The position numbers and the translations under genes were made by a program. DNA of 48,829 nucleotides from a virus: positions 1 through 48,829 of the IMG/VR virus record IMGVR_UViG_3300032282_004821, one strand, 5' to 3'. Numbering within the stretch: the stretch's first letter is position 1; each line of letters begins with the position of its first letter. A model generated the notes under the pieces. That model did no database searches and was not told the DNA's origin. It worked only from the letters and a program-made list of their open reading frames with translations. Below, piece after piece: positions 1 to 48,829 of this stretch.

Positions 1-18
1 CCATTTTAATCTATTTTT

Positions 19-3000
19 TTATATTATATCTATTTCAATATTATCGTTATTTTCTGCCGTAGCAATTGAACTATCCTCAAATAATAAGAAGTATAGTTGG
101 GTTGATGTTGGGGTTGGAGTCGGTGTCTCTGTTGGGGTTGGAGTTTCAGTAGAAGTTTCTGTAATAGTAGGTGTTGGAGTATTTGTTGGAGTTTCAGTAT
201 TTGTTGGTGTAGGAGTTTGAGTATAAGTTGGTGTAGGTGTTGGTGAAGATGGGTAGCAAGCCATGACACAATCCACATATCCTGGTTCACCTGTTAAATC
301 ATAAGCCCCTACCACTTCAGGTATTAATGATAAAATTTCAAAAGAGTATCCTCTGTTTTCAGGATTATTATAAAAATATCCAATAGTTAAAGATGTTGGT
401 GACTTAACAGTATATGTACCTATAAAAGTACAAGGATTTCCACAACTATAACCATTAACATCATAATAATACATCGTAGGTGTTAATGTTGGGGTTTGAG
501 TATAAGTAGGTGTGGGGGTTGGTGTTGGAGGTGTTGGTTCTATCATTTCATAATACAAATCGTTGTTTGGTATTAATGTATATGTAAAATCGTTTAATGG
601 TGCTGGTGTTGGTGTAGGTGTTGGATTTGGTGTTGGTGTTGGTGTAGGTGTTGGAGGTATTTGTTCTATTATTTCATAATACAAATCGTTATTTGGTATC
701 AATGTATATGTAAAATCATTTGATGGTCTAGGTGTCGGACTTGGAGTTGGAGTAGGTGTTGGTGTTTCTGTGTTGGTTTGAGTTGGTGTTGGAGTAGGTG
801 TTGGTGTTTCTGTGTTGGTTTGAGTTGGTGTTGGAGTAGGTGAACAAATATTTTGTTCTGCTAAAATAAAATCTACATTTTGTGTTAATATATCTTCACC
901 ATCTTCAGTTATTAGATATAGGTCACAACTATTTATTACCGCAGGAATCAAATCACATTTTAAACAGAATGGGTCTAATAAAGAATATTTTTGTTTTAAT
1001 AATTTAAAATTATGTTTTATTTGAGAAGCGTTTAACGGCTCTGTATACATTCTAAATGCACTAATATCACCAATAAAACTACCTCCGAAATATTCTTCTA
1101 AATGAATTTCAGTTGCAAGTCCCTCGTAACTAGTTTTATTTAAAACTTCTGTAGGTAAACATTCTGGGTCTTGTTGATACGTCATTCCTGAAATAGAATC
1201 CGCACATCCCGTTACTGTCAAATTATCATGTAATCCTTGCGTACCACCACCCAATGAAATATTATACGCAACACCTATCTGTGTTTCTTTTGATGTATTT
1301 AAAGGTCTCGGAATTATTTCTTCAAAATTTTCAATAACCATGAAAATTTTTCCATTAACAAAGAATTTTAACTTACCAAGTCTAAAATTTTTTTCTTCAA
1401 TCCATGTTTCATTCATATCAACAATCTCAACTTTAGGAGGGTTGTATGGATTCTCATGTGTTGTTGGAGGTTCAATTAGGCTAACACTATTATTTTGAAG
1501 GGTTGCTTCGTAAACATCAAAAATAATTTGTCCAGTTCCCCCTTTAAATTCTAAATCACATTTATCGAGATATGTATTTCTTTCAAAAACGGCATCAATT
1601 TGTACCCAACGTTCGTAATCAGAATAATCTGTTAATAAACAATCGTCAAAAATTCCTCTTGTTGAGCACCATTCAGTTACTGAAGTTCCTGTAGTATAAG
1701 TTAATCCTGTTGAGCAATATCCTGTCGTTTCGCACCCTCCAGTTATTGTAAAAGTTTTTGCACATAATCTTGGGTTTCCTGTATCACCACTTAATCTTAA
1801 AGATAATGCATTTGAAACTTCATCATACAATGGATTAATTTCTGCAATAGATGAGCTTACAGGACAATCACATCCACAAGAACAATTACAATTTGTTACT
1901 GTAATTCCTGATTGTTGATATACGTGATGGCAAGGAGATAACCCTGAAAGTGTTTTATCTAAACACTCACACGTTTTTAAACAATTTAAACCATGAGTTA
2001 CTCTTATATTTGAATAAATTGTAAACTCACTTAAATTTTCAGTAATGTCTCCTTCAACAAATTGATACGGACAAGGTGATGCAAATGGCATGTCATAATA
2101 AGTCTCTGTATTATTTGAAAATGTCCCTTCAGAATATCCGTCCCATATTGTTGTTGATGAACTTGTTAATGTAGCATTAATTGACTCTACACTATTATCT
2201 GACCCATCTCTACCAGTTATTATTGAATACGAACCATTTGGTGCGACTAATAACATCCCAACATCTCCAGGATAAGTATGACTATATCCTGACAATGTTA
2301 AATTTACCATTTCAATTTTAGAATCATAATTTAAAACTTCAAAAGTAATTGGATACACTGATGCCGGAGAATCATCATTTATTATAATATTTTTTTCTCT
2401 TGAATCATGATTTACACATATATTTGAGGAACATAAAGATAATGTTACCGAACTTAATGAACCGATATCGTCCCCTTCAAAATCTTGTATATATAATTTC
2501 CAAATACCGTTTGCGTCAGAATCAATAAATGGTTCTCCATTAGCATAATGATAAAATTTATTCTCAGCTCTTGCTCCGTAATAAAAGAAGGTTCCTTTAT
2601 TTTCAGGGTATCTAGCATTTAGTCCAACGTTTGTATCCCCTGTCCATCTATATCTTAAAAGAAATTCTGTTGTCCATCCTAAACTATATCTTTCAGGTAA
2701 AACCTGATAATCATATCCAAATAATTGATAAAACCCTTGGTAAAATCCTCCTTTTAAAGTTGCAAATCTACCAACTTCTCCAACACCATCCGTAGAATAA
2801 TATAAGTCATAGTTGTATGAATCATCTTGAAAAATTCTATTAGAGGGAGTTGTAAAACCCTCAATAGGGTGCATTTTAAATCTTCTATCATACTTATATC
2901 TACTAAATTTATCTTCATCGTTTGTGTATAAACCAGTGCTTACCTCAATTGTTTGTCCTGAAAAACTTCTAACAAGACCATTGTCAATACCTGTTAACCC

Positions 3001-3309
3001 TACATTACAAATTTCGGTTATTTTAGCACAATTTAAAAGGTCTAATTCTTCAGGGTTCCAATAGTTTTCAGAAACAATAACATTTCTATCAAAATCCATA
3101 CAGTTAACACATCCAACCGTATTGTTGCTATTAATATCAAATTTTAATGGCATTCTATTTCCATCATCAATAGCAATAATAAAAGGAGAAAAAACAACTT
3201 CTTGGTCGTAATCTTTTTCATCTGACGCTAATGAAATATCATATATCTCTCTAAGTGGTTGGAGATACCATTTACGAAAATTATATTGATTTATATTTTG
3301 GTATGACAT
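19..3309 (-). CDS. Large fibre/adhesin-like protein with P-domains, LamG-like fold and Pro-Thr stalks
   Basis: 1096-residue protein, probably a virion appendage (tail fibre or head decoration) that contacts the host. Around residues 263-400 there are two proprotein-convertase P-domain-like stretches: the ANGIWKLYIQDFEGDDIGSL block and the HTYPGDVGMLLVAPNG block. Residues about 640-770 resemble a concanavalin/LamG fold, ending in GDISAFRMYTEPLNASQIK. Low-complexity Pro-Thr stalks (PTPTPTPT, TQTNTETP) lie near residues 820-865, 880-900, 923-943 and 1020-1070. Between them the motif NDFTYTLIPNNDLYYE occurs twice. It is Cys-rich near residues 430-560. No signal peptide is seen. It is divergent from the next gene, with a TATTTATC element 8 nt upstream of its ATG. 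An ATG for a further minus-strand gene lies at the extreme left edge (about 4-2). Structural role is inferred from domain content; the exact position on the virion is unknown. Confidence 0.6.
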   Translation of the reverse strand: MSYQNINQYNFRKWYLQPLREIYDISLASDEKDYDQEVVFSPFIIAIDDGNRMPLKFDINSNNTVGCVNCMDFDRNVIVSENYWNPEELDLLNCAKITEICNVGLTGIDNGLVRSFSGQTIEVSTGLYTNDEDKFSRYKYDRRFKMHPIEGFTTPSNRIFQDDSYNYDLYYSTDGVGEVGRFATLKGGFYQGFYQLFGYDYQVLPERYSLGWTTEFLLRYRWTGDTNVGLNARYPENKGTFFYYGARAENKFYHYANGEPFIDSDANGIWKLYIQDFEGDDIGSLSSVTLSLCSSNICVNHDSREKNIIINDDSPASVYPITFEVLNYDSKIEMVNLTLSGYSHTYPGDVGMLLVAPNGSYSIITGRDGSDNSVESINATLTSSSTTIWDGYSEGTFSNNTETYYDMPFASPCPYQFVEGDITENLSEFTIYSNIRVTHGLNCLKTCECLDKTLSGLSPCHHVYQQSGITVTNCNCSCGCDCPVSSSIAEINPLYDEVSNALSLRLSGDTGNPRLCAKTFTITGGCETTGYCSTGLTYTTGTSVTEWCSTRGIFDDCLLTDYSDYERWVQIDAVFERNTYLDKCDLEFKGGTGQIIFDVYEATLQNNSVSLIEPPTTHENPYNPPKVEIVDMNETWIEEKNFRLGKLKFFVNGKIFMVIENFEEIIPRPLNTSKETQIGVAYNISLGGGTQGLHDNLTVTGCADSISGMTYQQDPECLPTEVLNKTSYEGLATEIHLEEYFGGSFIGDISAFRMYTEPLNASQIKHNFKLLKQKYSLLDPFCLKCDLIPAVINSCDLYLITEDGEDILTQNVDFILAEQNICSPTPTPTQTNTETPTPTPTPTQTNTETPTPTPTPSPTPRPSNDFTYTLIPNNDLYYEIIEQIPPTPTPTPTPNPTPTPTPAPLNDFTYTLIPNNDLYYEMIEPTPPTPTPTPTYTQTPTLTPTMYYYDVNGYSCGNPCTFIGTYTVKSPTSLTIGYFYNNPENRGYSFEILSLIPEVVGAYDLTGEPGYVDCVMACYPSSPTPTPTYTQTPTPTNTETPTNTPTPTITETSTETPTPTETPTPTPTSTQLYFLLFEDSSIATAENNDNIEIDII
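538..724. repeat. Imperfect 126-bp-period duplication in fibre gene
   Basis: Two near-identical segments, about 538-598 and 664-724, differ by only a few bases and encode NDFTYTLIPNNDLYYE-(I/M)-IE flanked by Pro-Thr linkers. The period of 126 bp equals 42 codons, so the reading frame is kept. This looks like an in-frame duplication of a small module within the stalk. Confidence 0.8.
754..837. repeat. Perfect 42-bp tandem repeat (two copies) in Pro-Thr stalk
   Basis: Two adjacent identical 42-bp units, 754-795 and 796-837, encode 14 residues of the TPTPTQTNTE type. Frame is preserved. This suggests stalk length can change by slippage or unequal recombination. Confidence 0.85.
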
Positions 3310-3317
3310 AAACTTAT

Positions 3318-3325
3318 GATAAATA
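3318..3325 (-). promoter_or_regulatory. Candidate phage late promoter (TATTTATC) for fibre gene
   Basis: Read on the minus strand this is TATTTATC, 8 nt upstream of the ATG at 3309. It is the same motif, in the same orientation to the gene, as the TATTTATW elements before other structural genes. The last base differs from the others. Confidence 0.4.
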
Positions 3326-3338
3326 CCTTATTAACGAG

Positions 3339-3346
3339 TATTTATA
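3339..3346 (+). promoter_or_regulatory. Candidate phage late promoter (TATTTATA)
   Basis: TATTTATA ends 14 nt before the ATG at 3361. It lies inside the longer reading frame that could start at 3316, so it helps decide the start. Together with 3318-3325 it makes a compact divergent promoter pair. Confidence 0.5.
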
Positions 3347-3360
3347 GTAAAAAAGAACTA

Positions 3361-4176
3361 ATGATTACAATAGATAAAGAATTTTTTTCGTCTCCCTACT
3401 ATTTTTACCTCAGAGATAAGGGAAAAGATTATTCATTATATTTTTCTTCAGAAAAAACATTAACTGAAGCAAGAAAAAAAGATGAAATAATTAGAATACC
3501 AAAAGGAAAAATAAGAGACGTTAAAAATTATCTTGAAAAAATACTCAAAGATAAAAAGAAAAAATCCACAAAAGATATTAAAGGTGAGATAGAAGAGTTG
3601 GTAAATGTTGATGGCGCTATGTCAAATTCAAAAATACCAATTTTAGACCCTAAACTTCACCCTAAAAAAACTATGGACCAAACAATTTCTGCTGCAAGAA
3701 TTACAAATGACCCTATTGCTCGTGGATATAGAACTTATTATGGAGAATCTGTAGAAGAAGACGTAAATGAAGTAGATATGTCAGGAGCCTTTGGATATGA
3801 AGAAACAAAAGATTTGGATGGAAAAGAAACATATGAATATTTTAAGAATGAATTAGATATGGATGATTCTGAGGCTGAAGAAAGGACAAAACAACAAGGA
3901 AAAGACCCATCAGGAAAAAAAGATAAAAAATCTCCATTCTATGATGACCCAAATTTTATTTCAAGAGAAACCTTATCAGAAATTCAAAAGCAAAAAATGA
4001 TAAAAGTTGTTGAGGATATTTTAATGGGTAAGAAAAATTCAAATAGTTCTGACGTTAGAAAAAAAGATGTAGAAATTTCTAAAGTTTTTAAAAAAAATAT
4101 TGCAACTTTAAAAAAACAAGCAGAAAAAGAAGGAATTAATATTTCTGAATTAATTAAAATGTTAAAAAGTGAATAA
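3361..4176 (+). CDS. Hypothetical charged phage protein
   Basis: 271 residues from the ATG at 3361; the frame is open from 3316. I prefer 3361 because a TATTTATA element sits 14 nt upstream and because MITIDKEFFSSPYYFYLRDKGKDY reads like a folded N-terminus. It is highly charged. The middle part (LDPKLHPKKTMDQTISAARI, RGYRTYYGE, DMSGAFGYEETKDLDG) looks like a conserved, non-repetitive segment, and the C-terminus is a Lys-rich helix. No catalytic motif is recognised. It overlaps the next gene by 8 nt and heads a run of small genes, so it is probably a late gene. Function unknown. Confidence 0.6.
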   Translation: MITIDKEFFSSPYYFYLRDKGKDYSLYFSSEKTLTEARKKDEIIRIPKGKIRDVKNYLEKILKDKKKKSTKDIKGEIEELVNVDGAMSNSKIPILDPKLHPKKTMDQTISAARITNDPIARGYRTYYGESVEEDVNEVDMSGAFGYEETKDLDGKETYEYFKNELDMDDSEAEERTKQQGKDPSGKKDKKSPFYDDPNFISRETLSEIQKQKMIKVVEDILMGKKNSNSSDVRKKDVEISKVFKKNIATLKKQAEKEGINISELIKMLKSE

Positions 4177-4636
4177 ACATTTATACGATAAAAAAATTGA
4201 GTTTCCAAAAGAAAAAAGAGAACATTTAAAAAAATGTTTTTCAAAGGTAAAAAATGCCGATTCAAACATTGAAGGTTTTAATAGAAATAAAGAATTACAA
4301 AATAAAGAATTTATCACATACCAACAATTAAAAAGAATAAAAAACTTTTTTGATAATTTTAAAGGAAACCAAAACGAGCCGTCATTTATACTTAACGGAG
4401 GTTTTGAAATAAAAAATTGGGTAAATAATGAATTAAGAAAAATGAGAGATTTTATTGGTAATACAAAGAAAAATAAAATGGATACTGGTATGCAAAATCA
4501 ATTTATTGACCCTCATGAAAAAAAGGATTTTACTAATGTAAGACCTTCTCAAACTCATAAAAATACTGTTCAAAAATATGATACGGCAGTAACAGAATCT
4601 TTAAAAAGAATAAACGAACTAATAATAAAATTATAA
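4169..4636 (+). CDS. Hypothetical protein, helical and Lys-rich
   Basis: 155 residues, starting at GTG 4169, which overlaps the stop of the previous gene by 8 nt and implies translational coupling. The sequence is basic and mostly helical (TYQQLKRIKNFFDNF, NGGFEIKNWVNNELRKMRDFI), followed by a DTGMQNQFIDPHEKKDF stretch and a C-terminal helix. No known domain is recognised. A virion or head-associated role is possible from position only. Confidence 0.6.
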   Translation: MNKHLYDKKIEFPKEKREHLKKCFSKVKNADSNIEGFNRNKELQNKEFITYQQLKRIKNFFDNFKGNQNEPSFILNGGFEIKNWVNNELRKMRDFIGNTKKNKMDTGMQNQFIDPHEKKDFTNVRPSQTHKNTVQKYDTAVTESLKRINELIIKL

Positions 4637-4640
4637 CAAT

Positions 4641-4940
4641 ATGGCAAATGAATTATCAATTGATTTAAGTCAAAATGTTGCAAATCAATTAACTGCGGTT
4701 GCAGACCAAGAAAGAGCTAGATTAATACCTAAAAATGATTTTTTTGAAAAAGGAAATCAATATTCAGCAACAAACCCAGATGCAGTTGCTGATGGAGATT
4801 CTATGGGAAGAGGAACTGGTGTTTTTCTTGATGTTTACAACACAGCAGCAGGAACTATAGACGATGTTGTAGAAAGAAAAAATGAAGTAAAAATTAATAA
4901 ATTTAATTCATCAAAACCTTATCCGAATTTTCAAATATGA
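4641..4940 (+). CDS. Small hypothetical protein
   Basis: 99 residues starting at an ATG 4 nt after the previous stop. The N-terminus (NELSIDLSQNVANQLTAVADQ) is a likely helix. The middle is Gly/Asp-rich (DAVADGDSMGRGTGVFLDVY). The 3' end overlaps the next start by 4 nt (ATGA type). No family recognised. It is compact and cotranscribed with its neighbours. Confidence 0.6.
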   Translation: MANELSIDLSQNVANQLTAVADQERARLIPKNDFFEKGNQYSATNPDAVADGDSMGRGTGVFLDVYNTAAGTIDDVVERKNEVKINKFNSSKPYPNFQI

Positions 4941-5347
4941 AACTTCAAGAATCACTTAAAAGGTTAATTAATGAAATAGCATCTTTGGATAGTATTGTTA
5001 ATGCAATAAAAAACAAACAAAGAGTGATAATTTATTATGATGGTGATGAGCCAGGAGGAAGAGGTATTAGAGAAATTGAACCCGTTTGTTTAGGAATAAG
5101 TAAAGCCGGTAATAAAGTTTTAAGAGCATGGGATAACGAAGGTTCGTCCCATACCGCCTATAAAGGAGAACAACCATTACCAGGTTGGAGATTATTTAGA
5201 TTAGATAAAATATTATCTAATAAACCAACAGGTGAGGTTTACTATGAAATAAGACCGGGTTATAATTTAAATGGCGATAAAAGCATGGTAAACGTAATAA
5301 TAAACGCAAAATTCGGTAATGAACCTGCACAACAAAATTTAGCATAA
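4937..5347 (+). CDS. WYL-domain-like protein with putative capsid-targeting N-terminus
   Basis: 136 residues. Residues about 18-100 resemble a stand-alone WYL domain (Sm-like beta barrel that binds ligand or nucleic acid): an AIKNKQRVIIYYDG strand, REIEPVCLGI, a WD pair in VLRAWDNEG, then WRLFRLDKI. No helix-turn-helix is present, unlike WYL transcription factors. Residues 1-13 (MKLQESLKRLINE) form a short amphipathic helix ending in I-N-E. This matches the (L/I)-x-E form cut by T4-type prohead proteases and the LINE|A site predicted in the capsid protein here. I infer it may be packaged in the head and delivered with the DNA. The start overlaps the upstream stop. The WYL assignment is by eye and moderate. 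Confidence 0.55.
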   Translation: MKLQESLKRLINEIASLDSIVNAIKNKQRVIIYYDGDEPGGRGIREIEPVCLGISKAGNKVLRAWDNEGSSHTAYKGEQPLPGWRLFRLDKILSNKPTGEVYYEIRPGYNLNGDKSMVNVIINAKFGNEPAQQNLA

Positions 5348-5348
5348 T

Positions 5349-5969
5349 ATGTCTGACTTAATGCAAAAACTAATGAAATCAAAGGCTATCATGGATAGAG
5401 CCGATACTATAAAAAATAGTAATGCAATGAATGGAGGATTACCACCAACATCACTTCAACAATTTGATGTTCCAAATGCAAAATATAATATTCCTCAAGA
5501 ATTCTTGCAAGAACAACCATCTCAACAAACTCAACCATACTTATCTCAAATACCAAGAGAAAACACAAAACCTGTTGGTGTTCCAAGCGTAGATGCAATA
5601 AAAAATTCCAGATTGCCAGATGAGATTAAAAGATTAATGATTGAAAATCCAATTGCTCAACCACAAATGCAACAAACAACTATATCAGATGAACTTGTTG
5701 AAAAAGCATCAAGACTAATGAAAAGTGGGAATAATAATTATATTCCCGAATCAGCAAAGACAAAAACTTCACAAGAACAACAACCTTTAAATAATACAAC
5801 AATTGATTACAAATTAATTAAAAAAATGATTAATGAATCCATTAATGAGGCATTAAATGAAAATGGTTTATTGATTGAAAGTACAGAAAAATCTAATGAG
5901 ATTTTTAGTTTTAAAGTTGGTAAACATATATTTGAAGGTAAAGTAACAAAAATTAAAAAAATATCGTAG
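5349..5969 (+). CDS. Hypothetical protein, Gln/Pro-rich with (I)NE motifs
   Basis: 206 residues, ATG directly after the previous stop. The N-terminal two thirds is low complexity and rich in Gln, Pro and Asn (QFDVPNAKYNIPQEFLQEQ, SQQTQPYLSQIP). Near residues 155-175 comes an amphipathic helix with I-N-E twice (KLIKKMINESINEALNE), resembling the prohead-protease-type sites seen elsewhere. The C-terminal 35 residues (IFSFKVGKHIFEGKVTKIKK) look like a small beta domain. Function unknown; a head-associated protein is possible. Confidence 0.55.
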   Translation: MSDLMQKLMKSKAIMDRADTIKNSNAMNGGLPPTSLQQFDVPNAKYNIPQEFLQEQPSQQTQPYLSQIPRENTKPVGVPSVDAIKNSRLPDEIKRLMIENPIAQPQMQQTTISDELVEKASRLMKSGNNNYIPESAKTKTSQEQQPLNNTTIDYKLIKKMINESINEALNENGLLIESTEKSNEIFSFKVGKHIFEGKVTKIKKIS

Positions 5970-6024
5970 CCTATTTCTTTATTTGATTTAAATTATTATA
6001 TTTTATGAAATATATTAATTTATT

Positions 6025-7236
6025 ATGTCGAAAATTAAAGTTTTAGTAGTCCCCTCAGATAGAACAGGAGTTGGTAAATTTAGGTCAGTTGACCCTCACA
6101 TTTTTTTACAAAATTTATACCCCGATGAATTTCATGTAGACATCATTTACGATGTTCCTTTAGATGACCTTTCTTTTTGGAAAGAATACCAAATCATCGC
6201 ATTTCATAGAAGTCTTCATCCTGATTTTGAAAAGTCTTATAATTTAATTCAAGAGTTAAACAAATTAGGAATTGCAACTGTTGCCGATATTGATGATTAT
6301 TGGATGCCAGGAAAAGAACATCCTATTCATGATATAATTGCCGCCAATAAGATTAATGAGAAAATTGTTGCAAATCTTAAAGTCGCTAAATATGTTACCA
6401 CAACTACAACTTTATTTGCTGATGAAATTAAAAAAATAAATAAAAATGTTTTTATTTTTCCAAACGCAATAAATCCAAAAGAATCACAATTTTGTGAACC
6501 TACTTTAGAATCTGACAGATTAAGAGTTGGGTGGTTAGGTGGCTCTTCACATTTGTATGATTTAGAATTATTAAATCAATCATTTAGTAAATTGTCTCAT
6601 TTAAAAGATAAATTACAATATGTGTTATGTGGATTTGATACAAGAGGGAGTGTTACAGAGATAAATAAAGAAACTGGTGAACATAAAAAAAGAAATATTA
6701 ATCCCGATGAAACGGTGTGGGCGACATATGAAAAAATATTTACACAAAATTATTCAATAATATCTCCTGAATATAAAAAATATCTTTTAAATTATAAGGA
6801 GGAGGTTTTTGAAAATGAGTTAAAAGAATCATATGTTAGAGTTTGGACAAGACCTGTAAACTCATATGCTAAAAACTATTCTAAATTTGACGTATCTTTG
6901 TCCCCAATTAAAAACCATATGTTCAATAGAATGAAATCACAATTAAAGGTTATTGAAGCTGGATTTTATAAGAAAGCACTAATTGCCTCTAATTTGGGTC
7001 CTTATACAATAGATTTGAAACATTGCCTACAAAATGGTAATTTTGTTGATGGGAACGCATTGTTGGTTGATGAAAATAGAAATCACTCTGATTGGGCTAA
7101 GTTTATTGAGAAGTTAATTAAAAATCCAAACTTAGTTAAGGATATGGGTGAGAGATTATATGAAACAGTAAAAGACAAATATGACCTTAATGTTGTAACA
7201 AAAAATAGAGCGGAATTTTATAAATCAATTATATGA
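6025..7236 (+). CDS. Glycosyltransferase, GT4/group 1-like
   Basis: 403 residues, GT-B fold. The C-terminal half has the usual donor-binding block near residues 290-330 (FDVSLSPIKNHMFNRMKSQLKVIEAGFYKKALIAS) and the strand RVGWLGGSSHLYDLELL that opens the second Rossmann domain. The N-terminal half has an acceptor-type domain with VPSDRTGVGKFRSVDPHIFL and DIDDYW. It likely transfers a sugar in the cytoplasm, substrate unknown. It opens the glycan island after a 55-bp AT-rich gap, and its stop overlaps the next start by 4 nt. No clear promoter was found in the gap. Family is fairly certain, specificity is not. Confidence 0.8.
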   Translation: MSKIKVLVVPSDRTGVGKFRSVDPHIFLQNLYPDEFHVDIIYDVPLDDLSFWKEYQIIAFHRSLHPDFEKSYNLIQELNKLGIATVADIDDYWMPGKEHPIHDIIAANKINEKIVANLKVAKYVTTTTTLFADEIKKINKNVFIFPNAINPKESQFCEPTLESDRLRVGWLGGSSHLYDLELLNQSFSKLSHLKDKLQYVLCGFDTRGSVTEINKETGEHKKRNINPDETVWATYEKIFTQNYSIISPEYKKYLLNYKEEVFENELKESYVRVWTRPVNSYAKNYSKFDVSLSPIKNHMFNRMKSQLKVIEAGFYKKALIASNLGPYTIDLKHCLQNGNFVDGNALLVDENRNHSDWAKFIEKLIKNPNLVKDMGERLYETVKDKYDLNVVTKNRAEFYKSII

Positions 7237-7934
7237 TAAACATACCAATTACAAAATTATTATTTTTAGACATTGAAACTGTTGGAATTGAACCTGATTG
7301 GGATTCGTTAGTTAAAAACAGAAAAGAGTTATCATTTCAATTTGAAAATTATTTTGATTGGTTCCAAAAAAGATTCCCTGAGGACGCAAATAAACCTGTG
7401 GGTGATATGTTTGTTAATAGGTCAGCATTAGTTCCTGAATTTGCAAGAATTGCGTGTGTTAGTGTTTCTTTTGTTACAGATAAAGATGAAATAAAAACAC
7501 AATCTTTTAGTGATTTTGACGAAAAAAAATTACTTACAGATGTACAAAAATTATTGTATAGGATAGGTGAACTTGGTTTCTTTTTATGTGGACATAATGT
7601 TAAAGGATTTGACATCCCAATGTTGGCAAAAAGAATGATAATGAATGGATTAATGCCTCCAAAAATTTTACCAGGTCATGATACTAAGCCGTGGGAAATT
7701 AAAGCTCTTGATACTAAAGACCTTTGGCAATACGGTGGATATGGTTCAATTGCTTCTCTTGAACTTATGTGTGTTTGTTTGGGTGTCGAGTCATCAAAGA
7801 ATATGGAAGTTACAGGTAATAAAGTTCATGAGGCTTTTTGGGTAAAAAAAGATATTGATGGAATTGTTAAATATTGTGAAAAAGATGTGTCCGTTTTAAT
7901 TGATGTAATAAAAAAACTTATAAAACTTAAATAA
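7233..7934 (+). CDS. 3'-5' exonuclease, PolB-exonuclease-like (DEDDy)
   Basis: 233 residues with RNase H-like exonuclease motifs. Exo I is FLDIET near residues 11-16, Exo II is GHNVKGFD near 120-127, and Exo III is YCEKDV near 212-217 (the Tyr-x3-Asp of the DEDDy type). It lacks any polymerase domain, so it is a stand-alone exonuclease like the predicted PolB-related 3'-5' exonucleases. It probably acts on DNA or RNA ends in phage replication or repair. It lies between a glycosyltransferase and dUTPase, overlapping both neighbours by 1-4 nt. Confidence 0.8.
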   Translation: MINIPITKLLFLDIETVGIEPDWDSLVKNRKELSFQFENYFDWFQKRFPEDANKPVGDMFVNRSALVPEFARIACVSVSFVTDKDEIKTQSFSDFDEKKLLTDVQKLLYRIGELGFFLCGHNVKGFDIPMLAKRMIMNGLMPPKILPGHDTKPWEIKALDTKDLWQYGGYGSIASLELMCVCLGVESSKNMEVTGNKVHEAFWVKKDIDGIVKYCEKDVSVLIDVIKKLIKLK

Positions 7935-8548
7935 TGGAAAAAAATTTAGATTCTAAATTATTGGAAGAAATTCAAAAACAATTTGAAAAAATTAAATCTG
8001 AAGCTGGAGTTGAACCTGATGATGAGACTCAAACTAATCTTGATGAATTATTCAATCTTTCATTTGATGAAATGACTGAGGAAATGACTAATTATTTAAA
8101 AACTAAAAAAATAAAAGTCAAACGATTGCATCCAGATGCTGTTTTACCTAAGTACAATTATGGTAGTGACTCCGGATTTGATTTATATTCTGTTGAAGAA
8201 ATGACAATACCTCCGTTTGGAAGGGCATTAGTTCCTACAGGAATATCCGTACAGTTTGATGAAAATCTTGAAGTTCAAGTCAGACCAAAGAGTGGTTTAG
8301 CGTTAAATATGGGATTAACCGTATTAAACACTCCAGGCACTGTTGACCAAGGATACACAGGAGAAATTAAAGTAATTGTATTCAATACAAACAACAATTC
8401 AGTAATGATTGAAAAAGGTATGAAAATTGCCCAAGGTGTTTTATGTCCGGTAATGAATGGAAAATATGTTGAAATTGAAGATGTTGACAATATAGAAGAT
8501 TCAGATAGAGGAGATAATGGTTTTGGTAGTACAGGTATAGGACTTTAA
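7934..8548 (+). CDS. dut: Deoxyuridine 5'-triphosphate nucleotidohydrolase (dUTPase)
   Basis: 204 residues; hydrolyses dUTP to dUMP and pyrophosphate, keeping uracil out of phage DNA and feeding dTMP synthesis. All five trimeric dUTPase motifs are visible: GSDSGFDL near residue 77, RPKSGLA near 117, NTPGTVDQGYTGEI near 132, KGMKIAQ near 160 and RGDNGFGSTG near 191. An extra acidic helical N-terminus of about 55 residues precedes the core, longer than in typical dUTPases of about 150 residues. The start overlaps the exonuclease stop. Confidence 0.95.
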   Translation: MEKNLDSKLLEEIQKQFEKIKSEAGVEPDDETQTNLDELFNLSFDEMTEEMTNYLKTKKIKVKRLHPDAVLPKYNYGSDSGFDLYSVEEMTIPPFGRALVPTGISVQFDENLEVQVRPKSGLALNMGLTVLNTPGTVDQGYTGEIKVIVFNTNNNSVMIEKGMKIAQGVLCPVMNGKYVEIEDVDNIEDSDRGDNGFGSTGIGL

Positions 8549-8564
8549 ATAAATCTAAAGAAAA

Positions 8565-10208
8565 ATGGGCTCAATGATAACAGTAGGTTACTCAACAAGA
8601 AAGTCAAATCCTGAATTTACAGAATACTTAAAAAAAAGTTCTGGATTTAAAAAAATAAATGTTATTGAAAAAATAAATAATGGTGAAAAATCATTATCTC
8701 AAATTTATAATGAAATATTGTCTGAGTCCACAACTGACATAGTTGTTTTTTGTCATGACGACATTTATTTTGACACACCCGGATGGTATTATAAATTATT
8801 AAAACATTTTCAAAAAACTGATTATGGTATTTTAGGTGTTGCTGGAACAACCAATATGTCAGAAACAGGTAGATGGTGGGAAGCCAATACAAGAAAAAAC
8901 ATGATTGGAATTGTTAATCATGAAAGTGGTGGTAAAAAATGGACATCAAAATATTCTGAAGATTTTAATAATGGTATTAAACAATCAGTAATTGTTGACG
9001 GACTTTTTATTGCAGTTAATAAACAAAGAATTAAAAGTGACTTTATTGAATCTTTCAAAGGATTTCACTTTTACGATATTTCCTTTTGTTTTGAAAACTA
9101 TATACAAGATGTTAAAGTTGGTGTCATTACAAATATCAGAATTACACATAAATCTATTGGCGAAACTAATGAACAGTGGGAAAAAAATAGAATTCAGTTT
9201 GTTGAAAAATATAAAAATAATTTACCGGCCAAATCGCCGTTTGACCCAAATAAAAAAATAAAAGTTTTATTATCTTGTTTATTTTTCAAAGAGTTTACTG
9301 GTTCAGAATTATATGTTTTTGAACTTGCTAAAAGTCTAATGAAACTTAATTGTAGTGTTACTGTATTATCTCAAATAGGAGGACCTTTAACAGACATGGC
9401 AAAAAAGATAGGAATTAAATGTTTGTCTTATGAAAATGCGCCGGGGTTTAAATTGGGTGATGGAGTTTGGTCATTTAATGGGCCAAATGGAAATGAAGTT
9501 TCAAAATTAAATTCTTTATATAAAATATCAGATGTTGATTTTGATATAATACATATTCAACATAAACCAGTTGTTGAAAGAATTATTAATATGTATCCTG
9601 AAATAGATATTATCTATACAATACATTCTGAGGTTATTGATTTAGAAAATCCAATAAAACATGATTCTATAAAAAAATACATAGCAATCAGGCCTGAAAT
9701 AAAAAAATATATGGAAGATTATTTTGATATTAATGGTGATTTAATTGAGGTAATATATAATCCAGTTGATAATGAAAAATTCAAACATAGTAATATTAAA
9801 GAAGAAGATTGTTTAGTTTTTGTTGGTACGATTGATTATTTAAGAGAAAAAACAATTAAAGATTTAGTTGAAAAAACAAAAGAAAGAGAAATGGAATTGT
9901 GGATAATTGGTCAAAATAAATCAAATTATTTACAAGACGTTTTACAAAATTCACATGTAAAACATTTTCCACCGACATGGAATGTTGAGCAATATATTAC
10001 AAAATGTAAAGAAACTGCAGGAGTTCAATTAGGTAGGACAACTATTGAAAGTTGGATGTGTAATAAACCATCTTGGATTTATAAAGTAGATTCTAATGGG
10101 GACATTTTAGAAATAATAAAAACTGAACCCCCTTCTGACATTGAAAAGTATTATTCAATGAATGTTGCTCAGCAAATAAAAAATGAATATATTAAAATAT
10201 TATCATGA
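8565..10208 (+). CDS. Two-domain glycosyltransferase (GT2-like + GT4-like)
   Basis: 547 residues. Residues 1 to about 225 look like a GT-A (family 2-like) domain: DIVVFCHDDIYFDTPGW supplies a DxD-like motif, and VIVDGLFIAVNK with FHFYDISFCF resembles the acceptor region. Residues about 230-547 look like a GT-B domain (IKVLLSCLFFKEFTGSELYVFELAKSL; LVFVGTIDYLREK; GRTTIESWMCNKPSWIY). A fusion of two transferases could make two successive linkages. The start ATG is preceded by an A-rich leader without Shine-Dalgarno. The 3' end overlaps the next gene by 4 nt. Confidence 0.7.
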   Translation: MGSMITVGYSTRKSNPEFTEYLKKSSGFKKINVIEKINNGEKSLSQIYNEILSESTTDIVVFCHDDIYFDTPGWYYKLLKHFQKTDYGILGVAGTTNMSETGRWWEANTRKNMIGIVNHESGGKKWTSKYSEDFNNGIKQSVIVDGLFIAVNKQRIKSDFIESFKGFHFYDISFCFENYIQDVKVGVITNIRITHKSIGETNEQWEKNRIQFVEKYKNNLPAKSPFDPNKKIKVLLSCLFFKEFTGSELYVFELAKSLMKLNCSVTVLSQIGGPLTDMAKKIGIKCLSYENAPGFKLGDGVWSFNGPNGNEVSKLNSLYKISDVDFDIIHIQHKPVVERIINMYPEIDIIYTIHSEVIDLENPIKHDSIKKYIAIRPEIKKYMEDYFDINGDLIEVIYNPVDNEKFKHSNIKEEDCLVFVGTIDYLREKTIKDLVEKTKEREMELWIIGQNKSNYLQDVLQNSHVKHFPPTWNVEQYITKCKETAGVQLGRTTIESWMCNKPSWIYKVDSNGDILEIIKTEPPSDIEKYYSMNVAQQIKNEYIKILS

Positions 10209-11365
10209 AAATCGGAGTTATTGGTGCCGAAAAAGAAGGGATTGCGTTCTCACTCATATGTAAAAAAAATGGATATGATGTGATGATTTCAGATGAAAAT
10301 GAAGATTTAATTTTTAATTTAAATCAAGGAGTTTATTTATCAAACGATAATAGTGTAAAAAAACTTTTATTTGAAAGTGACCCTTTAGAAACAACAACGT
10401 CAATTATAGATATAATAAAACATAGTGATATTATCTTTGTATTTGTGCAAACTCCTTTAAATATTGATGGCGATTATGATACAAAGAATGTTTTTGATGT
10501 GTTAAAATATTTTCATAATTGTTCTTCTTTAGATATTCCATTATATGACAAAAAATTTGTTGTTTGTTGTTCGACGAATATTGGTGAAGTAGAAGAAATA
10601 CAAAAAAGATTATCTATGTTCAGCATTCAAGTGGCATATAATCCATTTTTTGTATATGAAGATAATGCTGTAAAAGAAATTGAAGAGTCGGATATTGTTT
10701 TAATTGGAACTGAATTTGAATCATTATCAAATGATTTAATTAATTTATATCGCAAAATTCAAACAAAATCCATCAATGCATTTGTAATGTCCACAAAAGC
10801 GTCTGAGATGACCAAATTATCAATAAACTCTATGGTTGCTTATAAACTATCGTATTCTAATATGATAGGGGATATTGCAACTAAAATGGGGTTTAAAAGT
10901 GAAATGAATTTAATATTTAAAGCAATAGGTACAGATAAAAGAATTGGTGAAAAATCTTTAAATTATAATTTTGGATTTGATGGTTCACATTTGTATGGTG
11001 ATAATAAATCATTAAATCACTTTATAAAAAAAATAGAAATAGATAATAGTTTAATTCAAGGTGTTGAGGATTTTAATGAATCTCATTTGATTTTTTTGAA
11101 AAACTATTATTTGAATTTAAACCCAAATAAAACTGTCCCGTTTATTGTTGATGAATTAGGATTAAAAAAAACAAACGGTCTTGTTGAAAACTCTAAAAAA
11201 TATCAACTATGTGTTTCTTTACTAGAGGAAGGATATACATTAAATGTTATTATCAACGAAAAACCAACCAAAGAATTAAATAACTTAAGTGAATCTTTTA
11301 ACAATAAAATTAAATTTTTTAAAAGTGATGCACATTTAAACGGATATAAAATTAAATTAAATTAA
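10205..11365 (+). CDS. UDP-glucose/GDP-mannose dehydrogenase-like protein lacking catalytic residues
   Basis: 386 residues with the overall plan of nucleotide-sugar 6-dehydrogenases. An N-terminal Rossmann domain (KIGVIGAEKEG, a poor GxGxxG) is followed by VQTPL and a central helix with ASEMTKLSINSM and AYKLSYSN, equivalent to the conserved EMxKxxxN region. Key residues are gone. The segment aligned with GFGGSCFPKD reads GFDGSHLYGD, so the catalytic Cys is His262 and the Lys is Gly265. The PEFL Glu is replaced in NPFFV (Phe148). It is probably not an oxidising dehydrogenase and may bind a nucleotide sugar or act differently. It sits just before a UDP-GlcNAc 2-epimerase. Confidence 0.7.
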   Translation: MKIGVIGAEKEGIAFSLICKKNGYDVMISDENEDLIFNLNQGVYLSNDNSVKKLLFESDPLETTTSIIDIIKHSDIIFVFVQTPLNIDGDYDTKNVFDVLKYFHNCSSLDIPLYDKKFVVCCSTNIGEVEEIQKRLSMFSIQVAYNPFFVYEDNAVKEIEESDIVLIGTEFESLSNDLINLYRKIQTKSINAFVMSTKASEMTKLSINSMVAYKLSYSNMIGDIATKMGFKSEMNLIFKAIGTDKRIGEKSLNYNFGFDGSHLYGDNKSLNHFIKKIEIDNSLIQGVEDFNESHLIFLKNYYLNLNPNKTVPFIVDELGLKKTNGLVENSKKYQLCVSLLEEGYTLNVIINEKPTKELNNLSESFNNKIKFFKSDAHLNGYKIKLN

Positions 11366-11370
11366 AAAAT

Positions 11371-12465
11371 ATGGAAAATTTATTAAAAAAAACAGTAATA
11401 ACAATAACCGGTATTAGACCAGATTTTATTAGAATGTCTGAGATTTTTAAAAAATTAGACGTTAGTTTTAATCACATATTAATTCATACAGGGCAACATT
11501 TTGATAAACTATTGTCTGATGTATTTTTTGAAGAATTAGATATAAGGAAACCGGACTATAATCTTGAAATTGGTGGTATTGGTAAAGAACATTTTCATCA
11601 ATCAGCAGAATTATCTGTAAAAATAATAGAACTAATTAGAAATAAAAATTTGAATCCCGATTTAATAATTTTTTTAGGGGACTCAAATTCAGTTACATCG
11701 GCAATTCCTTTAAAAAAAGAAGGATATAAAATTGCCCATATAGAGGCCGGCATGCGTTCTTATGATAAAAGAATGTTAGAAGAAATTAATAGAATTGTGT
11801 GTGACCATTGTAGCGATTTTTTATTTGTTTATCATGAAAACTACAAAAAAAGAGTGATGAAAGAAAATATTAATCCAAAAAATATTTTTGTTGTTGGTAA
11901 TACAATAGTTGAGGTTGCAAAAAAAATGAAATTTGAATATCAATCAAAAAGAAACCAAATTATTCTTGATATTCATAGGCCTGAAAATTTTAAACATAAA
12001 AATAGAATGATTAAAATTTTCGAATTTGCGCAACAAATGTCAAATAATTATAAATTAAAAATTAAAATGATTGGATTTAAAAGAACTATTGATTATATGA
12101 ATGAATTTGGTATTGACCCATCATTATATAATATTGAAGTAGTTGGTTTGATGTCATTCAAAACATATATTGAATCGGTTTATAATTCTAAATTTATTAT
12201 TTCAGATTCAGGTACCGCCCAAGAAGAGCCATCTATATTTAATACTCCAGTTTTAGTACCAAGAGATTACACAGAAAGACCTGAATCTGTAGAAAATAAT
12301 TGTTCTTTTATGATTCCTATTGAAAATTTAACAAATGATGTTATTTTAAACATTAATAAATGGTTAATTGATATTTTTAATGGAAATAAAAAAATAGAAA
12401 CTGATTGGTTAGGTAACGGAACAACATCCGATAAAATAATTGAAATATTAAAATCGTCATTATAA
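11371..12465 (+). CDS. wecB: UDP-N-acetylglucosamine 2-epimerase (non-hydrolysing)
   Basis: 364 residues; interconverts UDP-GlcNAc and UDP-ManNAc for glycan synthesis in the cytoplasm. Family motifs are clear: GIRPDFIRM near residue 14, TGQHFD near 39, FLGDSNSV near 99, HIEAGMRSYDKRMLEEINR near 124, HRPEN, and the C-terminal SDSGTAQEEPSIFNTPVLV and RDYTERPE block. The length is close to the usual 360-380. The stop overlaps the next start by 1 nt. With a dehydrogenase-like neighbour this would look like a ManNAcA pathway, but that neighbour lacks its catalytic Cys. Confidence 0.88.
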   Translation: MENLLKKTVITITGIRPDFIRMSEIFKKLDVSFNHILIHTGQHFDKLLSDVFFEELDIRKPDYNLEIGGIGKEHFHQSAELSVKIIELIRNKNLNPDLIIFLGDSNSVTSAIPLKKEGYKIAHIEAGMRSYDKRMLEEINRIVCDHCSDFLFVYHENYKKRVMKENINPKNIFVVGNTIVEVAKKMKFEYQSKRNQIILDIHRPENFKHKNRMIKIFEFAQQMSNNYKLKIKMIGFKRTIDYMNEFGIDPSLYNIEVVGLMSFKTYIESVYNSKFIISDSGTAQEEPSIFNTPVLVPRDYTERPESVENNCSFMIPIENLTNDVILNINKWLIDIFNGNKKIETDWLGNGTTSDKIIEILKSSL

Positions 12466-13286
12466 TGAAAATATCTATAGTAACATCTTATTACAACAGA
12501 AAATCTCAATTTATTAATACTATTGAGACAATTAAACATTCCAAACAAATCGACAATACTGAATTAATTGTTGTTGATGATTGTTCGTCTCCTGAGCACA
12601 GGCTAGAAGATATTCTTGAAAAATATCCATTTATAAAATTAATTAGATTAGAATCTAAAGATAGATGGTATACAAACCCTTGTGTACCTTTTAATAAAGG
12701 TATTAAAGAGTCTTCTGGTGATATAATAGTAATGCAAAATCCAGAATGTTTACATGTTGGAGACATACTATCTGACTTAGTGAATAAAATAGATGATGAC
12801 AAGTATATAACTCAGGCGGTATATTCTTTAGATAAATTTAATACTGAAAAAATATCTAAATTAGATTATAATGATTCTAATGTTTTTGATAAAATCAAAA
12901 ATGAAATATTACCAATGAATAATTCAACTTATATTGCCGAAGGAAAAGACTGTTGGTATAATCATTCAAAATATAGAGCGGCATCATATCACTTTTTAGG
13001 AGCAATAACTAAAAATAATATGAATAAATTAAATGGTTTTGATGAAAGATATTCAAATGGGATTGGTTATGATGACGATGAACTATTGTTTAGAATTAAA
13101 TTACTTGGATTGAATATTCAAATACATGATGACCCATTTGCAATTCACCAATGGCATTATAGTGAAAACAATTTTTTTGCAAAATCACCTGACATTGGAG
13201 CAGCAATTAGTAAAAACAATAATTTGTTTATTAATGTGACTTCAAAATTAACAAATCCTTTTGTTAATAATGATATAAATAATTAA
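12465..13286 (+). CDS. Glycosyltransferase family 2
   Basis: 273 residues, GT-A fold. The N-terminus KISIVTSYYNRKSQFINTIET, then ELIVVDDCSSPE and GIKESSGDIIVMQNPE (replacing the usual DxD region) are typical of GT2. A C-terminal acceptor segment YSNGIGYDDDELLFRIKLLGL carries the ED-like catalytic acidic cluster. Likely cytoplasmic, substrate unknown. It overlaps the epimerase stop codon by 1 nt and belongs to the same operon. Confidence 0.8.
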   Translation: MKISIVTSYYNRKSQFINTIETIKHSKQIDNTELIVVDDCSSPEHRLEDILEKYPFIKLIRLESKDRWYTNPCVPFNKGIKESSGDIIVMQNPECLHVGDILSDLVNKIDDDKYITQAVYSLDKFNTEKISKLDYNDSNVFDKIKNEILPMNNSTYIAEGKDCWYNHSKYRAASYHFLGAITKNNMNKLNGFDERYSNGIGYDDDELLFRIKLLGLNIQIHDDPFAIHQWHYSENNFFAKSPDIGAAISKNNNLFINVTSKLTNPFVNNDINN

Positions 13287-13303
13287 AATATTAATTCCTC
13301 ATA

Positions 13304-14812
13304 ATGAAAATAATCGGATTTACACAAATAAGAAATGAATTATCAAAAGGTAATTTAATAAATTGGCTAAGACAAATGTTTGAAATTTGTGAATATGTAT
13401 ATATATACGACCAAAATTCTGACGATGGTAGTAAAATAGTTTATAAAAACTACCCTAATTTAATAGTAATTGAATCAGAAATTAATGATTTTAAAAACGA
13501 AATAACATGTAAAAGTATATTGTTAGAAAAATTATTAAAAGAACATCCCGATACCGATTTTATTCTTTGGTTAGATGGTGATAGTTTATTAGATAGAAAT
13601 TTAACTAACAATAATAACAAACTAATTAATTCAATTTGTGAACAAGCGCAAAAAAATAAAATAGACGGTATTTTATTTAAACATTATAATTTGTGGAGAA
13701 GTGATGTGTATTATAGAATAGATAATAGTTATCATAATTTAAATAATGGTGTATGTGCACTATGGAGAAATAATGGAAATTTATCTTTTAATAAAACAAA
13801 TGGATTGCATTTACCTCAATACCCAAATGGCATTAAGAAAATGGATAGAATTGATTTTGGTATAATACATAGAGGGTTTGCAACTGATTATCAAATAATG
13901 ACAAAATATGATGTTTATAAATCTTATGGCCAAAATGGATGGGATTTGGATAGGTTATTAGATGAATCTACATTAGATGTGGTAAAAATAGATGAAAATA
14001 CATTACCAAAATGGTTTGAAATAACTGATAAAATAATACCAACAGAAAAAGAAAAAATAATAGACATTTATAATAAAAGAACAAATAAAAATATTGAAAT
14101 CATATCTTTAATATTCAAGTCGGTAGATTATTTGAAATTAATATATAATGAATTAAAAAGCGATAAATGTAAGTTAGATGGATGGGATGTTTCAGTTAGA
14201 ATTGTTGCTAATGATGCAACTCCAGAAGTTATTGAAAATCTAAAAACACTTGATATTCCGTATACAATATATAATGACCCAAAACCTAATGATTATTATT
14301 TAAATCGTGTTTATCGTTGTTTTAATCATGCAGGTAAAACCAGTAAATCTGATAATATTTGTTTTGTTAATTCAGATATGGTTTTTAGTGAGGGATGGTT
14401 ATTTAATTTATTAAAACATCATGATGGTATTAATATCCCATGTTCTAAACTTGTTGAAAGTGGAAAAATGTTAAGTGGTACTCATGCAATTTCTTATAAT
14501 TGCGGAAAAACACCAAAAGATATAAATTATACATTATGGAATGATTTTGTTAAAGAAAATAAAACCGATGAGATAAAAGATAGTGGTTTATATATGCCAT
14601 GCATATTTGAAAAAAATCGTTTTATTGAGAGTGGTATGTACCCTGAAGGTAATATTTATTCTGATGGAAGTATTGGTACTTTAAATGGTGGCGTTATTCA
14701 AAGTGGGGATGATTGGTATATTAGAAAATTGGAAAAAGAATATAATATGAAACATGTTACCGTATTTGATTCATTGGTTTATCATATACAGGAGGGTGAA
14801 AAAGATGAGTAA
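13304..14812 (+). CDS. Two-domain GT-A glycosyltransferase
   Basis: 502 residues with two transferase-like halves. Residues 1 to about 260 contain YVYIYDQNSDDGS and FILWLDGDSLLDRN (a DxD-type motif), resembling the GT2/GT92-like group. Residues about 265-502 contain WDVSVRIVANDATPEVIENL, ICFVNSDMVFSEGWL (again NSD in the DxD position) and SGDDWYIRKLEKEY. A fusion of two GT-A domains is likely. The last 8 nt overlap the start of the following methyltransferase. Confidence 0.65.
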   Translation: MKIIGFTQIRNELSKGNLINWLRQMFEICEYVYIYDQNSDDGSKIVYKNYPNLIVIESEINDFKNEITCKSILLEKLLKEHPDTDFILWLDGDSLLDRNLTNNNNKLINSICEQAQKNKIDGILFKHYNLWRSDVYYRIDNSYHNLNNGVCALWRNNGNLSFNKTNGLHLPQYPNGIKKMDRIDFGIIHRGFATDYQIMTKYDVYKSYGQNGWDLDRLLDESTLDVVKIDENTLPKWFEITDKIIPTEKEKIIDIYNKRTNKNIEIISLIFKSVDYLKLIYNELKSDKCKLDGWDVSVRIVANDATPEVIENLKTLDIPYTIYNDPKPNDYYLNRVYRCFNHAGKTSKSDNICFVNSDMVFSEGWLFNLLKHHDGINIPCSKLVESGKMLSGTHAISYNCGKTPKDINYTLWNDFVKENKTDEIKDSGLYMPCIFEKNRFIESGMYPEGNIYSDGSIGTLNGGVIQSGDDWYIRKLEKEYNMKHVTVFDSLVYHIQEGEKDE

Positions 14813-15449
14813 CGAGAGAATACAAATTAATATGGAAGAATTTATAAATTTATCTAATAAATTTATAAAAACTGAAGAAATAAAAAATATAATGGAAATT
14901 GGCTCTTTAGATGGTGCCGATTCATTATTTTTTAAATCAAAATATCCTAAAGCGAATGTATTTTGTATTGAGGGATTACCCGATAACTATAACACTTATT
15001 TAAAAGATTTAACTACAATAATACCAATAAATGCAGTTATTTCTGATTATGATGGCGTTATAAAATACCATAAAAAAAACATAAACGGTATACATGGTAT
15101 TTTAGATAGGGGTAAAAAATATGGCAGTGAAACTTTAGAATTACAATGTTATACAATAAAAAAAATTTGTGATGACTATAAAATAAATTCTTTAGATTTA
15201 GTTAAAATTGATGCTGAGGGTGCAACATTTGAAATTTTAAATAGTATGGGTAATATGTTAAAAACAATAAAAATAATGCACATAGAGACTGAATCATATC
15301 CATTTTTTATTAATCAAAAATTACATGATGAAGTTTATGATTTTTTAGTTAATAATAAATTTACTATGGTAGATTTTTCAAAAGTTAAAATATCTAATGA
15401 CGGGTACCAACATGATTCTGTTTGGGTAAACAATAATGTTTTAAAATAA
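14805..15449 (+). CDS. FkbM-family SAM-dependent methyltransferase
   Basis: 214 residues from ATG 14805; an in-frame earlier ATG at 14754 would add an unlikely hydrophobic leader inside the upstream gene. The SAM-binding motif is IMEIGSLDGADSLFF. It is followed by NVFCIEGLPDNY, and the hallmark FkbM segment LDLVKIDAEGATFEIL near residues 125-145. It likely O-methylates a sugar. Unusually for this window, GGAGGG at 14791-14796 lies 8 nt before the ATG, which may be a real ribosome-binding site or chance within the upstream coding sequence. Confidence 0.8.
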   Translation: MSNERIQINMEEFINLSNKFIKTEEIKNIMEIGSLDGADSLFFKSKYPKANVFCIEGLPDNYNTYLKDLTTIIPINAVISDYDGVIKYHKKNINGIHGILDRGKKYGSETLELQCYTIKKICDDYKINSLDLVKIDAEGATFEILNSMGNMLKTIKIMHIETESYPFFINQKLHDEVYDFLVNNKFTMVDFSKVKISNDGYQHDSVWVNNNVLK

Positions 15450-15462
15450 TATTTAAAAAATA

Positions 15463-16380
15463 ATGAAAAAAGGTTGGATAGTAAACGACACTCTAACGTG
15501 TATACCCGGAACAAAAACATTTTGGCACGATTTATTAGATTGGATACCCGAATTAAAAGATAAATGTAATGGGTTTACAGAGTTTTCAATTTTACCAAAA
15601 TATATAGAAAATGAATGGTTAATTAATGAACGTCCTGATTACATTATTAGAAATGCAACATATTTTAGAAAACTTAAACTACCTGTTAAAACTATAAGTT
15701 TACTACAAGATTTATCACCAAATAATCAAGAACAAATAGATGTGTGTAATAATTCTAATATTGTTGTTTTCAATTCTCCATATACCAAATCACACTATGA
15801 AAATAAAATAACTTCCCCATCAATAATGATACCAATTGGTGTAGATTTTAATAAATTCATACCTATAGAAAAAAATTTTAATGAAGAATTAGGTATTTTA
15901 AATAATTCAATTTTATTTATAGGCTCATCATCTTATAACCCAAAAGGTTTTGATATTATGCTGGACATTATTAACAATACTGATTATAATTTTTGTTTAG
16001 TAATGAAAGACGATTATCAATCAAATAATCCAAGAGTTAAAGTATTCAATAGAATTAACCATGACACACTCATTAAAGTTATTAATTCTTGTGAATTATT
16101 AGTATGTACTTCAAGGGAAGAAACATTACATCTTGCGGGCGTTGAAGCGGCTTCCTGTAACTTACCTTTAGTTACATCCAATGTGGGAATATATTATAAT
16201 TTAGAGAATGGTGCTTGGGGTAGAAATATAAAATCTTTTGATTATTTAGATTTTATCCATGAAATAGAATATGTGAAAAATAATTTAAGCACATTTAGTC
16301 CAAGAAATGAATTTTTAAATATGGGATTAGACACAGAAACATGTAAAAAAAATTGGATTGAACTAATTAAAAATATTTAA
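15463..16380 (+). CDS. Glycosyltransferase, GT4/group 1
   Basis: 305 residues, GT-B. The donor-binding half is clear: NNSILFIGSSSYNPKGFDIMLDI, then SCELLVCTSREETLHLAGVEAASCNLPLV, which holds the E-x7-E motif of GT4 enzymes, and SNVGIYYNL. The N-terminal acceptor half is short (GWIVNDTLTCIPGTKTFWHDLLDW). Cytoplasmic, substrate unknown. It starts 13 nt after the FkbM gene and ends before a 41-bp AT-rich gap with no recognised promoter. Confidence 0.8.
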   Translation: MKKGWIVNDTLTCIPGTKTFWHDLLDWIPELKDKCNGFTEFSILPKYIENEWLINERPDYIIRNATYFRKLKLPVKTISLLQDLSPNNQEQIDVCNNSNIVVFNSPYTKSHYENKITSPSIMIPIGVDFNKFIPIEKNFNEELGILNNSILFIGSSSYNPKGFDIMLDIINNTDYNFCLVMKDDYQSNNPRVKVFNRINHDTLIKVINSCELLVCTSREETLHLAGVEAASCNLPLVTSNVGIYYNLENGAWGRNIKSFDYLDFIHEIEYVKNNLSTFSPRNEFLNMGLDTETCKKNWIELIKNI

Positions 16381-16421
16381 CACTTTACATAAAATTGTTT
16401 AATTTTTATTTTTAATAAATT

Positions 16422-16949
16422 ATGAATAAATACGCATATGGAAATTGGCATCATTCTGACTTTATAGTTCAGTTAGTAACTTCAATAAATTGTCAAACTT
16501 ATCTTGAATTAGGAATATACGACGGCTCTACTTTAGAAAGAGTTAGTAAAATTGTGCCAAGAGTAATTGGTGTGGACATTAAAGATATCAGAAAAAATAA
16601 AAATATTTCTGAATTTCATTTATCAAACACAAATGATTTTTTAAATAATTTTTACGATAAAGTTGATGTTGTTTTTATAGATGCCGACCATTCTTTTGAA
16701 TCAGTTAAATCAGATTTTGAAAATGTTTTAAAAAATTTAAATGAATTTGGTGTAATAATTTTACATGACACTGACCCAGTAAGTGAAAAATATTTGGATA
16801 AGGGGTATTGTGGTGATTCATATAAAATGATTGATTGGATAAAAGAAAATCATTCTGAAATGGATATATTAACATTACAAATTTCTGAAGCCGGGTTAAC
16901 TATAATAAAACGTTCCCATGAACGTAGAGTAAATAAATTTATACTATGA
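16422..16949 (+). CDS. Class I SAM methyltransferase (Methyltransf_24-like)
   Basis: 175 residues. The SAM motif YLELGIYDGSTLERVSK, then VIGVDIKDIRKN, VDVVFIDADHSFESVKSDFENVLK and GVIILHDTDPVSEKY fit the cephalosporin-hydroxylase/rhamnosyl O-methyltransferase-like group. A sugar O-methyltransferase is the likely role in this setting. Its stop overlaps the start of the epimerase gene by 4 nt. Confidence 0.8.
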   Translation: MNKYAYGNWHHSDFIVQLVTSINCQTYLELGIYDGSTLERVSKIVPRVIGVDIKDIRKNKNISEFHLSNTNDFLNNFYDKVDVVFIDADHSFESVKSDFENVLKNLNEFGVIILHDTDPVSEKYLDKGYCGDSYKMIDWIKENHSEMDILTLQISEAGLTIIKRSHERRVNKFIL

Positions 16950-17902
16950 ACAAAATATTAGTTGTTGGAGGCGCTGGTTATATTGGCGGATTAACTTGCG
17001 ATTATTTAATTAGAGATGGTTTTGACGTAACCGTATACGATAACTTGTTATATGAAAACAGGTTTTTAAAAGAAATATCATTCATTTATGGTGATATTAG
17101 AGACACAAAAAAATTATACAAAATATCTGAAGATTTCGATGTTATTGTTTTAATGGCTGCACTTGTTGGAGACCCAGCATGTAGTATTGACCCAATATTA
17201 ACAGAAGAAATAAATTTTCAAGCAATTAAAAATTTATGCGATGTTATATCACCAGATAAACATTTAATTTTTATGTCAACATGTTCTGTTTATGGAACAC
17301 AAGATGGATTATTAAATGAAGAAAGTGAAACAAACCCGTTATCCTCATACGCATCCACCAAATTAAAAGCGGAAAAATATGTTTTAAACAGAGGTGGTAC
17401 AATATTCAGATTAGGAACAGTATTTGGATTAGGCGACACATACTCAAGATTAAGAATGGATTTGGTTGTAAATGTGTTGACAATGAAATCAATTAAATAT
17501 GGTGAGATTACCATTAATGGAGGAGAACAATGGAGGCCAATAATTGCGGTTAAAGATATTGCAGAATACATTGTAGAAGCATGTAAAGAAAAATATATGG
17601 GAATATTTGTAATATCATTAGAAAATGTCATTATTAAAGAATTAGGCGAAAAAATTTCAAAACTAATACCAAACACAAAAATAAATTATGTTGATATATC
17701 ATTTCAGGATGCCAGAAATTATCGTGTTGACAATTCTAAAGCTTTAAATACTTTTAAATATAAACCAAAAATTACTGTAGAAGAAGAAGTTAGTAGAATG
17801 ATTAAAATATTTTTTGAAAATAGGGTTGATAACCCTGAAGATAAAATTTACCATAATGGAGCTTACTTAAAAAATAAAAAAGAAAATAACGAATCAATAT
17901 GA
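16946..17902 (+). CDS. NAD-dependent nucleotide-sugar epimerase/dehydratase (extended SDR)
   Basis: 318 residues. The N-terminal cofactor motif is VGGAGYIGG (GxxGxxG), then YGDIRD, LMAALVGDP, and the active site: STCSVYG supplies Ser/Thr and SSYASTKLKAEKY, near residue 135, supplies the YxxxK pair. The C-terminal half binds the nucleotide sugar (GGEQWRPIIAVKDIAEYIV). Likely a UDP- or dTDP-sugar 4-epimerase or dehydratase; exact reaction not decidable from sequence. It overlaps both neighbours by 4 nt. Confidence 0.85.
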   Translation: MNKILVVGGAGYIGGLTCDYLIRDGFDVTVYDNLLYENRFLKEISFIYGDIRDTKKLYKISEDFDVIVLMAALVGDPACSIDPILTEEINFQAIKNLCDVISPDKHLIFMSTCSVYGTQDGLLNEESETNPLSSYASTKLKAEKYVLNRGGTIFRLGTVFGLGDTYSRLRMDLVVNVLTMKSIKYGEITINGGEQWRPIIAVKDIAEYIVEACKEKYMGIFVISLENVIIKELGEKISKLIPNTKINYVDISFQDARNYRVDNSKALNTFKYKPKITVEEEVSRMIKIFFENRVDNPEDKIYHNGAYLKNKKENNESI

Positions 17903-18318
17903 ATGAAATAAAAATATTAAATGGCGGATTATCAATAGACGATAGAGGTTCTGTAAAATTTGTAAATGATTTTAACTTTATTGGTGTTAAAAGATTTTAT
18001 CAAGTAGAAAATCATAGACAAGGATTTATTAGAGCATGGCACGGACATAAAAAAGAAGGTAAATATGTTTACGTTACAAATGGGACGGCATTAATTGGGG
18101 TTGTTGATATGGAAACAGAAAAAATAAATAAATTTATACTAAGTTCAAAACAACCAAAAATATTGTATATCCCTGAAGGAAATTATAACGGATTTAAATC
18201 ATTAGAAGATAATACGTCAATCATATTTTTTTCAACATCAACAATAGAAGAAAGTACCGGTGATGACATAAGAATGCCATATGATAAATGGAATATATGG
18301 GAAGAAGAATATAGATAA
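17899..18318 (+). CDS. dTDP-4-dehydrorhamnose 3,5-epimerase-like cupin
   Basis: 139 residues, RmlC/WxcM-like cupin. The strand pattern DDRGSVKFVNDF, FIRAWHGHKKEGKYVYV and the C-terminal EESTGDDIRMPYDKWNIW are typical of RmlC-like nucleotide-sugar epimerases and isomerases. The WHGH segment would hold the catalytic His. It is shorter than full RmlC (about 180), closer to the FdtA/WxcM isomerases. Placed between an SDR epimerase and an RmlD-like reductase, so it probably remodels a 4-keto sugar. Confidence 0.75.
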   Translation: MNEIKILNGGLSIDDRGSVKFVNDFNFIGVKRFYQVENHRQGFIRAWHGHKKEGKYVYVTNGTALIGVVDMETEKINKFILSSKQPKILYIPEGNYNGFKSLEDNTSIIFFSTSTIEESTGDDIRMPYDKWNIWEEEYR

Positions 18319-18330
18319 AATAATAATAAT

Positions 18331-19152
18331 ATGAAAATATACATTTTAGGTTCAACAGGAATGTTAGGTAGATATGTTTCAAGATACTTACAACAGTATC
18401 ATGACATTATTGAAATAAGTAGAGAAAAAGATGGGTTCGATGCGTCATTAATGACCGAACAAACTTTATTAGAAATTATAAATAAGTTTGAAATTCATGA
18501 GAATGATGTTATTATAAATTGTATTGGAACTATAAAACCGAGAGTAGACGAATTGGGAGATTTAGTTTCAATTAAAGTTAATTCAGTCTTTCCAAGACTT
18601 ATTGCGAATTTGTGTGAGGATAAAAAAATTAATTTAATTCATCCAACAACTGATTGTGTTTATTCAGGTAATAAAGGTTCATACTCTGAAGATGATAATT
18701 ATGATGTTCACGATGTTTATGGAATGAGTAAAGCATTGGGAGAACCAAATAATTGTACAATAATTAGAACATCCATAATTGGTGAGGAATTAAATAATAG
18801 TCGTTCACTTATAGAGTGGATTAAATCACAAAAAGGAAATACAGTATTTGGGTATACTAATCATTATTGGAATGGAATGACTTGTTTACAATTTGCCAAA
18901 ATTTGTAAACAAATAATAGAAGAAAATTTATATTGGAAGGGTATAAAACATTTTTATTCTAATTCAGTATCTAAAAAAGAATTGGTAGAACTTGTTGGAA
19001 ATATATATGACTTAAATTTAACTGTAACTCCAAAAGAAACTCCAATTAAATGTGATAGAACTTTATCAACAAAATATGATACAATTCAATTGTATAATAT
19101 TCCTACATTAGAAGAACAGATTAATGATATGAAAAATTTTAAATTAAATTAA
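18331..19152 (+). CDS. dTDP-4-dehydrorhamnose reductase-like SDR
   Basis: 273 residues. The Rossmann motif is YILGSTGMLGRYVS, then DVIINCIGTIKPRVDELG, NLIHPTTDCVYSG and the YGMSKALGE active site (YxxxK near residue 130). This is the RmlD layout, in which a 4-keto-deoxysugar nucleotide is reduced. With the preceding RmlC-like and SDR genes it makes a short deoxysugar pathway. RmlA- and RmlB-type functions could come from the nucleotidyltransferase at 20339 and the SDR at 16946, or from the host. Confidence 0.8.
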   Translation: MKIYILGSTGMLGRYVSRYLQQYHDIIEISREKDGFDASLMTEQTLLEIINKFEIHENDVIINCIGTIKPRVDELGDLVSIKVNSVFPRLIANLCEDKKINLIHPTTDCVYSGNKGSYSEDDNYDVHDVYGMSKALGEPNNCTIIRTSIIGEELNNSRSLIEWIKSQKGNTVFGYTNHYWNGMTCLQFAKICKQIIEENLYWKGIKHFYSNSVSKKELVELVGNIYDLNLTVTPKETPIKCDRTLSTKYDTIQLYNIPTLEEQINDMKNFKLN

Positions 19153-19179
19153 TATATTTTATAACATACATTACACAAT

Positions 19180-19830
19180 ATGAATTTAATAATAAATGGA
19201 AAATTTGTTAATGTTATTGAATATGAAACTGATATTGCCGGATTGAAATTTAGACCTCAATTTGATTCGCAATATAATAATGACGCCGATTGGGAATCAT
19301 TTACTTTACCTCACACACAAGAGGTTTCTCAAGGAAATTATAATCTTGTAAAAGAAATTGCAACAAATTATATGACACATGGTATTATGGAAATTGGTGT
19401 TCATAGAAATAATGAAGGCTCTTTTACAAATGCTCTTTTAAGTAACAAACCAGACAATATTCCATATCTAGGTGTGGATATTGAAGACAAATCATATTTG
19501 AATAATGAGTCAAAAAAAATATTCACAATTAAAGAAAATTCGTATAATCAAAGAACCGTTAGAAACTATGCTAAAAAAATAGGGTTAGAAAAAATATCAA
19601 TACTTTTTATAGATGGTGAACATTCTTTAAATGAAACAATAAATGATTGGATGTATTCTGATATGTTATCAGATAATGGTATTGTAATAATTCATGACAC
19701 AAATGGACATCCAGGACCATTTGTTATTATGGAATCAATTGATAATACAAAATATAGATTAGAAAAATATTTTCAAAATGAGGACGACTACGGTCTTGGG
19801 ATTGCATATAAATTAAATCAAAACTTATAA
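19180..19830 (+). CDS. Class I SAM methyltransferase
   Basis: 216 residues. The SAM motif IMEIGVHRNNEGSFT, the following YLGVDIEDKSYL, and ISILFIDGEHSLNETINDW with GIVIIHDTNGHPGP put it in the CmcI/Methyltransf_24-like group. The first 60 residues are an extra segment of unknown role. Likely sugar O-methylation. It begins 27 nt after the reductase. Confidence 0.75.
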   Translation: MNLIINGKFVNVIEYETDIAGLKFRPQFDSQYNNDADWESFTLPHTQEVSQGNYNLVKEIATNYMTHGIMEIGVHRNNEGSFTNALLSNKPDNIPYLGVDIEDKSYLNNESKKIFTIKENSYNQRTVRNYAKKIGLEKISILFIDGEHSLNETINDWMYSDMLSDNGIVIIHDTNGHPGPFVIMESIDNTKYRLEKYFQNEDDYGLGIAYKLNQNL

Positions 19831-19855
19831 AAAGTTTTTAAAATAAATTTTTAAA

Positions 19856-20287
19856 ATGATATTAATATCACACAGAGGAAACGTAAACGGAAGAATAGTA
19901 GAATCCGAAAATAAGCCAGATTACATAGAAGATACTATTAAAATGGGATATGATGTTGAGATTGATGTATGGGTTGTTAATAATAAGTTTTATTTAGGCC
20001 ATGACAAACCGATTTATGAAGTCGATGTTTTATTTTTAACCAACCAAAAACTATGGTGTCACGCTAAAAATTTAGACGCCCTATTAAAAATGAAATATCA
20101 TAATATAAATTATTTTTGGCACGAAAATGATGAATTTACTCTTACATCGAAAAATTACATATGGAGTTATCCAAGAAAAGAAAGTTGTGAAAATACTATT
20201 GTGGTTATGCCCGAAATGTTTGATACCAAAATCAATAAATGTGTGGGTATTTGTTCGGATTTTATAGAAAATTACAAAAACTACTAA
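19856..20287 (+). CDS. Compact glycerophosphodiester phosphodiesterase-like protein
   Basis: 143 residues. The start ILISHRGN (His6, Arg7) and the segment GYDVEIDVWVVNNKFYLGHD (Glu35, Asp37, His49) correspond to the catalytic HR and ExD...HD of GDPD/PI-PLC-like TIM barrels. It is much shorter than a full GDPD domain (about 230-250), so the barrel is either cut down or partial. It sits directly before a sugar nucleotidyltransferase. It may act on a phosphodiester-linked sugar or polyol; this is inference. Confidence 0.6.
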   Translation: MILISHRGNVNGRIVESENKPDYIEDTIKMGYDVEIDVWVVNNKFYLGHDKPIYEVDVLFLTNQKLWCHAKNLDALLKMKYHNINYFWHENDEFTLTSKNYIWSYPRKESCENTIVVMPEMFDTKINKCVGICSDFIENYKNY

Positions 20288-20338
20288 AGTTATATACTTT
20301 TTAATAAGTAGAATTATTTTTATTGAAAATAAATTCTT

Positions 20339-21058
20339 ATGGTAAACGTCATAATCCCAATGGCCGGTGCTGGAAAAAGATTTTCTGATGTTGGTTATAC
20401 AATACCAAAACCATTTATCCCTGTTTTTAAAAAACCGATGGTTCAATCGGTTGTTGAAAATTTAAATATTGATGGGAAATTTATTTTTATTATTCAAAAA
20501 CAACATTCCGTAGGAAACAATTTAGAAATTTTTTTAAATAGTATTAAGCCCGGATGTATAATAATTTCAATAGACGAATTAACAGATGGACCAGCTTGTA
20601 CGGCCTTATTGGCGGAAGAATACATTGATGATAATCCATTGATTATTGTTAATTGTGACCAAATGATACATGATTTTGATGTAAATAAATTATTAGAATT
20701 TAGTGAAAAGAATAATGCTGATGGTATTTTAGGTGCATTTATTTCATCATCAAAAAAGAATTCTTATATGAAGTTAGACCCTCATGGAGAAGTTACCGAA
20801 ATAAAAGAAAAAATTGTTATTAGCAACATTGCAACAAACGGATTACATTTTTGGAAAAATGGAAAAGATTTTGTATATTCTGCCAAAGAAATGATTAACT
20901 TGGAAGAAAAATATAATAACGAATTTTATATTGCCCCAACTTATAACCACCTAATAAAAACCAATAAAAAAATATTACCATATTTTTATAATCTACATTT
21001 TCCAATAGGAACTCCGGAAGATTTAAAAATTTATCAAAATTTATATGGACATAATTAA
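20339..21058 (+). CDS. Sugar-phosphate nucleotidyltransferase
   Basis: 239 residues; NTP_transferase family, activates a sugar 1-phosphate with an NTP. The signature is IIPMAGAGKRFSDVGYTIPK (Gly-rich loop, catalytic Arg and Lys), then FIPVFKKPM, LTDGPACTALLAEEY and IIVNCDQMIHDF, whose Asp is a metal ligand. The size suits RmlA-like or related enzymes. A 51-bp gap with only AT-rich sequence precedes it. It ends 1 nt before the cupin gene. Confidence 0.85.
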   Translation: MVNVIIPMAGAGKRFSDVGYTIPKPFIPVFKKPMVQSVVENLNIDGKFIFIIQKQHSVGNNLEIFLNSIKPGCIIISIDELTDGPACTALLAEEYIDDNPLIIVNCDQMIHDFDVNKLLEFSEKNNADGILGAFISSSKKNSYMKLDPHGEVTEIKEKIVISNIATNGLHFWKNGKDFVYSAKEMINLEEKYNNEFYIAPTYNHLIKTNKKILPYFYNLHFPIGTPEDLKIYQNLYGHN

Positions 21059-21059
21059 A

Positions 21060-21365
21060 ATGGAAACTATGATGGGCGGATGGTTCATAGGAAACTTTGA
21101 ACCTTCGGCATATAAAACAGACCAATTTGAGGTTTGTTATAAACATCATCTTAAAGGAGAAAAATGGGACACTCATTATCATAAAGAAGGAACTGAAATA
21201 AATTATTTAGTTAACGGAAAAATGATTATTCAAAATAAGGAATTAAATACAGGAGATATATTCATTTTAAAACCTTATGAAATTGCTGACCCTATTTTTA
21301 TAGAGGATTGTACGGTATTAATTGTTAAAACTCCATCAGTAAGTGGAGACAAATACATTATTTAA
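21060..21365 (+). CDS. Small cupin-domain protein
   Basis: 101 residues from ATG 21060 (ATG 21045, inside the preceding gene, would add five residues). Single cupin barrel: KGEKWDTHYHKEGTEINYLVNGK is cupin motif 1, with two His and a Glu as likely metal ligands, and LNTGDIFILKPYEIADP is motif 2. It could be a sugar isomerase, a dioxygenase-like enzyme or a binding protein. It is packed between the nucleotidyltransferase and the RuBisCO-like gene, with 1-nt gaps, so joint function is likely. Confidence 0.75.
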   Translation: METMMGGWFIGNFEPSAYKTDQFEVCYKHHLKGEKWDTHYHKEGTEINYLVNGKMIIQNKELNTGDIFILKPYEIADPIFIEDCTVLIVKTPSVSGDKYII

Positions 21366-21366
21366 T

Positions 21367-22551
21367 ATGATAAATATTTTTAGAAAAGAGGTAGATAAAG
21401 AAAAATATTTTATTGTTACATATTACTTAGAATCTCAAAGCAATTTGAGAGATGCATCTTGGAATTTAGCGATAGGTCAAAGTGTTGGTAATCCAAATAT
21501 GAGAAATCAGTGGGAAACAGATGAATTGTTTGAAAACCATTCTTGCATTATTTTAGACGACGAACAACAATTAAAAACACTTTATAAAGGAATTGTAAAA
21601 ATAGCATTTCCAATTATCAATATAGATTTTAAAACTGATGGTATTTCACATTTACTAGTTAATATTATGGGAGGACAAATGGATATTGATAACATCAATA
21701 AATGTTCCGTCATTGATATTGAATTTCCAAAATCAGTAAAAGATTGTTTTTTAGGTCCGAAATTTGGAATTAATGGTATTAGAGAATATACAAAAGTTTT
21801 TGATAAACCATTATTAGGAGCAATCATAAAACCAAAAACAGGAATCTCACCAAAAATTCTTTTAGAAATGGTTAAAGAATTAGTTGAAGGTGGGGTTAAT
21901 TTTATAAAGGAAGATGAAATAATGAGTAATCCTTCTTTTTGTAAAATAGAAGAAAGGGTCCCATTAATAATGGATTATCTAAAAGATAAAAATGTAATTT
22001 ACTGTGTTTCAATTCACTCCGATTATCCATACATAATAGATAGAGTTAAAAAAGTGTATGAATTAGGTGGTAATGGAGTTCACGTAAATTTTTGGTGTGG
22101 TATTGGAGTATACAAAGCAATTAGAGAATTAGACCTCCCAATATTTGTCCATTTTCAGAAATCTGGAGATAAAATTATAACTAATAAAAATCATGATTTT
22201 CATATTGATTGGAGAGTTATATGTAAATTGGTTGGAATGATGGGGGTTGATTTTATACACGCAGGTATGATTGGAGGATATTATAAGTGGGATGAAATTG
22301 AAACAATAGATGCCGTAAAAATTTTAAATGAACATAATGTAATGCCAGCATTAAGTTGTGGATTTCATCCTGGATTAACTAAATGGGTTACAGATAAAAT
22401 TGGTGTTAATTATATGTCAAATGTTGGTGGTGCAATTCACGGACACCCTGATGGTACCACAGATGGGGCAAAAGCTATGAGACAAAGTATTGATGGCGTT
22501 TACGGAAAAGAATATGAAAGAGCCATAGACAAGTGGGGTAAAAACAATTAA
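21367..22551 (+). CDS. RuBisCO-like protein (large-subunit fold, RLP)
   Basis: 394 residues from ATG 21367 (GTG 21343 would overlap the cupin gene). Homology to RuBisCO large subunit is clear: GAIIKPKTGIS, GGVNFIKEDEIMSNPS, FIHAGMIGG, LSCGFHPG and VGGAIHGHPDGTTDGAKAMR. By spinach numbering it keeps N123 (N99), K175 (K155), K177 (K157), the carbamylated K201 (K181), D203 (D183), E204 (E184), H294 (H262), H327 (H298) and S379 (S330). It loses E60 (G37), T65 (N42), W66 (P43), R295 (F263) and loop-6 K334 (Y305). So metal binding and enolisation look possible but carboxylation does not. The C-terminal GGxIHGHPDG block resembles form III more than form I. Length is slightly short (usual 400-480). 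It lies between sugar-nucleotide genes and phoH. Substrate unknown; a phosphorylated keto-sugar is plausible. Confidence 0.9.
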   Translation: MINIFRKEVDKEKYFIVTYYLESQSNLRDASWNLAIGQSVGNPNMRNQWETDELFENHSCIILDDEQQLKTLYKGIVKIAFPIINIDFKTDGISHLLVNIMGGQMDIDNINKCSVIDIEFPKSVKDCFLGPKFGINGIREYTKVFDKPLLGAIIKPKTGISPKILLEMVKELVEGGVNFIKEDEIMSNPSFCKIEERVPLIMDYLKDKNVIYCVSIHSDYPYIIDRVKKVYELGGNGVHVNFWCGIGVYKAIRELDLPIFVHFQKSGDKIITNKNHDFHIDWRVICKLVGMMGVDFIHAGMIGGYYKWDEIETIDAVKILNEHNVMPALSCGFHPGLTKWVTDKIGVNYMSNVGGAIHGHPDGTTDGAKAMRQSIDGVYGKEYERAIDKWGKNN

Positions 22552-22572
22552 TTTTAAATTAAACAATAAATA

Positions 22573-23307
22573 ATGAGTAGACAACCAAAAAAGTTTCCAA
22601 CACAAACACCAACAACTGAAGGTGTTGTAAAAAAAACAAAAAAACAATTAATTAACAGTATAATTAAGAAAAAAACAAAAGATAAATTTTTAAGTGAAAG
22701 TCAAAAAGAATATTATGATAAATTAACTAAAAATCAAATCACACTTTGTTCAGGACCTGCCGGAGTTGGTAAAAGTTATATAGCCATGAAATGTGCTGTT
22801 GACCTTTTAATTGACCCTGAAACATCATACGAAAAAATAATTATTGTACGTCCAGCAGTTGAAGCTGAAGAAAAACTAGGTTCATTACCCGGTAATGTTG
22901 AAGAAAAATTAGACCCCTATATTTTCCCATCATATTATCTACTAAATAAAATTATTGGTAAAGAAGTTAGAGAAAAATTAAAAGAAATTGAAGCAATTGA
23001 AGTTTTTGCATTAGCCTACATGAGGGGTATGAATATTGATAATTCAATATTAATATTTGAAGAAGCTCAAAATTCAACTCCTAGCCAAATGAAACTTCTT
23101 TTAACCAGGATAGGATTTAATTCAAAGTTTTTTATCTCAGGAGATTTAGAACAATTTGACAGACATAAAGATAAAACACAGACAGGTTTGTGGGACGCAT
23201 TACATAAGTTTCAAAACATGAATGACGTTGCAACATTTGAATTTAAATCTGAAGATATTGTAAGAAATCCATTAATAACACAAATTTTAAAAAGATATGA
23301 AGAATGA
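22573..23307 (+). CDS. phoH: PhoH-like ATPase
   Basis: 244 residues. The Walker A motif GPAGVGKS is near residues 61-68. Then come IIVRPAVEAEEKLGSLPGN, the Walker B segment ILIFEEAQNSTPSQMKLLLTRIG near 158, and SGDLEQFDR. These are diagnostic of PhoH, an ATPase often carried by marine and T4-like phages, with a suggested RNA-related role. A basic N-terminal tail of about 40 residues precedes the core. The stop overlaps the next start by 4 nt. Confidence 0.93.
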   Translation: MSRQPKKFPTQTPTTEGVVKKTKKQLINSIIKKKTKDKFLSESQKEYYDKLTKNQITLCSGPAGVGKSYIAMKCAVDLLIDPETSYEKIIIVRPAVEAEEKLGSLPGNVEEKLDPYIFPSYYLLNKIIGKEVREKLKEIEAIEVFALAYMRGMNIDNSILIFEEAQNSTPSQMKLLLTRIGFNSKFFISGDLEQFDRHKDKTQTGLWDALHKFQNMNDVATFEFKSEDIVRNPLITQILKRYEE

Positions 23308-23897
23308 GAATCGGAATTGAATTAAATGGTGTGTTAAGGGATACTTTAAAAAAAATTCAACAAGAATATGAAAAATGGTATATAGATAATCCATTTAAAG
23401 AAAAAAGTGAATTTGAATATAAAGTTATTTCTGATTTAACCTCATTAAATATAATGAACCATTTATCATTTAAAAATGATGAGGAGCTTTATGATTTTTT
23501 ATATAAAGAACATACAATGGAGATTTTTGGTCATGCTGGTTCTGTAGAAAATTCTGGAATGATGGATTTAAATGACTTTTATTTAAATATGAGAGACTAT
23601 CATGACATTTTAATTGTTTCAGATGAAATTGGAAAATCAAAACCCGCATCTTTATTTTTTATATCTAAATTTGGATGTTTGGTGGAAACAATAAAATTTT
23701 ATAGTGAATTTACAATTAATTCTATGTGGAATTCAATAGACATTTTACTTACTGCAAATCCTAACCTATTATTAAATTATCCAAAAGATAAAGAAGTTAT
23801 TAAATTTAATACTTCATATAACAAAGAAATTGAAACTAAAAACTCAATTTCTAATTTAAAAGAATTAACAAACAAAATTAAAGAATTATATGATTGA
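23304..23897 (+). CDS. HAD-like protein with degenerate active site
   Basis: 197 residues. The N-terminus RIGIELNGVLRDT resembles HAD motif I (DxDGVLxD), but the two aspartates are Glu6 and Asn8. HDILIVSDEIGKSKPASLFFISKFG resembles motif II/III (Ser, then Lys). The motif IV area IDILLTANPNLL lacks the acidic pair. A catalytically dead or altered HAD-fold protein is the best reading. It is coupled to phoH by overlap. Function unknown. Confidence 0.5.
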   Translation: MRIGIELNGVLRDTLKKIQQEYEKWYIDNPFKEKSEFEYKVISDLTSLNIMNHLSFKNDEELYDFLYKEHTMEIFGHAGSVENSGMMDLNDFYLNMRDYHDILIVSDEIGKSKPASLFFISKFGCLVETIKFYSEFTINSMWNSIDILLTANPNLLLNYPKDKEVIKFNTSYNKEIETKNSISNLKELTNKIKELYD

Positions 23898-24168
23898 AGT
23901 TTTAGGTGAAAATTATTTTATAGATTTAGACCAAATTGAAAAATATATAGATATTGAATCGGTATCTGGTTTTGAAATTTCAGGTGGTACTGAAATGAGA
24001 ATTAATATTATAAAATATGAAATGATAAAAACATTACTGGAAGTCATTTTAAGTGAAGATATTGAAATGGATGAAAAATTAGGGACCAAAGGAAATAATA
24101 ATATTAGCATCCCTTTTAAAATTGCCTTTAATAGTTTACTAAATAAAAAATTAATTAATTATTATTAA
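23890..24168 (+). CDS. Small hypothetical protein
   Basis: 92 residues; the ATG lies 8 nt inside the end of the previous gene. It is acidic, with a beta-rich first half (IEVLGENYFIDLDQIEKYI, ESVSGFEISGGTEMRINIIKYEM) and a helical second half. No family recognised. It is positioned in the run of small genes between phoH and the tail module. Probably cotranscribed. Confidence 0.6.
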   Translation: MIEVLGENYFIDLDQIEKYIDIESVSGFEISGGTEMRINIIKYEMIKTLLEVILSEDIEMDEKLGTKGNNNISIPFKIAFNSLLNKKLINYY

Positions 24169-24169
24169 T

Positions 24170-25225
24170 ATGGAAAATGAATTAAAAGAAAAAGTTAAAA
24201 CCTCTATTAAAATATTAAAAGAGAAAAAAGCCAGAATTTATTTCCTTGTTCAAGACACAAAAGGAAATGCAAAGGCATCTGTAAGACTAATTTATCAGAT
24301 GGCAAAAACACTAAAAGATAATGGATTTAATTCCATTATTCTCCATGAAAAAACCGACTATACCGGTGTATCTTCTTGGTTAGGAGAAGAGTATATGACA
24401 GAATTACCTCATAAAGTAATTGAAGGTCAAAATTTAGAAATTTCTCCAGAAGATTTTATTATTGTTCCAGAAATTTTTGGATATGTTATGGAGCAGGTAA
24501 AAAAATTACCATGCGCTAAAATTGTATTAACACAATCTTACGCATATATGTTAGAAACTTTACAACCAGGTCAGTCATGGAATCAATTTGGATTTTTAAA
24601 ATGTATTACAACAAGTGAAACACAAAAAAGTTATATTGAAAAAGTTATGAGACAATGTAACTTTGATATTATTGAACCTCTAATTAGTGAAGAATTTTCT
24701 CCTAAAAATTTTCCAGCAATGCCGATTATTGGTGTTCATTCTAAAGAACAAAGTGATACTATAAATTTAATAAAAACATTCTATTTAAAATTTCCACAAT
24801 ATAGATGGTTTACATTCAGAGATTTAAGAGGACTTTCACAAAAAGAATTTGCTAATTCCCTAAAAGAATGTTTTTTAAGTGTTTGGATTGATAATGAAAG
24901 TGGATTTGGAACTTTTCCATTAGAATCTATGGCATCTGATGTTCCTGTTATTGGTAAAATACCTAATTTAAAACCAGAATGGATGACAGAAGATAATGGA
25001 GTATGGATTTCAGATAGTACCTTAATGTCAGATTTTATTGCCGATTTTATACAAAATTGGTTAGAAGATGCAATAAATCCTGAATTATATGAACAAATGA
25101 GAAATACCGTTAAAAAATATACAAATAAACAAGAATTCGAATCTAAAGTCATTTCTACTTTTGAAGGATACTTAACTAGTAGAGCAGATGCCTTTGAACA
25201 ACAACTTTCTAAAACCGAAGAATAA
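24170..25225 (+). CDS. Glycosyltransferase-like protein, GT4 type
   Basis: 351 residues, GT-B-like. The N-terminal half has ARIYFLVQDTKGNAKASVRL and DNGFNSIILHE, a first Rossmann unit. The C-terminal half has LSVWIDNESGFGTFPLESMASDVPVIGKIP, which matches the E-x7-E donor-binding region, and a final helix with PELYEQMRNTV. Outside the main glycan island, next to a GT2 gene and the late sigma gene, so it may be a conserved virion glycosylation or host-modifying enzyme. Substrate unknown. Confidence 0.7.
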   Translation: MENELKEKVKTSIKILKEKKARIYFLVQDTKGNAKASVRLIYQMAKTLKDNGFNSIILHEKTDYTGVSSWLGEEYMTELPHKVIEGQNLEISPEDFIIVPEIFGYVMEQVKKLPCAKIVLTQSYAYMLETLQPGQSWNQFGFLKCITTSETQKSYIEKVMRQCNFDIIEPLISEEFSPKNFPAMPIIGVHSKEQSDTINLIKTFYLKFPQYRWFTFRDLRGLSQKEFANSLKECFLSVWIDNESGFGTFPLESMASDVPVIGKIPNLKPEWMTEDNGVWISDSTLMSDFIADFIQNWLEDAINPELYEQMRNTVKKYTNKQEFESKVISTFEGYLTSRADAFEQQLSKTEE

Positions 25226-25226
25226 T

Positions 25227-26033
25227 ATGAATAATACATTATCAGTTTCCGTTATATTACCAATTAAGTCATCAAAAGTGAGAGATTTTTCAGAATATTT
25301 TGATAAGGCGATTAAATCTATTCAACTACAACAAATTGAACTTGAAGAAATTTTGATTGTTCATACAACTGAAGAATCATTGATTAGTCATTTAGATAAT
25401 TATGATTTTGGAAAATTAAATGTTAAAAAATTATTGTGGGATAAAGCTCCAAATTATGCTGACCAAGTTAATTTTGGTATAAAAAATTCAAAATCTACTT
25501 GGATTTCATTATTTGAATTTGATGATGAATATTCGTCAATATGGTTTAAAAACGTTAAAAAATATATAGATTCATATCCTGAAGTACAAGTTTTTTTACC
25601 TGTTGTTGTTGAGACAGACGATAAAAACGCATTTGCTGGATTTACAAATGAAGCCACTTTTGCGGCAAATTTTGCACAAGAGATGGGATATTTGACAAAT
25701 GAAACTTTACAAGATTATCAAAACTTTCAAACTGCTGGGTCCGTAATAAAAAAACAAACTATTGAAGATTTTGGAGGATTTAAACCCTCAATTAAATTAA
25801 CATTTATTTATGAGTTTTTATTAAGATTAACATATAACTCAGTACCAATTATAACAATACCTAGATTAGGGTACAAACATATAAATTTAAGAGAAGGTTC
25901 AATTTTTTGGAATTACAAATTTGGTGATGAAAAAATGTTAGAAGATGAAGTTAAGTTTTGGATTCAGACTGCAAAAAAAGAATATTTTTTTATAGATGAT
26001 AGGTCCATAAAATATCAAACAGAAAATTCATAA
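25227..26033 (+). CDS. Glycosyltransferase family 2-like protein
   Basis: 268 residues from ATG 25227; the upstream in-frame start at 25188 lies inside the preceding gene. The N-terminus VSVILPIKSSKVRDFSEYF, then EEILIVHTTEES, NFGIKNSKSTWISLFEFDDEY (an FDDE acidic cluster in the DxD position) and FGGFKPSIKLTFIYEFLLRL fit GT-A family 2. It ends 1 nt into the next gene start. Substrate unknown. Confidence 0.75.
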   Translation: MNNTLSVSVILPIKSSKVRDFSEYFDKAIKSIQLQQIELEEILIVHTTEESLISHLDNYDFGKLNVKKLLWDKAPNYADQVNFGIKNSKSTWISLFEFDDEYSSIWFKNVKKYIDSYPEVQVFLPVVVETDDKNAFAGFTNEATFAANFAQEMGYLTNETLQDYQNFQTAGSVIKKQTIEDFGGFKPSIKLTFIYEFLLRLTYNSVPIITIPRLGYKHINLREGSIFWNYKFGDEKMLEDEVKFWIQTAKKEYFFIDDRSIKYQTENS

Positions 26034-26779
26034 TGCAAGAAACACTATCTTCAACAACAGAAGATGTTTCGTCAAAAAAAAGAGGTAGAAAGGCTGTTAA
26101 AGAAAACTATTTTGATGTTAGAGAAGAAAATGCTGTTAGAAATTTTTTAATAGCGGAAACATCTCAAGAAAAAAATAAAATATATAATGAATTTCTAAGA
26201 GGCCCTCTAGATAAGATGATTTCATCTATTATTAGACGTTATAAATTGTATCGTAAAGATATGAATTTTGAAGAAATAAATATGGATACTCATTCATTTT
26301 TGATGACAAAAGTGGACAAATTTAAACCATCAAAAAATAAAAAAGCGTACTCTTATTTTGGAACAATATGTAAAAATTATTTGATGGGTCAAATAATTAA
26401 AGACCAAAAAGAAACAAACCGTAAAATATCATATGAAGATATCTCCTCAGTAATTGAACAAAGACCTGATATGATATATAGAATTGATGATGATGTTGTT
26501 GAAAATGATTTTGTTATTGTTGAATACTTAAAAGAATTAAAGAAATTTGTTGATTCCGAGAATTTAAATGATAATGAAAAAAAGTTAGGGTACGCTCTTA
26601 TAGATTTATTTGATAATTATCAAACAATATTTTCAAGTGCGGACAATAATAAGTTTAATAAAAACGTTATTTTACTCTCTTTAAGAGAAATGACAAATCT
26701 AAGCACCAAAGAAATTAGAGGTTCAATTAAAAGATTTAAAAAATTGTATTCAATAATACAAATTAAAATGAAAAATTAA
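26033..26779 (+). CDS. Late sigma factor, T4 gp55-like
   Basis: 248 residues. T4 gp55 directs host RNA polymerase to phage late promoters. Here the region near residues 55-130 has a sigma region 2-like pattern: GPLDKMISSIIRRYKLYRKD, VDKFKPSKNKKAYSYFGTIC, NYLMGQIIKDQKETNRKISY. This parallels the gp55 block around [20 protein letters not shown]. The C-terminal half (LSLREMTNLSTKEIRGSIKRF) looks like a helix-turn-helix able to recognise DNA, longer than in T4 gp55 (185 residues). The N-terminus is a basic, flexible tail. A TATTTATW element found before many structural genes is a candidate target. Similarity is judged by eye. Confidence 0.7.
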   Translation: MQETLSSTTEDVSSKKRGRKAVKENYFDVREENAVRNFLIAETSQEKNKIYNEFLRGPLDKMISSIIRRYKLYRKDMNFEEINMDTHSFLMTKVDKFKPSKNKKAYSYFGTICKNYLMGQIIKDQKETNRKISYEDISSVIEQRPDMIYRIDDDVVENDFVIVEYLKELKKFVDSENLNDNEKKLGYALIDLFDNYQTIFSSADNNKFNKNVILLSLREMTNLSTKEIRGSIKRFKKLYSIIQIKMKN

Positions 26780-26787
26780 TTGAAAAC

Positions 26788-26795
26788 TATTTATT
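26788..26795 (+). promoter_or_regulatory. Candidate late promoter (TATTTATT)
   Basis: TATTTATT ends 3 nt before ATG 26799, the first gene after the sigma factor. The spacing is shorter than the usual 8-15 nt, so a leaderless transcript or a false match is possible. Confidence 0.3.
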
Positions 26796-26798
26796 ATT

Positions 26799-27164
26799 AT
26801 GCCAAGACCTCAAAGAAAAGAAATTAATTTTAGTAAAGAGTCAATATTGTCTCTCATGCAAGAAATATATAATGAACTTGTAGAACAAAGAAATACTGCA
26901 ATAAGGATTCAAAATAAAATGTTAGTCATGTTAAAGGACCCTGAAGATATGACAACTATAGGTCCTGTGATAGAAAAACAACAAAAAATTGTTAATGACT
27001 GTGTCGAAAAAAAGATAAGTTTATCAAAATTACAATCAGGTATTTGGGAGAAATCCAATAATAATACAGAGTCATTTACTATTTCTGATTTAGATGATGA
27101 TTTGATTCAAAATCTATTGGAAAAAGATGTTTCTGCAGATAATGAAACATATAAAATGAAATAG
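26799..27164 (+). CDS. Small coiled-coil protein of the tail module
   Basis: 121 residues. A long amphipathic helix (SILSLMQEIYNELVEQRNTA, then NKMLVMLKDPED) is followed by KKISLSKLQSGIWEKSN and an acidic C-terminus (SDLDDDLIQNLLEKD). No family recognised. It precedes the large structural gene by 1 nt, so it may be a chaperone or a small baseplate part. Confidence 0.55.
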   Translation: MPRPQRKEINFSKESILSLMQEIYNELVEQRNTAIRIQNKMLVMLKDPEDMTTIGPVIEKQQKIVNDCVEKKISLSKLQSGIWEKSNNNTESFTISDLDDDLIQNLLEKDVSADNETYKMK

Positions 27165-27165
27165 T

Positions 27166-29247
27166 ATGCAATCTACAGATTTAGCGGATAGTTGGAAAAG
27201 CGCAAATAGTCAGGTTGAATCTATTAAGACATACAATGATATTTCTAGTGCGTCAAAAGAACTAAAAAGTTCTATTGGGGATTCCCTTTCAAAATCGGTA
27301 GGAGATTTAGCATCTCAACTTGGGTCTATTTCAGACCAACAAAAAAGATATTTAAGGGGTGCTCCAACATCTATGGACCAACTTTTAAATTTATTTGGTA
27401 CAACAAATGGTCAAGGGCCAGAATCTTTAAAATATTTAAGAAAAAAATTATTAGAGGCTTCTGTAAAAATGGAACCTCAAATACAAAAAATTCTTAGTGA
27501 AGAAACATTAAAAGTACTTGGGTGTTCTCAAGAACAATCGTATGTTGGAATACCTAAAGCCAGTTTAGAACTACAGCCATTACCTTTACAACCCGTATCT
27601 CAAGGGATTTATATACCCGTCCAATCTTTAGATATTGCAAATATGTTAAAATCTCCGGTAGATTCAAAAATCGGAAATATTTTTTATGAAAAACAAGAAC
27701 CTTCAACAGATACAAAATTCAAACCGTTTGGTGGTGATGAACCATACCCAATGAACAAAACTCTTAATTTAAGATTAAATGAGTTAGGTACATCTTTTTA
27801 TACCCAATTTGGAAAAAATTACCAAGGAAAATCACAACAAGATTTATTTGATATTCAATATACAACAACCAATGAATTTGGCGTTTCGGGTAATTTTTAT
27901 CGTGTAATATTAATAGATAGAGAATCATCCGTATCTGCAGGTGTTGCTGCAAATAAAGTAGGTGAGTTTTTAAAAGACTACTATAGTACAATAAAATTAG
28001 TTGATTCTGTTGATTGGACGGCTCAATTAATGAACATATTATCAGGGGCTATCAACATGAAAGCTCAACTTGGGTCTAATGATTTATTAAATCAATCTAA
28101 ATTTTATCTTCTTCTTCAAAGAATATTAGGTTTATGTTTTGATTCAAGAAGAGAAATTGATGTTAGTGGGATTTCTAAAGTTGCCGAATTAGATGGTGTA
28201 GATGAAAGTTTTTTTGAATTTACTGAAATAGATTTAAGAAATATTGATTTAAGAACTACTAATATTCAAAATGGTGTTGTTGAATTTGAAGATTGTGGTA
28301 ATGTTAAACTTCCTGTCGATTATAACACAATAATAGATGAATTGGTAATTTTTAGAGATTCTTTAAGTGGTCAAACACCTGAACAACAAGTGACATCAAT
28401 AGAAAAAATTATTGATACCTTATCTCAAAACCCTTCATGGGATATACCAAAAAATGTAAATATTTCTTTATCAATAAATAAAAATATATTAAAACAAATA
28501 CCTTTAGCAATTGCTTCCTCAGTACTAAGTCCAAAAGTTTTACTTCCAATATTCGCAATGTTATCAGTTGTAGAATCAAGTGCAAAAAATACATATAATC
28601 AAGCTCTAAACCCAATAAATGCCCTTATTCAATCAGGAAATACTGTAGGTAGTAAAGTTAATAATATTGTTGGTAATAATGTTGATTTTGTTAGAGTGTT
28701 TAAACAATTTAACACTGATGTTGTTTCAAGAATAGGAGCTCTTTATTTAAAAACTCTTTTTGAAATTTTAAAAAAAGATATTATAAATTTACTTAGTGTT
28801 GTCATTAAAGATATTCAAAAATCAAGCGCCGCTAAAAAATATGCAATAATTTTAAGATTGATTGGGATTGCCTTAGTGGTGGCCCAATTAATAAATGATT
28901 ATAGAAAATGTAAATCGTTAGTTGAGGATATATTGGCTTTATTAAAATTAATTAATGGTGGTGTTGCAGGTGGATTTACAATACCGTTACCTTTATTAGC
29001 ATTAACTAAATTCTTGCCAGGTTTTTCGGCGGAAAGGGCAACAATAAATACTCTTCAAGAATTACAATCATTAGGGGTCCCAACTGGTCCAATGCCTGAT
29101 GGCTCACCTAATTTTATGAATATTTTTATAAAATCAATACATTCAGGCGCAGATAAAGAACAATCAGAAAATGGTAAAGTTGAGGCGTTTGGACTTGTTC
29201 CACCATTAACCGGAGGTTATGTTGAAATTTTTGGAAAATCCGTATAA
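27166..29247 (+). CDS. Large virion structural protein (tail/baseplate module)
   Basis: 693 residues. The N-terminal 60 residues are helical (SASKELKSSIGDSLSKSVGDL). A middle part contains FYRVILIDRESSVSAGVAAN. Two hydrophobic helical stretches lie near residues 445-475 (IPLAIASSVLSPKVLLPIFA) and 560-580 (YAIILRLIGIALVVAQLIND). A Gly-rich end closes the protein (GGVAGGFTIPLPLLALTKF). No enzyme motif. It lies directly upstream of the OB-fold baseplate gene, in an order common in T4-like aquatic phages. Structural role is inferred from size and context. Confidence 0.5.
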   Translation: MQSTDLADSWKSANSQVESIKTYNDISSASKELKSSIGDSLSKSVGDLASQLGSISDQQKRYLRGAPTSMDQLLNLFGTTNGQGPESLKYLRKKLLEASVKMEPQIQKILSEETLKVLGCSQEQSYVGIPKASLELQPLPLQPVSQGIYIPVQSLDIANMLKSPVDSKIGNIFYEKQEPSTDTKFKPFGGDEPYPMNKTLNLRLNELGTSFYTQFGKNYQGKSQQDLFDIQYTTTNEFGVSGNFYRVILIDRESSVSAGVAANKVGEFLKDYYSTIKLVDSVDWTAQLMNILSGAINMKAQLGSNDLLNQSKFYLLLQRILGLCFDSRREIDVSGISKVAELDGVDESFFEFTEIDLRNIDLRTTNIQNGVVEFEDCGNVKLPVDYNTIIDELVIFRDSLSGQTPEQQVTSIEKIIDTLSQNPSWDIPKNVNISLSINKNILKQIPLAIASSVLSPKVLLPIFAMLSVVESSAKNTYNQALNPINALIQSGNTVGSKVNNIVGNNVDFVRVFKQFNTDVVSRIGALYLKTLFEILKKDIINLLSVVIKDIQKSSAAKKYAIILRLIGIALVVAQLINDYRKCKSLVEDILALLKLINGGVAGGFTIPLPLLALTKFLPGFSAERATINTLQELQSLGVPTGPMPDGSPNFMNIFIKSIHSGADKEQSENGKVEAFGLVPPLTGGYVEIFGKSV

Positions 29248-29248
29248 T

Positions 29249-29455
29249 ATGATAAAAGAAAATTTTGAAAATATTGTTAAAGAACAAACAAATTTAAAAA
29301 ATTTACCAAATTCTAAATTAATTGAATTTATGGACGACTTATCGTCTGATTTTGAAACAACAAAACAAAATATAATAAATCTAACAATTTATTTAGATAA
29401 AGTAGAAGAACTATATAATAACACACTTAAAGAATATCAAACAAGAACAAGATGA
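29249..29455 (+). CDS. Small helical protein
   Basis: 68 residues from ATG 29249 (an ATG at 29219 lies inside the preceding gene). Almost all helix: MIKENFENIVKEQTNLKNL, then FETTKQNIINLTIYLDKVEELYNN. Probably a coiled coil. Sandwiched, with a 4-nt overlap, before the baseplate gene, so likely a tail assembly or baseplate accessory protein. Function unknown. Confidence 0.5.
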   Translation: MIKENFENIVKEQTNLKNLPNSKLIEFMDDLSSDFETTKQNIINLTIYLDKVEELYNNTLKEYQTRTR

Positions 29456-31002
29456 ACGAACCAATATTTTTTCAATGTCAAGTGTTAGATAATGAAGACC
29501 CATTAATGTTGGGAAGAGTGAGAGGTAGGCTATTGGCCCCACCAAATAATGCTTCATATGAATCTGTTTTAGCTTCGATTACATCTCCTCCGTGGAATGA
29601 AGAAAAAGATAAATGGACTACAAGAGACCCTTTTATTTTTAATCCATTATTACCATATTTTGTATATCAAGTTCCAAAAGTTGAAGAATTAATTCAAATT
29701 ATTTTTGTAAATAACGATTACCCATATCAAAATCAATATTACATACAAAGTAATTTTTATTCTCCAACATCTTCTAATTTTCAATTTAGTCAGGGAGCGA
29801 ATGCAGGTACTGGTACAGGAATGCAAATAAAAAATCCTAAACCATTAAAAAATCAAGATGGCACCTATACAGACAAAGAAATTCATAAAGGTGTATTTCC
29901 TCAGCCAGGAGATAATGCCATTTTAGGTAGAGGATGTGCTGATTTAATTGTTAAAGATAATGAAGTCTTATTAAGGGCCGGTAAGTTTAAAGGTCAAACT
30001 CTCCAACCTAACATAATACCTGTAGGTAATCCACAAAGAGGGTTTTTACAATTATCTAGATTTCAATCAATAAAAATACCACAACCAACAAAAACTAGAG
30101 CACAATTAAATAACATAGTTGTTAGTGTAAAATATCTAATAGAATGGGTTATTACTAATCCAGAAAATAAAGAAGATAAATTTGCGGGAAGTGTTTATTT
30201 ATATCAATTAAAACCTGATTTATCAACAAATTCAGAAAATATTACAGTAGATAGTATTATTAATGAAAAATTAAAAAAATTGGTTGCATCCGAATCTTTT
30301 ACATTATTATCTAAAGTAGAAACAATTGTATTTATTAATAATTTTATTAAAACTTGTAATAGTAAAAATAAAACAACTTCTGGTGTACAATTATTTCCAG
30401 GAAATCAAATATTTCAAGAAGATAATAAATTTCCAATATTTTATAGACCAAATAAGTTAACATATTCTAATATAAATCCGTCAAGTTCCAACGCATCAAG
30501 TTCTGAAGCAACTAACAATATTACAGAAATTTTTAATTCAATAAAGTTATTTCCAGCATTAAACCAAGGTGGATTTGGTTTGATTTATGCAAAAAATAAA
30601 GTTGGTAAACCAACGGAAATTAAAAAAATTAAAGTACCGCAATCAAAATACGTTAATTCACCTACAGTGTACGGTGCATTAGGTGCCGATAAACTATTTC
30701 TATTATCACATTTTACTTCAATACCTGGAAAAGGAAAAATAAATTTTAATGATACGTTATATGGAATTTCAAATGAAAAATTTTCAGATGAAATTATTCC
30801 AAAAACTTCAAGTATGGTTAGAGGTGAAGAATTGATGGAATTAATTAATTTGATTGTTAGGTTCCTTACAACACATACTCACGCATATCCAGGACTTCCT
30901 CCTGTACCAGTCACACAAGACGGAACAACGACTTCACAAATCCTTACAGAGTTACAAAATGCGGTAAATAAAATACTTAATGCGAATATCCGAATTAATT
31001 GA
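29452..31002 (+). CDS. Baseplate hub/spike-like protein with gp5-type OB fold
   Basis: 516 residues. Residues 1-100 start with a gp5/VgrG-type OB domain (FQCQVLDNEDPLMLGRVRGR, then PYFVYQVPKVEELIQIIF). Residues about 150-185 (GVFPQPGDNAILGRGCADLI, EVLLRAGKFKG) continue the spike-like region. The C-terminal THTHAYPGLPPVP motif is typical of spike/baseplate proteins. No lysozyme domain is seen, unlike T4 gp5. Likely forms the central baseplate spike or hub that pierces the host envelope. Confidence 0.65.
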   Translation: MNEPIFFQCQVLDNEDPLMLGRVRGRLLAPPNNASYESVLASITSPPWNEEKDKWTTRDPFIFNPLLPYFVYQVPKVEELIQIIFVNNDYPYQNQYYIQSNFYSPTSSNFQFSQGANAGTGTGMQIKNPKPLKNQDGTYTDKEIHKGVFPQPGDNAILGRGCADLIVKDNEVLLRAGKFKGQTLQPNIIPVGNPQRGFLQLSRFQSIKIPQPTKTRAQLNNIVVSVKYLIEWVITNPENKEDKFAGSVYLYQLKPDLSTNSENITVDSIINEKLKKLVASESFTLLSKVETIVFINNFIKTCNSKNKTTSGVQLFPGNQIFQEDNKFPIFYRPNKLTYSNINPSSSNASSSEATNNITEIFNSIKLFPALNQGGFGLIYAKNKVGKPTEIKKIKVPQSKYVNSPTVYGALGADKLFLLSHFTSIPGKGKINFNDTLYGISNEKFSDEIIPKTSSMVRGEELMELINLIVRFLTTHTHAYPGLPPVPVTQDGTTTSQILTELQNAVNKILNANIRIN

Positions 31003-31010
31003 TATTTATT
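31003..31010 (+). promoter_or_regulatory. Candidate late promoter (TATTTATT)
   Basis: TATTTATT ends 11 nt before ATG 31022 of the large structural gene, in the 19-bp gap after the baseplate gene. Confidence 0.45.
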
Positions 31011-31021
31011 GAAAAAGATTA

Positions 31022-33352
31022 ATGTCAATTTTAAGGTCATACATAGATAAAAATAATACAATAGTTTCGAATTCCACAGTTAATACAGGTAGGAACCCTG
31101 TTATTGAATTAAACTTTGGTGCATCGGATTTAATTGTACCAAATTACGGATATACAAGATTTATATTTGATTTAGATTTAAGTCTATTAAGAAGTGATAT
31201 TCAATCAGGTGTCATATCAACAGGATGTACTTCAGCAATGACACATACCCTTAAAATGACCAATACATCATCATTTGATAATGAATTATTAAACACATTC
31301 ATGTCAAATGAAAGAAGAAGGGCAACATCATTTGATTTAATCCTTTTTAGAATTCCTGAAACTTGTAATCCTACACCCGCACAATCAGCATATACAGAAA
31401 CAGTACAATATACTTATCCAAATGCGGTTTTTGCTGAAACATGGGGAACATATACAACTGGTTTTATTGCATCTCAAGGATATAGTTCAGATAATATTAT
31501 TTATGCTGAAGGAATTTGTTCTGATGATGTTGATGGGCCAACATTTACCGGTATAAATAATATTGGTGAATTTCCGGAATCTATGAATACTTTTCTTGGA
31601 CCATTTATGTCGGGAGGATTGGCAGGATATCCTTTTGTTGGAAGTGTTGGTTTAGGAGCATGGGCGAGCCACGTTACAAACACAGGAACATTGTTTATTT
31701 CAAGTATGCCACACATAGGAATTACCGAAGATGGAGATGTTGGTTACATGTATCGTAGGGGTCAAGGAACTTATCTTTCAAATACTTGTGGTGCCGTTGC
31801 AGGTGCTATTGGTTGGGTTACTAGTTCTAATGACGCACCAGTATATACAGGATTTACTGATGGAGGTAACTATGAATTTTTTGTATTAACAGATATTTTA
31901 TGGCCATACAAATCTACCTTAACAGGTATGACTTATGGAGAACAAATGAAATTTGCTACAGACGCAATTAGAGACGCCGCAGAACAATTTATTATTGCAA
32001 ATTTACCAGCATCAGTTACAGCACAAACATCTAATGATGTTTATTTTTGTAATGGTATTTTTATTAATACCGATGACGGTAGCGAAGCATATGTTGATAT
32101 TAATAGATTTAAAAGATATAATACAAGTGCAAATACATGGACAGATTTAACTTCAATATACTTAAGCGGATTAACCGCAGCAACCCCTGTTCAAACATGT
32201 ATCCCAACACCACAATATTGGGACGAAGGTGTTGGTTATGATTATAATGATTTTAATATAACAAAAAATAGTCCTTACGGAGGGTCTACACCATTAACTT
32301 ACGTTGATAGTAGAGCGTTCTCAACAAGACCATCCAATTGGTATCAAACAACAACAATATCTAATTGGTCCAATCCAGGAATTTATAATAATAAAAATGA
32401 AGGAACAGTTAATTACAATGATTTATCTATTATAGCAAGACAACATTTTGAATTTGGTGATGAGGATATTGAAATGGATATGACATCTGAAATTCAAGGA
32501 GTATTAGATGGTTCTATTACAGGTGTGACTGGTTGGGGTATTGCTTATTTACCTCAAATTGAAAATATTTCAGGTCTTACTGACAGTTATAGTGTTGCTT
32601 TCTTTTCAAGACATACTCAAACATTTTATCAACCATATCTTTTAACAAATTATGATGATTTAATTCAAGACGACAGAAATTTATTTTTAAAAAATCAGGA
32701 AAACAAATTATTTTTATATATCTATCAAAACGGAAATTTGGTAAATTTAGATAATTTACCTTTTGTTAGAATTGAAGATAGAAATGGTGAGGCGATTTCA
32801 GGAATGGCTTCATTAACTACTTGTTTAAGGACTAAAGGAGTTTATGAAGTTATTGTTCCAAATGGTTTTTCTGGAAGTCCAACTCCTTGTGAATATTTTG
32901 ACATATGGTCTGGATTGACAATAAATGGTCAAAACATACCTAATGTTACAAATCAATTTATTTTACAAAATTATACAGCAGGAATAACAATAGGTTCAAA
33001 ATCAAAAGACCCTGAAATTTATGGATTTGATTTTTATGGAATATTACAAAATGAAAAAATATTAAATTCTGATATCAGAAAAGTTGGTGTAACAATTAAA
33101 AAGGCATACACAGGACAACAATTACTATTAAATGTTTCCGCATTTTATAGAGTATATGTTAAAGAAGGAACAACTGAAGTTCAAGTTCAAGATTGGACAC
33201 CAATTAATAGAACACCAAACGAATATTATTTCATATTTGATATGAGAGATAAAATACCTAACGAATATTATGTTGATATTCAAGTGAATACTAGTGGAGA
33301 GAAAGATACTTATAAAAAACAATTAACTTTTCAAATTGTAAATAAAAAGTAA
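31022..33352 (+). CDS. Large structural/adhesin-like protein
   Basis: 776 residues, beta-rich, with many Gly/Thr/Ser/Tyr residues and no enzyme motif. The N-terminal part (SILRSYIDKNNTIVSN, ELNFGASDLIVPNYGYTRFI) looks like a virion-attachment domain. The central part is rich in aromatic and Asp residues. The C-terminal 250 residues (FDFYGILQNEKILNSDIRKV, YRVYVKEGTTEVQVQDWTPI) resemble beta-sandwich baseplate or fibre parts. Probably a tail or baseplate protein, perhaps receptor-binding. The stop overlaps the next ATG by 1 nt. Confidence 0.5.
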   Translation: MSILRSYIDKNNTIVSNSTVNTGRNPVIELNFGASDLIVPNYGYTRFIFDLDLSLLRSDIQSGVISTGCTSAMTHTLKMTNTSSFDNELLNTFMSNERRRATSFDLILFRIPETCNPTPAQSAYTETVQYTYPNAVFAETWGTYTTGFIASQGYSSDNIIYAEGICSDDVDGPTFTGINNIGEFPESMNTFLGPFMSGGLAGYPFVGSVGLGAWASHVTNTGTLFISSMPHIGITEDGDVGYMYRRGQGTYLSNTCGAVAGAIGWVTSSNDAPVYTGFTDGGNYEFFVLTDILWPYKSTLTGMTYGEQMKFATDAIRDAAEQFIIANLPASVTAQTSNDVYFCNGIFINTDDGSEAYVDINRFKRYNTSANTWTDLTSIYLSGLTAATPVQTCIPTPQYWDEGVGYDYNDFNITKNSPYGGSTPLTYVDSRAFSTRPSNWYQTTTISNWSNPGIYNNKNEGTVNYNDLSIIARQHFEFGDEDIEMDMTSEIQGVLDGSITGVTGWGIAYLPQIENISGLTDSYSVAFFSRHTQTFYQPYLLTNYDDLIQDDRNLFLKNQENKLFLYIYQNGNLVNLDNLPFVRIEDRNGEAISGMASLTTCLRTKGVYEVIVPNGFSGSPTPCEYFDIWSGLTINGQNIPNVTNQFILQNYTAGITIGSKSKDPEIYGFDFYGILQNEKILNSDIRKVGVTIKKAYTGQQLLLNVSAFYRVYVKEGTTEVQVQDWTPINRTPNEYYFIFDMRDKIPNEYYVDIQVNTSGEKDTYKKQLTFQIVNKK

Positions 33353-34053
33353 TGAAAAAAAATATTCAAGAACAAGATATTAAAGCCCAAAAAACTAGTG
33401 ATGGTAAAGTTAATATTAATGGGTACAAATATAGATTAGAAGTAAAAAAACCATTGGTTGGTTGGATGCAAGTTAATATTGATGAATTAACTCCAATTCC
33501 ATCTGGATGGAAAGTTACTGCAAGTAAAATGGGTGTCACCCAAACGGATATTGTACCATCAGACACAATATCAGTAATAAATAAAAACATTGGTCAACTT
33601 CAAATTGATTTAGGAGGTAAACAACCAAAAAGACTCGTTAAAGAAGAAAATATGAAAAAAATAATTAAATTAACAGAAACTGATTTAGAAAACTTAATTA
33701 AAAAAGTTTTAAAAGAACAAGAAATTGAAGAGGGTATTTTTGACGGAGTAAAAGACTTGTATAGAGGAGTTAAAGGAGCTAAACGAGGATTTGGAATGGA
33801 TTATTTCCAAAATATGAGTAAACTAGAACATCTAATTAAAAAATTAAAAAATTTAGATGTTCCTAATGAAAAAGTTATGGCAGAGTTAAAACAATTAAGA
33901 ACTAAAGTATCTTCATTAGGGATGCCTCAACAAAGAAAAACCGCGTTACTTTCTCTTATAGATAACTCTCTTTACCATTTTGGTAAATACTCAACAATTA
34001 ATGACCAAATTTTAGCACAAATACAAACATTAAATTTAGATAATTGGAAATAA
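33352..34053 (+). CDS. Two-part protein with internal (L/I)xE tag
   Basis: 233 residues. Residues 1-100 are a beta-rich domain (GYKYRLEVKKPLVGWMQVNI, TPIPSGWKVTASKMGVTQTD). Then, beginning at an internal ATG (33652), comes the tag KLTETDLENLIKKVLKE, followed by a helical domain (EGIFDGVKDLYRGVKGAKRG). The tag is identical at DNA level to the start of the next gene. So this is either a fusion of two genes or one gene with an internal second start. L-K-E inside the tag fits a prohead-protease-type cleavage site, which would separate the halves. Function unknown. Confidence 0.6.
   Translation: MKKNIQEQDIKAQKTSDGKVNINGYKYRLEVKKPLVGWMQVNIDELTPIPSGWKVTASKMGVTQTDIVPSDTISVINKNIGQLQIDLGGKQPKRLVKEENMKKIIKLTETDLENLIKKVLKEQEIEEGIFDGVKDLYRGVKGAKRGFGMDYFQNMSKLEHLIKKLKNLDVPNEKVMAELKQLRTKVSSLGMPQQRKTALLSLIDNSLYHFGKYSTINDQILAQIQTLNLDNWK
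33649..33723 (+). repeat. 75-bp direct repeat, copy 1 (tag-encoding)
   Basis: This 75-bp stretch is identical to 34052-34126. It encodes the tag ending KKVLKEQE. Identity stops exactly where the tag ends, which points to recent duplication or gene conversion of the tag alone. Confidence 0.9.
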
Positions 34054-34126
34054 TATGAAAAAAATAATTAAATTAACAGAAACTGATTTAGAAAACTTAA
34101 TTAAAAAAGTTTTAAAAGAACAAGAA
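34052..34126 (+). repeat. 75-bp direct repeat, copy 2 (tag-encoding)
   Basis: Second perfect copy of the segment at 33649-33723, here at the true N-terminus of a different protein. Copies are 403 bp apart. Confidence 0.9.
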
Positions 34127-34516
34127 TCACCAAATTATATGTTTTTTAGTAATTTGGAACAAATTAAAAGACAATGTGAATTATTATTGGAATTAGACCC
34201 AAATAAAATTGATGATATTCTAATGAATGGTCATGACTGGGCTGATGACCATATAACAGTTGCAAAAGAAAATATTGACCAAGTATTTGATTTCATGATG
34301 AATGAAACAAAAAGAGATAATAACGACCAAGAAGATATGATGACTGAAGGTGCTAAAAAAACTGGTACTAAATTATGTTCAAGAGGTTATAATGCCGCCA
34401 AAGCAAAATTTAAAGTTTTTCCTAGTGCATATAGTTCGGGTTATGGGGTTCAAGTTTGTAAAGGAAAAATTAAAGGATTAGACGGAAAAAAACATTGTTC
34501 CGGAACATATTGTTAA
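34055..34516 (+). CDS. Tagged small protein with Cys-containing basic domain
   Basis: 153 residues. Residues 1-24 are the shared tag (LTETDLENLIKKVLKE, then QE). The middle is acidic (DDILMNGHDWADDHITVA). The C-terminal 50 residues are basic with four Cys: KLCSRGYNAAKAKFKVFPSA, YGVQVCKGKIKG, KKHCSGTYC. This small domain is of a kind that recurs in phage proteins; I know no secure function. The tag would be removed after L-K-E if it acts as a capsid-targeting sequence, leaving a basic protein that could bind packaged DNA. Confidence 0.6.
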   Translation: MKKIIKLTETDLENLIKKVLKEQESPNYMFFSNLEQIKRQCELLLELDPNKIDDILMNGHDWADDHITVAKENIDQVFDFMMNETKRDNNDQEDMMTEGAKKTGTKLCSRGYNAAKAKFKVFPSAYSSGYGVQVCKGKIKGLDGKKHCSGTYC

Positions 34517-34540
34517 TTTAAAATATTATTATTATTTTTG
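34510..34540 (+). promoter_or_regulatory. Bacteroidota-type promoter (TTG-N20-TAnnTTTG)
   Basis: TTG at 34510-34512, 20-nt spacer, then TATTTTTG at 34533-34540, matching the TAnnTTTG -7 element of Bacteroidota housekeeping promoters. It lies 20 nt upstream of ATG 34561. Confidence 0.55.
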
Positions 34541-34560
34541 ATAAACAATTCGTACCAATC

Positions 34561-34953
34561 ATGCAAAAATCTGGAATACTATTTAATATTTTTTTATATC
34601 TCAGAGACAAGTTTGACCCAAAACCAATAGTAAGTGAAGAAGTTATTACTTGTAAAGAAATAGTTTTAAAATTATTAGACTATCCTAAAACAGAAGTAGT
34701 TTTTATACCTGTATCACATAAGAGATTTATTATAAATAAAGAAAAAGAAATTTCAGTAACTATTGAAAATAGAACTATACACATTATAAATCATGTATAT
34801 AGTTACATTCTTTATATTGAAGATGAAAAATCTTACCAAAGTATTGTAGATAAATTTAATTTTGTTTCTGAAAAAAAGAAAACTGAATTAGAAGAAAAAA
34901 TAACTACTAATATTAAACATTCTTTAATTAGAATTTTAGAAAATCTTAACTAA
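34561..34953 (+). CDS. Hypothetical protein
   Basis: 130 residues, beta then helix (VVFIPVSHKRFIINKEKEIS, TIENRTIHIINHVYSYILYI, and a charged C-terminal helix). No family recognised. It has its own host-type promoter, and its stop overlaps the convergent minus-strand gene by 8 nt. Probably an early or constitutive accessory gene. Confidence 0.6.
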   Translation: MQKSGILFNIFLYLRDKFDPKPIVSEEVITCKEIVLKLLDYPKTEVVFIPVSHKRFIINKEKEISVTIENRTIHIINHVYSYILYIEDEKSYQSIVDKFNFVSEKKKTELEEKITTNIKHSLIRILENLN

Positions 34954-35629
34954 TATTTTCTTTAATGACTCTTCTTATTAAAGATTTTAATGATTCATTC
35001 TTAGGTTCATAATGAGTCATTTTAGGTTTGTTTCCTGTCCCTGATTTAGAATGAGTTTTTTCGGCCTTTCTTTTTTGTTGGCACGCTGATTTTTTTTGAG
35101 AATCTGTCATTTTAGAAGCCACCCCAGCCGCTCTACATTTAGGATAACCTTTATCACTTGCTTCAGGTCTACCACAAGGAGGATGACCACCGCCTTCTTT
35201 TTTTCTACATATATTAACCCAAGGACCTTTAGGTTGAGAACTTCCCTTTGGTTTTTTCTTAGTTCCAAACCAAACGGCTAAATCTTCTTTAATTAATTGT
35301 TCTTCTATTTTTCCTCCAGGTTCATCTTGTAGTTCACCAATACTACCACCCTCATCATCATTTTGATGGGTATAAAATTTTTTCAAATAGGTATCCAACG
35401 CAGATATTTTTTCAGTATTATTTTCAATTTTTTTTCTTTCTTCAGGGCTTTCTAAATAATCACCATCGGCTTCTTCATAAGCCAACTCAGCATTCACATA
35501 ATGATAAACAGGATTTGTAAAAGGAGCCAATTGGTCTTTTTTCCATTCTTGAGGTGCGAGTACAATTGGAACTTTATAATGTCCTGAACCTCCAGAGCCT
35601 GTTGCTTCACTAATTTGTTTTTTATTCAT
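34946..35629 (-). CDS. Accessory protein with Cys/Gly-rich basic domain and C-terminal tag
   Basis: 227 residues from ATG 35629; a GTG at 35638 is possible, but TATTTATA lies 12 nt upstream of the ATG and only 3 nt from the GTG. The N-terminal half is acidic (GDYLESPEERKKIENNTEKI). Residues about 130-200 form a Cys/Gly/Lys-rich part (WVNICRKKEGGGHPPCGRPE, GYPKCRAAG, SACQQKRKAEK) with four Cys; similar segments occur in other phage proteins. The C-terminus ESLKSLIRRVIKENIS resembles the N-terminal tags of other proteins here and ends in I-K-E plus three residues. Function unknown. Confidence 0.6.
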   Translation of the reverse strand: MNKKQISEATGSGGSGHYKVPIVLAPQEWKKDQLAPFTNPVYHYVNAELAYEEADGDYLESPEERKKIENNTEKISALDTYLKKFYTHQNDDEGGSIGELQDEPGGKIEEQLIKEDLAVWFGTKKKPKGSSQPKGPWVNICRKKEGGGHPPCGRPEASDKGYPKCRAAGVASKMTDSQKKSACQQKRKAEKTHSKSGTGNKPKMTHYEPKNESLKSLIRRVIKENIS

Positions 35630-35641
35630 ATATTTCACCTA

Positions 35642-35649
35642 TATAAATA
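35642..35649 (-). promoter_or_regulatory. Candidate late promoter (TATTTATA)
   Basis: On the minus strand TATTTATA ends 12 nt before ATG 35629. The surrounding sequence TATATAAATATA is nearly palindromic, so it might also serve the divergent gene at 35665. Confidence 0.45.
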
Positions 35650-35664
35650 TACAACCATTACGTT

Positions 35665-35910
35665 ATGAACGAAGAAACACAACCTTTAGGGTATCTATTT
35701 GAGAGTATTGAATTTTATTCTCCATCAGATGTTAATAATTTTATTGATTCGATTAATTTACCCCAATCTTATTATGTAATAACCAAAGCTATTGAAATGG
35801 CTCACAGCAAAAATATTTTTTCATTATATGAGTCAGAAATATTATCAAAATCATTAAGAATATTAAACTCAGAATATTTAAATAACAATGACAGAACAGA
35901 ACAAAAATGA
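35665..35910 (+). CDS. Small hypothetical protein
   Basis: 81 residues, mostly helical (LGYLFESIEFYSPSDVNNFI, YVITKAIEMAHSKNIFSLYE). Its stop overlaps the start of the next gene by 23 nt. Divergent from the gene at 35629 with about 35 bp between starts. No family recognised. Confidence 0.55.
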   Translation: MNEETQPLGYLFESIEFYSPSDVNNFIDSINLPQSYYVITKAIEMAHSKNIFSLYESEILSKSLRILNSEYLNNNDRTEQK

Positions 35911-36100
35911 AATGATGTCCAGAATTATTGAATTGGAATATCAAAATATAAAATTAATTTTTAACGGACACAAAGCATCGGAAAATGATTTTTTTGAACC
36001 TAAACGAAAAGAGTTATCAATACTACGTTGTATTGTTTTTGGTTATGATTCAAAATTTTGTAAAATAAAAAAAGGTTCCCATGAGAACCTTTTTTCTTAA
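35888..36100 (+). CDS. Small hypothetical protein ending in a terminator hairpin
   Basis: 70 residues; helix at the start (NEMMSRIIELEYQNIKLIF), then a basic end. The last ten codons lie in the terminator-like hairpin at 36068-36095, so the stop codon is just past the T-run. This could mean the gene really ends earlier or that coding and terminator overlap. No family recognised. Confidence 0.45.
   Translation: MTEQNKNEMMSRIIELEYQNIKLIFNGHKASENDFFEPKRKELSILRCIVFGYDSKFCKIKKGSHENLFS
36068..36095 (+). terminator. Rho-independent terminator, probably bidirectional
   Basis: A6-GGTTC (36068-36078), loop, then GAACC-T6 (36085-36095). The A-tract and T-tract extend the stem and give a U-run on either strand. 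It overlaps the 3' end of the gene at 35888-36100. Confidence 0.75.
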
Positions 36101-36264
36101 ATACAATATCATTAAAATCAATTATAGACCTATTTTAGGACGTGTTGTTAATTTTACAGGTATTGTATCCAAACTTGTTATTAAAGTCAAGGAATCGTTC
36201 TAAAGACAATAGGTAGAACGTATTAATACAATTAGTTCAAATATTTATAATAAACATATCTGAG
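36101..36264. other. Non-coding gap with a 7-bp hairpin
   Basis: 164 bp with no convincing reading frame. It contains a perfect inverted repeat CGTTCTA (36196-36202) / TAGAACG (36214-36220) with an 11-nt loop. It is not followed by a U-run, so not a terminator. A small RNA or a regulatory site is possible. I could not fit a tRNA. Confidence 0.35.
36242..36249 (+). promoter_or_regulatory. Candidate late promoter (TATTTATA)
   Basis: TATTTATA ends 15 nt before ATG 36265, matching the spacing at 3339-3346. Confidence 0.45.
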
Positions 36265-36633
36265 ATGGAAAATATATTATCTCTGAATTGGTACACAGAA
36301 TCTCCAATAGATTTTGAACACAAACAATATCTCTTGTTTTCTTATTTGCAAAAAGTTGATGCCGATTTTATGTTAAAAAAATTATCCCCCCATTTACTCC
36401 ACATGGAAAAAATTATGGATGAACTAATTGGATTTCAATCTTCATTCACAATTATTAAAAAAACATTTGATAAAAATAGATATGTTTATTTTGAAAATGT
36501 TAAATTAGAAGGAGAAAACAACTCATTACTTACTGAAATAAGAGAAATTGTGGAATTCTCATTACCCCAAGTTGAACCAAGAATTAAATTAGGATATAAA
36601 ATTTTAAAAAAAAATAATCAAATTTTGTTTTAG
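36265..36633 (+). CDS. Small hypothetical protein
   Basis: 122 residues. Starts MENILSLNWYTESPIDFEHK and continues with helical LLFSYLQKVDADFMLKKLSP; the C-terminus is basic (PRIKLGYKILKKNNQ). No family recognised. Has its own TATTTATA element and is followed within 27 nt by a gene with a host-type promoter. Confidence 0.6.
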   Translation: MENILSLNWYTESPIDFEHKQYLLFSYLQKVDADFMLKKLSPHLLHMEKIMDELIGFQSSFTIIKKTFDKNRYVYFENVKLEGENNSLLTEIREIVEFSLPQVEPRIKLGYKILKKNNQILF

Positions 36634-36655
36634 ATTAGTATTTTTAGTACTTTTG
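36625..36655 (+). promoter_or_regulatory. Bacteroidota-type promoter (TTG-N20-TAnnTTTG)
   Basis: TTG at 36625-36627, 20-nt spacer, TACTTTTG at 36648-36655. This is a full match to TTG-N20-TAnnTTTG. The ATG at 36660 is so close that the mRNA would be almost leaderless. Confidence 0.6.
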
Positions 36656-36659
36656 TAAA

Positions 36660-37037
36660 ATGAAAAAATTAATATTAACGTTTTTGATTTTATCATCAAT
36701 AAAATCTTTTTCTCAAAAAAATTATGAAGAAATACCAACTTTAGTTAGTGTATTAAATAACTACACTAAATTAGAAATAACATTTGTATCGTATGATTTT
36801 ATAAAAAAAGATTCTATCGTTTTTACTCAAATATCATATTACGATTACAATAAAAAAGATTTTGTAAATTTAAATAAAGAAGAAATTAATAATAAATTTC
36901 CAAATTTATTAAAATGGTTTACAAGTACCTCCGATACTCCACCCTGTAGCACCGTTTGGACTAACATTAACAATCGTAATCTTATTTACACCCATTTTCT
37001 TGGAGAGGGGTCCAATGTTTTTAACAACAGTCGGTAG
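36660..37037 (+). CDS. Exported small protein, possibly 3'-truncated
   Basis: 125 residues. The N-terminus KKLILTFLILSSIKSFSQ is a Sec signal peptide whose end (SFSQ) is typical of Bacteroidota exported proteins. Residues 20-85 look like a small folded domain (TLVSVLNNYTKLEITFVSYD). The last 43 codons (from 36909) lie antisense to the end of the convergent gene and read unlike the rest. The gene may have lost its true 3' end when the neighbour was joined. Function unknown; perhaps acts in the host envelope. Confidence 0.5.
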   Translation: MKKLILTFLILSSIKSFSQKNYEEIPTLVSVLNNYTKLEITFVSYDFIKKDSIVFTQISYYDYNKKDFVNLNKEEINNKFPNLLKWFTSTSDTPPCSTVWTNINNRNLIYTHFLGEGSNVFNNSR

Positions 37038-38105
37038 CATATTAGATGATAGATAACCCCAAGGAAAATCGTCGCCTAACTCTTTAATCAATATTCTACC
37101 ATCTCTTTCAGTACCTTTACTATTATCGTATTTCATAAATGAATTCATATAATTAGGATTATCAAATTCCTGTCCCTTACCATATAAGTTATTAAAACAT
37201 TTGGTTAACACCCATTCTTTCATTTTAGGTAAAGATTCTATGATTATTTTATCACTATTCTCTAATTTTTTATATTGAGTTTCTCCATATTGTTTAGGTA
37301 ATTGACCTCCTTTATATTTTGCCATGAGAGCAGTTCCAATATATATTCTATATTGATTGCTTTGGTCACCAGCAAAAATTGGTTGGTTAACAATTTTACC
37401 ATCATATATAAAATATATAATATCTGGCATATAATATGTTTCATAATATAAATAAATTTGTCCTTCACCTTCTCCTAAATCCCATTCTTGTGTTTGTGTA
37501 AAATCTTTAGATGATGGTATAACTCCTCCATTAGAATTTTTTACGGATACGTTACAATTTACAGGAATTACTTTTGTTTGAATATTTTCCTTTTTACCTG
37601 AAACTGAAAAAATTAATTTAACATATTGATATTGTGTATATGCTGAGTTGTTGGACCCTAATTTAGAATTCCATTCCGGACCCTGAGCTCCTCTATTATC
37701 AATTTTTGGTATTACACTTTTTGGTATTTTATCCTTTATATATTTTTCAATTTCTTCAGCCCTTAATCTTGATAAATCTCCATGATTTAATCCAACCCCT
37801 GTATTTGGAACTTTAGATTCTGACGATTCTATTATCACCTCAAATTTAGAATCTATTGGATATTGTTTTACATAATTGTTAATTTGATTTATCGCATCAT
37901 CTATTGATGTTGTATCAGTAATTTTATATTGACCACTATCAAATGTATTTGGTAAATTAAAAGTTATTGGTTTACCTGTTTCAATTGTTTTTGTTATTAC
38001 TTCTTTTTGTTCTAATATAAGATATTGATTTTTAGTTGCAGTCTCATGTAAATTAAGAATTCTTAATTTTTCATTCTCATTAATATTCCAAGATTGTTTT
38101 ATCAT
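36909..38105 (-). CDS. OmpA-like domain protein with phage N-terminal tag
   Basis: 398 residues. Residues 1-35 form a tag-like segment (WNINENEKLRILNLHE, then YLILEQ) ending I-L-E|Q. Residues about 38-175 resemble an OmpA C-terminal (peptidoglycan-binding) domain: PNTFDSGQYKIT, FEVIIESSESKVPNTG, LSRLRAEEIEKYI. The rest (WDLGEGEGQIYLYYETYYMP, MKEWVLTKCFNNLYG, KKMGVNKITIVNVSPNG) is unrecognised. It may contact the host cell wall, or be carried in the head if the tag is a targeting sequence. Downstream of the capsid gene but behind a terminator, with its own tandem TATTTATA elements. Confidence 0.55.
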   Translation of the reverse strand: MIKQSWNINENEKLRILNLHETATKNQYLILEQKEVITKTIETGKPITFNLPNTFDSGQYKITDTTSIDDAINQINNYVKQYPIDSKFEVIIESSESKVPNTGVGLNHGDLSRLRAEEIEKYIKDKIPKSVIPKIDNRGAQGPEWNSKLGSNNSAYTQYQYVKLIFSVSGKKENIQTKVIPVNCNVSVKNSNGGVIPSSKDFTQTQEWDLGEGEGQIYLYYETYYMPDIIYFIYDGKIVNQPIFAGDQSNQYRIYIGTALMAKYKGGQLPKQYGETQYKKLENSDKIIIESLPKMKEWVLTKCFNNLYGKGQEFDNPNYMNSFMKYDNSKGTERDGRILIKELGDDFPWGYLSSNMLPTVVKNIGPLSKKMGVNKITIVNVSPNGATGWSIGGTCKPF

Positions 38106-38108
38106 TAC

Positions 38109-38127
38109 TATAAATACCTTATAAATA
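38109..38127 (-). promoter_or_regulatory. Tandem candidate late promoters (two TATTTATA, 11 bp apart)
   Basis: On the minus strand TATTTATA occurs at 38120-38127 and again at 38109-38116, ending 14 nt and 3 nt before ATG 38105. The 11-bp offset is about one helical turn. The 14-nt spacing matches other genes. Confidence 0.5.
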
Positions 38128-38130
38128 AAA

Positions 38131-38154
38131 AAAGGGACGATTTCTCGTCCCTTT
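38131..38154 (-). terminator. Rho-independent terminator after the capsid gene
   Basis: Perfect 10-bp stem AAAGGGACGA / TCGTCCCTTT with a 4-nt loop (38141-38144). Reading the minus strand, the stem is followed by a U-rich run. It lies 23 bp after the capsid stop. Confidence 0.85.
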
Positions 38155-38177
38155 TAGTGTATCTCATAAGAAATTGA

Positions 38178-39980
38178 TTATCTCAACTCTCTTAAATCGA
38201 ATGTTCTAACACCATCTACTGTAATTCTTCCGTAGAACCTGTTATTCACCATTTTCTTAGCGTATCTAGTCATGATACCTTTGATTGGTGTGAAGTTAAA
38301 CGGATTGTACATTGTTGGAGTTAATTGTAGTGGTACATACGGTGCGTAGATGTAACCTGTGTCAAGTAAAGATGTTCCTTTATGACCCAATAACACTTGG
38401 TTAGCTGGGAAGTAAGGGTCTCTGTACACTTGGTAACGACCTGCTAATGTTCCAACTCTTTCAATACCCATGTTGTATTGGTCTTGCTCAGGAGCCGCAT
38501 TTGATACGTGGAAATACTCCAAATCATCAAAAATTGCACTGATTTCAGAAGAAACAACAATCCAGTTAGCACCACCTCTTAAAGTAGACTTATGGATTTG
38601 AGCTGAAATTTGGTTTACCGCTGTAATAAGCGTTTGGTTCCAGTCTTTTTGAGTGTAAGGAACTGCATTAGTACCTAATCTCTTCCAACCGTTGTAATCC
38701 CATCTTAAGTTCCATGCTGCGCCTTTTCTAAGGTCTCTCAAGATTTCTCTATCGATTTCAGCAGCAACTTGCTCAGACAATAAAGCTGTTAATTCAGCTT
38801 CAGCGTCAATGTTGTGGAATGCTGCAACGTCTTGTGCCATTTCTGGAGACCATTGTGCTCTTAATTTTCTTTCAGTTACAGAAACTGTTACTGACATAAG
38901 GTCAAATGAAACCTCACCAATTCTATCTTCAAATTCAAGATTCTTATAGATTCTATAAGTTGCCGCAAATGCGTTATCAACTGCTGTTGAAGAAGAGAAT
39001 GATGACCCAGAATATCCATCTAATGAATTTTGACCAACAGTACAAGGTACTTGTAAATCAACTTCAAGATAGATTTTACCTTCAACGTCACAAATGTTGT
39101 CATATTGACCACCACCTGTTTTACTGTTAGGGAATACAAGTGTTGCATTGTTATTACCATACTGAACAATACCTTTACCATATCTTTGAGTTACAACTCT
39201 AAATAAATAAGGGTTAGTTGTATTTGCTGATGTATATAGGTTACCTATAACACCTTTAATTGTTAAATCTGAAAGGAAAGCTTCGTTATCCATTGGTTGA
39301 CCATCAGGGCCGATTAATTTACCCGCTCCGTCAGATGCAAAACCTGACATAACGATTAATACTTTTCTGTAATCAGACGCACTATAAGCTGAAACTACCA
39401 ATTGGTCAGCTAACCAAGCCACTGTAGCAACACTAGCTGTGATAGAAGAATATTGTCCTTTAGAATAGTCAAATAAACCTGGTGGGTCTAAAGCTGGTTC
39501 ATTACCTTCATAAAATCTATCATAAAGGTCTTTAGTGTTATTGTAGTCATAACCACTATTTGGTGTTTGACCTGCTTCCATGTTTGGTGCTCCATAAGGA
39601 GGGTAGTGAATACCTGTATTTGCCAAATCTGTAGGGTCAGTATATGCCTGAATGTTAGGTACAAAATAGAACAATTTACCAATTGGTAAGTTCATAGCTT
39701 GTACTGATACGATATCGTTTGCTAAAAGTTTTGAGAAAACTCTTCTTACGATAGGGAAAACCACTGTTTCAAATGCACCTGTATCAGATGTAGATGATGC
39801 TTCGTTAATTAAGTAAGACGCTTGGTTTTCATAAAGCTGTGCTACGTTTTCTCTCATGTGACCTTTAAGACCTTCAAGAAATCCTAACTTGTCCCATTTG
39901 CTGATTGTGTCTTCTTTGATAACTTTGAGGTGCTTAAGACCGATGTTACCAACAAGACCTGATTCTAATAATGCTCCCAT
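38178..39980 (-). CDS. Major capsid protein, T4 gp23-like
   Basis: 600 residues; forms the head shell. Placement after the scaffold and protease genes and the length match T4 gp23 (521) with extra insertions. The N-terminal arm ends in ASYLINE|ASSTSDTGAF: cleavage after Glu60 would match the gp21-type (L/I)-x-E rule and the position in T4 (after residue 65). Then FETVVFPIVRRVFSKLLAND and MNLPIGKLFYF begin the HK97-type fold. RKLRAQWSPEMAQDVAAFHN and AELTALLSEQVAAEIDREIL form the spine-helix region. The C-terminus has YAPYVPLQLTPTMYNPFNFT. Base composition is noticeably richer in GC than neighbours, as expected for a highly expressed gene. Confidence 0.92.
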   Translation of the reverse strand: MGALLESGLVGNIGLKHLKVIKEDTISKWDKLGFLEGLKGHMRENVAQLYENQASYLINEASSTSDTGAFETVVFPIVRRVFSKLLANDIVSVQAMNLPIGKLFYFVPNIQAYTDPTDLANTGIHYPPYGAPNMEAGQTPNSGYDYNNTKDLYDRFYEGNEPALDPPGLFDYSKGQYSSITASVATVAWLADQLVVSAYSASDYRKVLIVMSGFASDGAGKLIGPDGQPMDNEAFLSDLTIKGVIGNLYTSANTTNPYLFRVVTQRYGKGIVQYGNNNATLVFPNSKTGGGQYDNICDVEGKIYLEVDLQVPCTVGQNSLDGYSGSSFSSSTAVDNAFAATYRIYKNLEFEDRIGEVSFDLMSVTVSVTERKLRAQWSPEMAQDVAAFHNIDAEAELTALLSEQVAAEIDREILRDLRKGAAWNLRWDYNGWKRLGTNAVPYTQKDWNQTLITAVNQISAQIHKSTLRGGANWIVVSSEISAIFDDLEYFHVSNAAPEQDQYNMGIERVGTLAGRYQVYRDPYFPANQVLLGHKGTSLLDTGYIYAPYVPLQLTPTMYNPFNFTPIKGIMTRYAKKMVNNRFYGRITVDGVRTFDLRELR

Positions 39981-40009
39981 TTTGTTGTTATTTTTTTTTA
40001 ATTTATTTT

Positions 40010-41593
40010 TTACCCCATCTTACTCATTAAATCTTTCATTCTTAAGAATTGAGGATTTTCATAAGTTTTTGATTCGATAAGGGTACTAGATGAACCTGTT
40101 GATACGTTTTTATTTAATTTGTTTTCAACTGATTCATTGATTGATTTTGTATCAGATTTTGAAAGTTCATCTTTAATTGATTTATAAAGATATTTTGATT
40201 CTTTCAATGTCTCAACTCCATCAAATCTTCTAAGAATATTTATTTTTTCTTTTTTAGTTGTTGAGTGCTCAGTGAACAATCTTGTTGCGTAAGCTAAATT
40301 TGAATTGAAGATAGCAACTTCATTAAGTTTTTCTCTGAAAACATTTAATGCTTTTCTATATTCTTCATTTTTTTCTCTCAACGTACTAACTTCATTTTCT
40401 AAAGATTCGACTTTAACACCACTATTACTGTAAACATAGTTTCTGTTGTTAGTGATGCCTTTTCTTAAGCCTCTTCCTTCTTTTGAACCGCTACCGAAAG
40501 TTCTTGCGGCTTCTTTTGTTTCTGTTTTTTCGTAGTCTTTGTGACTTTTTGAATCGTCACCTTTTTTACCACCAAAAGCTTCTTTTGTTTCAACCTTTTT
40601 AGCTTTTCCTTCAGCGTTAGGTCCTTTTTTGTATTCAAATTTTGCCTTACCTGTTCCCATAGCTTTTGGTCCTTCTTTTTTGTCTTCAGAGAAGCCTTTA
40701 AAATTTCCTTTTTTATATGAGAATTTAGGTCCTGACCCAATTCCAACGCCTTTAGGTTTAACCTTTTTCTGTGATTTTTTTTGATTGATAGATTCATCTA
40801 GATTGTCAGCTTCATCCATATCGTAAGCTTCGTCGTCTTCGGCTTCATCCATATCGTAAGCTTCGTCGTCTTCGGCTTCATCCATATCGTAAGCTTCGTC
40901 GTCTTCGGCTTCATCCATATCGTAAGCTTCGTCGTCTTCGGCTTCGTCAAATTCGATTTCGTAAACAACTTCGTCTTCGTCTGTCTCAGCTTCTTCCATT
41001 GAGTTTTCTTTAAAGATTGCATCAATTACGCTATTAACATCAGCATCATGTGGTGTTTTTTCATCATAATTCATTTCATCATAATTCATGTCATTCATTT
41101 CATCCATGTTTATTTGTCCGTCTTCAGATTCACCAAGTTTAACGAGATATTCTGAATCGGCATTATTGTCTGTTAAGTGAATATCGTCACCATCTTTTTT
41201 AATGATGATTCCGTCTTTTTCACCCATAGCTTTAAATACCTTAAGAATTGTTTCATCGTCTTCGTGAGTTAAATCAATTGGACTTTCTTCATCAGAATCA
41301 ATATCAATGTCTGCATCAACATCCATATCTATATCATCTTCGTTATCAGTATCCATGTCAATGTCAACTTCAGCATCATCTGCTGCGTCATCTGCTGCGT
41401 CATCCACATCAATGTCTACATCTGAATCTAAATCAATCTCATCATCTTGTTCAGAAAGAGATTCTTTTACTAATTGGTTGATTTCTTCCTTCATTGTAGA
41501 AGCAAGTATTCCTTTTGCATTTTCGGCTATTGCTTCTTCAACTTGTTTCATTTGAATTAGCGCCTCTTGTACTAATGATTTATTCTTTTGCAT
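40010..41593 (-). CDS. Prohead scaffold/core protein, gp22-like
   Basis: 527 residues, extremely acidic. The N-terminus QKNKSLVQEALIQMKQVEEA is helical and LVKESLSEQ contains an L-S-E site. Then come Asp/Glu/Met-rich runs (DIDLDSDVDIDVDDAAD), four exact 11-residue repeats of the EDDEAYDMDEA type, a Lys/Gly-rich stretch (KKVKPKGVGIGSGPKFSYKK) and a C-terminal coiled coil (SLENEVSTLREKNEEYRKAL) typical of gp22 cores. It lies between the protease and capsid genes as in T4. It is longer than T4 gp22 (269) because of the acidic and repeat insertions. It should be degraded by the gp21-like protease during maturation. Confidence 0.8.
   Translation of the reverse strand: MQKNKSLVQEALIQMKQVEEAIAENAKGILASTMKEEINQLVKESLSEQDDEIDLDSDVDIDVDDAADDAADDAEVDIDMDTDNEDDIDMDVDADIDIDSDEESPIDLTHEDDETILKVFKAMGEKDGIIIKKDGDDIHLTDNNADSEYLVKLGESEDGQINMDEMNDMNYDEMNYDEKTPHDADVNSVIDAIFKENSMEEAETDEDEVVYEIEFDEAEDDEAYDMDEAEDDEAYDMDEAEDDEAYDMDEAEDDEAYDMDEADNLDESINQKKSQKKVKPKGVGIGSGPKFSYKKGNFKGFSEDKKEGPKAMGTGKAKFEYKKGPNAEGKAKKVETKEAFGGKKGDDSKSHKDYEKTETKEAARTFGSGSKEGRGLRKGITNNRNYVYSNSGVKVESLENEVSTLREKNEEYRKALNVFREKLNEVAIFNSNLAYATRLFTEHSTTKKEKINILRRFDGVETLKESKYLYKSIKDELSKSDTKSINESVENKLNKNVSTGSSSTLIESKTYENPQFLRMKDLMSKMG
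40809..40940. repeat. Four perfect 33-bp tandem repeats in scaffold gene
   Basis: Four consecutive identical 33-bp units encode the 11-residue block EDDEAYDMDEA. Identity at the DNA level points to recent expansion; copy number could vary between related phages. Confidence 0.9.
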
Positions 41594-41614
41594 AGAAATC
41601 TATTTATTTTAACT

Positions 41615-41622
41615 AATAAATA
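41615..41622 (-). promoter_or_regulatory. Candidate late promoter (TATTTATT) for scaffold gene
   Basis: On the minus strand TATTTATT lies 21 nt before ATG 41593, between the upstream terminator and the scaffold gene. The spacing is longer than at most other sites. With the terminators it would make scaffold and capsid one transcription unit. Confidence 0.4.
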
Positions 41623-41690
41623 GTATCAAAGTACAAAAAATTAGTATTTTATAAAAAAAACTATTTTATATTTAAAAAAATTGCAAAAAA

Positions 41691-41714
41691 AAAGTGGTCT
41701 AATTTGACCACTTT
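41691..41714 (-). terminator. Rho-independent terminator after the DUF4494-like gene
   Basis: Perfect 9-bp stem AAAGTGGTC / GACCACTTT, 6-nt loop. On the minus strand a long U-run follows. It separates the protease unit from the scaffold-capsid unit. Confidence 0.85.
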
Positions 41715-41722
41715 AACTTTTT

Positions 41723-41935
41723 TTAATTTTCAATAACTTCGTCTATCTTACTTTCAGATACTGAAGTTATTCTCCAATCATAAGAAAATCCTTCGTATTT
41801 TTTAGTAACCTTAGCTTCGACATCAGTAACTGAATAACCTTTTACAAGTTTTTCTTCTCTAATTTTCTTAATCTTTCCTGAATTTTCGTCTGGTAAATCA
41901 TAAGTAATTTTTGCTACAAAATATTTTTCGTCCAT
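41723..41935 (-). CDS. Small DUF4494-like protein
   Basis: 70 residues. The pattern KYFVAKITYDLPDENSGKIK, then REEKLVKGYSVTDVEAKVTK resembles DUF4494, a small family known from Bacteroidota and their phages, with no known function. It follows the protease by 8 nt and is closed by a strong terminator, so it is the last gene of that unit. Confidence 0.55.
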   Translation of the reverse strand: MDEKYFVAKITYDLPDENSGKIKKIREEKLVKGYSVTDVEAKVTKKYEGFSYDWRITSVSESKIDEVIEN

Positions 41936-41943
41936 AAATAAGT

Positions 41944-42675
41944 TTATTTGTCTAAATAATCGGATAATTTTTTCATTAAATCAATAGATTTGTCAATAGA
42001 ATTATCGTTTGATAATGATTCTAATTTATATGGTCTTTTTTCTTCTTCTAAATTTTCTTCATACTTTTCTCTATCTTCAGGATTTGAAAATAGGTAGGCT
42101 CCTGGTGTTGATGGCGAAGATACCAAATCAAAACATATTAGTTCAAAATCATCTTGAACTTCATTTCTTTCACCAACCTTCTTTAATGAACCAACTCCTC
42201 TTGAAGATATACCTAAGGTAACACCTTGTCTCATTAAATTAGCCGCTTGGTCTCCTTTGGTTGAAACAATACCTCTTTCATGAAATCCGGGAGATGTTAA
42301 CAATTTTAATTTTCCCATTAAAATATTTCTATCCCACCATATATCTGTTATGATATGAGATACTCTATCTAAATCAATTAACGAAGATTCAGGATGGTTT
42401 AGTTCTGAGGTTGATAAACCTTTTGCAATTGTTTTTTTATACTTATCGGACTCTCTTTTTAAAATTCTTTCAGGATAAAATCTTCCATTTCTGTTAGCGG
42501 TATCGTATTTCTGTAAAACAGCGTAGAACTCAAAAGGGTTTCTATAATCCATAGTTGACGCTTCTTTAAGTATGTTCGCATTTATCTCATCTTTTGGTGA
42601 AACCCATCCCGCATCCATCTCAATTAAAATCCCATGTCCAAGTTCATTGGCTTCTAAAATTCTTAATTTTTTCAT
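41944..42675 (-). CDS. Prohead maturation protease, T4 gp21-like
   Basis: 243 residues; cuts scaffold, capsid and internal head proteins during maturation. Catalytic residues are visible: the His in STSELNHPES (His94) and the Ser in GVTLGISSRGVGS (Ser157/158), the arrangement of the gp21/herpes-assemblin-like serine proteases. NRNGRFYPERIL is also characteristic of this family. TATTTATT is 12 nt upstream. Expected cleavage is after (L/I)-x-E. Its neighbours (portal side, then scaffold and capsid) match the T4 order. Confidence 0.9.
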   Translation of the reverse strand: MKKLRILEANELGHGILIEMDAGWVSPKDEINANILKEASTMDYRNPFEFYAVLQKYDTANRNGRFYPERILKRESDKYKKTIAKGLSTSELNHPESSLIDLDRVSHIITDIWWDRNILMGKLKLLTSPGFHERGIVSTKGDQAANLMRQGVTLGISSRGVGSLKKVGERNEVQDDFELICFDLVSSPSTPGAYLFSNPEDREKYEENLEEEKRPYKLESLSNDNSIDKSIDLMKKLSDYLDK

Positions 42676-42687
42676 TGACTATTTTAA

Positions 42688-42695
42688 AATAAATA
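42688..42695 (-). promoter_or_regulatory. Candidate late promoter (TATTTATT) for protease gene
   Basis: TATTTATT on the minus strand ends 12 nt before ATG 42675, just outside the preceding gene. Confidence 0.45.
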
Positions 42696-42697
42696 TA

Positions 42698-43153
42698 TCA
42701 GATAACGATACTTTGTTCATTTAATTCTTTTTTAGTCGTGGAAAAGTAAAAATATTCATTGTTATTGATATTATTTTTGTAAATATTTTTGATAATTTTT
42801 TTAATTGAGTCTTTTAATTCTGTAGATTTAAAATCAATTTCAATGTTTGTATATAGATTTACCTCCAAATTAAAAAAAGATTTTTTTCCATATAATATAC
42901 CACTTGTTCTTAAATCTAAATCAACTATTGTCTGTTCTTTGAATATCGAATTATCAACTGAATTAAATACGGAATGTTTTATTTCTCTACTTAAATTACA
43001 AACAACACGATTCCAATTGTTGTGGTCAAATTTAGGGTCTACCCATGATTGAATGTTAATGTAAACTGACTTTAATTGTTTAGAATCCACCGTACCATAA
43101 ACAGATTTAATTGTATTAAATAAGTTTAGTTTTACACTTTTACCTTTTTTCAT
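42698..43153 (-). CDS. Hypothetical protein
   Basis: 151 residues, alternating strands and helices (KSVKLNLFNTIKSVYGTVDS, VYINIQSWVDPKFDHNNWNR, KSFFNLEVNLYTNIEIDFKS). No family recognised. It starts the protease-side unit, divergent from the bS21 gene, with a possible sigma70-like promoter upstream (43189-43217). Head-module location suggests a virion or assembly role, unproven. Confidence 0.6.
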   Translation of the reverse strand: MKKGKSVKLNLFNTIKSVYGTVDSKQLKSVYINIQSWVDPKFDHNNWNRVVCNLSREIKHSVFNSVDNSIFKEQTIVDLDLRTSGILYGKKSFFNLEVNLYTNIEIDFKSTELKDSIKKIIKNIYKNNINNNEYFYFSTTKKELNEQSIVI

Positions 43154-43188
43154 TAATTTTCATATTGATAATGTTTATTTTCTTTAAA

Positions 43189-43217
43189 AGAATAACATTA
43201 ATTCTTATCAATGTCAA
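43189..43217 (-). promoter_or_regulatory. Possible sigma70-like promoter
   Basis: Minus-strand TTGACA (43217-43212), 17-nt spacer, TATTCT (43194-43189). A 6-bp inverted repeat AAGAAT/ATTCTT (43188-43193, 43201-43206) overlaps it and could be an operator. Such a consensus is unusual for a Bacteroidota phage, so this is tentative. Confidence 0.3.
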
Positions 43218-43249
43218 AATTTTTACAAAAAACAAGATATTTCTAGTAT

Positions 43250-43435
43250 ATGTTAATTATTGAAATAAAAAATGGCGAGAATATAGAGAAGGTTCTAAAG
43301 AATTTAAAATCTAAAGTTATTAAAACTAAACAAAATAAAATTCTTTTAGAAAGAAAAGAGTATGTTAAAGATTCTGTTAAAAACAGAAATAAGATATTAA
43401 AGGCAATACATGTACAAAAAATTAAAAATAATTAA
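43250..43435 (+). CDS. rpsU: Ribosomal protein bS21
   Basis: 61 residues, full length for bS21. LIIEIKNGENIEKVLKNL, then KTKQNKILLERKEYVKDSVK and NRNKILKAIHVQK follow the S21 pattern (basic, K-rich, with the conserved xSVKxRxxIxKA end). The MLII start is like Bacteroidota homologues. bS21 sits near the 3' end of 16S rRNA on the 30S subunit, so a phage copy could replace the host protein and change initiation. No Shine-Dalgarno is seen before the ATG (leader CAAGATATTTCTAGTAT). It is the only plus-strand gene in the head block; its stop overlaps the convergent gene by 4 nt. Confidence 0.9.
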   Translation: MLIIEIKNGENIEKVLKNLKSKVIKTKQNKILLERKEYVKDSVKNRNKILKAIHVQKIKNN

Positions 43436-44130
43436 ATAGATTCTTCTAAATTTTTTAATTTTAAAAAATTAAGTTGGTCAAATTTTTCATTTTTAATTCT
43501 ATCTATTGTTTCAGATAATTTTATTTTTAATTCAAACTCTTCTTCTTTTTCTAAAATGTTTTGAAGTTTAGTTATTGTATTTTCACGAATTACTTCAAAT
43601 TTATTTTCTAAAGATTGTGAATCTTCAGATATTAATAACAAAAATTCTTTTTTAGAATTTTCATCCATAGTTTCTATATAATTTCTTAGAGTTTGGTTAG
43701 CAATATTAACCATTGATTTAACAGGTATGTTGATAGATTCTTTAACAACAACATTGTTTGAAGATAATACCTTAATGAGATTTTTCTTGGCTTGTAATCT
43801 TTCCGATAAATTTAATTTATTAGAATATACAATTGTATCTAAATCAGAATATTTGTTTTCTATTTCTTCAGAAAGAGTTTTTGGTAATTTAACATTAACT
43901 AATAATTTTTGAATTAATTGAACACCTTCTTGTAAATATTCTTTTGCGTCTGACTCGGACAATTCCTGTGGTGAATTTAATTGGTTGTATAATGAATAAA
44001 TTTTTGACATAGATTTATTCATTAAGATGTTTTGATTAAACTCTCTCAATAATTTCTTAAATTCTTTTTCATTTTTATAAGATTCAAGAAGATTTTTTTC
44101 AATTATAGATTTTATTGTTCCGAAGGTCAT
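43432..44130 (-). CDS. Helical protein in the gp67/gp68 position
   Basis: 232 residues from ATG 44130; the frame is open to a TTG at 44145, but TATTTATT lies 14 nt before the ATG. Almost entirely helical and charged (IKSIIEKNLLESYKNEKEF, NQNILMNKSMSKIYSLYNQL, EEFELKIKLSETIDRIKNEK). It lies between portal and protease genes where T4 has the prohead core genes 67 and 68, so a core or scaffold role is plausible. No sequence family recognised. Confidence 0.6.
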   Translation of the reverse strand: MTFGTIKSIIEKNLLESYKNEKEFKKLLREFNQNILMNKSMSKIYSLYNQLNSPQELSESDAKEYLQEGVQLIQKLLVNVKLPKTLSEEIENKYSDLDTIVYSNKLNLSERLQAKKNLIKVLSSNNVVVKESINIPVKSMVNIANQTLRNYIETMDENSKKEFLLLISEDSQSLENKFEVIRENTITKLQNILEKEEEFELKIKLSETIDRIKNEKFDQLNFLKLKNLEESI

Positions 44131-44144
44131 TAGTGTTATTTTCA

Positions 44145-44152
44145 AATAAATA
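44145..44152 (-). promoter_or_regulatory. Candidate late promoter (TATTTATT)
   Basis: Minus-strand TATTTATT ends 14 nt before ATG 44130, in the gap after the portal gene. It supports the ATG over the TTG start. Confidence 0.45.
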
Positions 44153-45994
44153 TTACGAGTTTAGTAACTTATCCAATTCTTTTGAAATTTCTCCTAAAGA
44201 TTCTTGTGCATGACCTAAATCAATGAATTTTGAACCGTTAATAAGATTATTTTCTATTAAAATGTTTAAATTATCAAGTTTGGATTCTGGAGTAACTTCA
44301 GCCGGTGGTGGAGGTGTCGCTCCCCCCTCTTCAGCCGGTGGTGGAGGTGCGGTTTCTTCTCCCCCGCCAAACGATGTTGGTAGTGGAGCTTCCACTTCTC
44401 CTGATGCAGCACCTTCTTCAGAAGCGGCAACCGCAGTTGTGCCTGAAGAATTCCCATACAATTTATCTATATTGTCAAATAAACCTGTTTTAGTAATAAC
44501 TGTTGGAGTTGCTTTTAATTCCTCACCAACAGCTCTTTCAATTCTTTGTTGTTGTAAATCTAATCTTATTTCTTCATCAGACCATCCAAATATATGTTTC
44601 TTAGCCCATGTAGATGATGCTGGTTGTATTCCATTTCCTGGGTCAGAAACTAAATCTTTATAAAGAAGAACTTTTTCCTTCCATACATCAATTTTTAATA
44701 AATCTGCTTGAGTAGATGGGTTTGTTAATCCTAAAGTAAAGTTTGATAATTCATCTTCAAAACCTAACAAGAATAAATGTATAATTGCAACTTTGTTTAG
44801 TTCTTGCAACATACTTTTTTGAATTCTGTTAATTGTGCGAGCGAATCTAATATCCTGTAAAGATAAATTTTTTCCGTCACCAACAACTTCTTCAAATCCC
44901 AAAAATGCTTTTGGTACACGAAGTGCTGTTAATAGTTTCTTTTGAATATATTCAATATCAGCAATCTCAGATAAATTTGTTGCTCCAGGTAAAGTATCAA
45001 TTGGACTTGGTGCTGCAGGGTCTCTAACAGGTACAAAATAATCTTGGTCTACAGCCATTTGATTAAATCTCATGTCTACATTACCTGTTTTACTATCAAC
45101 AACTTGTTCTCTTTTGAATTTATTTGCAACACGTTGTACATAAGCTTCAACATCATCATCATTCATGTTACCAACAAACACTTTAAAAATTCTTCTTTCA
45201 GGAGCTCTAGATGTACGATAAATTAACATAGCGTCTTCGGATAAAAGAAGTTGTTTCCAAATTCTTCTAGCCTTTTCTAACATTGACGTTCCATAAGGTA
45301 ATTTTCTATCATCCCCTAATAAACGAAAATGGGCGATTTCCCATGACTGGAAAGTCATATTTTTATTTTTCCAATCAAAATGTAATGCTTTTCTATCATC
45401 TTGTTTTTGAATATCTACAGTCAATTTTTGGAAAGCACCGACTTCTCTACGTTCAATTTCTATTGTAGGTAATTGTTGACATCCAACAATACCTTTTTCA
45501 GGGTCTAATTTTAAGTACACAAAGTTATCACCATATTTACAAGTATTCCTTGTCCACATTGGTAGATTTGTGTTTATATCTAATGCGTTATTAAATAGGT
45601 CAGCTAAAACAGACTTAATTCTTTTTGACTCAGAATATATTTGTAATATAAATCCATCTTCATTTGTTGTCGTAGACTCTTCAGCATATATGTCTAACGC
45701 TGCAGATATTTCTGGAGTATATTCCATCGATTCATAATCATATTGAGACGACAATCTCGATGGTTCATAGTATACTGCTTGAGAATATAAGTTATTTTCA
45801 ACTTTAGCCCATTGATTTGTTAAATAAAAAGTTTGTTGTGCTTGGAGTTTCTCTCTCTCATAATCTTCTTTACTTTTAGTTCTTAAAAGTTCTTTTTTAT
45901 CAAACTTAAATGTTGGATAATCTTGATTTAATAGAGAATTCGGTCCAAATGTTTTGGATAACCTTTGCCAAACTGTTAAATTATTGTCGCCCAT
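44153..45994 (-). CDS. Portal vertex protein, T4 gp20-like
   Basis: 613 residues; the dodecameric ring through which DNA is packaged and to which the tail attaches. Portal features: YTPEISAALDIYAEESTTTN, TRNTCKYGDNFVYLKLDPEK, a clip/stem region with AHFRLLGDDRKLPYGTSMLE and KQLLLSEDAMLIYRTSRAPE, FFVPV-like strand before LPGATNLSEIADIEYIQKKL, and LRVPKAFLGFEE. The length is close to T4 gp20 (524) plus a C-terminal Pro/Glu/Ala-rich tail (PPPPAEEGGATPPPPAE) that is locally GC-rich. A TATTTATA element lies 28 nt before the ATG. Confidence 0.92.
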   Translation of the reverse strand: MGDNNLTVWQRLSKTFGPNSLLNQDYPTFKFDKKELLRTKSKEDYEREKLQAQQTFYLTNQWAKVENNLYSQAVYYEPSRLSSQYDYESMEYTPEISAALDIYAEESTTTNEDGFILQIYSESKRIKSVLADLFNNALDINTNLPMWTRNTCKYGDNFVYLKLDPEKGIVGCQQLPTIEIERREVGAFQKLTVDIQKQDDRKALHFDWKNKNMTFQSWEIAHFRLLGDDRKLPYGTSMLEKARRIWKQLLLSEDAMLIYRTSRAPERRIFKVFVGNMNDDDVEAYVQRVANKFKREQVVDSKTGNVDMRFNQMAVDQDYFVPVRDPAAPSPIDTLPGATNLSEIADIEYIQKKLLTALRVPKAFLGFEEVVGDGKNLSLQDIRFARTINRIQKSMLQELNKVAIIHLFLLGFEDELSNFTLGLTNPSTQADLLKIDVWKEKVLLYKDLVSDPGNGIQPASSTWAKKHIFGWSDEEIRLDLQQQRIERAVGEELKATPTVITKTGLFDNIDKLYGNSSGTTAVAASEEGAASGEVEAPLPTSFGGGEETAPPPPAEEGGATPPPPAEVTPESKLDNLNILIENNLINGSKFIDLGHAQESLGEISKELDKLLNS

Positions 45995-46022
45995 TTTATA
46001 ATTTTACTTAATACCTTGATAA

Positions 46023-46030
46023 TATAAATA
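46023..46030 (-). promoter_or_regulatory. Candidate late promoter (TATTTATA) for portal gene
   Basis: Minus-strand TATTTATA 28 nt before ATG 45994, within the 37-bp gap after the terminase gene. Spacing is longer than elsewhere. Confidence 0.35.
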
Positions 46031-46031
46031 G

Positions 46032-47792
46032 TTATCTAGGGCCAAATAGCCATCCATATTTTTGATAATCATCTTTTGTTGGGCCTTGATTGAATTGTGA
46101 ATTCCTTCCACCCATTTGAGGAACCATTGGATTAAAATAATCTGAAGTATTTTTATTTTCATTTACAACCGTAGCCCATGAATTAATCATGGCTTTAGTA
46201 TGGTTTACAACCTTTGTTAATGATTGAAATGATTTTTCTGCGACGTATATTGCCATTGCAATTGCCATAATACAATCATCATGATGTCCTTTTTGATGGT
46301 CTGGTCTTCCATTAATGTAAACAAACGTATTCATTTCATTATATAATCTACTAGAATATACTTTAAATTCGTGTCTTATTGCTTCTTCTAATGACGCAAT
46401 TATTTGAACTCTTTTGTTATTAAAATTTATACCTGGAATTTTTTCATTAATTTTTGGGTCCCATTTCCATTTATTTGTTGTATCAACATTATCAACATAT
46501 AAACCCCCCTGATAATTCATTTCTTGTAATTTTCTTGCAGTAGAAACTCCCATTCCCCCTGTTAAATCAACCACACAATACGCACTATACATTGTCCCCC
46601 ACTTATAGGCAATCTCTGCAGTCACATCTGGAGGTACTTTTCCGACGTATTCAAGGACTTGTTCCCTTGTATCGAAATCTATTATCTCAATACAACTGAA
46701 ATCCTCAGAATCACCTCTGGATACATCCACACCCATAACATATTTGTGACCATTTTCAGGTTCTTTAAATATCCACAATCCCCCACCCATCATTTTAGCT
46801 TGAGGTTCTCTTACTTGATTTTTGGAAATGTTTTGCATTAAATCAGAATCAAATACATTATCACCTGAACCTAAAAAGTTACATTCCAATTCTTGGGCAA
46901 CTCTTCTCCTATCAAATTTTAATTTTTTAACCATTCCCTCAAACCAAGAAGAACATGGTTTATATCCCTTTTCAATATAATCTCTAACTATTTGATGGTC
47001 TCTTTCATATGGATTATTTGTTGATAAATCAACAACAACATCTTTCGGATAATCTTCCCTGTTTAAAAGATAATGAATTAAATCATTAGTTTTAACCATG
47101 TATAAATCTTTGGTATACCTTGGGTCTTTATACCAAAACATTTCAGAGATTTTGAAATCATTCATTCCTCTCAAGGATTGGTCATAAATTTCGTAATATA
47201 TTGGGTCATATCCGTTTGGTGTAGATACAACAATAACTTTACCACCTGTAGATAGTGAGGCCATACAAGCAGACCAGAAATCACTATCTGCCTCAATATA
47301 AGCGGCCTCATCAAATATCAATATGGTTGGGGTATATCCACGAAGGGCATCTTTTGATGTCGCAACGGCTTTAACCTCACAATCATTATTTAATTTAAAA
47401 TGTCTTGCGGCGTTTTTTTCAACAGAAAATCCAATACCAACCCATGCAGGCCATTGTTCAGTAAAACTTCTAATTTTATTCGCCATTTCTACAGCAGTAT
47501 CTAATTTATTGGCAATTATTAGAATTTTTTCTGGTTTTGTTTTTTTTGCAAACGCTAATCTTTTGGATGCCCATGCCGCAGTTACGGTAGAAACACCTGC
47601 TTGTCTATACTTTAAAGCAACGTTTTCATTATACGTGTCATAATCATTAATCAAAGTAATTTGGTCAGGAAAAAGGTCTAACGGAACGTATTTTGAAACG
47701 GTATTATCAAACGTCTGTAAATAAGTACGAAGTGCGTAAGGTGTATTCCTCATGCACTTCGTAACCTCTATTATTAATTGTTCTTTATTCAC
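46032..47792 (-). CDS. Large terminase subunit, T4 gp17-like
   Basis: 586 residues, start GTG 47792. ATPase plus nuclease that packages DNA. The ATPase part has a deviant Walker A, KYRQAGVST (61-69), in which the usual P-loop Lys is Val67 and a Lys (61) lies at the start. Walker B is TILIFDEAAYIE (Asp161, Glu162), followed by the VIVVSTPNGYDP coupling motif. The nuclease part has VMGVDVSRGDSEDFS (Asp356), CVVDLTGGMGV, and HHDDCIMAIAMA (Asp505/506) as the acidic cluster. The length is close to T4 gp17 (610). The start lies 5 nt after the previous stop. Confidence 0.93.
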   Translation of the reverse strand: MNKEQLIIEVTKCMRNTPYALRTYLQTFDNTVSKYVPLDLFPDQITLINDYDTYNENVALKYRQAGVSTVTAAWASKRLAFAKKTKPEKILIIANKLDTAVEMANKIRSFTEQWPAWVGIGFSVEKNAARHFKLNNDCEVKAVATSKDALRGYTPTILIFDEAAYIEADSDFWSACMASLSTGGKVIVVSTPNGYDPIYYEIYDQSLRGMNDFKISEMFWYKDPRYTKDLYMVKTNDLIHYLLNREDYPKDVVVDLSTNNPYERDHQIVRDYIEKGYKPCSSWFEGMVKKLKFDRRRVAQELECNFLGSGDNVFDSDLMQNISKNQVREPQAKMMGGGLWIFKEPENGHKYVMGVDVSRGDSEDFSCIEIIDFDTREQVLEYVGKVPPDVTAEIAYKWGTMYSAYCVVDLTGGMGVSTARKLQEMNYQGGLYVDNVDTTNKWKWDPKINEKIPGINFNNKRVQIIASLEEAIRHEFKVYSSRLYNEMNTFVYINGRPDHQKGHHDDCIMAIAMAIYVAEKSFQSLTKVVNHTKAMINSWATVVNENKNTSDYFNPMVPQMGGRNSQFNQGPTKDDYQKYGWLFGPR

Positions 47793-47797
47793 AAATT

Positions 47798-48817
47798 TTA
47801 TTTAGGTAAACTTATTCCCAGGCTACCCAAAAAATCATCAAGTTCTTCATCATCTTCATCATCAATATTATTATTTTTTTTATAAGATTCAAATTCTTCT
47901 TTTAATTTTTGGGCCTCTTTCATTACTTCTATAAATCGTAAAGTTGCTTTTTTATTTTTAGATTTATCTTCTGAAATTGCATTTCCGATAATTTCTAAAA
48001 ATTCTTTAGCCGGTATTTGAAACATTGAAATATCAAACCAATTTATCAAACCTTTATTTTCAGGCTTGAACATTTCATCAGGCATTGCAAATCTAATTTT
48101 TTCTTTAATTTCAGGACCTATTATCAATTGCATTGGTTCATTAGATAACACATCAACAGCACCTCTAACTTTTTCACGAACGCTTGGATTTTTAGAATGG
48201 CCATGTCTACCTTTAGCTTCTTCTAATCCTTTAATAATTTCGTGACAAAGAATAGGGAAAATCATACCTGTAGCCATAATTTTTGTATCAGGACCTTCTC
48301 CACCTTCCTCACCACCTTCTTCACCATCTTCGTCCGCATCACCTAATTCAACTTTACCTGCAATTCCTTGACCTGTCTGACTCATATTCTCAATCATTTG
48401 GTCCATACTAAAGTATAAAAAATCATTGATTGCCATAATACCTAAATAATCTCTATAAAGAGATGGGTCAATCGCATCTAATCTTGCTTTAACTTCAGGT
48501 TTTTGAAAAAGGTAATGTCCCTTTTTAGCTGCTCCCTGAATAATTGCGTTTATTATATTTCTTTTATGTTTCTCTAATTCCAATTCCTCTTCATCTGTTA
48601 AATCTTCAATATCGAATGATTGATATTGAGGTTGATTATCTTCTTCTTCATCATCATCTTCTTCATCATCTTCAGGTTCAAATCTAAAATTAGAAGTATC
48701 GGGCATACCTAAAGTTGCTTCAATTTGATACCAATCTTCAGGAACTTCTGCCTCATCTAATGATGCTTCTTTTGCCAAATCAATAAGTTCATCTCTATGA
48801 CGAGATTCAATACTCAT
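47798..48817 (-). CDS. Hypothetical acidic protein upstream of terminase
   Basis: 339 residues. Long acidic stretches (DDEEDDDEEEDNQ near residue 50, GEEGGEEGGEG near 165, DDEDDEELDDF at the end) separate helical blocks (HKRNIINAIIQGAAKKGHYL, GMIFPILCHEIIKGLEEAKG, NPSVREKVRGAVDVLSNEPM). No family recognised. It occupies the place where T4 has the small terminase gp16, but the size and composition do not fit gp16, so I do not name it that. Start ATG 48817; its promoter region is outside the window. Confidence 0.6.
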   Translation of the reverse strand: MSIESRHRDELIDLAKEASLDEAEVPEDWYQIEATLGMPDTSNFRFEPEDDEEDDDEEEDNQPQYQSFDIEDLTDEEELELEKHKRNIINAIIQGAAKKGHYLFQKPEVKARLDAIDPSLYRDYLGIMAINDFLYFSMDQMIENMSQTGQGIAGKVELGDADEDGEEGGEEGGEGPDTKIMATGMIFPILCHEIIKGLEEAKGRHGHSKNPSVREKVRGAVDVLSNEPMQLIIGPEIKEKIRFAMPDEMFKPENKGLINWFDISMFQIPAKEFLEIIGNAISEDKSKNKKATLRFIEVMKEAQKLKEEFESYKKNNNIDDEDDEELDDFLGSLGISLPK

Positions 48818-48829
48818 GATATTAGGAAC

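Follow-up and report, generated by a model that had tools for sequence, protein, structure and literature searches.

RuBisCO is known for carbon fixation, and RuBisCO-like proteins (RLPs) for sulfur salvage and apiose catabolism. What, then, would an RLP do in a virus, in the midst of glycan genes? The question is raised by the stretch of DNA analysed here (the window, 48,829 bases of a virus record, G+C content 28.6%), in which such a protein is encoded. A family profile search revealed major capsid and portal families in the window; head maturation protease and terminase families, a PhoH gene and an extended stretch of glycan genes are present as well. The first-pass annotation had spoken of a T4-like phage, and the capsid and portal families fit this description, although RLPs of the same kind are also found outside phages, in bacterial genomes. 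On the minus strand, positions 19-3309 encode a protein of 1096 aa that contains long Thr-Pro repeats and is perhaps a tail fibre or adhesin-like protein. The genes leading up to the RLP are the following.

8565..16380, plus strand: glycan genes including glycosyltransferases (Pfam matches; placed by context, pathway membership putative)
10205-11365, plus strand: UDP-glucose/GDP-mannose dehydrogenase-like gene (Pfam match), within the preceding group
11371-12465, plus strand: UDP-GlcNAc 2-epimerase-like gene (Pfam match), within the same group
16946-17902, plus strand: NAD-dependent epimerase/dehydratase (PF01370, 2.5e-32), upstream nucleotide-sugar gene
17899-18318, plus strand: RmlC-like (PF00908, 9e-11), upstream nucleotide-sugar gene
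18331-19152, plus strand: RmlD-like (PF04321, 3.6e-18), upstream nucleotide-sugar gene
19180..19830, plus strand: methyltransferase of a cluster (cluster 7) that recurs beside the RLP (Methyltransf_24, 4.6e-5; cluster profile, 4.4e-73)
19856..20287, plus strand: short GDPD-like phosphodiesterase, 143 aa (phrog_34507, 3.3e-25; HR / E / ExD / GHD residues conserved)
20339..21058, plus strand: RmlA-like sugar-phosphate nucleotidyltransferase (PF00483, 1e-13; phrog_3980, 1.4e-59)
21045..21365, plus strand: small cupin (phrog_24762, 3.9e-33), overlapping the end of the nucleotidyltransferase and ending one base ahead of the RLP
21367..22551, plus strand: RLP, 394 aa, ATG start one base past the cupin stop, open frame intact

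An in-frame GTG at 21343 would provide an alternative start for the RLP, adding 8 aa. The name cupin is based on weak similarity and on a relative so annotated in a P. aeruginosa plasmid (NZ_CP017294.1); H35, H44, H46 and E51 are conserved in the family. The same plasmid carries phosphodiesterase, HAD, nucleotidyltransferase and cupin genes of the same kinds, in a glycan cluster without RLP. The GDPD-like family has seven invariant residues (H6, R7, E18, N19, E35, D37, H49), and its model (pLDDT 96.6) has the GDPD 2pz0 as top fold match, a weak one (E 0.049). Proteins of this family (140-150 aa) have no Pfam match, are far shorter than the usual GDPD barrel and occur in over 550 viral stretches. 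Downstream of the RLP, positions 23304-23897 encode a protein whose start is HAD-like ('MRIGIELNGVLRDTL'), apparently with a substitution at the usual first catalytic Asp; it has no Pfam match.

The RLP matched PF00016 (RuBisCO_large) with an E-value of 3.2e-34, and a phmmer search of PDB sequences gave type III Rubisco (1.5e-37) and MtnW (2.2e-36). An AlphaFold (AF2) model built on 39 sequences displayed the full RuBisCO fold (pLDDT 91.1, pTM 0.90). Taken together, these matches and the modelled fold put the homology to RuBisCO far above chance. Foldseek comparison of the model with the PDB placed type III Rubisco first (TMq 0.88; Thermococcus 3a12/3kdo, and 8dht), followed by Geobacillus MtnW (2oem, TMq 0.85). 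No RuBisCO-like match to the model was found in a viral structure library. As modelled, the frame thus encodes a real RuBisCO-fold protein, a form IV-like RLP in the broad sense, which bears out its earlier naming as a RuBisCO-like protein. The gene is under strong purifying selection, with dN/dS of about 0.05-0.16: dN was 0.03 and dS 0.56 against its relative in L012, and dN 0.13-0.16 and dS 1.0-1.8 against those in L001, L002 and L010.

We then asked which active-site residues are kept, using an alignment with form I, II and III RuBisCO, MtnW and OiaX and, for conservation, 153 distinct members of the clade to which the RLP belongs. RuBisCO residues carry their spinach numbers and were mapped onto the RLP through the form I row of the alignment. 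K155 and K157 (equivalent to K175 and K177), K181, D183, E184 and S330, all listed as kept in the first-pass annotation, were invariant (153/153), and H262 was retained in 150 of the 153. H298, equivalent to H327, is indeed His in the window protein and in 120 members but is not fully conserved, the other 33 having Gln. Residues of the phosphate site are also kept, S330, G332, G354 and G355 corresponding to S379, G381, G403 and G404. The replacements reported for E60, T65, W66 and K334 (by G37, N42, P43 and Y305, respectively) were each found in 153/153 sequences; at F263, which replaces R295, 150 members have Phe or Tyr, and none of the 153 has the R295 equivalent. One assignment had to be dropped. 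N99 had been read as the retained N123 of RuBisCO, but it sits four columns upstream and is mostly Q, I or V in relatives; the alignment puts G103 at the N123 position, with Gly in 153/153, which adds a further loss. G380, missed previously, is replaced by Cys (C331) in all members. The complete set of residues invariant over the 153 sequences is G37, N42, P43, G103, K155, K157, K181, D183, E184, Y305, S330, C331 and G332.

Judged from these residues, the Lys-Asp-Glu metal/carbamate site is intact, and carbamylation and Mg2+ binding can be predicted. R295 is lost whereas the K175/G381/G403/G404 side is retained, which suggests that the substrate is a monophosphate. The protein could in principle still function as a RuBisCO, fixing CO2 or recycling nucleosides in the manner of form III enzymes: its best database scores go to type III RuBisCO, with which it shares the whole fold, the KPK and KxDE motifs and the phosphate-site residues. 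However, it lacks the equivalents of E60, T65, W66, N123, R295 and K334, most of them invariantly, neither the loop-6 Lys nor R295 being restored by the alignment; its rubisco_III score is 183.7 for a cut-off of 497, it falls outside the carboxylase clade, and it lies in a glycan-gene context. As proposed earlier, the residues argue against carboxylation, and we consider a working RuBisCO exceedingly improbable. The disappearance of several RuBisCO catalytic residues could also mean that the RLP has ceased to be an enzyme and plays a structural or regulatory part in the cassette. Nevertheless, neither the metal-site residues nor the two active-site lysines vary, even in distant relatives, and the low dN/dS likewise speaks against this, making it a very unlikely explanation.

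To place the RLP among known families, a tree was built with 22 sampled clade members plus carboxylases, OiaX-type RLPs and MtnW; a single sequence (L144) stood in as a possible relative of the R. rubrum-type MTRu-1-P isomerase and C. tepidum-type RLPs, the R. rubrum RLP itself being left out. All 22 members formed one clade with a support of 100/100, separate from carboxylases (98/97), from OiaX-type RLPs (100/99) and from MtnW. Membership of the carboxylase, MtnW or OiaX families was rejected on the basis of profile scores below cut-offs, the residue pattern and this separate position.

These data bear on two activities described for other RLPs. The first is that of a methionine-salvage enolase (MtnW/YkrW, acting on DK-MTP-1-P) or of a 5-methylthioribulose-1-phosphate isomerase, which would recycle methylthioadenosine. 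MtnW is one of the closest proteins of solved structure and shares with the RLP the metal site, an incomplete CO2-fixing set and the change of E60 to Gly. However, K98 of Geobacillus MtnW, presumably the catalytic base, aligns at G103/Q104, where the clade has Gly followed by Gln, His or Asn and never Lys (153/153), and KGM of the MtnW row is KPK in the RLP. The corresponding NCBIfam equivalog scores were 154.9 for a cut-off of 409 and 133.8 for 513.6 bits, and in a survey of 84 loci the commonest neighbours included no gene recognised as one of methionine salvage. There is thus little chance that the RLP serves methionine salvage. The second activity is that of the OiaX/OiaC-type RLPs of apiose catabolism, which act on 3-oxo-isoapionate-4-phosphate (PMC6302742). 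A decarboxylase or carboxyl-transfer enzyme of this kind, working on a beta-keto sugar-acid phosphate, would shorten the sugar, for example to C4. Sugar-phosphate chemistry, presumed for the RLP, and Gly at the N123 position, seen in both OiaX rows and in the phage clade, are common to the two, and a UDP-sugar dehydrogenase-like gene lies upstream of the RLP. Against this, the RLP clade lies outside the OiaX group and the OiaX NCBIfam score was 143.8 for a cut-off of 700; loop 6 differs, and positions 379-381 read GSG or SSG in OiaX and SCG in the RLP. Sampled OiaX-type genes have catabolic neighbours, mostly adjoining four-carbon acid sugar kinase or VOC genes, neither of which was noticed among the conserved neighbours here. 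We regard such an activity as unlikely.

How widespread is the clade? Sampling relied on pattern-seeded scans, the best 80 matches being taken per scan, and the viral contigs are fragments. Scanning IMG/VR with the alignment turned up members in at least 344 stretches; when a distant member served as query, a second group appeared, about 60-75% identical to that member. None of the 50,697 phage records of INPHARED had an RLP match. Among bacteria, the RLP was found in one of 380 genomes of the phylum with the Patescibacteria hit, in three of 297 of the SAR11 order and in one of 295 of the Bacteroidota class sampled; the remaining matches in these genome sets were at most 34% identical, and those classified were type III RuBisCO-like or OiaX-like. 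The clade is rare in bacteria and mostly viral. SAR11 and phage RLPs interleave in the tree; as drawn, the deepest branch is a SAR11 copy, and a further two group with a phage.

We next surveyed the gene neighbourhood, in 84 loci and then in 157 distinct RLP loci. Besides the RLP, the nucleotidyltransferase was present in 151 of the 157, no more than three genes away in 142. Of the same loci, 106 also held a cupin, 100 the GDPD-like protein, 88 a recurrent family that matches nothing in Pfam and 49 the cluster 7 methyltransferase. A distant clade typified by L083 kept the nucleotidyltransferase in 30/33 loci, the cupin and GDPD-like genes being mostly absent. Reciprocal loci were examined as samples, namely the best 80 matches of a GDPD scan and the 20 loci found by a cupin scan. 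The former gave 70 distinct GDPD-anchored viral loci, of which 60 held the nucleotidyltransferase and only five the RLP. The RLP is thus an optional branch of a wider nucleotidyltransferase module and not necessarily the step that precedes nucleotidyl transfer. These counts led us to reject the idea of an obligate four-gene cassette, as GDPD and nucleotidyltransferase genes mostly occur without RLP and the L083-like clade mostly does without cupin and GDPD. Clustering of neighbours in loci lacking the RLP revealed no single substitute for it; judged from protein starts, these neighbours were mostly glycosyltransferase-, methyltransferase- and epimerase-like.

The first-pass annotation knew of no assigned role for an RLP in a T4-like phage. 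What the survey adds is a context, a recurring nucleotide-sugar cassette that is also present in SAR11 and Patescibacteria. On one long SAR11 contig (L126), the RLP lies among Glycos_transf_4, two Wzy_C and epimerase genes, and farther along the contig are alanine-dehydrogenase-like and transhydrogenase-like ones; on another (L127, from G623), it lies beside GT17/GT61 genes, between gyrB-like and lepA/pheT-like genes. The housekeeping gene names on both contigs were read from protein starts. On the second contig two different nucleotidyltransferases flank the RLP, and a GDPD-like gene is present. The Patescibacteria RLP sits in a cluster of glycan-related appearance (L081). On a 307-kb viral contig, a phosphomannomutase-type (PMM) gene adjoins the RLP (L207:7253-7960).

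The neighbourhood leaves room for the same enediol chemistry taking place downstream of the nucleotidyltransferase or in parallel with it, for instance on a second sugar, the RLP being co-inherited with the whole glycan cluster. The frequent occurrence of the nucleotidyltransferase/GDPD module without RLP fits this arrangement, as does the presence of two nucleotidyltransferase types in some loci. The converse situation, an RLP without nucleotidyltransferase, is rare, and the two genes usually remain close together, which holds for the distant clade and for bacteria as well. We hold a downstream or parallel step to be improbable. The fixed linkage, which extends to bacterial chromosomes, is indirect neighbourhood evidence, consistent with an RLP that feeds the nucleotidyltransferase.

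Relatives of this nucleotidyltransferase in cultured Synechococcus phages provided a further line of evidence. In Bellamy (L135:4832-5986) and SynMITS9220M01 (L134:3832-4986), they are fused to RpiB (PF02502, 4e-32 and 4e-33), and in S-SKS1 (L140:4001-5425) to DHBP synthase (PF00926, 5e-65). All three fusions are annotated only as 'phosphatase' or DHBP synthase. HAD_2 fusions were found in S-CAM9 and B23, and HAD-nucleotidyltransferase fusions occur in RLP loci too. The fusion-bearing cultured phages have no RLP. A tree of the nucleotidyltransferases placed the S-SKS1 domain with RLP-linked ones (SH-aLRT 98), on a long branch, and the S-CAM9 and B23 domains in another RLP-linked group. RpiB and DHBP synthase act via enediols of ribulose-5-phosphate, enolising it first, and RuBisCO-fold enzymes use a Mg2+/carbamyl-Lys centre to enolise theirs. 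The simplest picture common to these fusions and to the RLP loci would be that, in several phages, an enediol-forming enzyme makes the sugar phosphate supplied to the nucleotidyltransferase, the RLP being that enzyme here. We also considered whether a single 'slot' is filled strictly by either the RLP or one of RpiB and DHBP synthase; this is weakened by L050, where a free-standing DHBP synthase-like gene (L050:8565-9170) lies shortly downstream of the RLP.

An enolase- or isomerase-type step on a sugar phosphate, as originally suggested, remains the best reading of the residues and of the nucleotide-sugar gene context. We infer that the RLP, a non-carboxylating member of the RuBisCO superfamily as judged from its residues and its place in the tree, is probably an enolising isomerase or epimerase of a sugar monophosphate that feeds nucleotide-sugar synthesis. 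In the proposed mechanism, a dimer would bind Mg2+ through carbamylated K181 with D183 and E184, and would remove a proton beside the carbonyl of the sugar monophosphate to give an enediolate. Reprotonation at another position would make the enzyme an isomerase, epimerase or tautomerase. The product, either directly or via the cupin, a HAD phosphatase/mutase or the GDPD-like enzyme, would then be converted by the nucleotidyltransferase into an NDP-sugar, and neighbouring glycosyltransferases (and methyltransferases) would place this sugar on a glycan, either host lipopolysaccharide/O-chain or a virion glycoprotein. That the end use is a surface glycan appears likely; that the substrate is a pentulose phosphate is a doubtful guess.

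Similar surroundings have been described. In pelagimyophages, genes for O-chain sugars and for glycosyltransferases lie in a 'host recognition cluster' presumed to modify the O-chain of the host (PMC7029224); cupin sugar isomerases, PfkB (sugar) kinases and nucleotidyltransferases occur in cyanophage clusters (PMC7824862). Cupins, nucleotidyltransferases, glycosyltransferases and epimerases thus surround the RLP as they do in these lipopolysaccharide or host-recognition clusters; the text of PMC7824862 contains no mention of RuBisCO, and that of PMC7029224 none of ribulose. In the Global Ocean Sampling (GOS) study, many RuBisCO homologues from the sea were reported to fall on new branches that do not conserve N123, H327 and four further active-site positions (Yooseph et al. 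2007; PMC1821046). N123 and, in part, H327 are changed in our clade also, so that, going by the published residue description, it may be the marine GOS branch. Such sequences go by the name 'IV-GOS'. The literature searched, which omits most subscription journals, contained no earlier description of a phage RLP, although an earlier report is possible, and, with the same coverage, no role of the RuBisCO superfamily in nucleotide-sugar biosynthesis.

The interest of this clade lies in its presence in hundreds of phage contigs, its tie to one nucleotidyltransferase and its occurrence on SAR11 chromosomes as well. It is conceivable, though we would stop short of calling it probable, that we are dealing with a widespread and mostly viral RuBisCO-fold clade in nucleotide-sugar biosynthesis, isomerising or epimerising a sugar monophosphate that the adjacent nucleotidyltransferase activates, and perhaps the source of the unassigned marine RLP branch recorded in ocean metagenomes from 2007 onwards. 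If so, that branch would become directly testable through two small enzymes, marine phages would acquire a defined enzymatic handle on glycan make-up, with superinfection exclusion or receptor change as possible outcomes, and the chemistry of the RuBisCO superfamily would gain surface-sugar biosynthesis.
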